A stretch of 36,793 bases of DNA from Elusimicrobiota bacterium. Its GTDB lineage: Bacteria > Elusimicrobiota > Elusimicrobia > F11. This document shows positions 1 to 36,793 of the stretch, piece after piece. Positions within the stretch are counted from its first letter, which is position 1. Every line of letters starts with the position of its first letter. A model generated the notes under the pieces. It worked only from the letters and a program-made list of their open reading frames with translations, was not told where the DNA came from and searched no databases. Location of the stretch: NCBI GenBank assembly GCA_003140895.1, contig PLLH01000098.1, positions 3,940 to 40,732 on the forward strand. Reading direction: 5' to 3'. The translations under genes and the position numbers were made by a program.

Positions 1-63
1 CGGGATCGAACCGACGACCTCTTGAATGCAAATCAAGCGCTCTCCCAGCTGAGCTACAGCCCC
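1..63 (-). tRNA. tRNA-Ala(UGC), 3' end cut by window edge
   Basis: Read on the minus strand, the sequence opens with ggggctgtagctcagc, giving the acceptor 5' strand and D-arm. An anticodon stem cttga/tcaag encloses the loop tttgcat, whose anticodon is TGC (Ala). The T-arm then begins with ggttcgatccc. The 3' acceptor strand and CCA lie beyond base 1. A weak promoter is possible upstream: TATTCT at 87-92 and TTCGAA at 110-115 (minus strand), 17 nt apart. Confidence 0.95.
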
Positions 64-120
64 GTAAATTCAAAAACGAAGACGGAAGAATACCAAAATG
101 TGAGGACATTTCGAAATCTC

Positions 121-140
121 TTCTTCTGGATTCAGAAGAA
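121..140. other. Perfect 8-bp inverted repeat (hairpin, 4-nt loop)
   Basis: The arms ttcttctg (121-128) and cagaagaa (133-140) are exact reverse complements around the loop gatt. The hairpin lies in the 159-bp space between the minus-strand tRNA and the plus-strand gene at 223. No T-run follows on either strand, so it does not look like an intrinsic terminator. It could be a protein-binding site or chance. Confidence 0.4.
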
Positions 141-222
141 AAATCTATTAGTGCCGCCGACACCGATATGATATTTTAAACTTCTGGACCGATGTCACGA
201 TGTGATTTTTATCGGAGTTTAA

Positions 223-1164
223 GTGGATAACACGGCAACGCTGAGAGAACAGGCGCTCAAAAAAATAAATCATGCGTATAAAGCGTATGAGAGTGCCGTT
301 TTGCTCTACGAAATTGACCATTTGGCTTCCACCGGAGTCGTTGCCCATTATGCCTTTACCCTCTTGTCTCAGTTGATTCGTTCCCTCCGGGAGGCGGACT
401 CCGAGATGAAATCCTTGTTTGAAACGGATCTCAAGAGCTGTTTGATCCATTGGGAATTGGATCAGTCTTTCCTGGATCAGGTGTTGGTTCAGTCCCAATC
501 TCCGGATGGCGTGGTTGATTCCCTGCGGTTGAGAGAAGTTCTGGATCATATGGAGCATGCGCTCATTGTTGTCCGCCGCGCATTGGAGAAGCGGACCGGC
601 GTTTCCTTCTTTAAACGGGTTGCTTCCTTAAGCCGTCTCAGCAAAATCAGCGTGGTTGTGAGCCTATTGATTGTATTGGCCATCGGCCTCTTCTCGTGGA
701 GTTTCTTAGGCGATCGTCGCCAAGGTTTGACGGGCACGTATTTCAAGGGTGAAAATTTTGATCGAATCGGTTTTGTTCGAATTGATCCAACAATTGATTT
801 TTCCTGGGGTGCTAAGCCGCCCCTCCCCAATTTCCCCAGAGACCATTACTCGGTTCGCTGGATCGGATATATTTATATGAAGAGGGCGGAAAAAGTTGAA
901 TTCACGGCTGCATCGGATGACGGGGTTCGGTTGTGGGTCGATACGTATAATGTGATTGATAACTGGAAACAACAAAACGAGGCGACAACAAGCGGCGTCA
1001 TCGCTCTTGGAGCCGGGTATCATATGGTCAAACTGGAGTATTTTGAGTCATCCGGAGTCTCCTCCCTTCATCTCTTTTGGAAACGCGAGTCGGATGCAAA
1101 AAGAAAAATCATCCCCAGAAAGTACCTTTATCCGATCAATAAATTCAGTTCTGAAATTAAGTGA
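223..1164 (+). CDS. Membrane-anchored PA14-domain protein
   Basis: This is a 313-residue protein of unknown specific role. Residues 1-135 are hydrophilic, probably helical and cytoplasmic. A strong transmembrane helix follows at about 142-163 (ISVVVSLLIVLAIGLFSW). Residues 170-310 resemble a PA14 domain: GLTGTYFKGENF at its start, then VRWIGYI, FTAASDDGVRLWVD and a late HLFWKRE. PA14 domains usually bind carbohydrate outside the cytoplasm, so the C-terminal part is inferred to lie in the periplasm. The start is a GTG at 223 with GGAG about 5 nt upstream. The stop overlaps the next start by 4 bp (ATGA), so the two genes are probably translationally coupled. PA14 is a reasonable family call; ligand and function are unknown. 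Confidence 0.8.
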   Translation: MDNTATLREQALKKINHAYKAYESAVLLYEIDHLASTGVVAHYAFTLLSQLIRSLREADSEMKSLFETDLKSCLIHWELDQSFLDQVLVQSQSPDGVVDSLRLREVLDHMEHALIVVRRALEKRTGVSFFKRVASLSRLSKISVVVSLLIVLAIGLFSWSFLGDRRQGLTGTYFKGENFDRIGFVRIDPTIDFSWGAKPPLPNFPRDHYSVRWIGYIYMKRAEKVEFTAASDDGVRLWVDTYNVIDNWKQQNEATTSGVIALGAGYHMVKLEYFESSGVSSLHLFWKRESDAKRKIIPRKYLYPINKFSSEIK

Positions 1165-2909
1165 TGATCCTCCGGTTTCTTAAAAGAAAATACCCCGCCT
1201 TTTCTTTTCCTGTCTTTCTTTTCTTCTCTTCTTGGTTCCTTTATTTCACGGTTCTTTGGGCGCGCGTCTTTTTTTATGACAAGGATGGGAATCTTTGTTT
1301 TTCGGCCGTCAATTTATGGCGGGATTGGAATGTCCACTTCGCGATGGGATCCGCCATGGCCTTTCGAAAATTATTCCTTTTGAGCAATCCGCTGGTGTAT
1401 GGGGTCCCTTTCAATTATCCCTTTTTGTGTAATTTTCTTTCCGCCGTATTGATTCGCGCCGGCGTTCCTTTTCTAACCGCTTTTATCGTTCCAAGTTATT
1501 TCTTTTCTCTCTTGTTGGTGTTTGCCCTTTTCACGTTCTATAAGGCCTTGTTTCGATCCCATTCCATTGGCATGACCGCTTCCATGATCTTTCTTTTCAA
1601 TGGCGGGATGGGATTCCTCTATTTTTTTCAGGATATTTTTGCTTCTTCTTCCCCGTTTTCAACGCTCTTGTCTCCTCCCCAAAGATATACCTGTTTGGAT
1701 CAGTGCGGCATCGCATGGGTGTCCGTGATTGACAGCATGGTGTTGCCCCAGCGCGCTTTTAATCATGGATTCCCGCTGGCGCTTTTAGCGCTGGCATGGG
1801 TCTGGACGTATTTCCGGTCTCCCGTTAAGCGGAACAATCAGGCGAAGGGTTTCTTCAACGGGAAACGCCGTCTCCTATGGGCGGGGGTCCTGCTTGGCGT
1901 GATGCCTTTTATTCATACGCATTCGTTCTTGGCATCCTGTGTTATTTTGGCTTGCTGGTTGGGAGCGGATTTGGTTTCTCCGATTGAGATGACGTTTAAG
2001 AAACAATGGGTGGATTGGGGGTCTTTTTTCTTGATCCTGTCGATTATCGGACTCCCCTTGGTATGGATCCTGACGGCGACCCATGTAACGCAGCATCATT
2101 TCATTCGGTGGTTCCCGGGATGGTTGGCCGCTGAAAACGGAATCAATTGGTTTGTCTTTTGGTGGAGGAATTGGGGCCTTGTTCCCCTGTCGGCGATTCT
2201 GGGCTTCCTCCTTCTCCTTTCATCAGCCGATGGTAGAAAACAGCGCCTGACGTATTTTCTCACTTTCTTGCCTTTTTTTATTCTCTTTACCGCGATCAAC
2301 CTTTTTATTTTTCAGCCGTGGAGTTGGGACAATACCAAGTTGTTGGTGTGGGCTTCACTCGGTTTCTCTGGATTGGCGGCCTATGCCATCCATTGGCTTT
2401 TGAATGCGATCCGGGTCAGTTCCTTCCGACGGCTCCGGCCGTTTCTTCTGCCCGTTCCCATGGCTCTTTTCGTGTTGATGGTTTTATCCGGGTTCATTGA
2501 CGATTATCGACTGCTTCAAAGACGATTGTCCATCTATGTCATGTTTTCCAAAGAAGAATTCTCACTGGCGGCATGGGTTCGGAACCACACGGATCCGGAT
2601 TCAACCTGGCTTTCCCGGCCCACAACCGATCAATGGTTGTTTTCTCTGACAGGCCGGAAAGTTCTTTTGACGTTTCCAGCCACGGCCTGGACCCACGGAT
2701 ACTCAAGCGCTCAACTCGAGAAGGACATTGACGCGATGTACGTTTCGCCTGCGTCTCCGTTGTTTGATTCTTATGGCATTGAATACATTGTGGTGGATAA
2801 AAACGATAAAAAACAAAATGACTTATTTGCGGCGTACTACCCTGAGATTCATAAGGCGGGTGGGGTTGTTATCTACAAACGACCTCTTCGGCGGGCCGGA
2901 AATTCTTAA
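1161..2909 (+). CDS. Polytopic membrane protein, GT-C glycosyltransferase-like
   Basis: The 582-residue protein has about ten to twelve hydrophobic helices and few charged loops. The overall plan resembles GT-C-fold membrane proteins (YfhO, DUF2298 or PMT-related): an N-terminal helix followed by a long first extracytoplasmic loop (residues about 35-60), many helices, and a soluble C-terminal domain from about 465. That domain has WVRNHTDPDSTWLSRP and GIEYIVVDK, a layout common in such proteins. I see no clear acidic pair of a GT39 catalytic loop, so enzyme activity is unproven. It is coupled to the upstream PA14 gene by an ATGA overlap and may act with it on envelope polysaccharide. Its stop codon shares the palindrome TTAA with the stop of the convergent gene. 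Confidence 0.65.
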   Translation: MMILRFLKRKYPAFSFPVFLFFSSWFLYFTVLWARVFFYDKDGNLCFSAVNLWRDWNVHFAMGSAMAFRKLFLLSNPLVYGVPFNYPFLCNFLSAVLIRAGVPFLTAFIVPSYFFSLLLVFALFTFYKALFRSHSIGMTASMIFLFNGGMGFLYFFQDIFASSSPFSTLLSPPQRYTCLDQCGIAWVSVIDSMVLPQRAFNHGFPLALLALAWVWTYFRSPVKRNNQAKGFFNGKRRLLWAGVLLGVMPFIHTHSFLASCVILACWLGADLVSPIEMTFKKQWVDWGSFFLILSIIGLPLVWILTATHVTQHHFIRWFPGWLAAENGINWFVFWWRNWGLVPLSAILGFLLLLSSADGRKQRLTYFLTFLPFFILFTAINLFIFQPWSWDNTKLLVWASLGFSGLAAYAIHWLLNAIRVSSFRRLRPFLLPVPMALFVLMVLSGFIDDYRLLQRRLSIYVMFSKEEFSLAAWVRNHTDPDSTWLSRPTTDQWLFSLTGRKVLLTFPATAWTHGYSSAQLEKDIDAMYVSPASPLFDSYGIEYIVVDKNDKKQNDLFAAYYPEIHKAGGVVIYKRPLRRAGNS

Positions 2910-4936
2910 GGGACTTCCACAAAGGGCAGTGTGACGGGATTGCCGAAAAGATACGCCCCCAAAACGGTTTTTTGCCCCTCGATTGTTTCAGCCAAGATGT
3001 CGATAAAAGGCGGCGCCTGCCGGCCCGGTTGCGCCCCACCGAAACTCTTTGAATTGGGTTGATTATTGACCGCCACGGGAGTGAGTTCCGTTCCTTCTCT
3101 TCGAGTGTCTGATCCCATGACAACAACGGTGAGCCTCCATTGAGCGGGGTCGCCGCGGAGCGCCTGGCGAGGAAGGGTGACTTCAATGGTTTTGCTGGAC
3201 GAGTTCACGACGGGCGTGATCGTGAGGACTTTCCGGGGTGGATTGCTCGGAATCGATTGAAACAGATGGCCTGTGATTGGATTGAACGAGACCGCGTACT
3301 CCCACGCCGCCTCCCGATTGAGCGTCGCTCCTCCGCGCTGTTTGAGAAGGGTGATGCTTCCCGCGTCCGGAATGCGATTGACGTCCACATAAATATCCGT
3401 CAAGGGCATAACGATGTTTTGATTGTCCGGAGACATTCCCTCGAAACCCACTTTGAAAAGGACTTTGGTTTCATCCCAGCTCATCTGAACGAGATTTAAG
3501 TCAAATGTCCCCTTTTCGTAGCGTCCCGTCGGATAAACAATTTCGCCGCCCCCGACATCATCTCCCACCGGATCCATCCACGTCATCGATTGTTCGCCCG
3601 GGATAAAAAAAGGACGATCGGTTGGAGATTTTTCCGGTTTGATGATTTTCCATTTTCGACTTGAGAACCACTGGGTTAAGTTGTGCGGCACTTCGACTCC
3701 GCTTAGGCGGTACACGTTGGCCAGCGTGGCCAGGAAATTACGTTCGTTCGAGGTGAGCGACCCTTCGGCTTCTCCCAGCGCCAGGAGAAACTCGCCGCTC
3801 TCGGCCGTGTAAATCTCTTCCAGAGCGGCGTCCAATTTGGGGAGCGTGGCCTGCCCTGAATTTTTATACCGTTCCACCACGTTCCGGGCATCGGCCAGGG
3901 CTTGCCACGCCAGTTTTTGTTGAACGGTTTTAACCCACAGCGAGTGGTCTTGTTTGTAGATCGTGTTGTCTTTCGGCAGCGGATATTCGTTCCCGACGCG
4001 TTCCGCCAATTCACGGCCGGTCAACAGCGTCATGGACGAATGATCAAGCGACCATTTCGCCATTTTTCTTAAAAACGCCTGCTCCGTATTCGGATCGGGC
4101 CAACGACTGCCGTCCACAAAATAAAAGGGATGAGACGCCACATCCGAGACCAGGAGAGAAACGTCCTCCGGTTCTGTTGAAGTGAGATTGGGGTTTTCCG
4201 GCCCTTTGTTTGGAGGCACCAGGAGCGCCATCGAACCGATGAAATCGATTCCCCACTTCGCGTCCGGTTGACATAGAACCCAATGCAATCGGAACCCTTG
4301 CAGGGCTTTGACAACGGAGGGAGAAAGGCTGAAGAAGGGCGGAAGGATTCCGGAAGGGAGCTGTGTCCATTTTTTTTGGTAGGCCCCGCTTCCCCGCGCG
4401 ATTTGGGCCGCGATATCTTCCGGCCACGCGTAATCAAATTCCCAATTGGCCGTGTCTATCGCCGCCTGTTTGATATCGCTTAAGAGGGACAGGATGGGCT
4501 GGTTGTCCAAGGTGAGGCCAATTTCAATTTGCCCCGAGCTCTGAAACGACCGGAATTTGTCGATGTTGGATTTGCGCCCCTCAAAGGTAAAGTAATTGGG
4601 CGGGAAGATCAGTGTCAGGCGCAGGGACGGATACCGGGTTAATAGCTGTATGATTCCATCCAAGTCCCCCTCCGGATGCGGGGTGTAAAACAAGGCAATC
4701 GATTTCAGGTCCGGATGTTGTTTCTTCTCCTGAAGCGACGAAGGAGCGATGTCGGTTGACGGCGTTTTTGCGGCGGCGCTATCGAGCTGTTTTGAGGCTC
4801 TGTCGACGCTCTGAGATGGGCGGAGGGGCCCCGTGGGGTTTGAGGCGCAACCGGTGAAACAATAAAAAATGAGGATTCCAACCGAGAGAAACGGGATCGA
4901 TAAAAAACTTTTTTTTAGAGAGAGCGATGAATTCAT
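2906..4936 (-). CDS. Lipoprotein with GH57-like domain and glucodextranase-type C-terminal module
   Basis: This is a 676-residue probable lipoprotein. The N-terminus has a basic start, a hydrophobic stretch and a lipobox-like FTGC with Cys30. Residues about 76-330 have the layout of a GH57-type barrel: IALFYTPHP, YPSLRLTLIFPPNYF and YAWPEDIAAQIARGSGAYQKKW. Where GH57 enzymes carry the nucleophile Glu in a W-L-P-E segment, this protein reads PSGILPPFF (194-202), so the nucleophile looks lost. From about residue 449, MTWMDPVGDDVGGGEIVYP begins a region like the C-terminal binding module of glucodextranase. It is probably a surface or periplasmic carbohydrate-binding or degenerate hydrolase protein. 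It ends the long minus-strand gene run and overlaps the small upstream gene by 4 bp. The GH57 link is inference; the C-terminal module is the stronger call. Confidence 0.65.
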   Translation of the reverse strand: MNSSLSLKKSFLSIPFLSVGILIFYCFTGCASNPTGPLRPSQSVDRASKQLDSAAAKTPSTDIAPSSLQEKKQHPDLKSIALFYTPHPEGDLDGIIQLLTRYPSLRLTLIFPPNYFTFEGRKSNIDKFRSFQSSGQIEIGLTLDNQPILSLLSDIKQAAIDTANWEFDYAWPEDIAAQIARGSGAYQKKWTQLPSGILPPFFSLSPSVVKALQGFRLHWVLCQPDAKWGIDFIGSMALLVPPNKGPENPNLTSTEPEDVSLLVSDVASHPFYFVDGSRWPDPNTEQAFLRKMAKWSLDHSSMTLLTGRELAERVGNEYPLPKDNTIYKQDHSLWVKTVQQKLAWQALADARNVVERYKNSGQATLPKLDAALEEIYTAESGEFLLALGEAEGSLTSNERNFLATLANVYRLSGVEVPHNLTQWFSSRKWKIIKPEKSPTDRPFFIPGEQSMTWMDPVGDDVGGGEIVYPTGRYEKGTFDLNLVQMSWDETKVLFKVGFEGMSPDNQNIVMPLTDIYVDVNRIPDAGSITLLKQRGGATLNREAAWEYAVSFNPITGHLFQSIPSNPPRKVLTITPVVNSSSKTIEVTLPRQALRGDPAQWRLTVVVMGSDTRREGTELTPVAVNNQPNSKSFGGAQPGRQAPPFIDILAETIEGQKTVLGAYLFGNPVTLPFVEVP

Positions 4937-5136
4937 TTTTTTTCGGTGAGGACGTCGCCTTGCGCGGCCTCAATGAGTGTCGGAGCAGCCGGGACCAGGG
5001 AGGCGGTCTGCGTCTGCCTGTGTGCCTCGGAAGCGAGTTTTTTGTTGATTCGCCAGGCGTGAGATAGAGACATTCCCAACGCGACAACGGAGAAGAAACA
5101 AAAAACGATAAATAAAAAGGATTTTCCCGGGGTCAT
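4933..5136 (-). CDS. Small single-pass membrane protein
   Basis: This 67-residue protein is of unknown family. Residues 4-25 form one hydrophobic helix (SFLFIVFCFFSVVALGMSL), followed by a basic, polar tail rich in Ala and Gln. The ATG follows directly after the TAA of the upstream radical SAM gene with no spacer, and its TGA overlaps the start of the lipoprotein gene by 4 bp. This tight coupling on both sides supports it as a real gene despite its size. It may help anchor or assemble the lipoprotein, but nothing in the sequence shows this. Confidence 0.7.
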   Translation of the reverse strand: MTPGKSFLFIVFCFFSVVALGMSLSHAWRINKKLASEAHRQTQTASLVPAAPTLIEAAQGDVLTEKK

Positions 5137-5799
5137 TTATTGATCCTCGTATTCGTCCAAAAAGGGCCGGAGCCGGAATTTCGCTCCGATCGATTTGGCA
5201 AACGTTTCAACGGATTTGGCGTCTATATCGGGCATGTCGACGGTGGTGATGGTCGTGTCGGGAATCCATTTGACGCACGACCGGCTGAATTCCTGGACGG
5301 ACGTTAACGCCTGATTTTTATATTCAGGTAAGGGACGAACCAGATCAAGATAAGCGACCGGGTCTGTTGTGTTGAGGCTGATACAAACGGCGTCAACGAC
5401 TTTGGACAGATCCTGGGCAATATCCCGCCCCTGGATGAGATTACCGAGCCCAATCGTGTTCAGCCGTATCCGGCGCGCCCCCCTTTTTCTCAGCGCCTCC
5501 GAGAGAGCCGGCAAATCCGCGAGGCGGTAGGTGGATTCTCCATAGCCGCAATAGACGACCTCATCGAAGGGGCGAAGGTCGTTCGGGATGGCGTTCAATA
5601 ATTCAGGGACGGTTGGATCCTTCGGTAGTTTGAGCTCGTACCCATGGAATTTATAGGACCACGAAAATTTGATGCAGAAACGACAAGCGGAGGGACACCG
5701 GGAGGTCGTGTTGAGGTAGAGCGCTTTTTTGAACACATACGCCAAGGACGGCGATTCCAGTTTTTTTCTGAGAGTTTCCATTTGTGAATTATACAACAC
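5137..5799 (-). CDS. Radical SAM protein, TatD-linked type
   Basis: The 220-residue protein carries the radical SAM cluster motif CPSACRFC (Cys35, Cys39, Cys42). It continues with VVYCGYGESTYRL, comparable to the glycine-rich SAM-binding motif, and RIRLNTIGLGNL. The C-terminal half has TTVDMPDID and KFRLRPF. Length and motif spacing match the short radical SAM family usually found next to or fused to TatD nucleases. No tatD lies in this window. The substrate of the family is not established to my knowledge. The start is taken as GTG at 5799 because GAGG lies 7 nt upstream; an ATG at 5781 is the alternative. plsC lies 21 bp upstream. Confidence 0.8.
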   Translation of the reverse strand: MLYNSQMETLRKKLESPSLAYVFKKALYLNTTSRCPSACRFCIKFSWSYKFHGYELKLPKDPTVPELLNAIPNDLRPFDEVVYCGYGESTYRLADLPALSEALRKRGARRIRLNTIGLGNLIQGRDIAQDLSKVVDAVCISLNTTDPVAYLDLVRPLPEYKNQALTSVQEFSRSCVKWIPDTTITTVDMPDIDAKSVETFAKSIGAKFRLRPFLDEYEDQ

Positions 5800-5820
5800 C
5801 AGGCCGCCTCACGGCAGGGA

Positions 5821-6438
5821 TCAGGCGCCCTCTATCTGATCTTTTAGTTTCTGAATTTCTCGCATCACTTCCTCCGCCAGCCATTGATACGTGTGGTGAG
5901 GAAGCGGATGAATGGGGGCGCCGAACGTGATGGTCAGTTTTCGGCCCTTGAGCAAATGTCCGTTGTTGTGAATGTACGTTGGAATAATAGGGGCTCCCGT
6001 TTTCATGGACAACAGGCCAATCCCCGGTTTGGGAGGGCCCAAGGAGTCGGATTTTATTCGTTTTCCTTCCGGGAACACCATCAACGCGAAACCGCAGGAC
6101 AGAAGTTCCTGAGACAATTTGAGGGCTTCTATTCCACTGGATCGATTGAGCGGGTGAGCGTTCATCTGTCGAATCACCCATCCAAAGGGACGGAACGAAA
6201 AGAGTTCTTTCTTGCCCAATGTATGGACTTCTCGGGGGACGCTGGATCCGAGCAACGGCGGGTCGGCGTACGATTTGTGGTTTCCGGCAATGATGACGGG
6301 GCCGTGTTTGGGGATGTGGTTGACGCCTCTGATTTCAAGGCGCCAGAAAACCGTAAAGAGTATCCTCGACAAAACGCACGAGGCATCATAGACGAAGTGG
6401 CCGATCCAACTTTTTTTAGGGATTCGATTTTCAGCCAT
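5821..6438 (-). CDS. plsC: 1-acyl-sn-glycerol-3-phosphate acyltransferase (PlsC family)
   Basis: PlsC transfers an acyl chain to lysophosphatidic acid to give phosphatidic acid at the inner face of the membrane. The 205-residue protein has the HX4D catalytic motif in NHKSYADP (His54, Asp59) and the substrate-binding FPEG motif at 122-125. An amphipathic N-terminal helix precedes them. The longer frame opening at 6501 would overlap aroA by about 60 bp. The ATG at 6438, 2 bp after the aroA stop, gives the usual length and is preferred. In many bacteria plsC follows cmk downstream of aroA; here cmk is missing and plsC directly follows aroA. A role on another lysolipid cannot be excluded. Confidence 0.88.
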   Translation of the reverse strand: MAENRIPKKSWIGHFVYDASCVLSRILFTVFWRLEIRGVNHIPKHGPVIIAGNHKSYADPPLLGSSVPREVHTLGKKELFSFRPFGWVIRQMNAHPLNRSSGIEALKLSQELLSCGFALMVFPEGKRIKSDSLGPPKPGIGLLSMKTGAPIIPTYIHNNGHLLKGRKLTITFGAPIHPLPHHTYQWLAEEVMREIQKLKDQIEGA

Positions 6439-6440
6439 CG

Positions 6441-7724
6441 TTATTTGAGAGTGTCGAGCGTCTCCCAAAATTGAGGGAAAGAAATGGAGACGCATTCGCA
6501 TTGATTGATGTGGGTTTCGCCGGAGGCGATGAGGCCCGCGACGGCCATGGACATCGCGATTCGATGGTCACAGCAGGAATCGACAACGGCCCCGTGAAGA
6601 GGGGTGGGGCCCGCGATGATCATGCCGGTCTCAGTTTCTTTAATGGAGGCGCCCATGGAAGAGAGGTTCTGGACCATCGCGTGAATCCGGTCGGACTCTT
6701 TGACGCGCAGTTCGCCGACATCGTCTAACACCGTGGTTCCCTGCGCTTGCGTGGCCACGACCGCGAGAAGCGGAATTTCATCGATCAAGTGAGGGACGTC
6801 CGCTTTCTTCAACGTGATCCCTTTGAGCCGAGCGGGTCCGCGGACGATCACGTTTCCAACGGGTTCTCCCCCGACGTCGTTGGAATTGGCGACGTCAATG
6901 GCGGCTCCCATGGCCGTTAAAACGGACAGGAACCCTGTCCGGGTCGGATTGAGATTGACGGATTCAAGCGTGACGTGGGATTCTTTGACGAGAAGCGCCG
7001 CGGCAATAAAAAAAGCGGCGCTGGAAAAATCGCCGGGAACGCGCCAGGTCTGCGCTTTAAGACGAGCCGGCCCGGCCAGCCGTATTCGGGCGCCTTCTCG
7101 GCGAACGTTGACGCCGCAGGCGCTGAGCATGCGTTCCGTGTGGTCTCGGGACAGAAAGGGCTCTTCGTAAATCGTTTCGCCGATCGTGTGAAGCGCCGCC
7201 AGGAGAACGGCGGATTTAACTTGAGCGCTGGAAACGGGATTTTTCCAATCGATTGGTTTAAGGTTTCGCGTTCCATTGATCGTCAAGGGAGGGAATTTCC
7301 CCCCGGTCATCGTCATCCGGGCGCCCATCTGTTCAAGAGGACGAGCCACCCGGTCCATGGGACGTTTGCAGAGGGACGCGTCTCCGGTTAAGTCCGTCAC
7401 AAAATCTTGAGCGGCCAGAAGTCCTGATAGAAGCCGCATGGTGGTTCCGGAATTGCCACAGTCCAGGGGCCCCCGCGGTTTCATCAACCCCCAGAGACCT
7501 CGGCCTTTCACGGTCCACTGTTTGGGTTGAAAATCAATTTGGCACCCAAGACTTTGGAGGCCGTGAGCGGTGGACCGGCAATCCTCCGCCTCGAGCGGAG
7601 TCTCGATGGTTGACGTTCCTTCGGCGAGGGCGGAGAGAATTAACGCGCGGTGCGTGATGGATTTATCGGGTGGAACGAGAACGCGCCCGCTCAATTTCGA
7701 GAGAGGTTTGATTAAGCGTTCCAC
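6441..7724 (-). CDS. aroA: 3-phosphoshikimate 1-carboxyvinyltransferase (EPSP synthase)
   Basis: This enzyme joins shikimate 3-phosphate and PEP to form EPSP, the penultimate step to chorismate. The 427-residue length is typical. Visible motifs are PPDKSITHRALIL near the N-terminus (Lys21, Ser22), GNSGTTMRLLSG, the PLTINGTRNLKPI segment, the catalytic acidic loop HLIDEIPLLAV, and GELRVKESDRI near the PEP site. The C-terminal VDSCCDHRIAMSMAVAG is also characteristic. The start is a GTG at 7724, 4 bp after the tyrA stop. The gene sits in the aromatic amino-acid block, supplying chorismate for the PheA and TyrA branches in the same run. Confidence 0.96.
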   Translation of the reverse strand: MERLIKPLSKLSGRVLVPPDKSITHRALILSALAEGTSTIETPLEAEDCRSTAHGLQSLGCQIDFQPKQWTVKGRGLWGLMKPRGPLDCGNSGTTMRLLSGLLAAQDFVTDLTGDASLCKRPMDRVARPLEQMGARMTMTGGKFPPLTINGTRNLKPIDWKNPVSSAQVKSAVLLAALHTIGETIYEEPFLSRDHTERMLSACGVNVRREGARIRLAGPARLKAQTWRVPGDFSSAAFFIAAALLVKESHVTLESVNLNPTRTGFLSVLTAMGAAIDVANSNDVGGEPVGNVIVRGPARLKGITLKKADVPHLIDEIPLLAVVATQAQGTTVLDDVGELRVKESDRIHAMVQNLSSMGASIKETETGMIIAGPTPLHGAVVDSCCDHRIAMSMAVAGLIASGETHINQCECVSISFPQFWETLDTLK

Positions 7725-7728
7725 CGGG

Positions 7729-8577
7729 TTACCACTTCTTTTTTTCTTGGGAGAGATGGGTCAACATCTTTCGTATGCGTGGCGCGGGGCTTGAGAGAAG
7801 CGAAGTCAGTGTGGCGGAAAAATGCCTGACGGCTTTTTTAATTTCTTGATGGTTCGCCGCGATGATGCCCGACCAGAGAGTCGGGTCTGAGGCCGTGATT
7901 CGAGTCATGTCATTAAACGATCTGGCGGCGATAGCCCGCAGACGCGGTTCGTGTTTGGAGGAAGAGTGAACCAATTGAAACAAGGAAAAGGCCAAGAGGT
8001 GTGGAAGGTGGCTTGTCATGGCCACGACGTGGTCGTGTTCGCGGGCCGTCATGTGCAGGCAACGAGCGCCGGCGTCACGCCAGAGGCGTTCGATAACGTT
8101 TGTTTTTTTCTTTGAACCATCTTTGGTCAAAATGCAGATGGCTCCCTTAAAGAGATCCGCCCGGGCGTGCTCCACGCCGCTTTTTTCCGAACCGGCCAAT
8201 GGATGCCCGCCGACAAAGGTGAGGTCTGGACGTTTCGCGAGCAGGGGTTTCAGTTGATCGACCACAGGGCCTTTAACGCTGCCCACGTCCGTCAGAACGG
8301 CCCCTTTCTTCATGAGGGGAAGAATTCGTTTCGCGAACGGAACGATGGTTTGGACCGGGAGGCAGAGGACAACCACATCGGCCGCGGGAATCACGGATGC
8401 CGGAGCTGTTGAGGCGTCATCGAGCGCGTGAAACCGCCGGGCTGTGTTGAGGTGAGACCGGGACCGGCCCAGGCCGGTGACCCCATAGGCTCGTTTTCCC
8501 TTGGAGCGCCGGCGCCGAAGCGCCATGCCCAGAGAACCTCCGATCAGTCCTGGTCCGACGATACAAACGTTTATCAT
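7729..8577 (-). CDS. tyrA: Prephenate dehydrogenase
   Basis: TyrA oxidatively decarboxylates prephenate to 4-hydroxyphenylpyruvate for tyrosine synthesis. The 282-residue protein begins with an NAD(P)-binding Rossmann fold, GPGLIGGS at residues 8-15. It continues with VVLCLPVQT, DVGSVKGPV and the active-site segment GGHPLAGSEKSG that holds the catalytic His. MTSHLPHLLAFSL and SFNDMTRITASDP in the helical C-domain are also typical. There is no chorismate mutase or ACT domain on the protein, and the mutase step is supplied by the PheA N-domain nearby. The start overlaps the aroF stop by one base (TAATG). An arogenate-specific variant cannot be ruled out. Confidence 0.93.
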   Translation of the reverse strand: MINVCIVGPGLIGGSLGMALRRRRSKGKRAYGVTGLGRSRSHLNTARRFHALDDASTAPASVIPAADVVVLCLPVQTIVPFAKRILPLMKKGAVLTDVGSVKGPVVDQLKPLLAKRPDLTFVGGHPLAGSEKSGVEHARADLFKGAICILTKDGSKKKTNVIERLWRDAGARCLHMTAREHDHVVAMTSHLPHLLAFSLFQLVHSSSKHEPRLRAIAARSFNDMTRITASDPTLWSGIIAANHQEIKKAVRHFSATLTSLLSSPAPRIRKMLTHLSQEKKKW

Positions 8578-9593
8578 TAAATGGTTCGGCCCACGGCTTC
8601 CGCGACGAGTTTAATTTGCTTCATCATGTGCTGGAATTGGATGGGAAGAAGCGCTTGATGCCCATCCGACAGCGCTTCCGCCGGAACCGGATGCACTTCC
8701 ACCATGACGCCGTCAGCCCCGGCCGCGATCGCGGCGAGCGCCATCGGAACAATGTACTCCCGGACGCCGACGCCGTGGGAGGGGTCCACCATCACGGGCA
8801 AGTGACTCAAATGTTTGGCGACGGGAATGGCGCTTAAGTCCAAGGTGTTCCGCGTGGCGGTTTCGAAGGTTCGAATGCCCCGCTCACAGAGAATCACTTG
8901 ATGGTTCCCTTTGGACACAATGTATTCCGCCGACATCAGCCATTCTTCAACGGTCGTGGCAAAACCGCGCTTGAGAATAACCGGTTTCGCGCATTGCCCC
9001 ACTTCCTTCAAGAGGTCGAAATTCTGGGCGTTTCGCGCGCCGATCTGAAGCACGTCGGCGTATTCGCAAATGAGTTCCACCTGGCGAGGGTCCATCACTT
9101 CGGTGACCGTCGGAAGCCCGGTGAGTTTTTTCGCTTCCGCCAATAGCTCCAACCCTTTTTCGCCGAGGCCTTGGAAGGAATAGGGAGAGGTTCTTGGTTT
9201 AAAGGCGCCGCCCCGCAACAGATGCCCCCCCGCTTTTTTAATTTCACGGGCCGTGAGGATCAGGTTCTCTTTGGTATCGATGGAGCAGGGGCCCCCGATC
9301 ACGACCACTTGTTTGCTCCCCACATGAACGTCTTTTCCGATGGAGACGATGGTGTTTTCTTTTTTGAATTCACGCGAAACCAGTTTATAGGGTTTCGAAA
9401 TCGGCGTGATGAAATCGACGGCCTCCATCGTGGCGAATTTGTCCTTATGGACAATGGCTTTATCCCCGATCACGCCGATCACGACGCGTTCGGTTCCACG
9501 GGAGAGCGAGGGCGTGAACCCGAGCTCTTTGATTTTCGCGATAACGTTATCGACTTCTTTTTTGCTGGTGCCTGTCTTTAGTGTGAGAATCAT
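8577..9593 (-). CDS. aroF: 3-deoxy-7-phosphoheptulonate (DAHP) synthase, type I with N-terminal ferredoxin-like domain
   Basis: DAHP synthase condenses PEP and erythrose 4-phosphate, the first step of the shikimate pathway. The 338-residue protein has an N-terminal ferredoxin-like domain (about 1-65), as in Thermotoga-type enzymes, where it mediates feedback inhibition by aromatic amino acids. The barrel follows with [64 protein letters not shown] and the metal-site VDPSHGVG. Its ATG overlaps the hisC stop by 4 bp, so translation is probably coupled. Feedback control is inferred from the family. Confidence 0.95.
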
Positions 9594-10705
9594 TTTTGTT
9601 CAAAAACCTCCTTTAAGGCTTGAAGAAACTTTTTGTTTTCTTCCGGCGTCCCGGCTGTGACGCGAAGATACTCCGGCAGTTCATATTCATCGACGGAACG
9701 CGTGATAATTCCCCTCCGGAGCATTCGTTCAAAGACCACATGGCCTGTCAACGGTTGCACGTTAAACAGCAGGAAATTGGCGGCGGAGGGAACGACGGAA
9801 AACCCCATTTTTGTTAGTTCTCCAGCGAGAACGTCTTTTTGCTCCTCGTTCATCTTAACCGATTTGTTGACGAAGTCGGAATCATAAAAGGCCGCTTCGG
9901 CCGCCACTTGAGCGGCGACGGAAATATTGAAGGGTTGGCGGATTTTATCCATGGCGCGCACCAGGGCCTCCGGCGCGATGCCGTACCCCACCCGGAGTCC
10001 CGCCAATCCGAAGACCTTGGAAAACGTGCGCAAGACCACCATCGGCCGTTTATTGAAAAATTCATCAATCATGGAGGGGTAATCTTTTTTGACCACGGCG
10101 TATTCGAAATAGGCTTCGTCAAAAACCGGAACGACCTGGGAAGGAAGCACGGATAGGAAATACTCCACTTCGCTCGTCGAGTTATACGTTCCCGTCGGAT
10201 TGTTGGGGTTCGCGATAAAAACAAACTTGGTTGTTTTCGTGGCGGCCGCGGCCATGGCCTTCAAGTCGTGTTTCATGCCTTTCATGGGGACGGTGATGAC
10301 GTTGGTCCCCATGAGATCGGCGGCCAGGCGGTATTGCATGAAGGCCGAGGCCGAAACAACGATGTCATCCTTGGGCGTTAAAAACGTCTTGGCCAGAAGC
10401 TCGATGATTTCATCGGATCCGGCGCCGATAATGACTTGTTCCAGATCCAGGCTGAAACCGCTCGAGATCATTCGCCTTAAATCGATGCTTCGGGATTCCG
10501 GATAGCGGAATATCCCCTCCGCCGCTTTCTTGTACGCCGCCACGGCCTTCGGCGAGGGGCCCAACGGGTTTTCGTTGGACGCCAGCTTAATGACTTTTGT
10601 CAGGCTGTAGCGCCTCTTGATTTCCTCAATGGAAAGCCCGGGAATGTATTCCTTGTATTTCTGCAGTTCCGGACGAACCGATATCGGGGGCTGAAGTTTA
10701 TTCAT
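9590..10705 (-). CDS. hisC: Histidinol-phosphate aminotransferase family (probable aromatic aminotransferase)
   Basis: This is a 371-residue fold type I PLP aminotransferase. Motifs include [14 protein letters not shown] near the N-terminus, [19 protein letters not shown] (165-175), DEAYFEY, and the PLP lysine Lys230 in [17 protein letters not shown]. The length is normal for HisC. No other histidine gene is visible. The gene lies between pheA and aroF, so in vivo it probably transaminates phenylpyruvate and 4-hydroxyphenylpyruvate, a side role known for HisC-type enzymes. Whether it also serves histidine synthesis depends on whether a second hisC exists elsewhere. The ATG start lies 41 bp after pheA. 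Confidence 0.9.
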
Positions 10706-10746
10706 GATGTCTGTTTGTTATGCCTTTATGAGGGCCAGGGAATCGA

Positions 10747-11823
10747 TTAATTGATAAACGGATAGGACCCGAGAATTTTCAGGCGCGTGCAGTTCTTCTG
10801 TAATTCCGCCAGCGCTTTTTGAACTCGTTTCTCAGAATGATGGCCAATGAAATCCACAAAGAAAATATATTCCCATGCTTTCCGTTTGGTGGGGCGGGAC
10901 TCGATTTTCGTGAGGTTAAGCCCCGCTTTTCGAAACGGTTTCAGCATTTCATAGAGCGCGCCCACCCGGTCTTTGACCGAGAAAAGAATCGACGTCTTGT
11001 CGTGGCCGCTGGGCGGCGTGACCGCGCGGCCGATGATGAGAAACCGTGTCATGTTGTCCGCCGAATCCTCAATTTTCGTTGCGATGGCCTTCAAATTATA
11101 AAGTTTTCCAGCCAATGCGGATGCGATGGCGGCAACTGATGGGTCCAGCGTTGCTCGGATAGAGGCGTCGGCCGTCGAAGCGGCTTCATGAATGGCGACC
11201 CCGGGCAAATGCGTGTCCAGCCACTCCCGGCATTGCGCCAGAGGTTGCGGGTGTGAATACACCGATTTCACGCTTTTTAAGTTCCCGGAGGATGAAAAGA
11301 GGTTTTCGGTAATCGGTTCTTCTCGCTCCGCCACAATCACGAGTTCCGAATTCACGAACATGTCCAGCGTGTGATTCACGATGCCTTCGGTTGAATTTTC
11401 AACCGGGACGACACCATAGTCCGCCCGTTTCATTTCCACTTCGCGGAACACATCTTTGATCGATGGAACCGGCGTGTAACCGCAATTGGTCCCGAAGTGT
11501 TTCAGCGCCAATTGATGGGTGAAGGTCGCTTCGGGTCCGAAAAAAGCGACTTGGAAATGTTTCTGAAGAGAGCGGCAGGAGGTTAAAATGGACTGAAAGA
11601 TGTCTTCAACCGCGTCCGGTGACAACGGTCCACGGCTTTCCTCTGTCAGCCTTTCCAGGATTTCCCTCTCCCGCGCGGAGGAGAAAATATCGTCGCCGTT
11701 TTTTTCTTTTATTTTCCCAATCTCAACGGCGATGGCCGCCCTCTTGTTTAAGAGCGCCAGCAACTCCGAATCAATCGAGTCGATGGTTTTTCTTTTATTG
11801 CCCAGCGGAGATGAATTTTTCAT
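10747..11823 (-). CDS. pheA: Bifunctional chorismate mutase / prephenate dehydratase (P-protein)
   Basis: The 358-residue protein converts chorismate to prephenate and then to phenylpyruvate. Residues about 10-85 are an AroQ chorismate mutase domain (IDSIDSELLALLNKRAAIA). Residues about 91-268 are the dehydratase, with FFGPEATFTHQLA, VVPVENSTEGIVNHT and the TRF catalytic motif at 259-261 in DNMTRFLIIG. An ACT regulatory domain follows (about 276-350), with DRVGALYEMLKPF and ESRP (308-311), the motif linked to phenylalanine feedback. All domains look intact. It leads the aromatic block, 66 bp after the DUF3108 gene, with no leader peptide or T-box visible in that gap. Confidence 0.96.
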   Translation of the reverse strand: MKNSSPLGNKRKTIDSIDSELLALLNKRAAIAVEIGKIKEKNGDDIFSSAREREILERLTEESRGPLSPDAVEDIFQSILTSCRSLQKHFQVAFFGPEATFTHQLALKHFGTNCGYTPVPSIKDVFREVEMKRADYGVVPVENSTEGIVNHTLDMFVNSELVIVAEREEPITENLFSSSGNLKSVKSVYSHPQPLAQCREWLDTHLPGVAIHEAASTADASIRATLDPSVAAIASALAGKLYNLKAIATKIEDSADNMTRFLIIGRAVTPPSGHDKTSILFSVKDRVGALYEMLKPFRKAGLNLTKIESRPTKRKAWEYIFFVDFIGHHSEKRVQKALAELQKNCTRLKILGSYPFIN

Positions 11824-11889
11824 AGGGGGATGATTCTATCCTATTTGTTTGCGCCGTGGAAAGACAAGGAAAAGATGAATGGGGGCGAA

Positions 11890-12711
11890 TTATTTCGGAG
11901 AATAACGCGTCAATTCCGCGTCAAATGCCCCGATGGCGGCCTTCGAACGGATCAAAACAGGCATTTTACGGGCGTCGTTGGTCATCCAAATCGTCATTTT
12001 TCCTTTGGACGCCTGGAAAATCGTATCCCCCACAACAATGGGAGTCACTTTCAGACATTCAAATTTCCCCGCCTTCACGCGGATCGTCTCGATTTGCGGA
12101 TCCACTTTGACGTCCAGCGGATAAAGTTCTCCGTCGGAAAAAACGGGAAATTCATAGTCTCCTCCCGGGATGAGCGCAAGCGTTCGAGTCAGGTAGAAGG
12201 CCGACAGAATGTCATGGACCGGTTGCGTGATGGGGCCGGCGGAGGTTTGGGTTTGTCCTTTGTAATACCGGGTGAACTCGTATTTGCCGGCGTCATATTG
12301 GATTGTTGTATTTCGAATGACTTTGTAGTGCCCCTCATGCAGGTTTTGATGGAAGGTGATGGAGGCCAACGAGTCCCGGTCTGTCATGGAGCCGTTGATG
12401 TCTCGAACCGGGAAAAACACGTCGATAAAACTGTTGGATTTGGCGGTGGAGAGAATGTTGAACGTCCGCCGGCCCATGACGAGGGACCCTTCTTGCACTT
12501 CCAGCGTCGCTTCTCCGGCATCGATAAATTGGTAATGGATATTAAATTCCAGCTTTTCTCCCACCTCAAAGGCTTTGTTCTCCGCCCGGGGAAGGTGGAT
12601 CGGCTTCGTTGTCGATGAAAGGACAAGCGCGGCGGCGTCTTCGGCCTGCCCCGGGTTTGATAGCAGAAGGAGGATGGCTGATAACAAGATGGATCGACAC
12701 AGGTCTTTCAT
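11890..12711 (-). CDS. DUF3108 domain protein, exported
   Basis: The 273-residue protein has an N-terminal signal peptide (about residues 1-23, hydrophobic LLSAILLLLSN). A region typical of DUF3108 follows: FEVGEKLEFNIHYQFIDAGE, then VRDINGSMTDRD and a later PVFSDGELYPLDVKV and KCLKVTP-like strand. The family is predicted to be periplasmic and beta-rich, and is of unknown function. The ATG has AAGGGG about 6 nt upstream. It follows the GT39-LmeA-like gene by 10 bp, and both carry extracytoplasmic domains that may bind lipid or glycan. That link is inference. Confidence 0.82.
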   Translation of the reverse strand: MKDLCRSILLSAILLLLSNPGQAEDAAALVLSSTTKPIHLPRAENKAFEVGEKLEFNIHYQFIDAGEATLEVQEGSLVMGRRTFNILSTAKSNSFIDVFFPVRDINGSMTDRDSLASITFHQNLHEGHYKVIRNTTIQYDAGKYEFTRYYKGQTQTSAGPITQPVHDILSAFYLTRTLALIPGGDYEFPVFSDGELYPLDVKVDPQIETIRVKAGKFECLKVTPIVVGDTIFQASKGKMTIWMTNDARKMPVLIRSKAAIGAFDAELTRYSPK

Positions 12712-12721
12712 ACGTTACCCC

Positions 12722-14842
12722 TTACTCAATAACGAGCGTTTTTCCTTTTCCTTGGATGGAGTGAATGTCCAAATAAAATGGGATTTCATCGTTCGGCGTC
12801 AACGCGACAGTTCGGTTGGTGACGCTTTGGAGAAGGAACGACGGGAGTGGGATTCCCGCGACCGTTAGAGAGTCCAACCGAGTGTGCAACGCATCGCCTT
12901 GAACCCAAACGGAGGCTTGAAGCGTGAGGGGCACGCCCGACGCTTTCGTTTTGAGTTTGATTTTTTCCTTTTCAAAGTCCACCTCTGTTTCTCTCAGGAA
13001 CTTGGCTTTTTTCGCGATGTACGCGAGAAGAGTGTCGGCGTTTAAGGTGACGCGGGGTTGGAGCCGCGCCAATCCGATCAATTGGATTTCCTGGCTCTCC
13101 AGAAAGAGCGGGACATTCAGTTGTGGTTGGATGAAGCGGAGGGAGACGTTTTCAATCGTGAAATCTTTATACGAGAGCGAGGCGCAGGCGAAGTCCAATT
13201 CCTTGAGCCGGCCCACGGCGGTTTGCGCGGGCGAAAGGGGAACGGCTTTGAAAGACACTTTTTGGGCCACCACGTTGGGCATTTGAAACTCTCCCAATTC
13301 CAGGTTGAAGAGGCCGTCGAACGGGATATTTTGCGGTTTGGGCGAGGCGTGCAGAAGAAGGCCCTGCGACCCGTCTGGTAACGGCCATCGCCCCGCCTCC
13401 TGATACACGTTTCGAAACCAATCGGGCGGGTTCGAAACGAAATCGACGCAATTTTTGACGGTGCCGATCGTAAAGTCAGGCCCCAGATCACCGGTTTTGA
13501 TCAGAATGAATTCGTAGAGCTCCAGCCATCTTTTCTTGGCCGGTCCTCGGAACGAGACGCCTTTGACGCCCAGAGACCGGGCGGTCATCTCCAACGAATT
13601 GTTGTGGAAAAAGGGCGTGTTCGACAGAAGCAGAACCCGGGCGAAGGGCGTTTGCGGGTCTTTGAGTTCCCGGATTTTGTCCAGAATCGCTTTGTGTTGC
13701 CAATCCGCTTTAACCGGTTCGCGGGACGAGAGGATGGGGACAGGGACGGGACCTAAGTTGAATCCGGCATGAACCGCCGGAAAAAAATGGAAGGTCACAA
13801 AGAAAAGAGCCGCGATGATATTGACGATGATCAGCGGAATTTTTCGGAAGGGCGGCAACCACGCGACGCTGAGAAGAGCGGCGGCCGGCAAAACCGGCAT
13901 CGTGTAGCGCGTGTTTTTGTTGTTAAGGAACGTGAAGAAAATCATCGGGACGACAAACCAAAGAAAAAGGGACCAAAATTTAGGCTTCCAGAAAAACACC
14001 AAAAGACCGGGAATCAATAGAAGGAAAAACGGAAGATACAGTTGATCAAAGAGCCCGGCCCAATACCACAGCCAATTCCAGGCTCCCAAATTCATTCCCC
14101 CCGCCGGCGGCAAGCTGCTGTTCAAGAGTATCCGTTTCATGAACACAATGAGATTGATGGAATACCACGGCAACATGAGGAGGCCGGCAAGCGCCATGGA
14201 AAGAGCGATGGACTTGAATCTCTTTTCCGAGAGTCCATGCCACAGGCTGAGGACGAGCGGCCCCAGGAGGTAAAAAACACCCGTCCATTTGATGAGCATG
14301 CCGAGCCCCACGGAAACCCCAAAGAGGAGCGACCAGAAGACGTTTTCAAAATGTTCGGATTTGACCAGGCACAGATATCCCAGGGCGACGAAGGCCGTCA
14401 AGGCCAGATCCGTCATGGGAAAACGGGCGATATCGGCGATAATGGGATAACAGGAAATGAGAAAGGCGGCGGTGAGCGCGTGCTCGGGCTCCAAGAAATG
14501 CGTTCCGATAAAATACACGCAGACCATCAGCAAAACCAAATAGAAAAAGTTGACGAAGGCCCCCACATCCGCCAGATTTTTAACGACGTTCATGCCCAAC
14601 GCCAACGTGAGATGATAGATCGGCGGGTAGTTGAAGGTGGCGGGTTTAAGAAGCACCATCCAGTCGTGGCGAGCGAGCCCGTCATGAATATCGCAGGCCA
14701 CGCTCATGTGAATGGACTCGTCCCACGAAAGAGGTTGGGCGTCTTGATGCATCCAACGCCAGAGGACAAACCCATTCAGCGCGATAAGAAAAAACAAAAC
14801 AACTGATTTCCGTGAGAACAGTCGCATGACGATGTCGTTCAT
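12722..14842 (-). CDS. GT39-type membrane glycosyltransferase fused to an LmeA/DUF2993-like domain
   Basis: This is a 706-residue protein. Residues 1 to about 410 contain roughly ten to twelve transmembrane helices and the GT39/ArnT-type first loop with an acidic pair (SWDESIHM). KNTRYTMPVLPAAALLSVAW near the last helices also fits the family, which moves sugars from polyprenyl-phosphate carriers to lipids or proteins at the periplasmic face. After a mixed soluble domain, residues 512-706 form a separate beta-rich unit (FNLELGEFQMPNVVAQKVSF, DFACASLSYKDFTIENVSL, DSLTVAGIPLPSFL) that resembles DUF2993 (LmeA) lipid-binding proteins. I do not recall this fusion as common. It is flanked by gmhB (17 bp) and the DUF3108 gene (10 bp). 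The GT39 call is good; the LmeA-like call is moderate. Confidence 0.78.
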   Translation of the reverse strand: MNDIVMRLFSRKSVVLFFLIALNGFVLWRWMHQDAQPLSWDESIHMSVACDIHDGLARHDWMVLLKPATFNYPPIYHLTLALGMNVVKNLADVGAFVNFFYLVLLMVCVYFIGTHFLEPEHALTAAFLISCYPIIADIARFPMTDLALTAFVALGYLCLVKSEHFENVFWSLLFGVSVGLGMLIKWTGVFYLLGPLVLSLWHGLSEKRFKSIALSMALAGLLMLPWYSINLIVFMKRILLNSSLPPAGGMNLGAWNWLWYWAGLFDQLYLPFFLLLIPGLLVFFWKPKFWSLFLWFVVPMIFFTFLNNKNTRYTMPVLPAAALLSVAWLPPFRKIPLIIVNIIAALFFVTFHFFPAVHAGFNLGPVPVPILSSREPVKADWQHKAILDKIRELKDPQTPFARVLLLSNTPFFHNNSLEMTARSLGVKGVSFRGPAKKRWLELYEFILIKTGDLGPDFTIGTVKNCVDFVSNPPDWFRNVYQEAGRWPLPDGSQGLLLHASPKPQNIPFDGLFNLELGEFQMPNVVAQKVSFKAVPLSPAQTAVGRLKELDFACASLSYKDFTIENVSLRFIQPQLNVPLFLESQEIQLIGLARLQPRVTLNADTLLAYIAKKAKFLRETEVDFEKEKIKLKTKASGVPLTLQASVWVQGDALHTRLDSLTVAGIPLPSFLLQSVTNRTVALTPNDEIPFYLDIHSIQGKGKTLVIE

Positions 14843-14859
14843 AAGAGCGGGCGGTCCTT

Positions 14860-15417
14860 TTAGGGGCGTTGGGCGTCAGCCACAATCCAGCGGCCGGCTG
14901 TCATCAAATTCGTCGCCACTTTCGTCGAATGTTTCGCCGCCTCGCGTCTAGCGGATCGCCCGAAACCGGTGAGCACCAAAATGCCTTTGACGCGAACGTT
15001 TTGGGCCAATTGAATGTCCCGTGTTTGATCGCCGATCAGGTACGAAGACGAGAGGTCGATGTTGAGATCGCGCTTCGCCTTCTGAATCATTCCGGGGCGC
15101 GGTTTCCGGCAGGCGCATCCGGCGTTCGGTACATGAGGGCAATAGTAAATCCGGTCGATACGCACTCCCTTTTTTCGTAAAGAAAGCCGCAACGCGTCAT
15201 GAACCCGTTTGAGTTGTGTTTCAGAGAAATAACCTCGGCCGATGCCGGACTGATTCGTGATGATAACCAGTTTGTATCCGTTCTTTTGCAGCAGACGCAA
15301 CGCCGGGAAAACGCTCTTATAGAAATGGAAATTTTTCGGACGCGATAGATACCCTCGCTCTCGCAAGAGGGTTCCATCTCGATCAAGAAAAACCGCTTTA
15401 GTTTTTGATTTTTTCAT
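14860..15417 (-). CDS. gmhB: D-glycero-D-manno-heptose 1,7-bisphosphate 7-phosphatase (GmhB-like HAD)
   Basis: The enzyme removes the 7-phosphate from heptose bisphosphate in ADP-heptose synthesis for LPS core. The 185-residue protein opens with the HAD motif FLDRDGTLL (Asp12, Asp14). It has VIITNQSGIGRGY (motif II) and the zinc-binding loop CPHVPNAGCACRKPRPG, which separates this group from other HADs, then YLIGDQTRDI. The ATG at 15417 is chosen over a GTG at 15420; AAGG sits about 8 nt upstream. It overlaps the upstream ligase-like gene by 20 bp. The related histidinol-phosphatase group is an alternative, but the envelope neighbours favour heptose. Confidence 0.86.
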   Translation of the reverse strand: MKKSKTKAVFLDRDGTLLRERGYLSRPKNFHFYKSVFPALRLLQKNGYKLVIITNQSGIGRGYFSETQLKRVHDALRLSLRKKGVRIDRIYYCPHVPNAGCACRKPRPGMIQKAKRDLNIDLSSSYLIGDQTRDIQLAQNVRVKGILVLTGFGRSARREAAKHSTKVATNLMTAGRWIVADAQRP

Positions 15418-16657
15418 CACGATTGCCTTGTCTCCTCAGATGTTCCGCCGCTCCCAACAGGGCCCAAAATATCATGGCGACTTCTTTATCTCCAATCCAC
15501 GATTCGGTGAGTCCGGCCACCATGAAAGCGGCAAAGGACGCGAGGAGCGCGGTGCGCCACGGTTTGGGAGTTCGAAGGATTGTTCCCAACGCCACGATCA
15601 ATATCCATAGGAACAGCCCCAGTCCCACCAGGCCTCGGTCCAGCGCCACTTGAAGAAAAGAATTGTGTGTTTCCGACCATGTTTTCCCGACCGCCTCCGG
15701 CGGGGTGGAGACTCGAAGTTCCACCTCTTTTAATCCGTTTCCGAAAAGTGGTTTCTGTTTGATTTCTTGAAGAGCGGCCTTCCATAGCGAAAAACGCGTG
15801 GCGCTGGATTGTTGATCGGCGGCCGAGCCGGAAGTCATGGAAAAGATGCTCTGGGCGCGTGTTCGTATTTGAGGCGACGCGAACCATAAAAGCGATCCGA
15901 ACAGGATCAACCCCACCAGCCCTACGTATTTAAGCTTCTTTGGAAGCAAAAGAGAATTGATCACGAGACCAAGCCCAACGCCCAGCCACACGCCCCGAGA
16001 TTGAGAAAAGAGGATTCCCAGAAGAAGGGTGGCCAGCCCCCCCCCTCCAGCCACAACGATTTTCCAGGAGGATTTGTTTCGTTGGAGGTGCATGAAGAGA
16101 AGCCATGTTAAGAGGATAAACAGGGCCGGAATAAAACATTCGGCGTACGTGAGGGGATGGCTTCGTGACCCCACCGCTCGCCCATTCCGCAACGAAAAAA
16201 AGTGAACCAACCGGAGAGGCCATGCCTGCATATACGCTGGGATATCGAAGGTCCGGGGCGTCGGCTGGAAATTGGCTTGTGAGAAAAACTGAAGGATTCC
16301 AATGAACCCGACGAAAACAGACGCGAAAATAAACCATCTCGTGATGGACGTTAATTCGTCGGCCTCAATTCCTTGTGAGAAGAGGAAGAACAAGAGAAAG
16401 GCGTCGTGGCCGCTGTAGATTTCTCGCGGATTGGAAAATCCGTTGGAGGCGCAGGCCACAATCCCCCACAGGATGTAGAAAAGAATGGGAAGGTTGAGCG
16501 GTGACGGTGTCCACCGTTCGCCCTTCGGCTTGTGAAAAATTCGATTCATCCAAAGAAAAAATAAGAGGGCGATGGCAAAATAAGAAGCGGAAATCGACAC
16601 AACAAGCGTGATGCCAACGAGAGCGAAAATGATTTGTCGAGTTCGAGGTTGGTTCAT
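15398..16657 (-). CDS. O-antigen ligase / polymerase family membrane protein
   Basis: The 419-residue protein has about ten to twelve transmembrane helices and a large periplasmic loop between residues about 125 and 180. It matches the Wzy_C/WaaL family plan, with RSHPLTYAECFIPAL, then SRGVWLGVGLGLVINSLLL, and TWSETHNSFLQVALDRGLVG holding the conserved His-containing loop. WaaL joins O-antigen to the lipid A core; Wzy polymerises repeat units, and sequence alone does not separate the two. The start is taken at ATG 16657, which overlaps the lpxL stop by 4 bp. A longer frame from 16753 would read through the lpxL tail repeats and is rejected. The lpxK-lpxL-gmhB context favours a ligase role. 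Confidence 0.78.
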   Translation of the reverse strand: MNQPRTRQIIFALVGITLVVSISASYFAIALLFFLWMNRIFHKPKGERWTPSPLNLPILFYILWGIVACASNGFSNPREIYSGHDAFLLFFLFSQGIEADELTSITRWFIFASVFVGFIGILQFFSQANFQPTPRTFDIPAYMQAWPLRLVHFFSLRNGRAVGSRSHPLTYAECFIPALFILLTWLLFMHLQRNKSSWKIVVAGGGGLATLLLGILFSQSRGVWLGVGLGLVINSLLLPKKLKYVGLVGLILFGSLLWFASPQIRTRAQSIFSMTSGSAADQQSSATRFSLWKAALQEIKQKPLFGNGLKEVELRVSTPPEAVGKTWSETHNSFLQVALDRGLVGLGLFLWILIVALGTILRTPKPWRTALLASFAAFMVAGLTESWIGDKEVAMIFWALLGAAEHLRRQGNRDEKIKN

Positions 16658-17613
16658 GCCTTGTCCTCGTTGGCGGCAGGCGCGGCCGGTCCCGGCGAGG
16701 CCGATCCCGGCGAGGCCGGTTCCGGCGTGGCTGGTTCGGGCTTTCGCTTCCACCGGTTATGAATCCAAAACCAATTCTCCGGAGTCCGGCGAACCACGGC
16801 TTCAATGGAATTGTTGATTAGTTGAGTATGGGTAAAAATTCGTTGATCCATATCGGCAATCTCCGGCAATGGAATGGGTTCATAGACGATTTTGAATTTG
16901 GTCCCCTCACGAAGGGAATAGATTAGAACCACCGGCGCGTCCGTCCGCGAATGAAGGAGAGCCGGTAAGGTGGTGGTCGCGGCGGGACGGCCGAAGAAAT
17001 TGACGAACACTCCTCCCGTGTAGAGATTTTGATCCACCAGAATTCCCAGATTTTTTCCATTTTTTAATACTCGGAGGCTTGCTTTGGCGGCTTGGCGATG
17101 CCAGATCATGTTGGTGGTGTTGACGGATCGTTTGGATTGCACCCACGCTTCCACCAAGGGGTTTTTCATCGGACGCGCGATCCCGAACGTTTCGCCGAAA
17201 TATCGACCCGTGCAAATGCTTAACACTTCCCAGTTCGTGAAATGAAAGCCGATCAGAATACTGCCTTTCCCTAAAGCCAAGAGTTTGTCGAATTGTTCTT
17301 TTCCTTCAATAAAGAAAAATTCATCAAAGCGGTCGCCGGTGGTTTCAGAGAGGCGAACGAATTCAACGGCCGTCCTCCCTAAGTTTCTCCAAACCCCTTT
17401 GGCGATGTGTTCGATTTCGGCGTTCGATTTTTCGGGAAAGGCGGCGGCCAGATTGGCCTTGATGAGTTTATTGCGAGGCCTGAGTATCCACGAGATCAGC
17501 GTCCCCAGCGCTTCCCCGAAGGCGAGCGTGGCCGGACGCGGGAACAGGAACAACAGGAAATCCGCCGTTTTGACGAATCCATATTCAATCCGATGTTTGA
17601 GCGTCGGGGTCAT
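16654..17613 (-). CDS. lpxL: Lipid A late acyltransferase (LpxL/HtrB family)
   Basis: This family adds a secondary acyl chain to the lipid A precursor at the inner membrane. The 319-residue protein has a hydrophobic N-terminal helix (residues about 14-45), the catalytic HX4E motif in HFTNWE (His124, Glu129), GILVDQNLYTGGVFVNFFG, and a late WFWIHNRWKRKP. Residues 292-319 form an Ala/Pro tail encoded by 15-bp tandem repeats and absent from typical LpxL. The start at ATG 17613 overlaps the lpxK stop (ATGA). The 17652 alternative would add 13 residues inside lpxK. LpxL, LpxM and LpxP cannot be separated by sequence here. Confidence 0.9.
   Translation of the reverse strand: MTPTLKHRIEYGFVKTADFLLFLFPRPATLAFGEALGTLISWILRPRNKLIKANLAAAFPEKSNAEIEHIAKGVWRNLGRTAVEFVRLSETTGDRFDEFFFIEGKEQFDKLLALGKGSILIGFHFTNWEVLSICTGRYFGETFGIARPMKNPLVEAWVQSKRSVNTTNMIWHRQAAKASLRVLKNGKNLGILVDQNLYTGGVFVNFFGRPAATTTLPALLHSRTDAPVVLIYSLREGTKFKIVYEPIPLPEIADMDQRIFTHTQLINNSIEAVVRRTPENWFWIHNRWKRKPEPATPEPASPGSASPGPAAPAANEDKA
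16679..16738. repeat. Tandem repeat, four 15-bp units, coding for the LpxL tail
   Basis: Four consecutive imperfect 15-bp units read on the plus strand as ggcgcggccggtccc, ggcgaggccgatccc, ggcgaggccggttcc and ggcgtggctggttcg. On the minus strand they encode five-residue steps of the PEPAT/PEPAS/PGSAS/PGPAA kind. The unit is a multiple of three, so copy-number change would keep the frame. The region lies just before the overlapping ATG of the O-antigen ligase-like gene. Confidence 0.85.
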
Positions 17614-18737
17614 ACGGGGTTCTTGAGCGCGCGTTGGAGCGCTTGCGTCCACGCGTGTTCGTCGTGGGGGTTCATCTCAATGCCGACCCGGCTGATAAGC
17701 AGTTTTTTCATTAGAGGCGACCCCGTGAGCCGTTCCATGGTTTTCAATTTGATCCAGTCTTTTTCCGTCGTGACGACGGTGGCGGACGCGTTTTCAGCCT
17801 GGGCTTCAATTCGCTCGATATGCTGCGACGTGTAGGTTTGGTGATCCGAAAAGCGCATCGGAAGAACGAGCCCTCCCATCCGCCGTAATCCATTTTCAAA
17901 GGCGTTCGGGTTCCCGATCCCTGAGACGGCGACAATGTTTTTCGAGCGTAACGTCTCCGCTTCAACGGGATGTCCCGCGCTATCGAAAAAGCGAGTGATA
18001 AACCGGCTCGTCAGCACGTGTCCCGTCCCCACCCACTTCTTAACTGATTTTCGAAGTGTCTCCGTTTCCTCTGGGTTCAATAATTCGGTGCGGGTCAGAA
18101 CGACCACGTGGGCCCGGGAGAGAGCGCTGAGGGGTTCACGAAGTCGTCCCCACGGAATGAGATGATTCCCCCCGACGGGGGTTCCCCCAAAAGGGTCCGT
18201 CGCGTCGATGCAGACGATGTCGAGAGTTCGTTTGATGGGCCAATGTTGAAACCCATCGTCCAACACAAAAACGGAAGGATGAAAGGACGCCTCAATACGT
18301 TTGGCTGATTTGCGTCGATTCGCCCCCACGCCAATGGGCACGCCGGGACATTTATCCGCCAATAAACGAGGCTCATCGGCGCCGTTCATATGGCTCTTTT
18401 GAGACCCGTCTGAATAAACAATCGGGTTCGATGATTTCAGGAGTCCGGCGTAGCCCCGCGTCAAAATGGCGGGCTTGCCTCCCAACGTTTGAATGTCGTG
18501 GACGGTTTTTAACACGAGCGGTGTTTTGCCGGTTCCGCCCCACGTGAGATTGCCGATGGAGATGACGGGAAGAGATAAGGTGGACGCGAAGAGCGAGCGA
18601 ATCGTTTTGTCAAAGGCGAGACCGATTCGATACAAGACGGAGAAGGCGGCGAGAAATGGTGTCATAAAAAGTTGAGTGAGGCCAAGGCCGACCTTACAGC
18701 CGGGACTGGCCCCGGGTGCATTGGAGGTGAAAATCAA
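17610..18737 (-). CDS. lpxK: Tetraacyldisaccharide 4'-kinase
   Basis: LpxK phosphorylates the 4' position of the tetraacyldisaccharide to form lipid IVA at the inner membrane. Visible features are an N-terminal membrane-associated helix (about 24-45), ISIGNLTWGGTGKTPLV with the Walker A loop at 67-73, ILTRGYAG, DEPRLLADKCP, VFVLDDGFQHWPIKRTLDIV, AVSGIGNPNAFE and VVTTEKDWIKL. The 375-residue length assumes a TTG start at 18737 with GGAGG 9 nt upstream. The ATG at 18665 would leave a shorter N-terminus and has no clear ribosome site. The TTG choice overlaps the deacetylase gene by 44 bp. The family call is firm; the start is not. Confidence 0.92.
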   Translation of the reverse strand: MIFTSNAPGASPGCKVGLGLTQLFMTPFLAAFSVLYRIGLAFDKTIRSLFASTLSLPVISIGNLTWGGTGKTPLVLKTVHDIQTLGGKPAILTRGYAGLLKSSNPIVYSDGSQKSHMNGADEPRLLADKCPGVPIGVGANRRKSAKRIEASFHPSVFVLDDGFQHWPIKRTLDIVCIDATDPFGGTPVGGNHLIPWGRLREPLSALSRAHVVVLTRTELLNPEETETLRKSVKKWVGTGHVLTSRFITRFFDSAGHPVEAETLRSKNIVAVSGIGNPNAFENGLRRMGGLVLPMRFSDHQTYTSQHIERIEAQAENASATVVTTEKDWIKLKTMERLTGSPLMKKLLISRVGIEMNPHDEHAWTQALQRALKNPV

Positions 18738-19509
18738 GCATATTTTCCTCCCCTCGAATAAAAACGCGAGGGACGCCGTAGGGGCATTGGGTCATTTGGT
18801 CAGGGGTCCATTTCCCCGCGTGAATGCCGATCCCTAACCGGTAGCCGCTGTCTTGAACGGCTTTCCGAATAAGGGGGTCGTCTTCCCCGGCTCCATAGGG
18901 ATTGGCGAACGTGAGCGGGGCCTCACCCAGGAATTCGGCGATGTGCTTTCGGCTCTCGGTTAACTCTTCCCTCACCTTGTCCATGGGCAGTTTCGTGAGG
19001 TTGGGGTGGTTCATGGTATGAGATCCAATTTCCCATCCCGCTTTCTTCAGTTCCCGGACTTGGGCCCACGTCATCATGGGAATACGGGTCTCGGTGGCCG
19101 GGTTGTGCCAGCGGTTATCGGCTCCCACCGTGTTCACAACGACAAAGAGCGTGGCCCGGAACCCAAAATCCCTCAAAGGTGGAAACGCTTCCAAATAATT
19201 ATTGACGTAACCGTCATCGAAGGTGATGATCACCGGTTTTTTGGGAAGCGCCAATTTTAAGTCCCAATGTTGATAGAGATCGTTGAAGGTGATGGCCTGA
19301 TAGCCTCTTTGGGATAGATAGGCCATTTGACGCCGGAATTTTTCCGGGCTCACCCAGAGCTTTTTGAGTTTGGATTCTTTCGGCGGAATCCCGACCTTAT
19401 GATAAAGAAGAATGGGAATCCCGGCGCGCTTGGGGCGCCACCAGTTCCACCTCGCGCTCAAAGCGCCCCCTAAGACAACGGCTGTGCCAATAAGAATCGG
19501 AGCGAGCAT
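18694..19509 (-). CDS. Polysaccharide deacetylase (NodB/CE4 family), membrane-anchored
   Basis: This 271-residue protein has an N-terminal hydrophobic helix (about 2-18) that probably anchors it facing the periplasm. The NodB domain shows ILLYHKVG, the metal and catalytic motif TFDDG at 96-100, MTWAQVRELKKAGWEIGSH, and the histidine motif SHTMNH (163-168). A late TFANPYGAGEDD fits the third motif region. CE4 enzymes remove acetyl groups from N-acetylated sugars or poly-GlcNAc. Because the gene lies between a core-type glycosyltransferase and lpxK, an LPS or capsule substrate is likely but unproven. Its ATG overlaps the upstream stop by one base (TAATG). Confidence 0.87.
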   Translation of the reverse strand: MLAPILIGTAVVLGGALSARWNWWRPKRAGIPILLYHKVGIPPKESKLKKLWVSPEKFRRQMAYLSQRGYQAITFNDLYQHWDLKLALPKKPVIITFDDGYVNNYLEAFPPLRDFGFRATLFVVVNTVGADNRWHNPATETRIPMMTWAQVRELKKAGWEIGSHTMNHPNLTKLPMDKVREELTESRKHIAEFLGEAPLTFANPYGAGEDDPLIRKAVQDSGYRLGIGIHAGKWTPDQMTQCPYGVPRVFIRGEENMLDFHLQCTRGQSRL

Positions 19510-20273
19510 TATTTTTTCCCCTCAAGGTCGCGAAGTTTTAGAAATTTGATCCAGGTGTAATAAGCGGAGAGCGCCGCGTAAATGAGTCCGGCCTCGCCGT
19601 CCAGAAATCCAAGTTTGAGAACATATCGCATGAAAAACGCCATCGGCAGGCGAAGGTGATGCCAGCAATGGAACCGTTCCCCTTTCTCCCATTTCTCTTG
19701 GGCGATGAGGGAGGTGTAGAGGTTGCATTTCGTGAGATATTCCTCGATGTTTCGATAACTCAAATGGTCGATGGGATGATTCAAGTGTCCCGCGGGCGAA
19801 TCCAGGTGGACTCCCTCATGAATTTTTTTGTTTCCGTAGGTCACGTGGCCTTTTTGAAAGAGGCGGATGTGTTTTTCCCCCGCCACGCCGCCGAACCGGA
19901 GGCGTTTCCCTAAAAAGGTGTGGCGAAACGGAATATCGTAGCCGTGAGAGGCAATGGAGGGGTCCCAGGCGAGAATCTGCCGAATTTCCGTTTGAAGAGC
20001 GGGTGAGAGGCGTTCATCGGCGTCGATGTTGAGAACCCAGGGGCCTTTGGCTTTGTCCAAGGCGAATTGTTTTTGAGGGCCGTATCCTTCCCATTCTTTG
20101 TGGAAAACCTGGACGCCGAACCGTTTCGCGATCTCAATGGTCTGGTCCGTTGAACCGGAGTCGGCCAAAATGATCTCAGTCGCAAGGGGTTTCACGCTTT
20201 CAAGACAGTCGGCGATGTCGTGCTCTTCGTTTCGAGCGATGATGATGACAGAAAGTCCGTGTGAAGGCGGCAT
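19509..20273 (-). CDS. Glycosyltransferase family 2, WaaE/KdtX-like
   Basis: The 254-residue cytoplasmic GT2 enzyme begins with LSVIIIARNEEHDIADCLESV. It has ADSGSTDQT and the metal-binding DAD at 84-86 in LNIDADERLS. The segment QKQFALDKAKGPWVLNIDADE and the later HIRLFQKGHVTY with NKKIHEGV are typical of WaaE/KdtX-like transferases that add a glucose to the LPS inner core. A C-terminal hydrophobic region (about 215-245) may sit on the membrane. The lipid A genes downstream support an LPS core role. The sugar and acceptor cannot be read from sequence. Confidence 0.85.
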   Translation of the reverse strand: MPPSHGLSVIIIARNEEHDIADCLESVKPLATEIILADSGSTDQTIEIAKRFGVQVFHKEWEGYGPQKQFALDKAKGPWVLNIDADERLSPALQTEIRQILAWDPSIASHGYDIPFRHTFLGKRLRFGGVAGEKHIRLFQKGHVTYGNKKIHEGVHLDSPAGHLNHPIDHLSYRNIEEYLTKCNLYTSLIAQEKWEKGERFHCWHHLRLPMAFFMRYVLKLGFLDGEAGLIYAALSAYYTWIKFLKLRDLEGKK

Positions 20274-20319
20274 AGAGCGGGATCATATCATTTCTGATTC
20301 GGCGACTTGAGACGCAGCG

Positions 20320-20919
20320 CTATTTGATGCGTTGAATTCCGGATTCCGTGCAGAGGCTGGAGAGGCGAAGGTCGTGAGTCTCGCGGGGAATTTTGTGAAG
20401 TTGCTGAAAGGAAAAGAAAAGGCCCATGTGATGCGCGCGGGGCGTCTTTTGGAGGAGCCGGTCGTAAACTCCGCCGCCGTATCCCAACCGGTTCCCCTCC
20501 GCGTCAAATCCGAGTCCGGGAACCAGAACGAGATCCACCGTCTTAAATGGAAACGGTTTCTTCGGCATAACGAGTTCCAGCGGGCCAAACGAAGTTCGTT
20601 TCAAGGCGTCTCCTTTTTGAAAGAGAACAAACGCCGGCTGATCGAATCCTCGAAGCGTCATCGGAACCAAAATCTTTTTCCCACCGCGCCACCCTTCTTC
20701 GATGAGACCGTCGGTCAACACTTCGCTGGCAAACCCGATATAGGTGGCGATGACAGCGGCCTTTTTAAAAACAGAGGATTGGATGAGGTGACGGATAATT
20801 TTTTGGCTGTGGGAGGATTGTTCGCGGGCGGCCTGTTGTTGGCGCCGCCGGATCAAGAGAGAGCGCAGCCACCTCTTGGCCTCTTTCGCGCCTATTTTTG
20901 AGGTTTCGTTTTTTTCCAT
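20320..20919 (-). CDS. fau: 5-formyltetrahydrofolate cyclo-ligase
   Basis: The enzyme uses ATP to convert 5-formyl-THF to 5,10-methenyl-THF, returning it to the folate pool. The 199-residue protein has the family motif DLVLVPGLGFDAEGNRLGYG followed by GGVYDRLL, the YIGFASEVLTDGLIEE segment, and basic N-terminal helices. In Escherichia coli the orthologue (ygfA) follows zapA with 6S RNA between. Here rarA lies between zapA and fau, and the start overlaps rarA by 28 bp, leaving no room for an RNA. The 46-bp gap to the next gene holds nothing recognisable. Confidence 0.92.
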   Translation of the reverse strand: MEKNETSKIGAKEAKRWLRSLLIRRRQQQAAREQSSHSQKIIRHLIQSSVFKKAAVIATYIGFASEVLTDGLIEEGWRGGKKILVPMTLRGFDQPAFVLFQKGDALKRTSFGPLELVMPKKPFPFKTVDLVLVPGLGFDAEGNRLGYGGGVYDRLLQKTPRAHHMGLFFSFQQLHKIPRETHDLRLSSLCTESGIQRIK

Positions 20920-22226
20920 TTGGCCAGGCGTTCTTTGATGACGGTGTCATATCCTTCATCGGTGGGTTGATAAAATTCTTTCTTTTGAGGCATGTACTCT
21001 TGAGGGACAAAGTGCCCGGGAAAGTCGTGCGGATAAAGGTACCCCACGCCGTGCCCCAAACTTTTCTTGTCCTGCGAGGCGTCTTTCAAATGCGTCGGAA
21101 CCTCTCGGGCGGGGCCTGATTCCACCTCACGCAGGGCCGCGTCGATCGCCAGATACGAGGCGTTCGATTTGGGAGCGCACGCCACATAGGTGACGGCCTG
21201 TGCCAACGGGATACGAGCCTCCGGCATGCCCACCATTTCCACCATTCGACCGGCGGCGGTGGCGACGGAGATGGCTTGCGGGTCCGCGTTCCCCACGTCT
21301 TCCGAGGCGCAGATCATGACGCGCCGGGCGATAAAACGAGGGTCTTCACCGGCGTGAAGCATTTTGGCCATCCAGTAGAGGGCGGCGTCGGGGTCCCCGC
21401 CTCGCATGGATTTGATGAAGGCGGAGATGGTGTCGTAATGATCATCCCCTTTTTTGTCGTAGCGGATCGATTTCGTTTGGGTGGAGGCTTCCGCTGTTTT
21501 TAAATCGATAACAATTTTATGGGCTTTCGATGGTTGGGTGGTTTTGACGGCCAGCTCCAGCGCGTTCAAAAGCCGCCGGGCGTCTCCTCCCGACGATTGA
21601 ATGAGGTGGTTGACAGCTTCTTTTGATAGTTCAATTTTGTGCGGCGAAACGATTTTCTCCGCTTTCTGAACGCCTTGCGTCAGGATTTTTTCCAGAGAGG
21701 TCCGGTCCAGCGGTTTAAACTCAAATGCCGTCGACCGGGACATAAGGGCGCTGTTCACGTAGAAAAACGGGTTTTCGGTGGTGAGGCCGACCAAAGTCAG
21801 GTTGCCTCGTTCCACATCCGGCAGAAGGGCGTCTTGCTGGGTGCGGTTGAAATGGTGGATTTCATCAATAATGAGAAGCGTTTTCTGGCCGTTCAGTTTT
21901 TTTCGTTCAAGGGCGCGTTTGACTACCAATCGTAAATCCTGAATCCCGGCGGTCACGGCATTAATGTATTCAATGGCGGCTTTGGATTTTTGGGCGGCGA
22001 GGCGCGCCAACGCGGTTTTCCCGGTTCCCGGAGGTCCAAAAAAGACGCAGGAGCCCAGTTGATCGGCGTCGATGGCGCGGCGAAGCAGACTACCAGGAGC
22101 GACAAGATGTTCCTGTCCCATGAATTCGTCGAAATCGTGCGGGGCGAGACGAGCGGCAAACGGCTCTGATTCTTTGGATGGTGGAAGCTTTGGTTCCTCG
22201 AAGAGGTCCATACCGGACTGGCCCAT
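20892..22226 (-). CDS. rarA: Replication-associated recombination protein A (RarA/MgsA AAA+ ATPase)
   Basis: RarA is a AAA+ ATPase related to clamp loaders that acts at stalled replication forks. The 444-residue protein has Walker A GPPGTGKT (64-71), Walker B LLIIDEIHHFN, sensor 1 GLTTENPFFYVNSALMSR, SGGDARRLLNALELAV (sensor 2) and the tetramerisation-domain motifs SAFIKSMRGGDPDAALYW and RRVMICASEDVGNADP. The ATG at 22226 is chosen because GAGG lies 6 nt upstream; an in-frame TTG at 22238 overlaps the zapA stop. The N-terminal MDLFEE segment resembles the SSB-like tip found on many RarA proteins. Confidence 0.95.
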   Translation of the reverse strand: MGQSGMDLFEEPKLPPSKESEPFAARLAPHDFDEFMGQEHLVAPGSLLRRAIDADQLGSCVFFGPPGTGKTALARLAAQKSKAAIEYINAVTAGIQDLRLVVKRALERKKLNGQKTLLIIDEIHHFNRTQQDALLPDVERGNLTLVGLTTENPFFYVNSALMSRSTAFEFKPLDRTSLEKILTQGVQKAEKIVSPHKIELSKEAVNHLIQSSGGDARRLLNALELAVKTTQPSKAHKIVIDLKTAEASTQTKSIRYDKKGDDHYDTISAFIKSMRGGDPDAALYWMAKMLHAGEDPRFIARRVMICASEDVGNADPQAISVATAAGRMVEMVGMPEARIPLAQAVTYVACAPKSNASYLAIDAALREVESGPAREVPTHLKDASQDKKSLGHGVGYLYPHDFPGHFVPQEYMPQKKEFYQPTDEGYDTVIKERLAKWKKTKPQK

Positions 22227-22234
22227 GATGGGCC

Positions 22235-22525
22235 TCAAGCGTGGAGGGCTTGGTCTAAAATCTCTTGGAGTTTGGCGAGACGAGGCGTGATGTCGTCCGA
22301 TTGGATTTTCCCGGAATTTTCTTTCAACTGCAAATAATCCAAGGCGATGTTGATGGCCGCCAAGACGGCGATCTTTTGCGTGTCGACAATGGCGGAGGCT
22401 TCGGAAATTTCCCGCATCTTTTGATCCACGAAATCCGCCAGGCTTTGAACTTCAAGAGGGGTGAGTCCCCCGGCGTCCATTTCATATTCGCGCCCGAAAA
22501 TCCGAACCCGGACCCGGTCATTCAT
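22235..22525 (-). CDS. zapA: Cell division protein ZapA
   Basis: ZapA bundles FtsZ filaments at midcell. The 96-residue protein starts VRVRIFGREYEM and continues with a predicted long helix, LADFVDQKMREI, then KIAVLAAINIALDYLQLKE, the typical ZapA dimer and tetramer coiled coil. The ATG at 22525 overlaps the stop of the upstream coiled-coil gene; a TTG at 22537 with a GGGGGA upstream is an alternative start. Position next to a small coiled-coil gene is common for zapA. Confidence 0.92.
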   Translation of the reverse strand: MNDRVRVRIFGREYEMDAGGLTPLEVQSLADFVDQKMREISEASAIVDTQKIAVLAAINIALDYLQLKENSGKIQSDDITPRLAKLQEILDQALHA

Positions 22526-22802
22526 GAGATTTTTCAAGTGGTCCCCCTTCCATCGTCACGGCGATGGGTTCCTCGGTCATAAAAACTTTTTCGATTTTTT
22601 TGTTCAATTTTTCCAGCTTGACCCGAAGCCGCTCCTGATCCCGCTTCATCTTCTCGTTTTCCCGGGACGCGTGGCTCATCTTTTGGATTTCTTCCCGGAG
22701 AAGCTCGATTTCGGACAAGAATTGCTTCTTTTCTTTTTTCAAGGAGTTCAGTTCATTGGCGGCTTGCTGTATTTTAAGGGTGAGCTGGTCTAACGAGTTC
22801 AT
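22518..22802 (-). CDS. Small coiled-coil protein, ZapB-like in position
   Basis: This 94-residue protein is almost wholly charged and helical, with heptad-like Leu/Ile spacing over residues about 4-75 (LTLKIQQAANELNSLKKEKK and EKMKRDQERLRVKLEKLNKK). The start is ATG 22802; the frame extends upstream to 22838, but that would run into the promoter region. It is the first gene of the long minus-strand run and overlaps zapA by 8 bp. Such genes upstream of zapA are common and may support the divisome. The sequence is too low in complexity to prove a ZapB relationship. Confidence 0.75.
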   Translation of the reverse strand: MNSLDQLTLKIQQAANELNSLKKEKKQFLSEIELLREEIQKMSHASRENEKMKRDQERLRVKLEKLNKKIEKVFMTEEPIAVTMEGGPLEKSHE

Positions 22803-22843
22803 GCAAAAACAATACAACATCGCCGTCGGAGGAATCAAACCAA

Positions 22844-22872
22844 ATTTTACCCCCGCCTTTTTCTCCCATCAA
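22844..22872 (-). promoter_or_regulatory. Sigma-70-like promoter for the long minus-strand operon
   Basis: On the minus strand, TTGATG (22867-22872) and TAAAAT (22844-22849) are separated by 17 bp. They match the consensus at 4 of 6 and 5 of 6 positions. Transcription would begin near 22837 and give a leader of about 34 nt before the ATG at 22802. The prediction rests on sequence only. Confidence 0.55.
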
Positions 22873-22879
22873 AAAGCAT

Positions 22880-22908
22880 TTGTATCGGAAGCCTCTCTTT
22901 CGTATATT
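22880..22908 (+). promoter_or_regulatory. Candidate promoter for the aldolase gene
   Basis: TTGTAT (22880-22885) and TATATT (22903-22908) are 17 bp apart, with a good -10 (5 of 6) and a poor -35 (3 of 6). It is back-to-back with the minus-strand promoter at 22844-22872. The leader to ATG 23027 would be about 110 nt. The gap from 22803 to 23026 holds no gene. Confidence 0.4.
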
Positions 22909-22930
22909 CACAACCACGCAAAGCATTTAT

Positions 22931-22943
22931 GACGGGCCCCGTC
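22931..22943. promoter_or_regulatory. 13-bp palindrome in the aldolase leader
   Basis: The sequence gacggg-c-cccgtc is a perfect odd palindrome lying about 20 bp downstream of the candidate aldolase promoter. It may be an operator, or a compact stem in the RNA. No regulator is identified. Confidence 0.3.
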
Positions 22944-23026
22944 TCAACACCTCGATTGGACCTTTTCCAAATGACTGGCGTTAAGACAACCTCGAATTGT
23001 TAATTAAATCCAAGGAGAAAACGAAC

Positions 23027-24079
23027 ATGGCACAAGATATTGCGAAGTTATTAGGTTCCGACGCCAAATCGCTGCTGGAACATAAATGTAAATTCCCAAA
23101 AGAGTCCCTGCATTTGCCGGGACCGGACTCCGTTGACCGCATTTACGCCCTTTCCGACCGACCGACGCCCGTTTTGAAGAGCCTTCAGTCCATTTTCGAT
23201 CACGGCAGACTGAAGGGAACCGGATACGTTTCCATTCTTCCGGTGGACCAGGGCATCGAACACTCCGCCGGCGCGTCTTTCGCTCCGAACCCGATCTATT
23301 TCGATCCGGAAAACATTGTGAAGCTGGCCATCGAGGGAGGCGCCAACGCGGTTGCGTCCACCTATGGGGTTCTCGGCGCCGTCGCCCGGAAATACGCCCA
23401 CAAGATTCCCTTCATCTTGAAGATCAACCACAACGAAATCCTTTCGTATCCCAACACCTTCGACCAAACCATGTACGCCTCGGTTGAGCAGGGTTACAAC
23501 ATGGGTTGCGTGGCGGTGGGCGCCACCATTTATTTCGGGTCGCCGGAATCGCGCCGTCAAATCTGGGAAGTGAGCCAGGCGTTCCAACAGGCGCATGAAC
23601 TCGGAATGGCCACCATTCTCTGGTGCTATTTGAGAAGCAACGCCTTCAAAACGAAGGAGAAGGATTTTCACGTGGCCGCCGACTTGACCGGCCAGGCCAA
23701 TCATCTGGGCGTGACCATTGAAGCCGACATCATCAAACAAAAACTGCCGGAAAATAACGGCGGGTATACGGCTTTGAACTTCGGCAAAACCCACAAGAAA
23801 GTGTACGAAGACCTTTCAACCGATCATCCGATCGACTTGACCCGGTATCAGGTTATTAACTGCTACATGGGCCGGGCGGGACTCATCAATTCAGGCGGAG
23901 CCTCCTCAGGCGCAAGCGACATGGCGGAAGCCGTGAAAACAGCCGTTATCAACAAGCGCGCGGGCGGCATGGGCCTCATTTCAGGCCGCAAAGCCTTCCA
24001 ACGGCCGATGAAGGAAGGGGTTGAACTTCTGAACTCGATTCAGGACGTTTACCTCTCCAAAGAGATCACGATCGCTTAA
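23027..24079 (+). CDS. fbaB: Class I fructose-bisphosphate aldolase, archaeal/FbaB type
   Basis: The enzyme cleaves fructose 1,6-bisphosphate, or forms it, through a Schiff-base lysine, and acts in glycolysis or gluconeogenesis. The 350-residue protein has [59 protein letters not shown] and [20 protein letters not shown], all characteristic of the DhnA/FbaB group. It is longer than archaeal forms and matches bacterial FbaB. The ATG at 23027 is preceded by AAGGAG at 9 nt spacing; an upstream in-frame ATG at 22997 lacks a ribosome site. It is a single-gene unit, divergent from the long operon. Confidence 0.93.
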
Positions 24080-24106
24080 CCCTTCGACTTCGCTCAGGGC
24101 AAGCTC
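24080..24106. repeat. REP-like repeat fragment
   Basis: Directly after the aldolase stop lies cccttcgacttcgctcaggg followed by caagct. It resembles the dispersed cttcg...ctcaggg intergenic repeats seen in many bacterial genomes. Only one copy is visible here. The ccct/aggg ends could pair, but there is no T-run, so it is not called a terminator. Confidence 0.45.
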
Positions 24107-24112
24107 TAGAAG

Positions 24113-24424
24113 TCATCCCAAACCCTTCCGTAGGACAATGAGGGCACAGGCCATATGAAGGAGACCCGTATAAATATCAGTAGAACGCTCATAACGAACG
24201 ACCAACCGACGGAAATTCGGAATCCATGCGTTAGTGCGTTCAACTATCCAATTCGATATCGCCGCAACGATCGTCCGTCTTGATGAGTGGCTCGCCGGTT
24301 GTTGGATCGAGCGGGAATGACGGGGTCAATTCCACGCCCCATCAAATCCGAACGAACTTTATTGCTGTCATATCCCCGATCGGCGACCAAGCGCTCCGGA
24401 TTCTTTCGAACGCCGTTAATGCGC
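24113..24424 (-). pseudogene. IS5-family (IS427-like) transposase, C-terminal remnant
   Basis: Reading the minus strand towards base 24113 gives NPERLVADRGYDSNKVRSDL, then GIDPVIPARSNNRRATHQDG and RRYR. After a frameshift at about 24251 it continues WIVERTNAWIPNFRRLVVRY, RSTDIYTGLLHMACALIVLR and a TGA. This is the DDE C-terminal region, with the E of VERT, of IS427-group transposases. The N-terminal half is missing: homology stops exactly where the inverted-repeat element begins. Some IS5 relatives use programmed frameshifting, but the missing 5' half shows this copy is dead. Confidence 0.85.
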
Positions 24425-24687
24425 GTATCTCTTTAGCGTTTCGAGTTATCGACGAGCTCAAAGCTGATTTGACTCGCCTGCTCCGATTATCCGCAATCGA
24501 TCGTTTCAGAACCGTACCATCAACGGATCCCAAGCGCATAGCACCTTGACCAGCTTGATTCACACTCTGCATCGTCAAAACCAGAATCCCATGACTTCTC
24601 TTCAATCCGCCTATCTTCATCACCGCCAAGGGCAATCGGCTCCCATCCTCTTTAAATGAAAATCAACTCAAAACGCTAAAGAGATAC
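24425..24687. mobile_element. 263-bp non-autonomous (MITE-like) element with 23-bp terminal inverted repeats
   Basis: The left end, gtatctctttagcgtttcga (24425 on), matches the reverse complement of the right end (24687 back), gtatctctttagcgttttga. The match is 22 of 23 bases, including 17 perfect outer bases, and ends sharply at both termini. The interior has no transposase motif; a minus-strand open frame of about 70 codons (24635 back) matches nothing I know. No clear target duplication is seen in the flanks (cgc and ctc). It abuts the truncated IS5-family remnant, consistent with insertion into, or recombination with, that element. Confidence 0.65.
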
Positions 24688-24704
24688 CTCCAACAGTATC
24701 ATAT

Positions 24705-24726
24705 CAAGTATGTAATTACATACTTG
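24705..24726. promoter_or_regulatory. Perfect 22-bp palindromic operator, likely TetR-family site
   Basis: The half-site caagtatgtaa is followed directly by its exact reverse complement. The palindrome overlaps the first bases of the -35 box TTGACA (24724-24729) upstream of the tetR gene. Its length and symmetry suit a dimeric TetR-family repressor. Binding would block transcription of tetR and the downstream pump genes, that is, autorepression. Confidence 0.75.
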
Positions 24727-24752
24727 ACAGATGGCATATTTGGGGTTAAGCT
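24724..24752 (+). promoter_or_regulatory. Promoter of the tetR-tolC-RND operon
   Basis: A consensus -35 TTGACA (24724-24729) is followed after 17 bp by the weak -10 TAAGCT (24747-24752). The leader of about 85 nt to ATG 24844 holds a possible 7-bp stem, aaaacca (24753-24759) with tggtttt (24779-24785), of unknown value. The rest of 24688-24843 has no gene. Confidence 0.5.
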
Positions 24753-24843
24753 AAAACCAACGTAATAAACGCCCGATCTGGTTTTTAATGTAATCAGGCT
24801 TCAAAAATGGCGATCCGATGATATGTGATTAATAGTGGGGACT

Positions 24844-25476
24844 ATGCGAAAAAGGAATACAGACAATACAGCCGGCGTAGTGAAAATCAAGAAGAAACGG
24901 AACCGGCAGGAAAGCCAAAAACGGATTTTATATGCCGGGCTTGAAGTTTTTTCGGAGGTTGGTTACGACGCTGCCACCACTAAAATGGTGGCCAACCGTG
25001 CGGGACTTAATGAGTCATTGTTACAGCGATATTTTGAGAGCAAAGCCGGTTTGCTTTGCGCCATTAACCGTCTTTGCGTTGAGGCGCTAAAGAACCAGAA
25101 ACCATATCCTCCACAGAAAACGCCCGAGGATGAGATTTATCAATTTCTAACGCGCAAGCTTAAGCATGAAAATCAAAACGTGGATTTCATCCGGGTTATT
25201 ATTTCCCGTTCCCTGGTGGATCCTGAATTGCGGAATGAAATCCACAAACAGATCGATTTTTCCATAGATTCATATCTCAAGGAACGTCTCCTATCTTTCA
25301 GGCATAGAGGCATGATCAAAAGCGGAGTGAACATTGACAGCCTTTTTCTCGCCATTTTGGCTTTTGGTTTTGCGGTCGGTATTATGGAACGTATTGTTTT
25401 TAAGACTAGCATGGAAGATTGTATGAAGCGATTTAAGACGTTTTCCCAGAACATAACCAAAGGCGTTTGTCCTTAG
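24844..25476 (+). CDS. TetR/AcrR-family transcriptional repressor
   Basis: The 210-residue protein has a basic N-terminal arm (KIKKKRNRQESQKRIL). A TetR helix-turn-helix follows at about 20-65: YAGLEVFSEVGYDAATTKMV, then ANRAGLNESLLQRYFESKAG. The C-terminal ligand and dimer domain is helical. The ATG at 24844 is preferred to a GTG at 24835. It is the first gene of the pump operon and almost certainly represses it through the palindrome at 24705-24726. The ligand is unknown; substrates of the pump are the usual inducers in such systems. Confidence 0.9.
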   Translation: MRKRNTDNTAGVVKIKKKRNRQESQKRILYAGLEVFSEVGYDAATTKMVANRAGLNESLLQRYFESKAGLLCAINRLCVEALKNQKPYPPQKTPEDEIYQFLTRKLKHENQNVDFIRVIISRSLVDPELRNEIHKQIDFSIDSYLKERLLSFRHRGMIKSGVNIDSLFLAILAFGFAVGIMERIVFKTSMEDCMKRFKTFSQNITKGVCP

Positions 25477-25530
25477 ACGATTCTTGCCTGTGGGTAATTT
25501 TATGGAAAAAGACAAAAACAGGAAAACTGC

Positions 25531-27021
25531 ATGACGATCAGAAATATTTTTTTGAAAGCCGTGGGAAACGGGGAATTTTTTCGAAAATATATAAACGACA
25601 TACTTCACCTTATAGAAGGTGCTTTTGCCCACTTTCTCATGGAGGTAAAAACGGAGTTTGCCTCAAATTATGACAAAAAACTTGCCGGGCGACGGTCGAC
25701 CATAATTTGTGTTGGAGCAAAATGCCTAAAAGTCTTGGCTGTGTCGTCGTTGTCGACGGTATTCATGCTTCGAGGGGTGATGGCCGCTCCATTGGAGATG
25801 AGCGTTAATGGCGCCGTGGAAGCCGCCCTTAAAAACAACACCACCGTTGTTACCGCACAAGCGACGAGCAAGATGTATAGGGCAAGGATAAAAGAATATT
25901 ATGGGAGCGTCTATCCGCAGTTGAGCGCCAACGCACAGTATACCCGCAACATAGAGAAGTCCGCGTCTTTTCTCGGAGATACGCAAGTCAAAGTGGGGCT
26001 TAACAATTCCTACGCCGGCTCGCTTGATCTCAACCAGGTGCTCTGGTCGGGTGGAAAAGTCCATGCGGGGATAAAGATGGCGTACACCTATTCCGCCGCC
26101 AGCGAAGAACAACTCAAAATGGCGCAGGACAGCATAACGAAATCGGTTAAACAGATGTATTATTCGGTACTGCTTTCCAGCGCGATGATCGGCATACAAA
26201 AGGAAACCCTCAATCTAGCCCGCCAACATCTCGACACTATAAAGGCACAGTATCAACAAGGATTGGCAAGTGACTTGGCGGTCATGAGACAAACCGTGGA
26301 AGTTTCAAACACCGAACCTGCCCTAACCCAGGCACAGAATCTCTATGAGGAAGGACTAATAGATCTTATAAATCTGATGGGCCTGGATCCGGAAACGGGA
26401 ATTAGTCTCAGCGACGACTTCGCCGTCCCGAACGATGGCGCTGGCGACTTAAATGATTTTTACAAGACCGCGCTCTCGTCAAGGCCGGAATACAGAAACA
26501 TGAAATACCAGAGGGATCTTTACCGGCAAATGATCGTAATCGAAAAAGCCGCGCACTACCCTTCGCTAAACGCCTTCGCTTCACGGCAGTTCCAAGGACA
26601 GAGCGATTCCGGTTTCCCCGGTAACAATAATCGAAATTGGAGCCTGGCGACTGGTTTAAATCTTTCCCTCCCTATTTTTTCCGGCGGCTCAACTGCTTCA
26701 CGGGTCAAACAAGCCGGCATCCAGGCTGAAATAGCCGAAACGAACCTTAATGAACTGGAACGGAAAATAAAAATTGAGGTCAAGAAAGCATGGCTGGTCT
26801 TGAAAGAAGCATCGGAAAGGCTTAGGTCTCAGACTACCGCTGTGGAAACCGCCAGAAAAACTCTGACCTCTACCGAGGTCCGCTTCAGAAATGGTTTGGC
26901 GAGCCAACTTGAGATCAACGACGTCTCTCTGGCCCTGAATAAATCCAGGACCTTATACATACAGGCGCAACATGACGCCTGTTCCGCTTATACCGAATTC
27001 AAATGGACATTGGGGGAATGA
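25531..27021 (+). CDS. TolC-family outer-membrane efflux protein
   Basis: This is the outer-membrane channel of a tripartite pump. The 496-residue protein shows two OEP repeats, for example YYGSVYPQLSANAQYTRNIE and AAHYPSLNAFASRQFQGQSD, with the SLPIFSGGSTASRVKQAGIQ and RFRNGLASQLEINDVSLALN motifs. A signal peptide-like stretch ends near residue 86 (VMAAP), preceded by about 60 unusual residues. The start at 25531 has AGGA 8 nt upstream; ATG 25639 is an in-frame alternative without a ribosome site. It lies 54 bp after tetR, and the adaptor gene follows at once. Confidence 0.9.
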   Translation: MTIRNIFLKAVGNGEFFRKYINDILHLIEGAFAHFLMEVKTEFASNYDKKLAGRRSTIICVGAKCLKVLAVSSLSTVFMLRGVMAAPLEMSVNGAVEAALKNNTTVVTAQATSKMYRARIKEYYGSVYPQLSANAQYTRNIEKSASFLGDTQVKVGLNNSYAGSLDLNQVLWSGGKVHAGIKMAYTYSAASEEQLKMAQDSITKSVKQMYYSVLLSSAMIGIQKETLNLARQHLDTIKAQYQQGLASDLAVMRQTVEVSNTEPALTQAQNLYEEGLIDLINLMGLDPETGISLSDDFAVPNDGAGDLNDFYKTALSSRPEYRNMKYQRDLYRQMIVIEKAAHYPSLNAFASRQFQGQSDSGFPGNNNRNWSLATGLNLSLPIFSGGSTASRVKQAGIQAEIAETNLNELERKIKIEVKKAWLVLKEASERLRSQTTAVETARKTLTSTEVRFRNGLASQLEINDVSLALNKSRTLYIQAQHDACSAYTEFKWTLGE

Positions 27022-27023
27022 TT

Positions 27024-27926
27024 ATGCATATGAAAAAAACATCCATTTATATATTTCTTATTTTTGCCGCCGCTGCGGTTGTAACCGTAACGTCCGGCTG
27101 CAGGAACAAAGAGTTGGAAGCCTTCAACAACCTTGAGAAGGACCGTTTCCAGGTCAAAATTGGAAAGGCCCAGGTAAAAGACATAGAGGACAACCTTATA
27201 CTCGTGGGCACGATCAAGGCTTTGGATGAAGCCACTCTTTATCCGAGGATTTCCGGCAAGCTTTTGAAAAACCTTCTCACAGAAGGCGCTTCCGTGAAAA
27301 AGGACCAAGCTGTGGCGCTGGTTGAACGCGATGAAGTGGGCACCGTCTTCGAGCCCGCTCCGGTTCCGTCCACTATTGACGGCGTCGTGGGCCATATCTA
27401 TCAGGACATCGGCTCAAATGTCACACCCCAAACCCCCATCGCTCTGGTGGTCAACCAGGGGCAGATCCGAGTGGCGGTGGATGTCCCGGAGCGATACGTA
27501 TCGAAAGTCTTTAGGAACCAGTCCGCTCACATAAAAGTGGATGCCTTCCCTGATAAGCTTTTCAGCGGCAAAGTGTATCGAGTCAGCCCTGTCATTGATA
27601 CAAAATCCCGTAGTGCCGACATGGAAATCTTTGTGGACAACACGAAAGGCCTTCTCCAATCGGGCATGTTCGCCGAAGTCAGGCTTATTGTCGGAGCGAA
27701 AGCGGGGGCTGTGGCCGTGCCGGCCGAGGCCGTGTTACGCGATGAAAAAGGCAGCAACTACATATTCGTTCCGGCCAATAACACAGCCGTCAGGCGGGAC
27801 GTGAAAACCGGCATCGGCAACGCCGATGATATCCAGATAACAGCCGGTCTGAACGCCGGGGAAGACGTTATAATATTCGGCCTTTACGGCCTAAAAGACG
27901 GCAGCAAAATAAAGGGCACTGAGTGA
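27024..27926 (+). CDS. RND efflux membrane-fusion (adaptor) lipoprotein, no alpha-hairpin
   Basis: The adaptor links the inner-membrane pump to the TolC channel. The 300-residue protein has a lipoprotein signal with lipobox VTSGC (Cys26). A first lipoyl half (EATLYPRISGKLLKNLLTEG) and a second (PSTIDGVVGHIYQDIG) follow, then beta-barrel (VAVDVPERYVSKVF) and membrane-proximal domains ending DGSKIKGTE. Only about ten residues separate the lipoyl halves, so the long coiled-coil hairpin of AcrA-type adaptors is missing, as reported for Borrelia BesA. ATG 27024 is chosen for its GGGGGA 6 nt upstream; other in-frame ATGs lie at 27003, 27018 and 27030. Heavy use of ATA Ile codons begins in this operon. 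Confidence 0.9.
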   Translation: MHMKKTSIYIFLIFAAAAVVTVTSGCRNKELEAFNNLEKDRFQVKIGKAQVKDIEDNLILVGTIKALDEATLYPRISGKLLKNLLTEGASVKKDQAVALVERDEVGTVFEPAPVPSTIDGVVGHIYQDIGSNVTPQTPIALVVNQGQIRVAVDVPERYVSKVFRNQSAHIKVDAFPDKLFSGKVYRVSPVIDTKSRSADMEIFVDNTKGLLQSGMFAEVRLIVGAKAGAVAVPAEAVLRDEKGSNYIFVPANNTAVRRDVKTGIGNADDIQITAGLNAGEDVIIFGLYGLKDGSKIKGTE

Positions 27927-27954
27927 AAAATACGCTCATCCTCTGGATCACTTT

Positions 27955-30900
27955 ATGAAATTAACCGAAATCTCAATCAAGCGACCCATATTCACCACCA
28001 TGATGATGCTGGCCCTGGTGGTGCTCGGCGTGTTTTCCTATCTGCGCTTGGGCGTAGACCAGATGCCTAACGTGGAATTCCCTTACGTGGTGGTGCAAAC
28101 AACGCTGCGCGGCGCCGGCCCGGAAGAAATCGAATCTTCAATCACAAAGCCGATCGAAGAATCAGTTAACACCATCTCCGGCATAGAAGACTTGTCCTCC
28201 ACCAGCTACGAAGGTGTATCAAGCGTGCTGATTAAGTTTAAGCTTGAAAAGGACGGCGACGTGGCCGCGCAGGAAGTACGCGATAAGATAAACGCAGTGT
28301 TGGCCCAACTCCCGCAGGGCACCGATCAGCCCGTTGTATCCAAACTCGACATAGGCGCCATGGCCGTGGTAAACATTGTGGTTTCCGGTAATCGGGACTT
28401 GATAGAACTCACGCAATTCGCCAAGAAGAAGATAAAAGAAAACATTGAGACGGTCAGCGGCGTAGGCTCGGTCAATATTGTGGGCGGCCGCGAGCGCGAG
28501 ATCCACATAATGATAAACCCGATGAAGATGGCCTCGCTGAACCTGTCCATCAAACAGATCAAAGATGCCATCACGCAGCAAAACATAGAGATTCCAGGCG
28601 GTAAAGTTGAGTTGCCGACCAAAGACTTCGTACTGAGGACGCTGGGCCGCATAAAGAGCGTGGAGGACTTTAACTCTATCGTCATAGCCAACGTCAACGG
28701 CGCCCCGATACACATTTCCGATATAGCTAGGGTGGAGGACACCGGCGAACGTATGACGTCGGCCTCTTTCCTTAACGGCAAGCCTGCCGTAACGCTGGTC
28801 GTAAAAAAGCAATCCGGCAGCAACACGGTGGAAGTGGTAAAGGATATCCGCGCGAGAGTCCAGAAGATACAGTCCATAATTCCTCCGGGCATGGAAACCA
28901 AGATCGTCGGTGACCAGTCGGAATTCATAAAAGATTCGGTCAACACCGTGGAAGAGCACCTTATACTGGGCGCTCTATTCGCCGGTTTGATGGTGCTGAT
29001 ATTCATGGGCGACTTTCGATCCACCATCATCTCGGCGATGGCCATACCCACTTCAGTGATCGCCACGTTCATTTTCCTGGATTACGCCGGCTTCACGCTT
29101 AACACGATGACGCTGATGGGTCTGACGATAGCCGTGGGCATAGTCATCGATGATGCCATCGTCATGCTTGAAAACATATATCGCCACATGGAGGAGAGAA
29201 AAATCTCCCCGGTCAAGGCGGCTCTGGAGGGCTCGGCTGAAATATCATTCGCCGTCATAGCCATGTCTTTGTCTCTCATCGTCATTTTCGTGCCGCTGGC
29301 CTACATGGGCGGCATAATCGGCCGCTTCGTAAAAAGCTATGGTCTCACCATAGCCTTCGCCATTGCCATAAGCACTTTCGTGGCCCTGACACTGACCCCG
29401 ATGATGTGTGCGCTCTTTCTTAAAGTCAAAAGCAGCGAAAAGACGAAGTTCCAGAAATTCACCGACCACATAAACGACTCCTTGGCGTCGAAATACATCG
29501 TCATGCTTGAGTGGGCGCTGACCCATCGCAAGATAATGGTTATCTCTTCCATAGGCATAATGCTGTCCATGATCCCGCTGTTCATGTTCATCGGCAAGGA
29601 CTTCATGCCCACGGACGACACCGGCCAGTACCAGATAACGGTGAAAGCCGCGGAAGGGACCAACCTCGAAGTCATGAAAAAGATTTTTGCCCAGATAGAG
29701 GCAGAGAACAAGACCATCCCCTACGTTACCACCACGTTGTCCTCCGTAGGCACAGGCACCGGCGCGACACTTGGCGGTGCATCCGCCACTAACGAGGGCT
29801 ATGTAACGGTGGAGCTGGTGGACCTTTCAAAGCGCCCTCCACTTGAAAAGATCATGGCAACGGTGCGCGAGATGATGAACAAATACACGGGCCTGCGTAT
29901 TGCGGTGACCGCGGCCGGCGGTTTCGGCGGCGGCGAAAAGGCGCTGCAGTACGTGGTGGCGGGGCCGGACTTGGAAAAACTGCAGATCTACGCCGGGGCG
30001 GTGGCAGACCACTTGAAGACCCTCAAAAATGTGGTGGATGTTGACATGAGCTTCTCTTACGCCAAGCCGGAATACCGCGTGGAAATTGACCGCGCACGCT
30101 CCCACGATTTGGGCGTGAAGATTGAAGACATAGCCAACTCTCTGAGGACCATGGTGGGAGGCGAGGAGGACATAACCAAATTCAAGGATGGTGACGAGCT
30201 CTTCCAAGTGCGCGTGCGCGCCGAGAGCAATTACCGTAATCGGAAAGATATGATTGAGACGATGGTGGTGCCGGGCCTAGACGGCAATATGGTGCGCCTG
30301 GACAACGTGGCGAAAGTAGTGGAAGGCGTCGGCCCCACCCAGATAGAGCGCCTTAACCGTCAGCGCAAGATAACTGTGGAGGCCAATACCATTGGCATGC
30401 CTTTGGGCACCATGATAGAAGAAGCCGACAAGGCTTTCAAAAAGCTTAACGCCCCGGTGGAATACACGGGCTCGGCCACCGGCAGGTCAAAGGAACTCGG
30501 CAACATGTTGATGGGTTTCGTAACGGCCTTTCTTATGGCTTTCATCTTCATCTATATAGTGTTGGCCAGCCAGTTCGAAAGTTTCGTCTACCCCATAGCG
30601 ATCATAATAGCCCTTCCGCTCACACTGCCCTTCGCCGTCATCTCGTTGTTCTTGTCCGGCCAGAGTATAACGTTGTTCGGTATCATGGGCATCTTCATGC
30701 TGTTCGGCATAGTGAAGAAGAACGCCATCTTGCAGGTGGATTACACCAACACTCTGCGCGCGAAAGGCATGGCACGCCATGAGGCCTCCATTGAAGCCAA
30801 CCGGACCCGCTTGCGCCCCATTCTCATGACCACCATGACTCTGGTGGTCTGCATGATACCGACGGCCCTCGGCACGGGAGCCGGCACAGGCTCAAGGCGC

Positions 30901-31038
30901 GCTATGGCCTGGGTCATAATAGGCGGCCAGTCTTTGTCGCTATTAATAACCCTGCTGATGACGCCGGTCACCTACACGCTCTTCGACGACCTGCAAAACA
31001 AGTGGTTCCCAAAAAAGAACGAGACATCCTCAAAATGA
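27955..31038 (+). CDS. RND multidrug efflux permease (AcrB/HAE1 family)
   Basis: This is an inner-membrane proton-driven pump of 1027 residues, the usual length. The N-terminus ISIKRPIFTTMMMLALVVLG is typical. The proton-relay aspartates Asp399 and Asp400 are in GIVIDDAIVMLENIYRHM. The relay lysine Lys922 is in LFGIVKKNAILQVDYTNTLR. A late TMTLVVCMIPTALGTGAGTG and RRAMAWVIIGG fit TM11-12. Two periplasmic porter/docking regions lie between TM1-2 and TM7-8. All core motifs are intact, so it should be active. The gene starts 28 bp after the adaptor. Substrates cannot be predicted; the TetR gene suggests induction by a toxic small molecule. Confidence 0.95.
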   Translation: MKLTEISIKRPIFTTMMMLALVVLGVFSYLRLGVDQMPNVEFPYVVVQTTLRGAGPEEIESSITKPIEESVNTISGIEDLSSTSYEGVSSVLIKFKLEKDGDVAAQEVRDKINAVLAQLPQGTDQPVVSKLDIGAMAVVNIVVSGNRDLIELTQFAKKKIKENIETVSGVGSVNIVGGREREIHIMINPMKMASLNLSIKQIKDAITQQNIEIPGGKVELPTKDFVLRTLGRIKSVEDFNSIVIANVNGAPIHISDIARVEDTGERMTSASFLNGKPAVTLVVKKQSGSNTVEVVKDIRARVQKIQSIIPPGMETKIVGDQSEFIKDSVNTVEEHLILGALFAGLMVLIFMGDFRSTIISAMAIPTSVIATFIFLDYAGFTLNTMTLMGLTIAVGIVIDDAIVMLENIYRHMEERKISPVKAALEGSAEISFAVIAMSLSLIVIFVPLAYMGGIIGRFVKSYGLTIAFAIAISTFVALTLTPMMCALFLKVKSSEKTKFQKFTDHINDSLASKYIVMLEWALTHRKIMVISSIGIMLSMIPLFMFIGKDFMPTDDTGQYQITVKAAEGTNLEVMKKIFAQIEAENKTIPYVTTTLSSVGTGTGATLGGASATNEGYVTVELVDLSKRPPLEKIMATVREMMNKYTGLRIAVTAAGGFGGGEKALQYVVAGPDLEKLQIYAGAVADHLKTLKNVVDVDMSFSYAKPEYRVEIDRARSHDLGVKIEDIANSLRTMVGGEEDITKFKDGDELFQVRVRAESNYRNRKDMIETMVVPGLDGNMVRLDNVAKVVEGVGPTQIERLNRQRKITVEANTIGMPLGTMIEEADKAFKKLNAPVEYTGSATGRSKELGNMLMGFVTAFLMAFIFIYIVLASQFESFVYPIAIIIALPLTLPFAVISLFLSGQSITLFGIMGIFMLFGIVKKNAILQVDYTNTLRAKGMARHEASIEANRTRLRPILMTTMTLVVCMIPTALGTGAGTGSRRAMAWVIIGGQSLSLLITLLMTPVTYTLFDDLQNKWFPKKNETSSK

Positions 31039-31047
31039 GAAGAGCTC

Positions 31048-32469
31048 ATGCCAACAAAAACGACTGATGATCTCTCTTTCTTCAACACCAATGTTTTCCA
31101 TATAAGATATTTCGCTTTTGGCTTTTTCATTATTGCGAGTGCCCTGAGCCTTCGGGCAGCGGAGCGGGATCCGGAAGGAGAGATCATCAAACGTGTTCAA
31201 ATCACGGGAAATCGCGTTGAGACCGGCATTCTTGAGAGGAAAATCACCCTGTTGGAGGGACGACCATTCCGTTCCGTGGATCTTGAGGAGACACGGCAGA
31301 ATCTCTTTGCGATGCGACTCTTTAAGTCCGTGGACGTTCATGCCGCCTACGATGAGACGCTCGGCGGGGTGGATGTCTCCATCAACTTGGTAGACGGTTG
31401 GTATGTGTTTCCTCTCCCTGTTTTGGTCGGTGGTGGCGGCGGACAGAGTATGTCATTAATGGTTTTGGAGAGGAATTATTTTAGAAAAGCCGAATCGCTT
31501 CATGTTTTCGGTTCTCTCAATAATGAAGGGTATTTGGCTAGGGTTGGCGGGAACCTCAACGATTTTGGCTGTGGAGTCGGTATGAACCGCAGCGAATTTA
31601 CCGAGCGCATATATTCAGACGGGGGGTTCAATACGGCAGGGCTCGGACGTTCATCTGAATATGAAAAAGATCCTCTTCGGTTCGGGCCCATTGCCAATTC
31701 CTACACCAAAGAGGTTCGAAGAGCGGAAGTGAATGTGGATATTCCCGTTGGGAAGAAACTTCGAACTTCTTTATCTGTCGAAACAAACCAAGTTTCTTAC
31801 GCTGCTCCCCTTAACTTCCTCCCTTCAGACGCGGGTCAGCAGAACCTGGTTTCAGCCGGATTGTCCTACGGGAATCGTATGGGGCAAGGCGGTCCTGAAA
31901 ATTTCATGGATGCATTTGGCGCCATTTTCGGACTAGGTCTCGCAGATGTCGGGGAAAGGATTAAGTCTCTGCCGAAACCGCAATTCGGGTGGAATTCCCG
32001 TTTTTCCATGTCCCAAGGGACAAGGATTCTCGGTTCTGATTACTCGTTCACTCTGCTTTCGTCCGGATTGTCGGGGCGATTAGAGTTTCCACGAAGGCAC
32101 AGTTTATCCTTGGGTATCAATGCAAATCGTGGATTCAACCTTCCCATTACACAACAGGTCGCTACGAACCGGCGTTCACTGGGACTGCGGGGCAATTATG
32201 CCCGCGAGTTTCGCGGTGATGCGGGGGTGGGCGCAACTATGTCTTTTTCGTATTTAATGAAAAAGACCAAACGCGGCCTTTGGGTGGGAGAAGTATTCGC
32301 TGAAAAAGCGTCCGTCTGGGATGATGGTCGATGTTTCAGCCAGACCGGCTTGGGCGGGAACCTATATTATCGCTTCTGGCGTTTTCCGTTGCCCCTAGGT
32401 TTTGGCTACACCTACAGCACAAAGGACAGGGACGAACAACTATCGTTTGCAATCGGAGGGATGTTCTAA
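31048..32469 (+). CDS. Omp85/BamA-like outer-membrane beta-barrel protein with one POTRA domain
   Basis: This 473-residue protein has a signal-like N-terminus (FAFGFFIIASALSLRA, about 26-42). One POTRA-like domain (about 46-122) follows: EIIKRVQITGNRVETGILER, GRPFRSVDLEETRQNLFAMR, LFKSVDVHAAYDETLGGVDV. The rest has alternating strands and ends at a C-terminal Phe after SFAIGGMF, the outer-membrane assembly signal. Single-POTRA Omp85 proteins are short relatives of BamA and TamA. The gene begins 9 bp after the RND gene and is probably co-transcribed. Its codon use looks more like the rest of the window than like the pump genes. An insertion or secretion role is likely; the link to the pump is unproven. 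Confidence 0.78.
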   Translation: MPTKTTDDLSFFNTNVFHIRYFAFGFFIIASALSLRAAERDPEGEIIKRVQITGNRVETGILERKITLLEGRPFRSVDLEETRQNLFAMRLFKSVDVHAAYDETLGGVDVSINLVDGWYVFPLPVLVGGGGGQSMSLMVLERNYFRKAESLHVFGSLNNEGYLARVGGNLNDFGCGVGMNRSEFTERIYSDGGFNTAGLGRSSEYEKDPLRFGPIANSYTKEVRRAEVNVDIPVGKKLRTSLSVETNQVSYAAPLNFLPSDAGQQNLVSAGLSYGNRMGQGGPENFMDAFGAIFGLGLADVGERIKSLPKPQFGWNSRFSMSQGTRILGSDYSFTLLSSGLSGRLEFPRRHSLSLGINANRGFNLPITQQVATNRRSLGLRGNYAREFRGDAGVGATMSFSYLMKKTKRGLWVGEVFAEKASVWDDGRCFSQTGLGGNLYYRFWRFPLPLGFGYTYSTKDRDEQLSFAIGGMF

Positions 32470-32580
32470 CCCAAATAGTTCAGTAAGCGCGACCCCGCCG
32501 TCGAAGCCCGTCTAACTTTTCTGTTCATCGTTTTTTCCCGTATTTTCTGACCGATATCGACCTCCATTGCCTTTCGGTTC

Positions 32581-32835
32581 TTATCCCGTTCCAACTGCAC
32601 CGCAGTTGCTTTTCTGAGAGGGAAAGAGAACCCGGAGATACCTATCAAACCGATCACGCCAAGGCCCCTGCAATGACAAGCGAAGTACAACATTGTGACT
32701 TGACCTGCCGACAAGAATCCCCACGGCCAACAGTTGCGTTCGCAAGGTTCCCAACGTTCGGTAAACAGAAAACCCCAGCTTGCTTTGCAGGAGGCTCGCA
32801 AGATTGTAGACCACGTTGCCGAGCAAACACATAAA
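32581..32835 (-). pseudogene. Transposase C-terminal remnant (IS1380-like, tentative)
   Basis: A minus-strand frame reads MCLLGNVVYNLASLLQSK, then FSVYRTLGTLRTQLLAVG and VLRLSLQGPWRDRFDRYL. A helical Leu/Asn/Tyr segment followed by TLRTQLLAVG and a LRLS..GPW end resembles the C-terminus of IS1380-type DDE transposases. The rest of the transposase is not visible. The 32470-33044 stretch otherwise lacks a full gene. The family call is from memory of the motif pattern and needs a search. Confidence 0.45.
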
Positions 32836-32839
32836 TAAC

Positions 32840-33043
32840 TCGATATTGTCGGCTTAAATGAGAAGATCGTTGGCCTTTCCGCGTCCCTTTCAGTTGTTCA
32901 TCATGATACCCTAGAAACTGTCGGAGGATTCCCGGCCCGTGCCTGTAAACCAGATCCTTCCAAGTTTCATATTCTTTGACGATCCAAGTGGGGAGTCGGT
33001 GGATTGATTTCAGTATTTCACGATGCTCTCGTATGATCCACAT
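32840..33043 (-). pseudogene. RelE/StbE-type toxin, 3'-truncated
   Basis: From ATG 33043 the minus strand reads MWIIREHREILKSIHRLPTW, IVKEYETWKDLVYRHGPGI, then GYHDEQLKGTRKGQRSSHLS and RQYRVIY. This matches the toxin family whose core is GFHDE.LKG....RSSRL...YRVIY. The expected C-terminal strand (V.RV.PHDYR) is missing: after RVIYV the frame enters the transposase-like remnant. No antitoxin is seen in the 80 bp upstream, where plus-strand text reads only EVKEEALARRKKGKSRL in one frame. The toxin is probably inactive. Confidence 0.7.
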
Positions 33044-33124
33044 TCGTATATTTAAGAAGTCAAGGAGGAAGCGCTGGCGAGGCGGAAGAAGGGTAAGTCT
33101 CGGCTAGCTACAAATTGGCGTGGA

Positions 33125-33730
33125 TTAGTATTTAACGGAACAGCCGTACGATTGAGTTTGAGGCGTGCTCACCTTTTTCCCCGCCATGGCTTCCGTAAGG
33201 GCTTGGCTCACATAATTGGGTAATTTGGTGAGGTCATCATCGAAGCTGCTAAAGGTATCCATGGCTCCCTCGTAAATCAGGGTCCCTTGCGGATCAATCA
33301 CGAACATGTGCGGGGTGGTTTTGGCCTGATATTTTTGCCCGACGGTTCCGGCGCGATCCAGCAGAATGGCGGTGGCTTTGGACTTTTTTTCGGCCGCCTC
33401 TTTAATCCATTCATCCGCGCTTAAGTATCCTTCTTTTCCCTTGGCGGAGGAGCAAATCGAGATCCAAACGACCCCCTTCTGGGTCCATACATTCTGATAA
33501 TTCTGCATGTTCCCGCTGCCATAGTGTTTTTTGACGAAGGGACAACGGAAATTGGTCCATTCAAGAACCACGTATTTCCCAGGGAATTGACTAAGGGAAA
33601 CGGTTTTTCCATGGATGTCAGGGAGCGAGAAGTCCGGCGCTTTCTGGCCCACCTCCAAGGCGTGCCCCATCGGCAGGTTTGTCATCAACACAGCGACGGC
33701 GAAAAGAAGGGCGGTCATTTTTCTACTCAT
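33125..33730 (-). CDS. Exported thioredoxin-fold (redoxin/AhpC-TSA) protein
   Basis: The 201-residue protein has a signal peptide (about 1-24, LLFAVAVLMTNLPMGHA). A redoxin fold follows: KAPDFSLPDIHGKTVSLSQF, VVLEWTNFRCPFVKKHYGSG with Cys63, TAILLDRAGTVGQKYQAKTT, the cis-Pro segment TTPHMFVIDPQGTLIYEG, and a C-terminal TQSYGCSVKY. The active site is C-P-F-V, not CxxC. The last Cys (197) is conserved in this subgroup and may be resolving or metal-linked. The ATG has GGGAG upstream. It starts 30 bp after hemN and is probably the last gene of the heme operon. Peroxidase or thiol-transfer activity is unproven. Confidence 0.83.
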   Translation of the reverse strand: MSRKMTALLFAVAVLMTNLPMGHALEVGQKAPDFSLPDIHGKTVSLSQFPGKYVVLEWTNFRCPFVKKHYGSGNMQNYQNVWTQKGVVWISICSSAKGKEGYLSADEWIKEAAEKKSKATAILLDRAGTVGQKYQAKTTPHMFVIDPQGTLIYEGAMDTFSSFDDDLTKLPNYVSQALTEAMAGKKVSTPQTQSYGCSVKY

Positions 33731-33760
33731 GGTTGAATTCTCCCTTTGAAATAAATTTCC

Positions 33761-35137
33761 TCAAACCGTTCTGGAAAAAACCTTTTTTTCGCCTGGTTTG
33801 GGAAGGTGGGCGTCAAAAGGCATCGCTAAATTCCGCAGGAAAACCCGACCCGTTGACGTGGGACGTATCTCCCCGGCCGATAGATTCACCAGCCCGTCTT
33901 TCTCCATCTCCTTTAATTTGGAGAGGGCCTCCGCGAAGTAGGCGTCAAATGTTAACCCGAATTCCGTTTCGATATCGGACTTGATCAAGACGGCGTGGCA
34001 CATGAGGTTTTGAATGACGCGGGCCCGGATCACATCATCCGTCGAGCACACATAGCCCCGGACCGTGGCCGAGGTCCCGCTTAAAACCGACTTTTGATAC
34101 GAATAAAGTTGGCGATCGTTTTGCATGAACCCGTCCGCGACTTGGCTGATGGCGCTCAACCCCAGTCCAATCAAATCCGTCCCCGCCTTGGTGGTGTAGC
34201 CCTGGAAATTTCTCCATAACGTCCGGTTGGCCCGCGCCCGGGTGAGCTCATCACCGGGCCGTGAAAAATGATCCATCCCAATATACTCGTACCCCGCCTG
34301 GGTTAGGCCGCGAAGCGCTTGAAGGAAGAGCTCGAACTTTTGTCTTCCCGCCGGCTGATGTTCTTTTATTTTTTCCTGATATTTTTTCATCCAGGGAACA
34401 AACGCGTACGAATAGACCGCCAACCGGTCCGGATTCATTTCCACCACGTCTCGAATTGTTTTTCCAAAGGACTCCGGAGTTTGTCCGGGGAGGCCATAAA
34501 TCAAATCGAAATTAATGCTGGCGAATCCCTTGTTTCTGGCGTCCTCCACCAGGTCACCCACCATCTCCCGCGGCTGGATCCGGCGAATTCGCTTTTGCAC
34601 GGCAGGGTCAAAATCCTGGACGCCCATGGACATCCGGTTGAATCCCAGTTTTTTCAATGTTGAAAGATGGGATTTCTTGATGGTTCGAGGATCCAGCTCG
34701 ACCCCCATCTCAACATCCGGAGCGAATTGAAATTTGTTTCTCAAAGCGGAAATAAGGCGCTCCAAGTTTTCCGGAGAAAAATAATTCGGCGTTCCCCCTC
34801 CCAAATGAACTTGAACGACCGGGCGATTCCGGCTCACCCGCTCTCTAAGCCACTCGATTTCTTTCAAAAGGGCCTCGGTGTAGGGATCTTCAAACGTATG
34901 GTTTGGGCCCGTGATGATCGAGGTGCAGGCGCAAAACAGGCAGAGTTTTTCGCAGAACGGGAGATGGAAATAAAACGACAGGGGCCGGGGAGCGGGCGCC
35001 TTATTGCTTTTTTCAAGGAGCGTTTCGTAGTCCTTGGGACCCATCCCGTTTTTCCAAAAGGGCGCCGGTGGATAGGAGGTGTAGCGCGGCCCTTGAACGT
35101 CGTATTTTTCCAACAAGTCGAGTGAAATATTCTCCAC
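33761..35137 (-). CDS. hemN: Oxygen-independent coproporphyrinogen III oxidase
   Basis: HemN is a radical SAM enzyme that converts coproporphyrinogen III to protoporphyrinogen IX without oxygen. The 458-residue length is typical of true HemN. YTSYPPAPFWK near the start is diagnostic, and the cluster motif CEKLCLFCAC (Cys62, 66, 69, 71) fits CxxxCxxCxC. VHLGGGTPNYFSPENLERL, DPRTIKKSHL and RMSMGVQDFDPAVQKRIRR follow. The C-terminal domain has YIGMDHFSRPGDEL and RNFQGYTTK. These separate it from heme chaperone HemW. The GTG start at 35137 has AAGGA upstream and lies one base after the hemE stop. Confidence 0.96.
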   Translation of the reverse strand: MENISLDLLEKYDVQGPRYTSYPPAPFWKNGMGPKDYETLLEKSNKAPAPRPLSFYFHLPFCEKLCLFCACTSIITGPNHTFEDPYTEALLKEIEWLRERVSRNRPVVQVHLGGGTPNYFSPENLERLISALRNKFQFAPDVEMGVELDPRTIKKSHLSTLKKLGFNRMSMGVQDFDPAVQKRIRRIQPREMVGDLVEDARNKGFASINFDLIYGLPGQTPESFGKTIRDVVEMNPDRLAVYSYAFVPWMKKYQEKIKEHQPAGRQKFELFLQALRGLTQAGYEYIGMDHFSRPGDELTRARANRTLWRNFQGYTTKAGTDLIGLGLSAISQVADGFMQNDRQLYSYQKSVLSGTSATVRGYVCSTDDVIRARVIQNLMCHAVLIKSDIETEFGLTFDAYFAEALSKLKEMEKDGLVNLSAGEIRPTSTGRVFLRNLAMPFDAHLPKPGEKKVFSRTV

Positions 35138-35138
35138 T

Positions 35139-36173
35139 TTAATCCTTCTTTTGGCTCAGTCTCTTCACTGTCTCAACCAGAAAAACGGCGTTTTCAACGG
35201 GAGTCTGAGGAAGGACTCCGTGACCCAGGTTAAATATATGTCCCGGCCGTCCCCCCGCCTCCGTTAGAATTTTCTTGGCGGCGGCGACTATCTTTTTCTC
35301 AGGCCCCAGGAGAATTTCCGGATCCAAATTCCCCTGAAGAGCGACGTTTCCAAGGGCCTTCCAGGCTTTAGACAAGGACGTCTTCGAATCGATCCCCACC
35401 ACATCCGCTCCGCTTTCTTTGACGGCCGGAAATAAATGAGAGGTGTTTAAGCCAAAATAAATGACGGGAGCCTTTCCTTTAAGCCGTTCAATAATTTTCT
35501 TGAGAGCGGGGAAAACGAATGTTCGATATTGCTCCAGAGTGAGCATTCCAACCCAGGAATCAAAAAGCTGAATCGCCTCCGCCCCCGCTTCAACTTGAGC
35601 CTCCAAATAATCCGCGGTTCCCTCCGCCAACACATCCATCAGATGGGAAAACACGTCGGGGGCCTTCAGCATCATTTCTTTGATTCGGGTGAAATCCTTT
35701 GATTTTCCTCCTTCGACGATATAACTCGCCACGGTGAAAGGAGCTCCGGCGAAACCGATCAACGGAATTTCCTCCGGCAAGTTTTTCCGGGACCTTCGAA
35801 TGGCGTCAAACACGAAAGAGAGATGTTCTTTGATTTCATCCCCGGAAACGGGGGCCAGGTCTTTTTTCCGTCGATACGGATTTCCGATAACCGGCCCGTG
35901 ATCTTTCGCAAAGGAAAGAGTGAAACCGAGCGGCTCCACGATGAGCAAAATGTCGGAGAAAATAATGGCGGCATCCACGCCCAATTTCCGGGCGGCAAAG
36001 ACCGTGACCTCCGCGGCCAGATCTGGATTTTTGCACAGCTCAAGAAAGGTCACTTTGCTGCGAAGGGCCCGGTATTCCGGCATAAACCGGCCGGCTTGCC
36101 TCATGAGCCACAGGGGCGTTCGTGAGGTGGGTTCACGGCGGCACGCGTTAAGAAAAAGACGGTCAGTTTTCAT
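35139..36173 (-). CDS. hemE: Uroporphyrinogen decarboxylase
   Basis: HemE decarboxylates uroporphyrinogen III to coproporphyrinogen III in the cytoplasm. The 344-residue protein has PLWLMRQAGRFMPEYRALR (Arg25, Arg29) near the N-terminus, FSDILLIVEPLGF with the catalytic Asp, GFAGAPFTVASYIVEGG, QLFDSWVGML, and a late FNLGHGVLPQTPVENA. The length is normal. The ATG overlaps the hemA stop by 4 bp, so translation is coupled, and the product goes straight to HemN, encoded next. Confidence 0.96.
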   Translation of the reverse strand: MKTDRLFLNACRREPTSRTPLWLMRQAGRFMPEYRALRSKVTFLELCKNPDLAAEVTVFAARKLGVDAAIIFSDILLIVEPLGFTLSFAKDHGPVIGNPYRRKKDLAPVSGDEIKEHLSFVFDAIRRSRKNLPEEIPLIGFAGAPFTVASYIVEGGKSKDFTRIKEMMLKAPDVFSHLMDVLAEGTADYLEAQVEAGAEAIQLFDSWVGMLTLEQYRTFVFPALKKIIERLKGKAPVIYFGLNTSHLFPAVKESGADVVGIDSKTSLSKAWKALGNVALQGNLDPEILLGPEKKIVAAAKKILTEAGGRPGHIFNLGHGVLPQTPVENAVFLVETVKRLSQKKD

Positions 36174-36793
36174 AATTCAATCTGATGCCGGTGAGCCACC
36201 CGTTGACCGTCGAGGGTTTTGGAAATCCATTCATAGGATTCCCGAGCTGTCTTGTTCACGATGGCTTCAGCTTCCCCAATCGCCGCGCTTCGTTTTTTGA
36301 TGTTTTCATCCACAAGACTCTTCAGGTCATCGATGTTGTAGACATACACGTTGTCGATCTCATGCACCGAAGGGTCAATATTTCGGGGAACCGCGATGTC
36401 GATGAAATAGAGGGGCCGTTCGTGCCTGATTTTCATAATTTCGTTCACCAGCTTTTTTGTAACGAGAGGTTCCTCGACGGAGGCCGACGCGATGACAATA
36501 TCGGCCTTCCCCAGTTCATCCTGAAGGTTCTCCAAAGGCAACCCCACCCCGTTTAGAAGAGTCGCCAGATCGACGGCTTTCGACACGGTCCGATTCAAAA
36601 TCACCAATTGTTTGGTTTTTTGGCTGAGAAGATGCCGCGCCGTCACCTCCGCGATTTCACCGGCCCCAATCAACATCAACCGGCATTCCTGAAGATTTCC
36701 AAAAATCCGTTCGGCCAATTGAACGGTTATATTTCCAACGGAACTCGCTCCGTCGGAAATGGACGTATTGGCGCGAATCTGTTTCCCGATGAA
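36170..36793 (-). CDS. hemA: Glutamyl-tRNA reductase, 5' end outside window, C-terminus short
   Basis: HemA reduces glutamyl-tRNA to glutamate semialdehyde, the first step of C5 heme synthesis. The visible 207 residues begin IGKQIRANTSISDGASSVG, then RLMLIGAGEIAEVTARHLL (NADPH-binding), LVILNRTVSKAVDLA, DIVIASASVEEPLVTKK and PLYFIDIAVPRNIDPSVHEI. The catalytic domain with its Cys lies outside the window. The gene stops soon after YEWISKTLDG, about 80 residues before the usual end, so most of the C-terminal dimerisation domain is lacking. hemE begins at once, so no frameshifted remainder exists. It is the first visible gene of the heme operon. Confidence 0.9.
   Translation of the reverse strand, partial: FIGKQIRANTSISDGASSVGNITVQLAERIFGNLQECRLMLIGAGEIAEVTARHLLSQKTKQLVILNRTVSKAVDLATLLNGVGLPLENLQDELGKADIVIASASVEEPLVTKKLVNEIMKIRHERPLYFIDIAVPRNIDPSVHEIDNVYVYNIDDLKSLVDENIKKRSAAIGEAEAIVNKTARESYEWISKTLDGQRVAHRHQIEL

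Follow-up and report, generated by a model that had tools for sequence, protein, structure and literature searches.

The question raised by this locus is whether a membrane glycosyltransferase and a domain of the LmeA (DUF2993) family, read in one frame of an Elusimicrobiota genome, belong to a genuine single protein, and which task the two parts might share. The window analyzed here, i.e., the whole stretch of 36,793 nucleotides, carries this gene at the following position:

12722..14842, minus strand: gene for a 706-aa fusion of an ArnT-like GT-C glycosyltransferase with an LmeA-like domain

The uninterrupted 706-codon frame described in an earlier note on this DNA was borne out by reading of the ORFs, with an ATG start and no internal stop, and the source genome searched with the fusion protein gave no second match at E ≤ 0.001. 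By Pfam, the protein matched PMT_2 at residues 73–225 (51.3 bits against a cut-off of 26.1) and PMT (41.5 bits against 22.7), a profile that takes in other GT-C families too. At residues 527–705 it also matched LmeA, PF11209, with 29.1 bits against a gathering cut-off of 27.3, almost end to end along the profile (28–214 of 217), and the C-terminal 195 residues alone reached 33.6 bits. The claimed likeness of the C-terminal domain to DUF2993/LmeA is hence supported by Pfam, just above the curated cut-off. The full-length AlphaFold model had a pLDDT of 91.2 and a pTM of 0.89. There is little room for doubt that the chain is built of three parts, a GT-C module, an ArnT-type periplasmic domain and an LmeA/DUF2993-type domain, the last of which can be further divided:

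13778..14842, minus strand, residues 1–355: polytopic GT-C membrane module (PMT_2/PMT), from Pfam, model helices and ArnT/PMT/STT3 fold matches
13328..13777, minus strand, residues 356–505: ArnT-type periplasmic domain between the GT-C and LmeA-like parts, from the ArnT structural alignment and our own profile
12725..13327, minus strand, residues 506–706: LmeA/DUF2993-like domain, from Pfam, AlphaFold and the structural list
13058..13327, minus strand: N-terminal half of the LmeA-like domain, in a Chorein-N-like position by analogy with DUF2993 (PMC6791001)
12725..13057, minus strand, residues 596–706: TULIP-like C-terminal half of the LmeA-like domain, from domain-model alignments

The periplasmic domain that separates the two parts named in the earlier note had been overlooked there. 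About 11 membrane helices were counted by eye in the GT-C module of the model, and an odd helix count (our own) after a basic N-terminus would place the C-terminus in the periplasm.

Modeled alone, the C-terminal domain reached a pLDDT of 95.2, and its structural list was headed by TULIP proteins, i.e., CETP (Z 5.7), YceB (5.5), P47 (4.8) and BPI (4.6), although all VIA Z values were below 8 and unrelated rows were interspersed among them. Residues 91–201 of this model aligned to YceB (Z 5.5), P47 (4.8) and one BPI row (4.2), while LmeA itself was not among the rows, which is uninformative either way. Proteins with the TULIP fold anticipated for this domain thus headed the list, but with Z at most 5.7 and no significant Foldseek match (none at E ≤ 0.001 with the domain model). 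A C-terminal domain of another beta-rich kind, with LmeA as a borderline profile hit, would agree with this Foldseek result, with the narrow Pfam margin, and with a Pfam LmeA search of 334 Elusimicrobiota genomes in which just 10 exceeded the cut-off and the source's own domain was missed. Pfam LmeA was likewise found at E ≤ 0.01 in just 12 of the 25 members of alignment A1. However, the ten genomes above the cut-off reached 57.7 bits at best, the match of the source protein spans nearly the whole profile, Pfam assigns to LmeA (35.6 bits) a free-standing relative that adjoins the fusion in L118, and TULIPs top the structural list, so that another kind of domain appears very unlikely. A lipid-handling role for the LmeA-like domain is, in turn, reasonably probable.

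The same domain order proved widespread, in three phyla. Of 334 Elusimicrobiota genomes, 107 were matched by the profile of the C-terminal domain, at 118 places in all, of which 111 lay in frames of at least 536 aa; going by the length of the frames, the fusion is the prevailing form in this phylum. It recurs in the phyla containing candidate division FCPU426 and Nitrospinaceae, where the GT-C part was in the same frame at 22 of 24 fetched domain loci, and in two FCPU426-phylum genomes the fusion has a separate LmeA-type frame as its immediate upstream neighbor. As a control, the phylum titled Cyanobacteria showed mostly free-standing frames of 218–341 aa (134 of 138 LmeA matches). The searches of Elusimicrobiota and of the FCPU426 and Nitrospinaceae phyla used the C-terminal domain alone as query, unlike the collection of 85 non-redundant C-terminal-domain proteins (frames of at least 350 aa), 83 of which also matched the GT-C profile within that frame, in a set that includes the source protein and is partly biased, some loci having been fetched with the full-length protein. 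Our own profile of the middle periplasmic domain (“mid”) matched 75 of 85 proteins. GT-C and LmeA distance matrices were correlated (r = 0.93, 72 sequences), for which shared descent alone suffices if the two parts travel together. A sequencing or assembly error joining two genes, a caveat raised earlier, was dropped as an explanation: nothing was found in its support, the fused order is kept across many genomes of the three phyla, and the probability left to it is negligible.

Then, the nature of the transferase was considered. The best structural match of the model was ArnT 5f15 (Z 31.6, rmsd 3.7, 420 aligned, residues 8–501), with ArnT 5ezm aligned over residues 9–502, whereas Pmt1-Pmt2 (6p25; Z 27.6, 340 aligned) and STT3 (Z up to 27.3) came behind. 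The label GT39, proposed for this enzyme earlier, is too specific and was abandoned because ArnT matches better and has the middle periplasmic domain too. Alignment A1 compared with E. coli ArnT gave an hhalign probability of 85.7 (E 5.5e-6, residues 110–326). Going by its model, the enzyme is closer to ArnT than to GT39/PMT. It was not classed as ArnT, because the NCBIfam library, which we take to include an ArnT model, yielded no ArnT-specific match for the fusion protein, the sole row being unrelated (E 0.17). Sequence searches of solved structures with P0001, A1, A3 and DUF3108 gave no meaningful match. Three positions were followed along the family, and the acidic and basic ArnT residues aligned with them are presumably active-site residues:

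14720..14722, minus strand: Asp41 codon; this residue of the WDE loop, the first one on the periplasmic side, is the putative catalytic acid and lines up with an E. coli ArnT Asp
14408..14410, minus strand: Asp145 codon; the second acid, which also lines up with an Asp of ArnT
14288..14290, minus strand: Lys185 codon; a basic residue that lines up with a Lys of ArnT

The source protein keeps all three. The WDE loop noticed previously is indeed present at residues 40–42, and D41 is kept in at least 90% of the 25 sequences of alignment A1. Among letter-bearing rows, D was found at D41 in 46 of 57 and at D145 in 55 of 82, and K at K185 in 65 of 83, counts in which the source protein is entered twice (source and L001) and the first gene of L062 and L121 are gaps only. 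Genomes of family f6 depart from this pattern, since K185 is absent in 17 of 18 rows (12 H, 5 D) together with R312, and D145 is missing in 16 of those 17; an Asp stands one place off the D41 column in several f6 rows, whose A in that column may therefore come from misalignment. Of 11 rows from the Nitrospinaceae phylum, one has D at D145, with K185 and R312 retained, and T replaces D41 in two further proteins (L132, L133).

The genes around the fusion bear on its acceptor. They are arranged as follows:

11890..12711, minus strand: separate DUF3108 gene (Pfam), 10 bases downstream of the fusion stop
14860..15420, minus strand: gmhB-like heptose-bisphosphate phosphatase gene (NCBIfam, synteny), 17 bases upstream of the fusion
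15398..16753, minus strand: Wzy_C/WaaL-type O-antigen ligase-like gene (Pfam)
16654..17652, minus strand: LpxL-type lipid A acyltransferase gene (Pfam)
17610..18737, minus strand: lpxK, lipid A 4'-kinase gene (Pfam, NCBIfam)
18694..19509, minus strand: polysaccharide deacetylase gene with a hydrophobic N-terminus (Pfam, sequence)
19509..20273, minus strand: GT2 glycosyltransferase gene (Pfam, sequence)

The order lpxK-lpxL-waaL-gmhB-fusion-DUF3108 belongs to a lipid A/LPS cluster that is conserved in close relatives. DUF3108 does directly follow the fusion, as had been noted, but the proposed three-domain module was set aside as unsupported, DUF3108 being a separate gene that only five relatives have within 1 kb downstream of the fusion. 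An ArnC-ArnD-ArnT pathway built on the neighboring GT2 and deacetylase was also discarded, because the former showed only generic GT2 similarity to E. coli ArnC (E 0.001) and the latter, among the locus neighbors, no match to ArnD. In L056, GT1 and GT9 genes of heptosyltransferase type come after the fusion, while in the largest family, f15, the neighbors checked in three genomes are not lipid A genes. This last observation, the Pfam PMT and PMT_2 matches and the fold similarity to Pmt1-Pmt2 and STT3 would be in line with an enzyme modifying proteins or a lipid-linked polysaccharide precursor, in a PMT-like or oligosaccharide role, the C-terminal domain recognizing the acceptor and the LPS genes being incidental. 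Such an acceptor is nevertheless rather improbable in view of the lipid A/LPS cluster kept by close relatives, of the heptosyltransferase-type neighbor in L056 and of the best match, ArnT, whose acceptor is lipid A and which also has a periplasmic domain. If the precursor were lipid-linked, this alternative would have the lipid arm in common with our preferred explanation. For LPS or lipid A as the acceptor, we consider the chances to be even.

On balance, we lean toward an ArnT-like inner-membrane transferase that depends on a polyprenyl-phosphate sugar, carries a built-in periplasmic lipid-binding arm and modifies LPS or some other glycan anchored to lipid. At the outer leaflet, the GT-C module would use Asp41 to take the sugar from polyprenyl phosphate, and would then add it to lipid A/LPS core or to some other lipid-anchored glycan. 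On the periplasmic side, the LmeA-like domain, predicted to be Chorein-N/TULIP-like, may grip the acyl chains of the acceptor or product, and this arm could present the substrate, hold it through transfer or pass it on. Coupling of sugar transfer to lipid binding in the fusion protein, as suggested earlier, is plausible. Mycobacteria would have two proteins for the same task, free LmeA and MptA, a mannosyltransferase that depends on polyprenol. Passages of a study of this pair (PMC7643837) state that LmeA maintains MptA and, for M. smegmatis LmeA, that it binds phospholipid; the model proposed there for its help to MptA is enzyme maintenance, lipid trafficking, or both.

Alternatively, the LmeA-like domain could be a stabilizer or assembly part, holding the GT-C module in a folded or dimeric state without handling lipid, which overlaps partly with the preferred explanation. 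Indeed, mycobacterial LmeA is described in parts of that study as keeping MptA levels up under stress, post-transcriptionally (PMC7643837), the pTM of the whole model suggests a fixed arrangement, and the domain is retained in branches with an altered active site. Conversely, a pure stabilizer would not need a TULIP/Chorein-N fold, whereas LmeA binds phospholipid (PMC7643837), DUF2993 is predicted, in passages of another paper (PMC6791001), to be Chorein-N plus TULIP, and TULIPs head, weakly, the structural list of the domain studied here. We regard a stabilizer of this kind as doubtful. In a speculative and tentative generalization of the lipid-binding transferase, LmeA-type domains throughout bacteria would be subunits dedicated to handling lipid for GT-C enzymes that depend on polyprenyl-phosphate sugars. 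Mycobacteria would have the domain as a separate protein, Elusimicrobiota and the Nitrospinaceae phylum in fused form, and the FCPU426 phylum in both forms. The transferase would then work on an acceptor held by its acyl chains in a periplasmic lipid tube, and the f6 branch would be a lipid-handling protein with a remodeled active site.

In a literature search covering titles, starts of abstracts and passages, no description of a glycosyltransferase-LmeA fusion was found. Because the fused form predominates in Elusimicrobiota and recurs in two further phyla, these proteins represent a broad family of likely envelope enzymes of which we found no description. The natural fusion is independent evidence for a direct cooperation of LmeA-type and transferase parts. 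Besides, single-chain fusion proteins could be purified and their structures solved with donor and acceptor.

Compared with known systems, the fusion shares with ArnT (5f15, 5ezm) a GT-C module followed by a periplasmic domain, the aligned D41, D145 and K185, and a lipid A gene context seen in its close relatives. It differs from ArnT in that the sequence similarity is remote only, the match stops at residue 501–502, ahead of the LmeA-like domain, and the two locus neighbors tested had no ArnC/ArnD match; 13 membrane helices are given for ArnT in a passage of PMC7801869, against about 11 by our own count. The protein O-mannosyltransferases of the PMT/GT39 type (Pmt1-Pmt2, 6p25) have in common the GT-C fold and the Pfam PMT match, but the fold match stops at residue 369 and covers neither the periplasmic nor the LmeA-like domain. 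Bacterial TULIP proteins (YceB/DUF1439, P47) and BPI/CETP are among the top rows of a weak structural list, with a similarity of Z 5.7 at most. To our knowledge, none of them is joined to a glycosyltransferase. ClaspCone-1 proteins, in the passages of PMC12419801 that describe them, combine a predicted lipid-acting enzyme domain and a TULIP in one periplasmic protein, the catalytic part being a Lipocone domain, not a glycosyltransferase. Finally, mycobacterial LmeA (Rv0817c; PF11209, DUF2993) belongs to the same Pfam family over nearly the whole profile, is predicted to be periplasmic and is linked to a polyprenol-dependent glycosyltransferase. Whereas LmeA supports MptA as a separate protein, about 270 aa long according to PMC6791001, the domain here forms the C-terminal end of the transferase, in a 706-aa protein, and hence is not classed as an LmeA orthologue; its hosts, moreover, are bacteria with lipid A genes. 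The best reading of this comparison is that the fusion would correspond to mycobacterial LmeA and MptA combined in one chain.

The uninterrupted 706-codon frame of the fusion gene and the DUF3108 gene directly following it, both claimed in the earlier note, were borne out:

12722-14842, (-) strand: fusion gene, ATG start, 706 codons, no internal stop
upstream, 17 bases from the fusion start: gmhB-like gene
11890-12711: DUF3108 gene, beginning 10 bases past the fusion stop

No match to a second copy was obtained at E <= 0.001 in the source assembly (2.5 Mb, 118 contigs), and the nearest named relatives are found in Elusimicrobiota, i.e., ‘Candidatus Obscuribacterium magneticum’ (49% identity) and Elusimicrobia MAGs. 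Pfam assigned PMT_2 to residues 73-225 (51.3 bits), PMT to residues 93-239 (41.5 bits) and LmeA to residues 527-705 (29.1 bits, above the cut-off of 27.3), the last score reaching 33.6 bits when the final 195 residues were taken alone.

The full-length AlphaFold model (25-sequence alignment; pLDDT 91.2, pTM 0.89) displays about 11 membrane helices by our count, the last ending near residue 353, followed by a mixed alpha/beta domain (about 356-505) and a beta-rich domain (506-706). ArnT (5f15) was the top solved-structure match (Z 31.6, rmsd 3.7, 420 residues aligned) and also ranked first with Foldseek. Because this match spans residues 8-501 of the model, the protein is composed of three parts, the middle one being the counterpart of the ArnT periplasmic domain. 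Hence, the two-part architecture first proposed holds for the GT-C and LmeA-like parts but lacks the ArnT-type domain lying between them. The GT39 label is in line with the Pfam PMT match, whereas by fold ArnT outranks Pmt1-Pmt2 (Z 27.6, 340 residues), whose match stops at residue 369.

The C-terminal domain modelled alone (47 sequences) reached a pLDDT of 95.2. Foldseek returned nothing for this model at E <= 0.001. In the VIA list, CETP came first (Z 5.7, rmsd 4.4 over 133 aligned residues), ahead of YceB (Z 5.5, rmsd 4.2 over 99), while P47 (4.8), BPI (4.6 and 4.2), juvenile hormone binding protein (4.2) and Takeout (3.8) appeared lower, interspersed with unrelated proteins. None of these rows is strong by itself, and the case for a TULIP fold, to which the model gives weak support, comes from how many of them share a single superfamily. 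The alignments of YceB, P47 and one BPI row fall in the C-terminal half of the domain (model 91-201), in agreement with PMC6791001, where DUF2993 is divided into Chorein-N (N-terminal) and TULIP (C-terminal) parts. The LmeA/TULIP likeness put forward earlier is thus favored by the Pfam score above cut-off and by TULIP proteins heading the VIA list, but not by Foldseek or by Z scores of at most 5.7. Also against it, Pfam LmeA was detected at E <= 0.01 in only 12 of the 25 members of the full-length alignment.

The distribution of the fusion depends on the profile used. Of 340 Elusimicrobiota genomes, 118 gave a match to the full-length protein at E <= 1e-5; many of these matches extend over almost all of it, and others are limited to the GT-C part. 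The Pfam LmeA profile alone matched 29 of 334 genomes, with 27 of the 29 matches in frames of at least 536 aa; this is an undercount, since the same search missed the window's own domain. A more sensitive C-terminal profile, made from fusions and one tandem gene without a GT-C match, identified 107 of 334 Elusimicrobiota genomes and 118 places (two overlapping within one gene), 111 of them, as scored by frame length, in frames of at least 536 aa. The seven shorter frames measure 63-494 aa, and three (G116, G139, G216) begin no more than 260 bases from a contig end, on the expected GT-C side. Matches were also obtained in 13 of 45 genomes of the phylum of G343 (titled FCPU426), where frames of at least 575 aa account for 14 of 18 places, and in 18 of 77 genomes of the phylum of G341 (titled Nitrospinaceae), where frames of at least 586 aa account for 19 of 21. 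When 24 loci bearing the domain were retrieved from both phyla, 22 also showed the GT-C profile within that frame; it was absent from L092, a tandem gene, and from L093, a free LmeA frame. The same domain order, which the earlier note proposed to seek in other genomes, was found: among 85 non-redundant domain proteins in frames of at least 350 aa, a set partly chosen by full-length search, the frame also matches the GT-C profile in 83 cases and the middle profile in 75.

Of 98 genomes from the phylum titled Cyanobacteria (that of G348), 67 contain Pfam LmeA, at 138 places in all. By our count, 134 of these places are free-standing frames of 218-341 aa, one of which is interrupted by a stop. 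The remaining four frames measure 402, 425, 646 and 852 aa. The 646-aa frame (L121:1583-3520, (-) strand) combines a C-terminal LmeA match (49.8 bits) with about 400 N-terminal residues without Pfam match and no match to the GT-C profile; it is perhaps a different kind of fusion.

Free and fused forms also occur together. Two genomes of the FCPU426 phylum have a free LmeA-type frame immediately upstream of the fusion, start codons not being fixed: one of 264 aa (L118:2796-3587; Pfam LmeA 35.6 bits, above cut-off), 118 bases before the fusion frame, and one of 297 aa (L119:3196-4086; 24.1 bits, below cut-off), overlapping it by 7 bases. In a third case (L124), the frame is short, contains an internal stop and has no Pfam match. 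At L123, two 768-aa frames stand in tandem, both with the C-terminal domain by our profile; Pfam LmeA was below cut-off in the first and absent in the second. The first (L123:487-2790, (+) strand; the same gene as L062:5986-8289) encodes a multi-helix protein with an LmeA-like C-terminus directly upstream of the fusion gene. Its N-terminal part matches neither our GT-C profile nor Pfam, and the product is perhaps a diverged partner subunit. Across 72 sequences, the GT-C and LmeA distance matrices correlated at 0.93, a value reached by 0 of 2000 permutations, as would be expected from sequences whose two parts had traveled jointly.

At the active site, D41, D145 and K185 align with Asp, Asp and Lys of E. 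coli ArnT, residues that are catalytic or donor-binding in ArnT. In a survey of 86 rows (85 proteins, the window protein entered twice), the corresponding residue was retained in 46 of 57, 55 of 82 and 65 of 83 letter-bearing rows, respectively. In Elusimicrobiota family f6, 17 of 18 rows bear H or D at K185, and among these 17 D145 is lost in 16 and R312 in all, which suggests from the alignment that their transferase reaction may be altered or lost. These rows (L071, L074, L075, L077, L079-L085, L125-L130) all retain the LmeA-like domain. Of the 11 rows from the Nitrospinaceae phylum (L054, L056, L110-L117, L122), only one keeps D at D145, the other 10 having G, S, N or E there, with K185 and R312 retained. 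Given such changes, either other residues are used in these two branches or the role of the LmeA-like domain is independent of a canonical active site.

The gene order in the window is GT2, polysaccharide deacetylase, lpxK, lpxL-type acyltransferase, waaL-type ligase, gmhB, fusion and DUF3108. All eight genes occur in the same order in Obscuribacterium (L039), with an additional 562-aa open frame between gmhB and the fusion, and partial versions were observed at L005, L040 and L041. Five relatives (L005, L039-L042) have DUF3108 downstream of the fusion, two of them after gaps of about 650 and 840 bases; a sequence search among solved structures revealed no relative of DUF3108 at E <= 1. Elsewhere, the fusion is followed by a GT1 gene and a GT9 heptosyltransferase-type gene (L056, Nitrospinaceae), and in three genomes of family f15 (L044, L058, L061) Pfam-matched neighbors comprise nucleotidyl transferases, a methyltransferase, a mannose-phosphate-isomerase-type cupin and another GT-C protein. 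The GT2 and deacetylase genes adjoin lpxK at 18694-20273; their assignment as ArnC and ArnD was rejected by comparison with both proteins. At L057, L059 and L062, the surroundings of the fusion likewise include a deacetylase and a waaL-type gene. These neighborhoods may point to a product containing a deacetylated amino sugar.

From this gene context and the resemblance to ArnT, LPS or lipid A is favored as the candidate acceptor. In the simplest reading, the acceptor or product would be held by its lipid end, with the LmeA-like domain gripping it at the enzyme's periplasmic mouth. The results that count against this are the weak TULIP fold support, the Pfam LmeA matches in fewer than half of the alignment members, the changed active-site positions, and the lack of ArnC and ArnD among the GT2 and deacetylase neighbors. 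The individual parts are already known, and no description of the GT-C/LmeA fusion and its breadth was found in the literature searched, most subscription journals lying outside that search. In mycobacteria, MptA is a GT-C protein. PMC7643837 describes mycobacterial LmeA as a phospholipid-binding protein with a part in mannan elongation. It also maintains MptA, an enzyme that depends on polyprenol-phosphate-mannose, probably post-transcriptionally; the authors proposed MptA maintenance, lipid trafficking, or both. The fusion links an LmeA-type domain to an enzyme that broadly resembles MptA in kind.

What the first reader, a model, noticed from the sequence alone, without database searches (positions are those of the whole stretch)
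27024..27926. RND adaptor with no coiled-coil hairpin
Only about ten residues separate the two lipoyl half-motifs, so the hairpin that normally touches TolC is absent, although a complete TolC and RND permease are present. Borrelia BesA is a known precedent. How the adaptor seals to TolC here is open; the lipid anchor and the Omp85-like protein could compensate.
Basis: partly seen in the sequence, partly recalled or inferred. Interest (0 to 1): 0.5.

Follow-up and report, generated by a model that had tools for sequence, protein, structure and literature searches.

The report
Hairpinless BesA-type efflux pump adaptor
This bacterium has a drug-pump adaptor that lacks the coiled arm usually used to grip the outer-membrane channel; the same short-armed pump is common across its phylum and resembles one known from the Lyme disease bacterium, so it is a new, well-conserved example of a known oddity.

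Summary
The 300-aa adaptor at 27024-27926 (+) is an RND adaptor whose two lipoyl halves are joined by nine residues (103-111). It aligns end to end, without a gap, with crystallised Borrelia BesA. An AlphaFold2 model (pLDDT 89.7) has no helical hairpin anywhere, and BesA is its nearest fold. It sits in a TolC-adaptor-RND operon with the gene order of besCAB.

It is not a one-off: at E <= 1e-65, 142 of 340 genomes of the phylum (probably Elusimicrobiota) carry it.

New here: the nine-residue loop lies in the most conserved stretch of the adaptor, and the two TolC tips are the most conserved stretches of TolC. Neither the TolC barrel nor the RND docking domain is lengthened. Unlike BesC, the partner TolC keeps both aspartate-ring positions acidic (24 of 24), which argues against the published idea that the hairpin became dispensable because the channel had lost that ring.

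Most likely TolC docks directly on the RND funnel, with the lipoyl loop as contact; this is inferred. The Omp85-like neighbour (2 of 26 loci) and the lipid anchor (20 of 25) are not conserved enough to be the general answer. New member of a known kind.

The parts
24835..25476 (+). TetR-type regulator, probably the local regulator of the operon
   Evidence: Pfam TetR_N 1.7e-12; a homologue lies by the operon in 7 of 26 loci, window included
25531..27021 (+). TolC-family outer membrane channel (OMF) gene
   Evidence: Pfam OEP 4.9e-58; AF2 model pLDDT 86.4, Foldseek best matches TolC and OprM class
26251..26298 (+). TolC periplasmic tip H3/H4 (ORF residues 241-256), the most conserved stretch of the partner TolC
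26881..26922 (+). TolC periplasmic tip H7/H8 (ORF residues 451-464) with the aspartate-ring positions E461 and D464
27024..27926 (+). hairpinless periplasmic adaptor gene (300 aa, BesA-type)
27330..27356 (+). nine-residue loop (residues 103-111) in place of the alpha-hairpin; the conserved stretch is residues 100-117 (27321-27374)
   Evidence: AF2 secondary structure; lowest-entropy 14-residue window of the protein is 103-116
27955..31038 (+). RND permease (AcrB/MdtB class)
   Evidence: Pfam ACR_tran 8.4e-269; best solved relative MdtB; docking-domain lengths ordinary

Best explanation
A complete tripartite RND efflux pump whose adaptor is of the hairpinless BesA kind. The adaptor is exported and anchored in the inner membrane; its barrel and membrane-proximal domains would clamp the RND trimer, and its lipoyl domains would form a ring around the RND funnel. 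With no hairpin, TolC must come down onto the RND funnel, so that its tips meet the RND docking domain and the short conserved lipoyl loop (R-D-E-V-G-x-x-F/Y-E-P-x-x-V-P-S-T); the pump is correspondingly shorter. Shown: architecture, operon, fold, phylum-wide conservation, unlengthened TolC and RND, conserved loop and tips. Inferred: the direct docking, the loop-tip contact, and the export function itself (substrates unknown).
For: Full-length BesA match and fold. No hairpin in the model. TolC-adaptor-RND order in 25 of 26 loci; in the other, L106, the contig ends just beyond the adaptor. Family in 142 of 340 genomes of the phylum at E <= 1e-65. The loop stretch is the most conserved 14-residue window of 25 adaptors (mean entropy 0.53 against 1.37 bits for residues 45-297), also after thinning to 15 sequences below 60% identity. 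The partner TolC's most conserved windows are its two tips; in a control TolC family from a hairpin-type operon (30 sequences) the same tip windows rank 125th and 54th of 380. TolC barrel helices are as long as E. coli TolC's within one residue. RND docking subdomains are 83 aa (24 of 24) and 88-92 aa (23 of 24, the other cut by a contig end), against 83/88 in MdtB and MdtC. Borrelia BesABC is functional by mutant phenotype and its authors propose the same direct docking.
Against: No complex was modelled; no interface is shown. Charge complementarity, proposed for BesA/BesC, is not supported: the loop is acidic in 24 of 24, but the tips are no more basic than in 36 other OMFs (p 0.95), and the signs oppose in only 13 of 24 pairs. 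The loop could be conserved for lipoyl folding or adaptor-adaptor packing rather than TolC contact. More distant hairpinless members keep only RDE-x4-Y of the motif. The control family is of the metal-efflux type, so it is not a perfect match, and stretches beside its tips rank first there.
Confidence: 0.6

Rival explanations
1. The hairpin became dispensable because the partner channel has weak gates and opens unaided (the published explanation for BesA/BesC); the adaptor then only braces the RND trimer.
For: In the 24 partner TolCs the primary lock is weakened: the R367 position is never R or K, and the D153 position is acidic in 9 of 24 against 28 of 33 other OMFs; the window's TolC has A, F and A at D153, Y362 and R367. 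The C-terminal equatorial extension is missing, as reported for BesC.
Against: Both aspartate-ring positions (E. coli D371 and D374) are acidic in 24 of 24 partner TolCs, against 10 of 33 other OMFs, and also in the Treponema and L112 partners; BesC was argued to need no hairpin because it lacks this ring. The R367 position is basic in only 3 of 33 others, so that loss is not diagnostic. Counts are not corrected for kinship.
Confidence: 0.2
2. Another protein supplies the missing bridge: the Omp85-like neighbour, or a hairpin adaptor of another operon used in mixed hexamers.
For: The genome holds several other adaptors, some with hairpins, and an Omp85-like gene follows the RND gene.
Against: An Omp85-like homologue is near only 2 of 26 operons. 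Each hairpinless adaptor has its own TolC and RND in the same operon wherever the contig reaches, and the loop itself is strongly conserved. Mixed hexamers were not tested.
Confidence: 0.1
3. The adaptor and RND work as a two-part inner-membrane pump that drops substrate in the periplasm, with no sealed link to TolC.
For: No contact between adaptor and TolC is shown; hairpinless adaptors also occur in metal-efflux systems.
Against: TolC lies directly upstream of the adaptor in 25 of 26 loci and its tips are under the strongest constraint.
Confidence: 0.1

Closest known systems
BesA of Borrelia burgdorferi BesABC (PDB 4KKS, 4KKT, 4KKU)
   Same: Nine-residue loop in place of the hairpin; same three domains; operon order channel-adaptor-RND; top sequence and fold match
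   Different: 26% identical in the structural alignment. Loop acidic (D103, E104) instead of net basic; partner TolC keeps the aspartate ring that BesC lacks. The RND of the Treponema relative does not group with these RNDs; BesB itself was not available
Treponema saccharophilum plasmid pTS1 adaptor (WP_002702331.1)
   Same: Hairpinless, in a TolC-adaptor-RND operon; groups with BesA and this family in the adaptor tree (96/84)
   Different: RND and TolC tips differ; loop is DPSKPGSEF-type
IhpB-type metal-efflux adaptors (NF045680), with Solimonas and Legionella fallonii relatives
   Same: No hairpin either: they match collinearly
   Different: Another branch: the Legionella adaptor and its RND group with metal-efflux members in the trees, so hairpin absence probably arose more than once
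AcrA/MexA/MdtA adaptors
   Same: Lipoyl, barrel and membrane-proximal domains
   Different: Carry the alpha-hairpin (AcrA and MdtA have 84 residues where this family has 18)

Membership tests
RND periplasmic adaptor (TIGR01730) | Score above the curated cut-off | tested here: met
   171.2 bits against 94.9
RND periplasmic adaptor (TIGR01730) | Encoded beside an RND permease and TolC-family channel | tested here: met
Four-domain (AcrA/MexA-type) adaptor | Alpha-helical coiled-coil hairpin between the lipoyl halves | tested here: not met
   Nine-residue loop in the model; 18 against 36-200 residues in the alignment
BesA-type hairpinless adaptor | Lipoyl halves joined by a loop of about nine residues | tested here: met
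   Loop 103-111; BesA loop Pro106-Leu114 in the paper
BesA-type hairpinless adaptor | Lipoyl, barrel and membrane-proximal domains in BesA's fold | tested here: met
   8 best Foldseek rows are BesA chains; Z 21.0, rmsd 3.2, 252 aligned, against 18.4 for the next entry
BesA-type hairpinless adaptor | One clade with BesA, apart from hairpin adaptors | tested here: inconclusive
   Grouped 96/84 with loop columns left out, but an alternative is not rejected (p-AU 0.15) and the RND tree disagrees for Treponema
BesABC-type pump | Channel without the aspartate ring | tested here: not met
   Ring positions acidic in 24 of 24 partner TolCs; BesC's lack of it from PMC4338810 and PMC2279261
BesABC-type pump | Channel ends with the last barrel helix, no C-terminal equatorial extension | tested here: met
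   3 residues from ORF residue 494 on in the window TolC, 68 in E. coli TolC; BesC
BesABC-type pump | Drug efflux in the living cell | not testable with these tools
   needs mutants or transport assays

The most novel reading that the evidence does not exclude
A phylum-wide class of tripartite pumps in which a short, nearly invariant lipoyl-tip loop has replaced the coiled-coil hairpin as the element that recognises and opens TolC, on channels that still carry a full aspartate ring: a compact direct-docking pump that opens a gated channel without any hairpin.
Probability: 0.35. Interest if true: 0.65.

Novelty: new member of a known kind. Interest (0 to 1): 0.42.

Why it matters
How TolC is opened and sealed is a central question of drug efflux, and current tip-to-tip models give the job to the adaptor hairpin. 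A 2015 review calls hairpinless BesA perhaps the biggest challenge for that model, but BesA-like adaptors were reported from spirochaetes and rarely from proteobacteria such as Legionella, the BesC channel was unusual, and its partners were hard to express. Here is a large family, in many genomes, whose channels look ordinary in length and keep their aspartate ring. That gives many orthologues to try for structure work and makes the question testable: is the hairpin needed to open a ring-bearing TolC?

Tried and rejected
Omp85-like neighbour as a fourth part: rejected, 2 of 26 loci.

Lengthened RND docking domain or TolC barrel as compensation: rejected. The AcrB docking-domain limits used (182-271, 725-812) are recalled.

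Charge complementarity between loop and tips: not supported.

TolC tip signature GL-x-S-[DN]-L as a general mark of hairpinless pumps: not met in the Treponema or Legionella partners.

One origin of all hairpinless adaptors: Legionella groups with metal-efflux adaptors and Nostoc on a long branch; AU tests do not settle it, and holding Legionella in the family is also not rejected, p 0.153.

In-frame TGA in control TolC rows: in 4 of the 5 loci looked at, the stops lie at the very end of the match, i.e. the terminal stop; the fifth, L162, was read in a wrong frame and is uninformative. The first attempt to read the f19 adaptors found nothing because of a faulty pattern; one search repeated it.

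Rows left out: in the adaptor tree, near copies and other loci (17 locus keys named in the script) and ORFs outside 280-680 aa; in the entropy counts, L112. The structure alignment A2 has 24 TolCs: L102 of the counting set left out and L112 added.

Distribution beyond the phylum was sampled poorly: one genome-contig scan, 20 genomes behind those loci, and plasmids. In one search four rows spanning the loop were checked. Two Solimonas adaptors are hairpinless and of metal-efflux type, one Chlorobiaceae adaptor carries a short insert, and one Chloroflexota adaptor has a normal one.

Full report
OBSERVATION. The open frame at 27024-27926 (+) gives 300 aa. A longer start at 27003 exists, but 27024 lies just after the TolC stop. 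It is an RND adaptor by NCBIfam (171.2 bits, cut-off 94.9) and Pfam. Its best solved relative is BesA, aligned in one piece over residues 41-296 (86.8 bits), or 150.3 bits with a family profile against 118.5 for the next chain. AlphaFold2, with an alignment of 26 sequences, gives pLDDT 89.7. Strands 96-102 and 112-115 are joined by loop 103-111, and no helix pair exists anywhere. The eight best Foldseek rows are BesA chains; VIA-align gives Z 21.0, 20.9 and 20.7 for the three BesA entries and 18.4 for the next entry. BesA itself has a nine-residue loop, Pro106-Leu114 (PMC3807786, parts 1 and 2 of 4 read).

SURROUNDINGS. Upstream are a TetR-type regulator and a TolC-family channel; downstream are an RND permease of the AcrB/MdtB class and an Omp85-like protein with one POTRA. 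I fetched 25 further loci holding full-length relatives. The order TolC-adaptor-RND is seen in 25 of 26; in the other (L106) the contig ends just beyond the adaptor. A TetR homologue is found in 7 of 26 and an Omp85-like homologue in 2 of 26 (phmmer E <= 1e-4; three contigs end inside the RND gene). The order is that of besC-besA-besB.

THE SAME GENOME AS A CONTROL. The assembly has a second hairpinless adaptor in its own TolC-adaptor-RND operon (C113) and several further adaptors. Those counted have 36-84 residues where the family has 18. So both kinds live in one cell, and the missing hairpin is not a general feature of the organism.

DISTRIBUTION. At E <= 1e-65, 142 of 340 genomes of the phylum match (43 of 100 genera; 91 of 191 good assemblies). 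The listed rows are single segments, and by eye their DNA span is about three times the matched profile span, which leaves no room for a hairpin. At this limit 198 genomes have no such match. Members below the limit exist: 5 of 5 genomes of family f19 have one at 1e-57 to 1e-61. The phylum is not named by the tools. One relative (G051) is a single contig of 1,643,562 bases, which is the size I recall for Elusimicrobium minutum Pei191; a paper search did not confirm that number. I therefore take the phylum to be Elusimicrobiota, on recall. Outside it, full-length hairpinless relatives were seen on plasmids of Treponema saccharophilum and Legionella fallonii, in line with the groups named by Greene et al.. 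Two Solimonas adaptors also lack the hairpin; one of them and the Legionella one, both scanned, match the metal-efflux model IhpB collinearly.

HISTORY. With the loop columns left out, a tree of 68 adaptors puts the 26 relatives, BesA and the Treponema adaptor together (96/84), while Legionella falls with metal-efflux adaptors (98/90). This is not firm: a rival grouping is not rejected (p-AU 0.15), BesA is a long branch, and in the RND tree the 24 family RNDs form one clade while the Treponema RND lies elsewhere. Either adaptors changed partners or the adaptor grouping is partly wrong. Hairpin absence in the metal-efflux branch is probably separate.

THE LOOP. Among 25 aligned adaptors, the 14-residue window with the lowest entropy, of those starting at residue 45 or later, is 103-116 (0.53 against a mean of 1.37 bits for residues 45-297); D103, E104, G106, P111, V114 and S116 are invariant. 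After thinning to 15 sequences below 60% identity the same window still wins. In BesA the loop is flexible in the crystals. A flexible surface loop that is the most conserved part of a protein suggests a binding surface. More distant members keep R-D-E-x4-Y/F only: two f19 sequences were read in the alignments, and L112.

THE CHANNEL. The window's TolC folds as a TolC protomer (pLDDT 86.4). In 24 partner TolCs the most conserved windows are the two periplasmic tips. In a control family of 30 TolCs from a hairpin-type operon of the same class, which is less divergent overall (mean 1.30 against 1.77 bits), the corresponding tip windows rank only 125th and 54th of 380; stretches just beside the tips rank first there, so the contrast is one of degree. 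The barrel helices equal those of E. coli TolC within one residue, and the C-terminal extension is absent, as reported for BesC (PMC2279261, passages). The primary lock of E. coli TolC is not kept: A, F and A stand at D153, Y362 and R367 in the window. Over the family, D153 is acidic in 9 of 24 against 28 of 33 other OMFs, and R367 is never basic, but is basic in only 3 of 33 others. The aspartate ring is kept: both positions are acidic in 24 of 24 against 10 of 33, and also in the Treponema and L112 partners. Fisher values in that call ignore kinship and should not be taken at face value.

WHAT THIS SAYS ABOUT MECHANISM. Nothing in the pump is lengthened to fill the gap left by the hairpin. 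The simplest reading is that TolC docks directly on the RND funnel, as Bunikis et al. and Greene et al. proposed for BesABC, with the lipoyl loop adding contacts. The loop-tip contact is my inference from conservation alone. Charge pairing, suggested for Borrelia, is not borne out here. The idea that the hairpin could be dropped because the channel lacks its aspartate ring (PMC4338810, passage) does not fit this family, whose channels keep the ring.

KNOWN OR NEW. The kind is known: BesA. In the papers I could search, I found no description of such pumps in Elusimicrobiota (searches, where listings and abstract starts were read; passages of one 2026 review searched, which does not name BesA). 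Most subscription papers are not in that library. New here are the phylum-wide family, the conserved loop, the tip contrast and the retained ring. I file it as a new member of a known kind.

Noticed in passing
window 31048-32469 (+): Omp85-like protein with a single detected POTRA (473 aa) directly after the RND gene; a homologue lies about 2 kb beyond the RND gene in a same-family genome (L095) and near none of the other 24 operons.
   Followed up: partly
L127 (own genome C12), 9454-12601 (+): An RND permease gene split into two overlapping frames (613 and 442 aa), beside an intact one at 13495-16800: a broken gene or an assembly error.
   Followed up: no
L091-L094 and L109: In one family (small 1.3-1.7 Mb genomes) the hairpinless adaptor of these five loci has no lipobox cysteine but keeps a hydrophobic N-terminus, so the lipid anchor seems replaced by a transmembrane helix.
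   Followed up: partly
L188, 3635-4642 and 13386-14795 (+): Two adaptors without a hairpin, one of them His-rich, next to RND genes in Solimonas fluminis; the first one matches the IhpB model (the second was not scanned): a second, metal-efflux lineage of hairpinless adaptors.
   Followed up: partly
L139, 3627-9034 (+): Treponema saccharophilum plasmid pTS1 carries a complete hairpinless TolC-adaptor-RND operon on a 424 kb plasmid.
   Followed up: partly
L112 (G023:C86): A more divergent hairpinless operon in a genome that also has a standard family member; of the loop motif it keeps RDE and the aromatic residue.
   Followed up: partly
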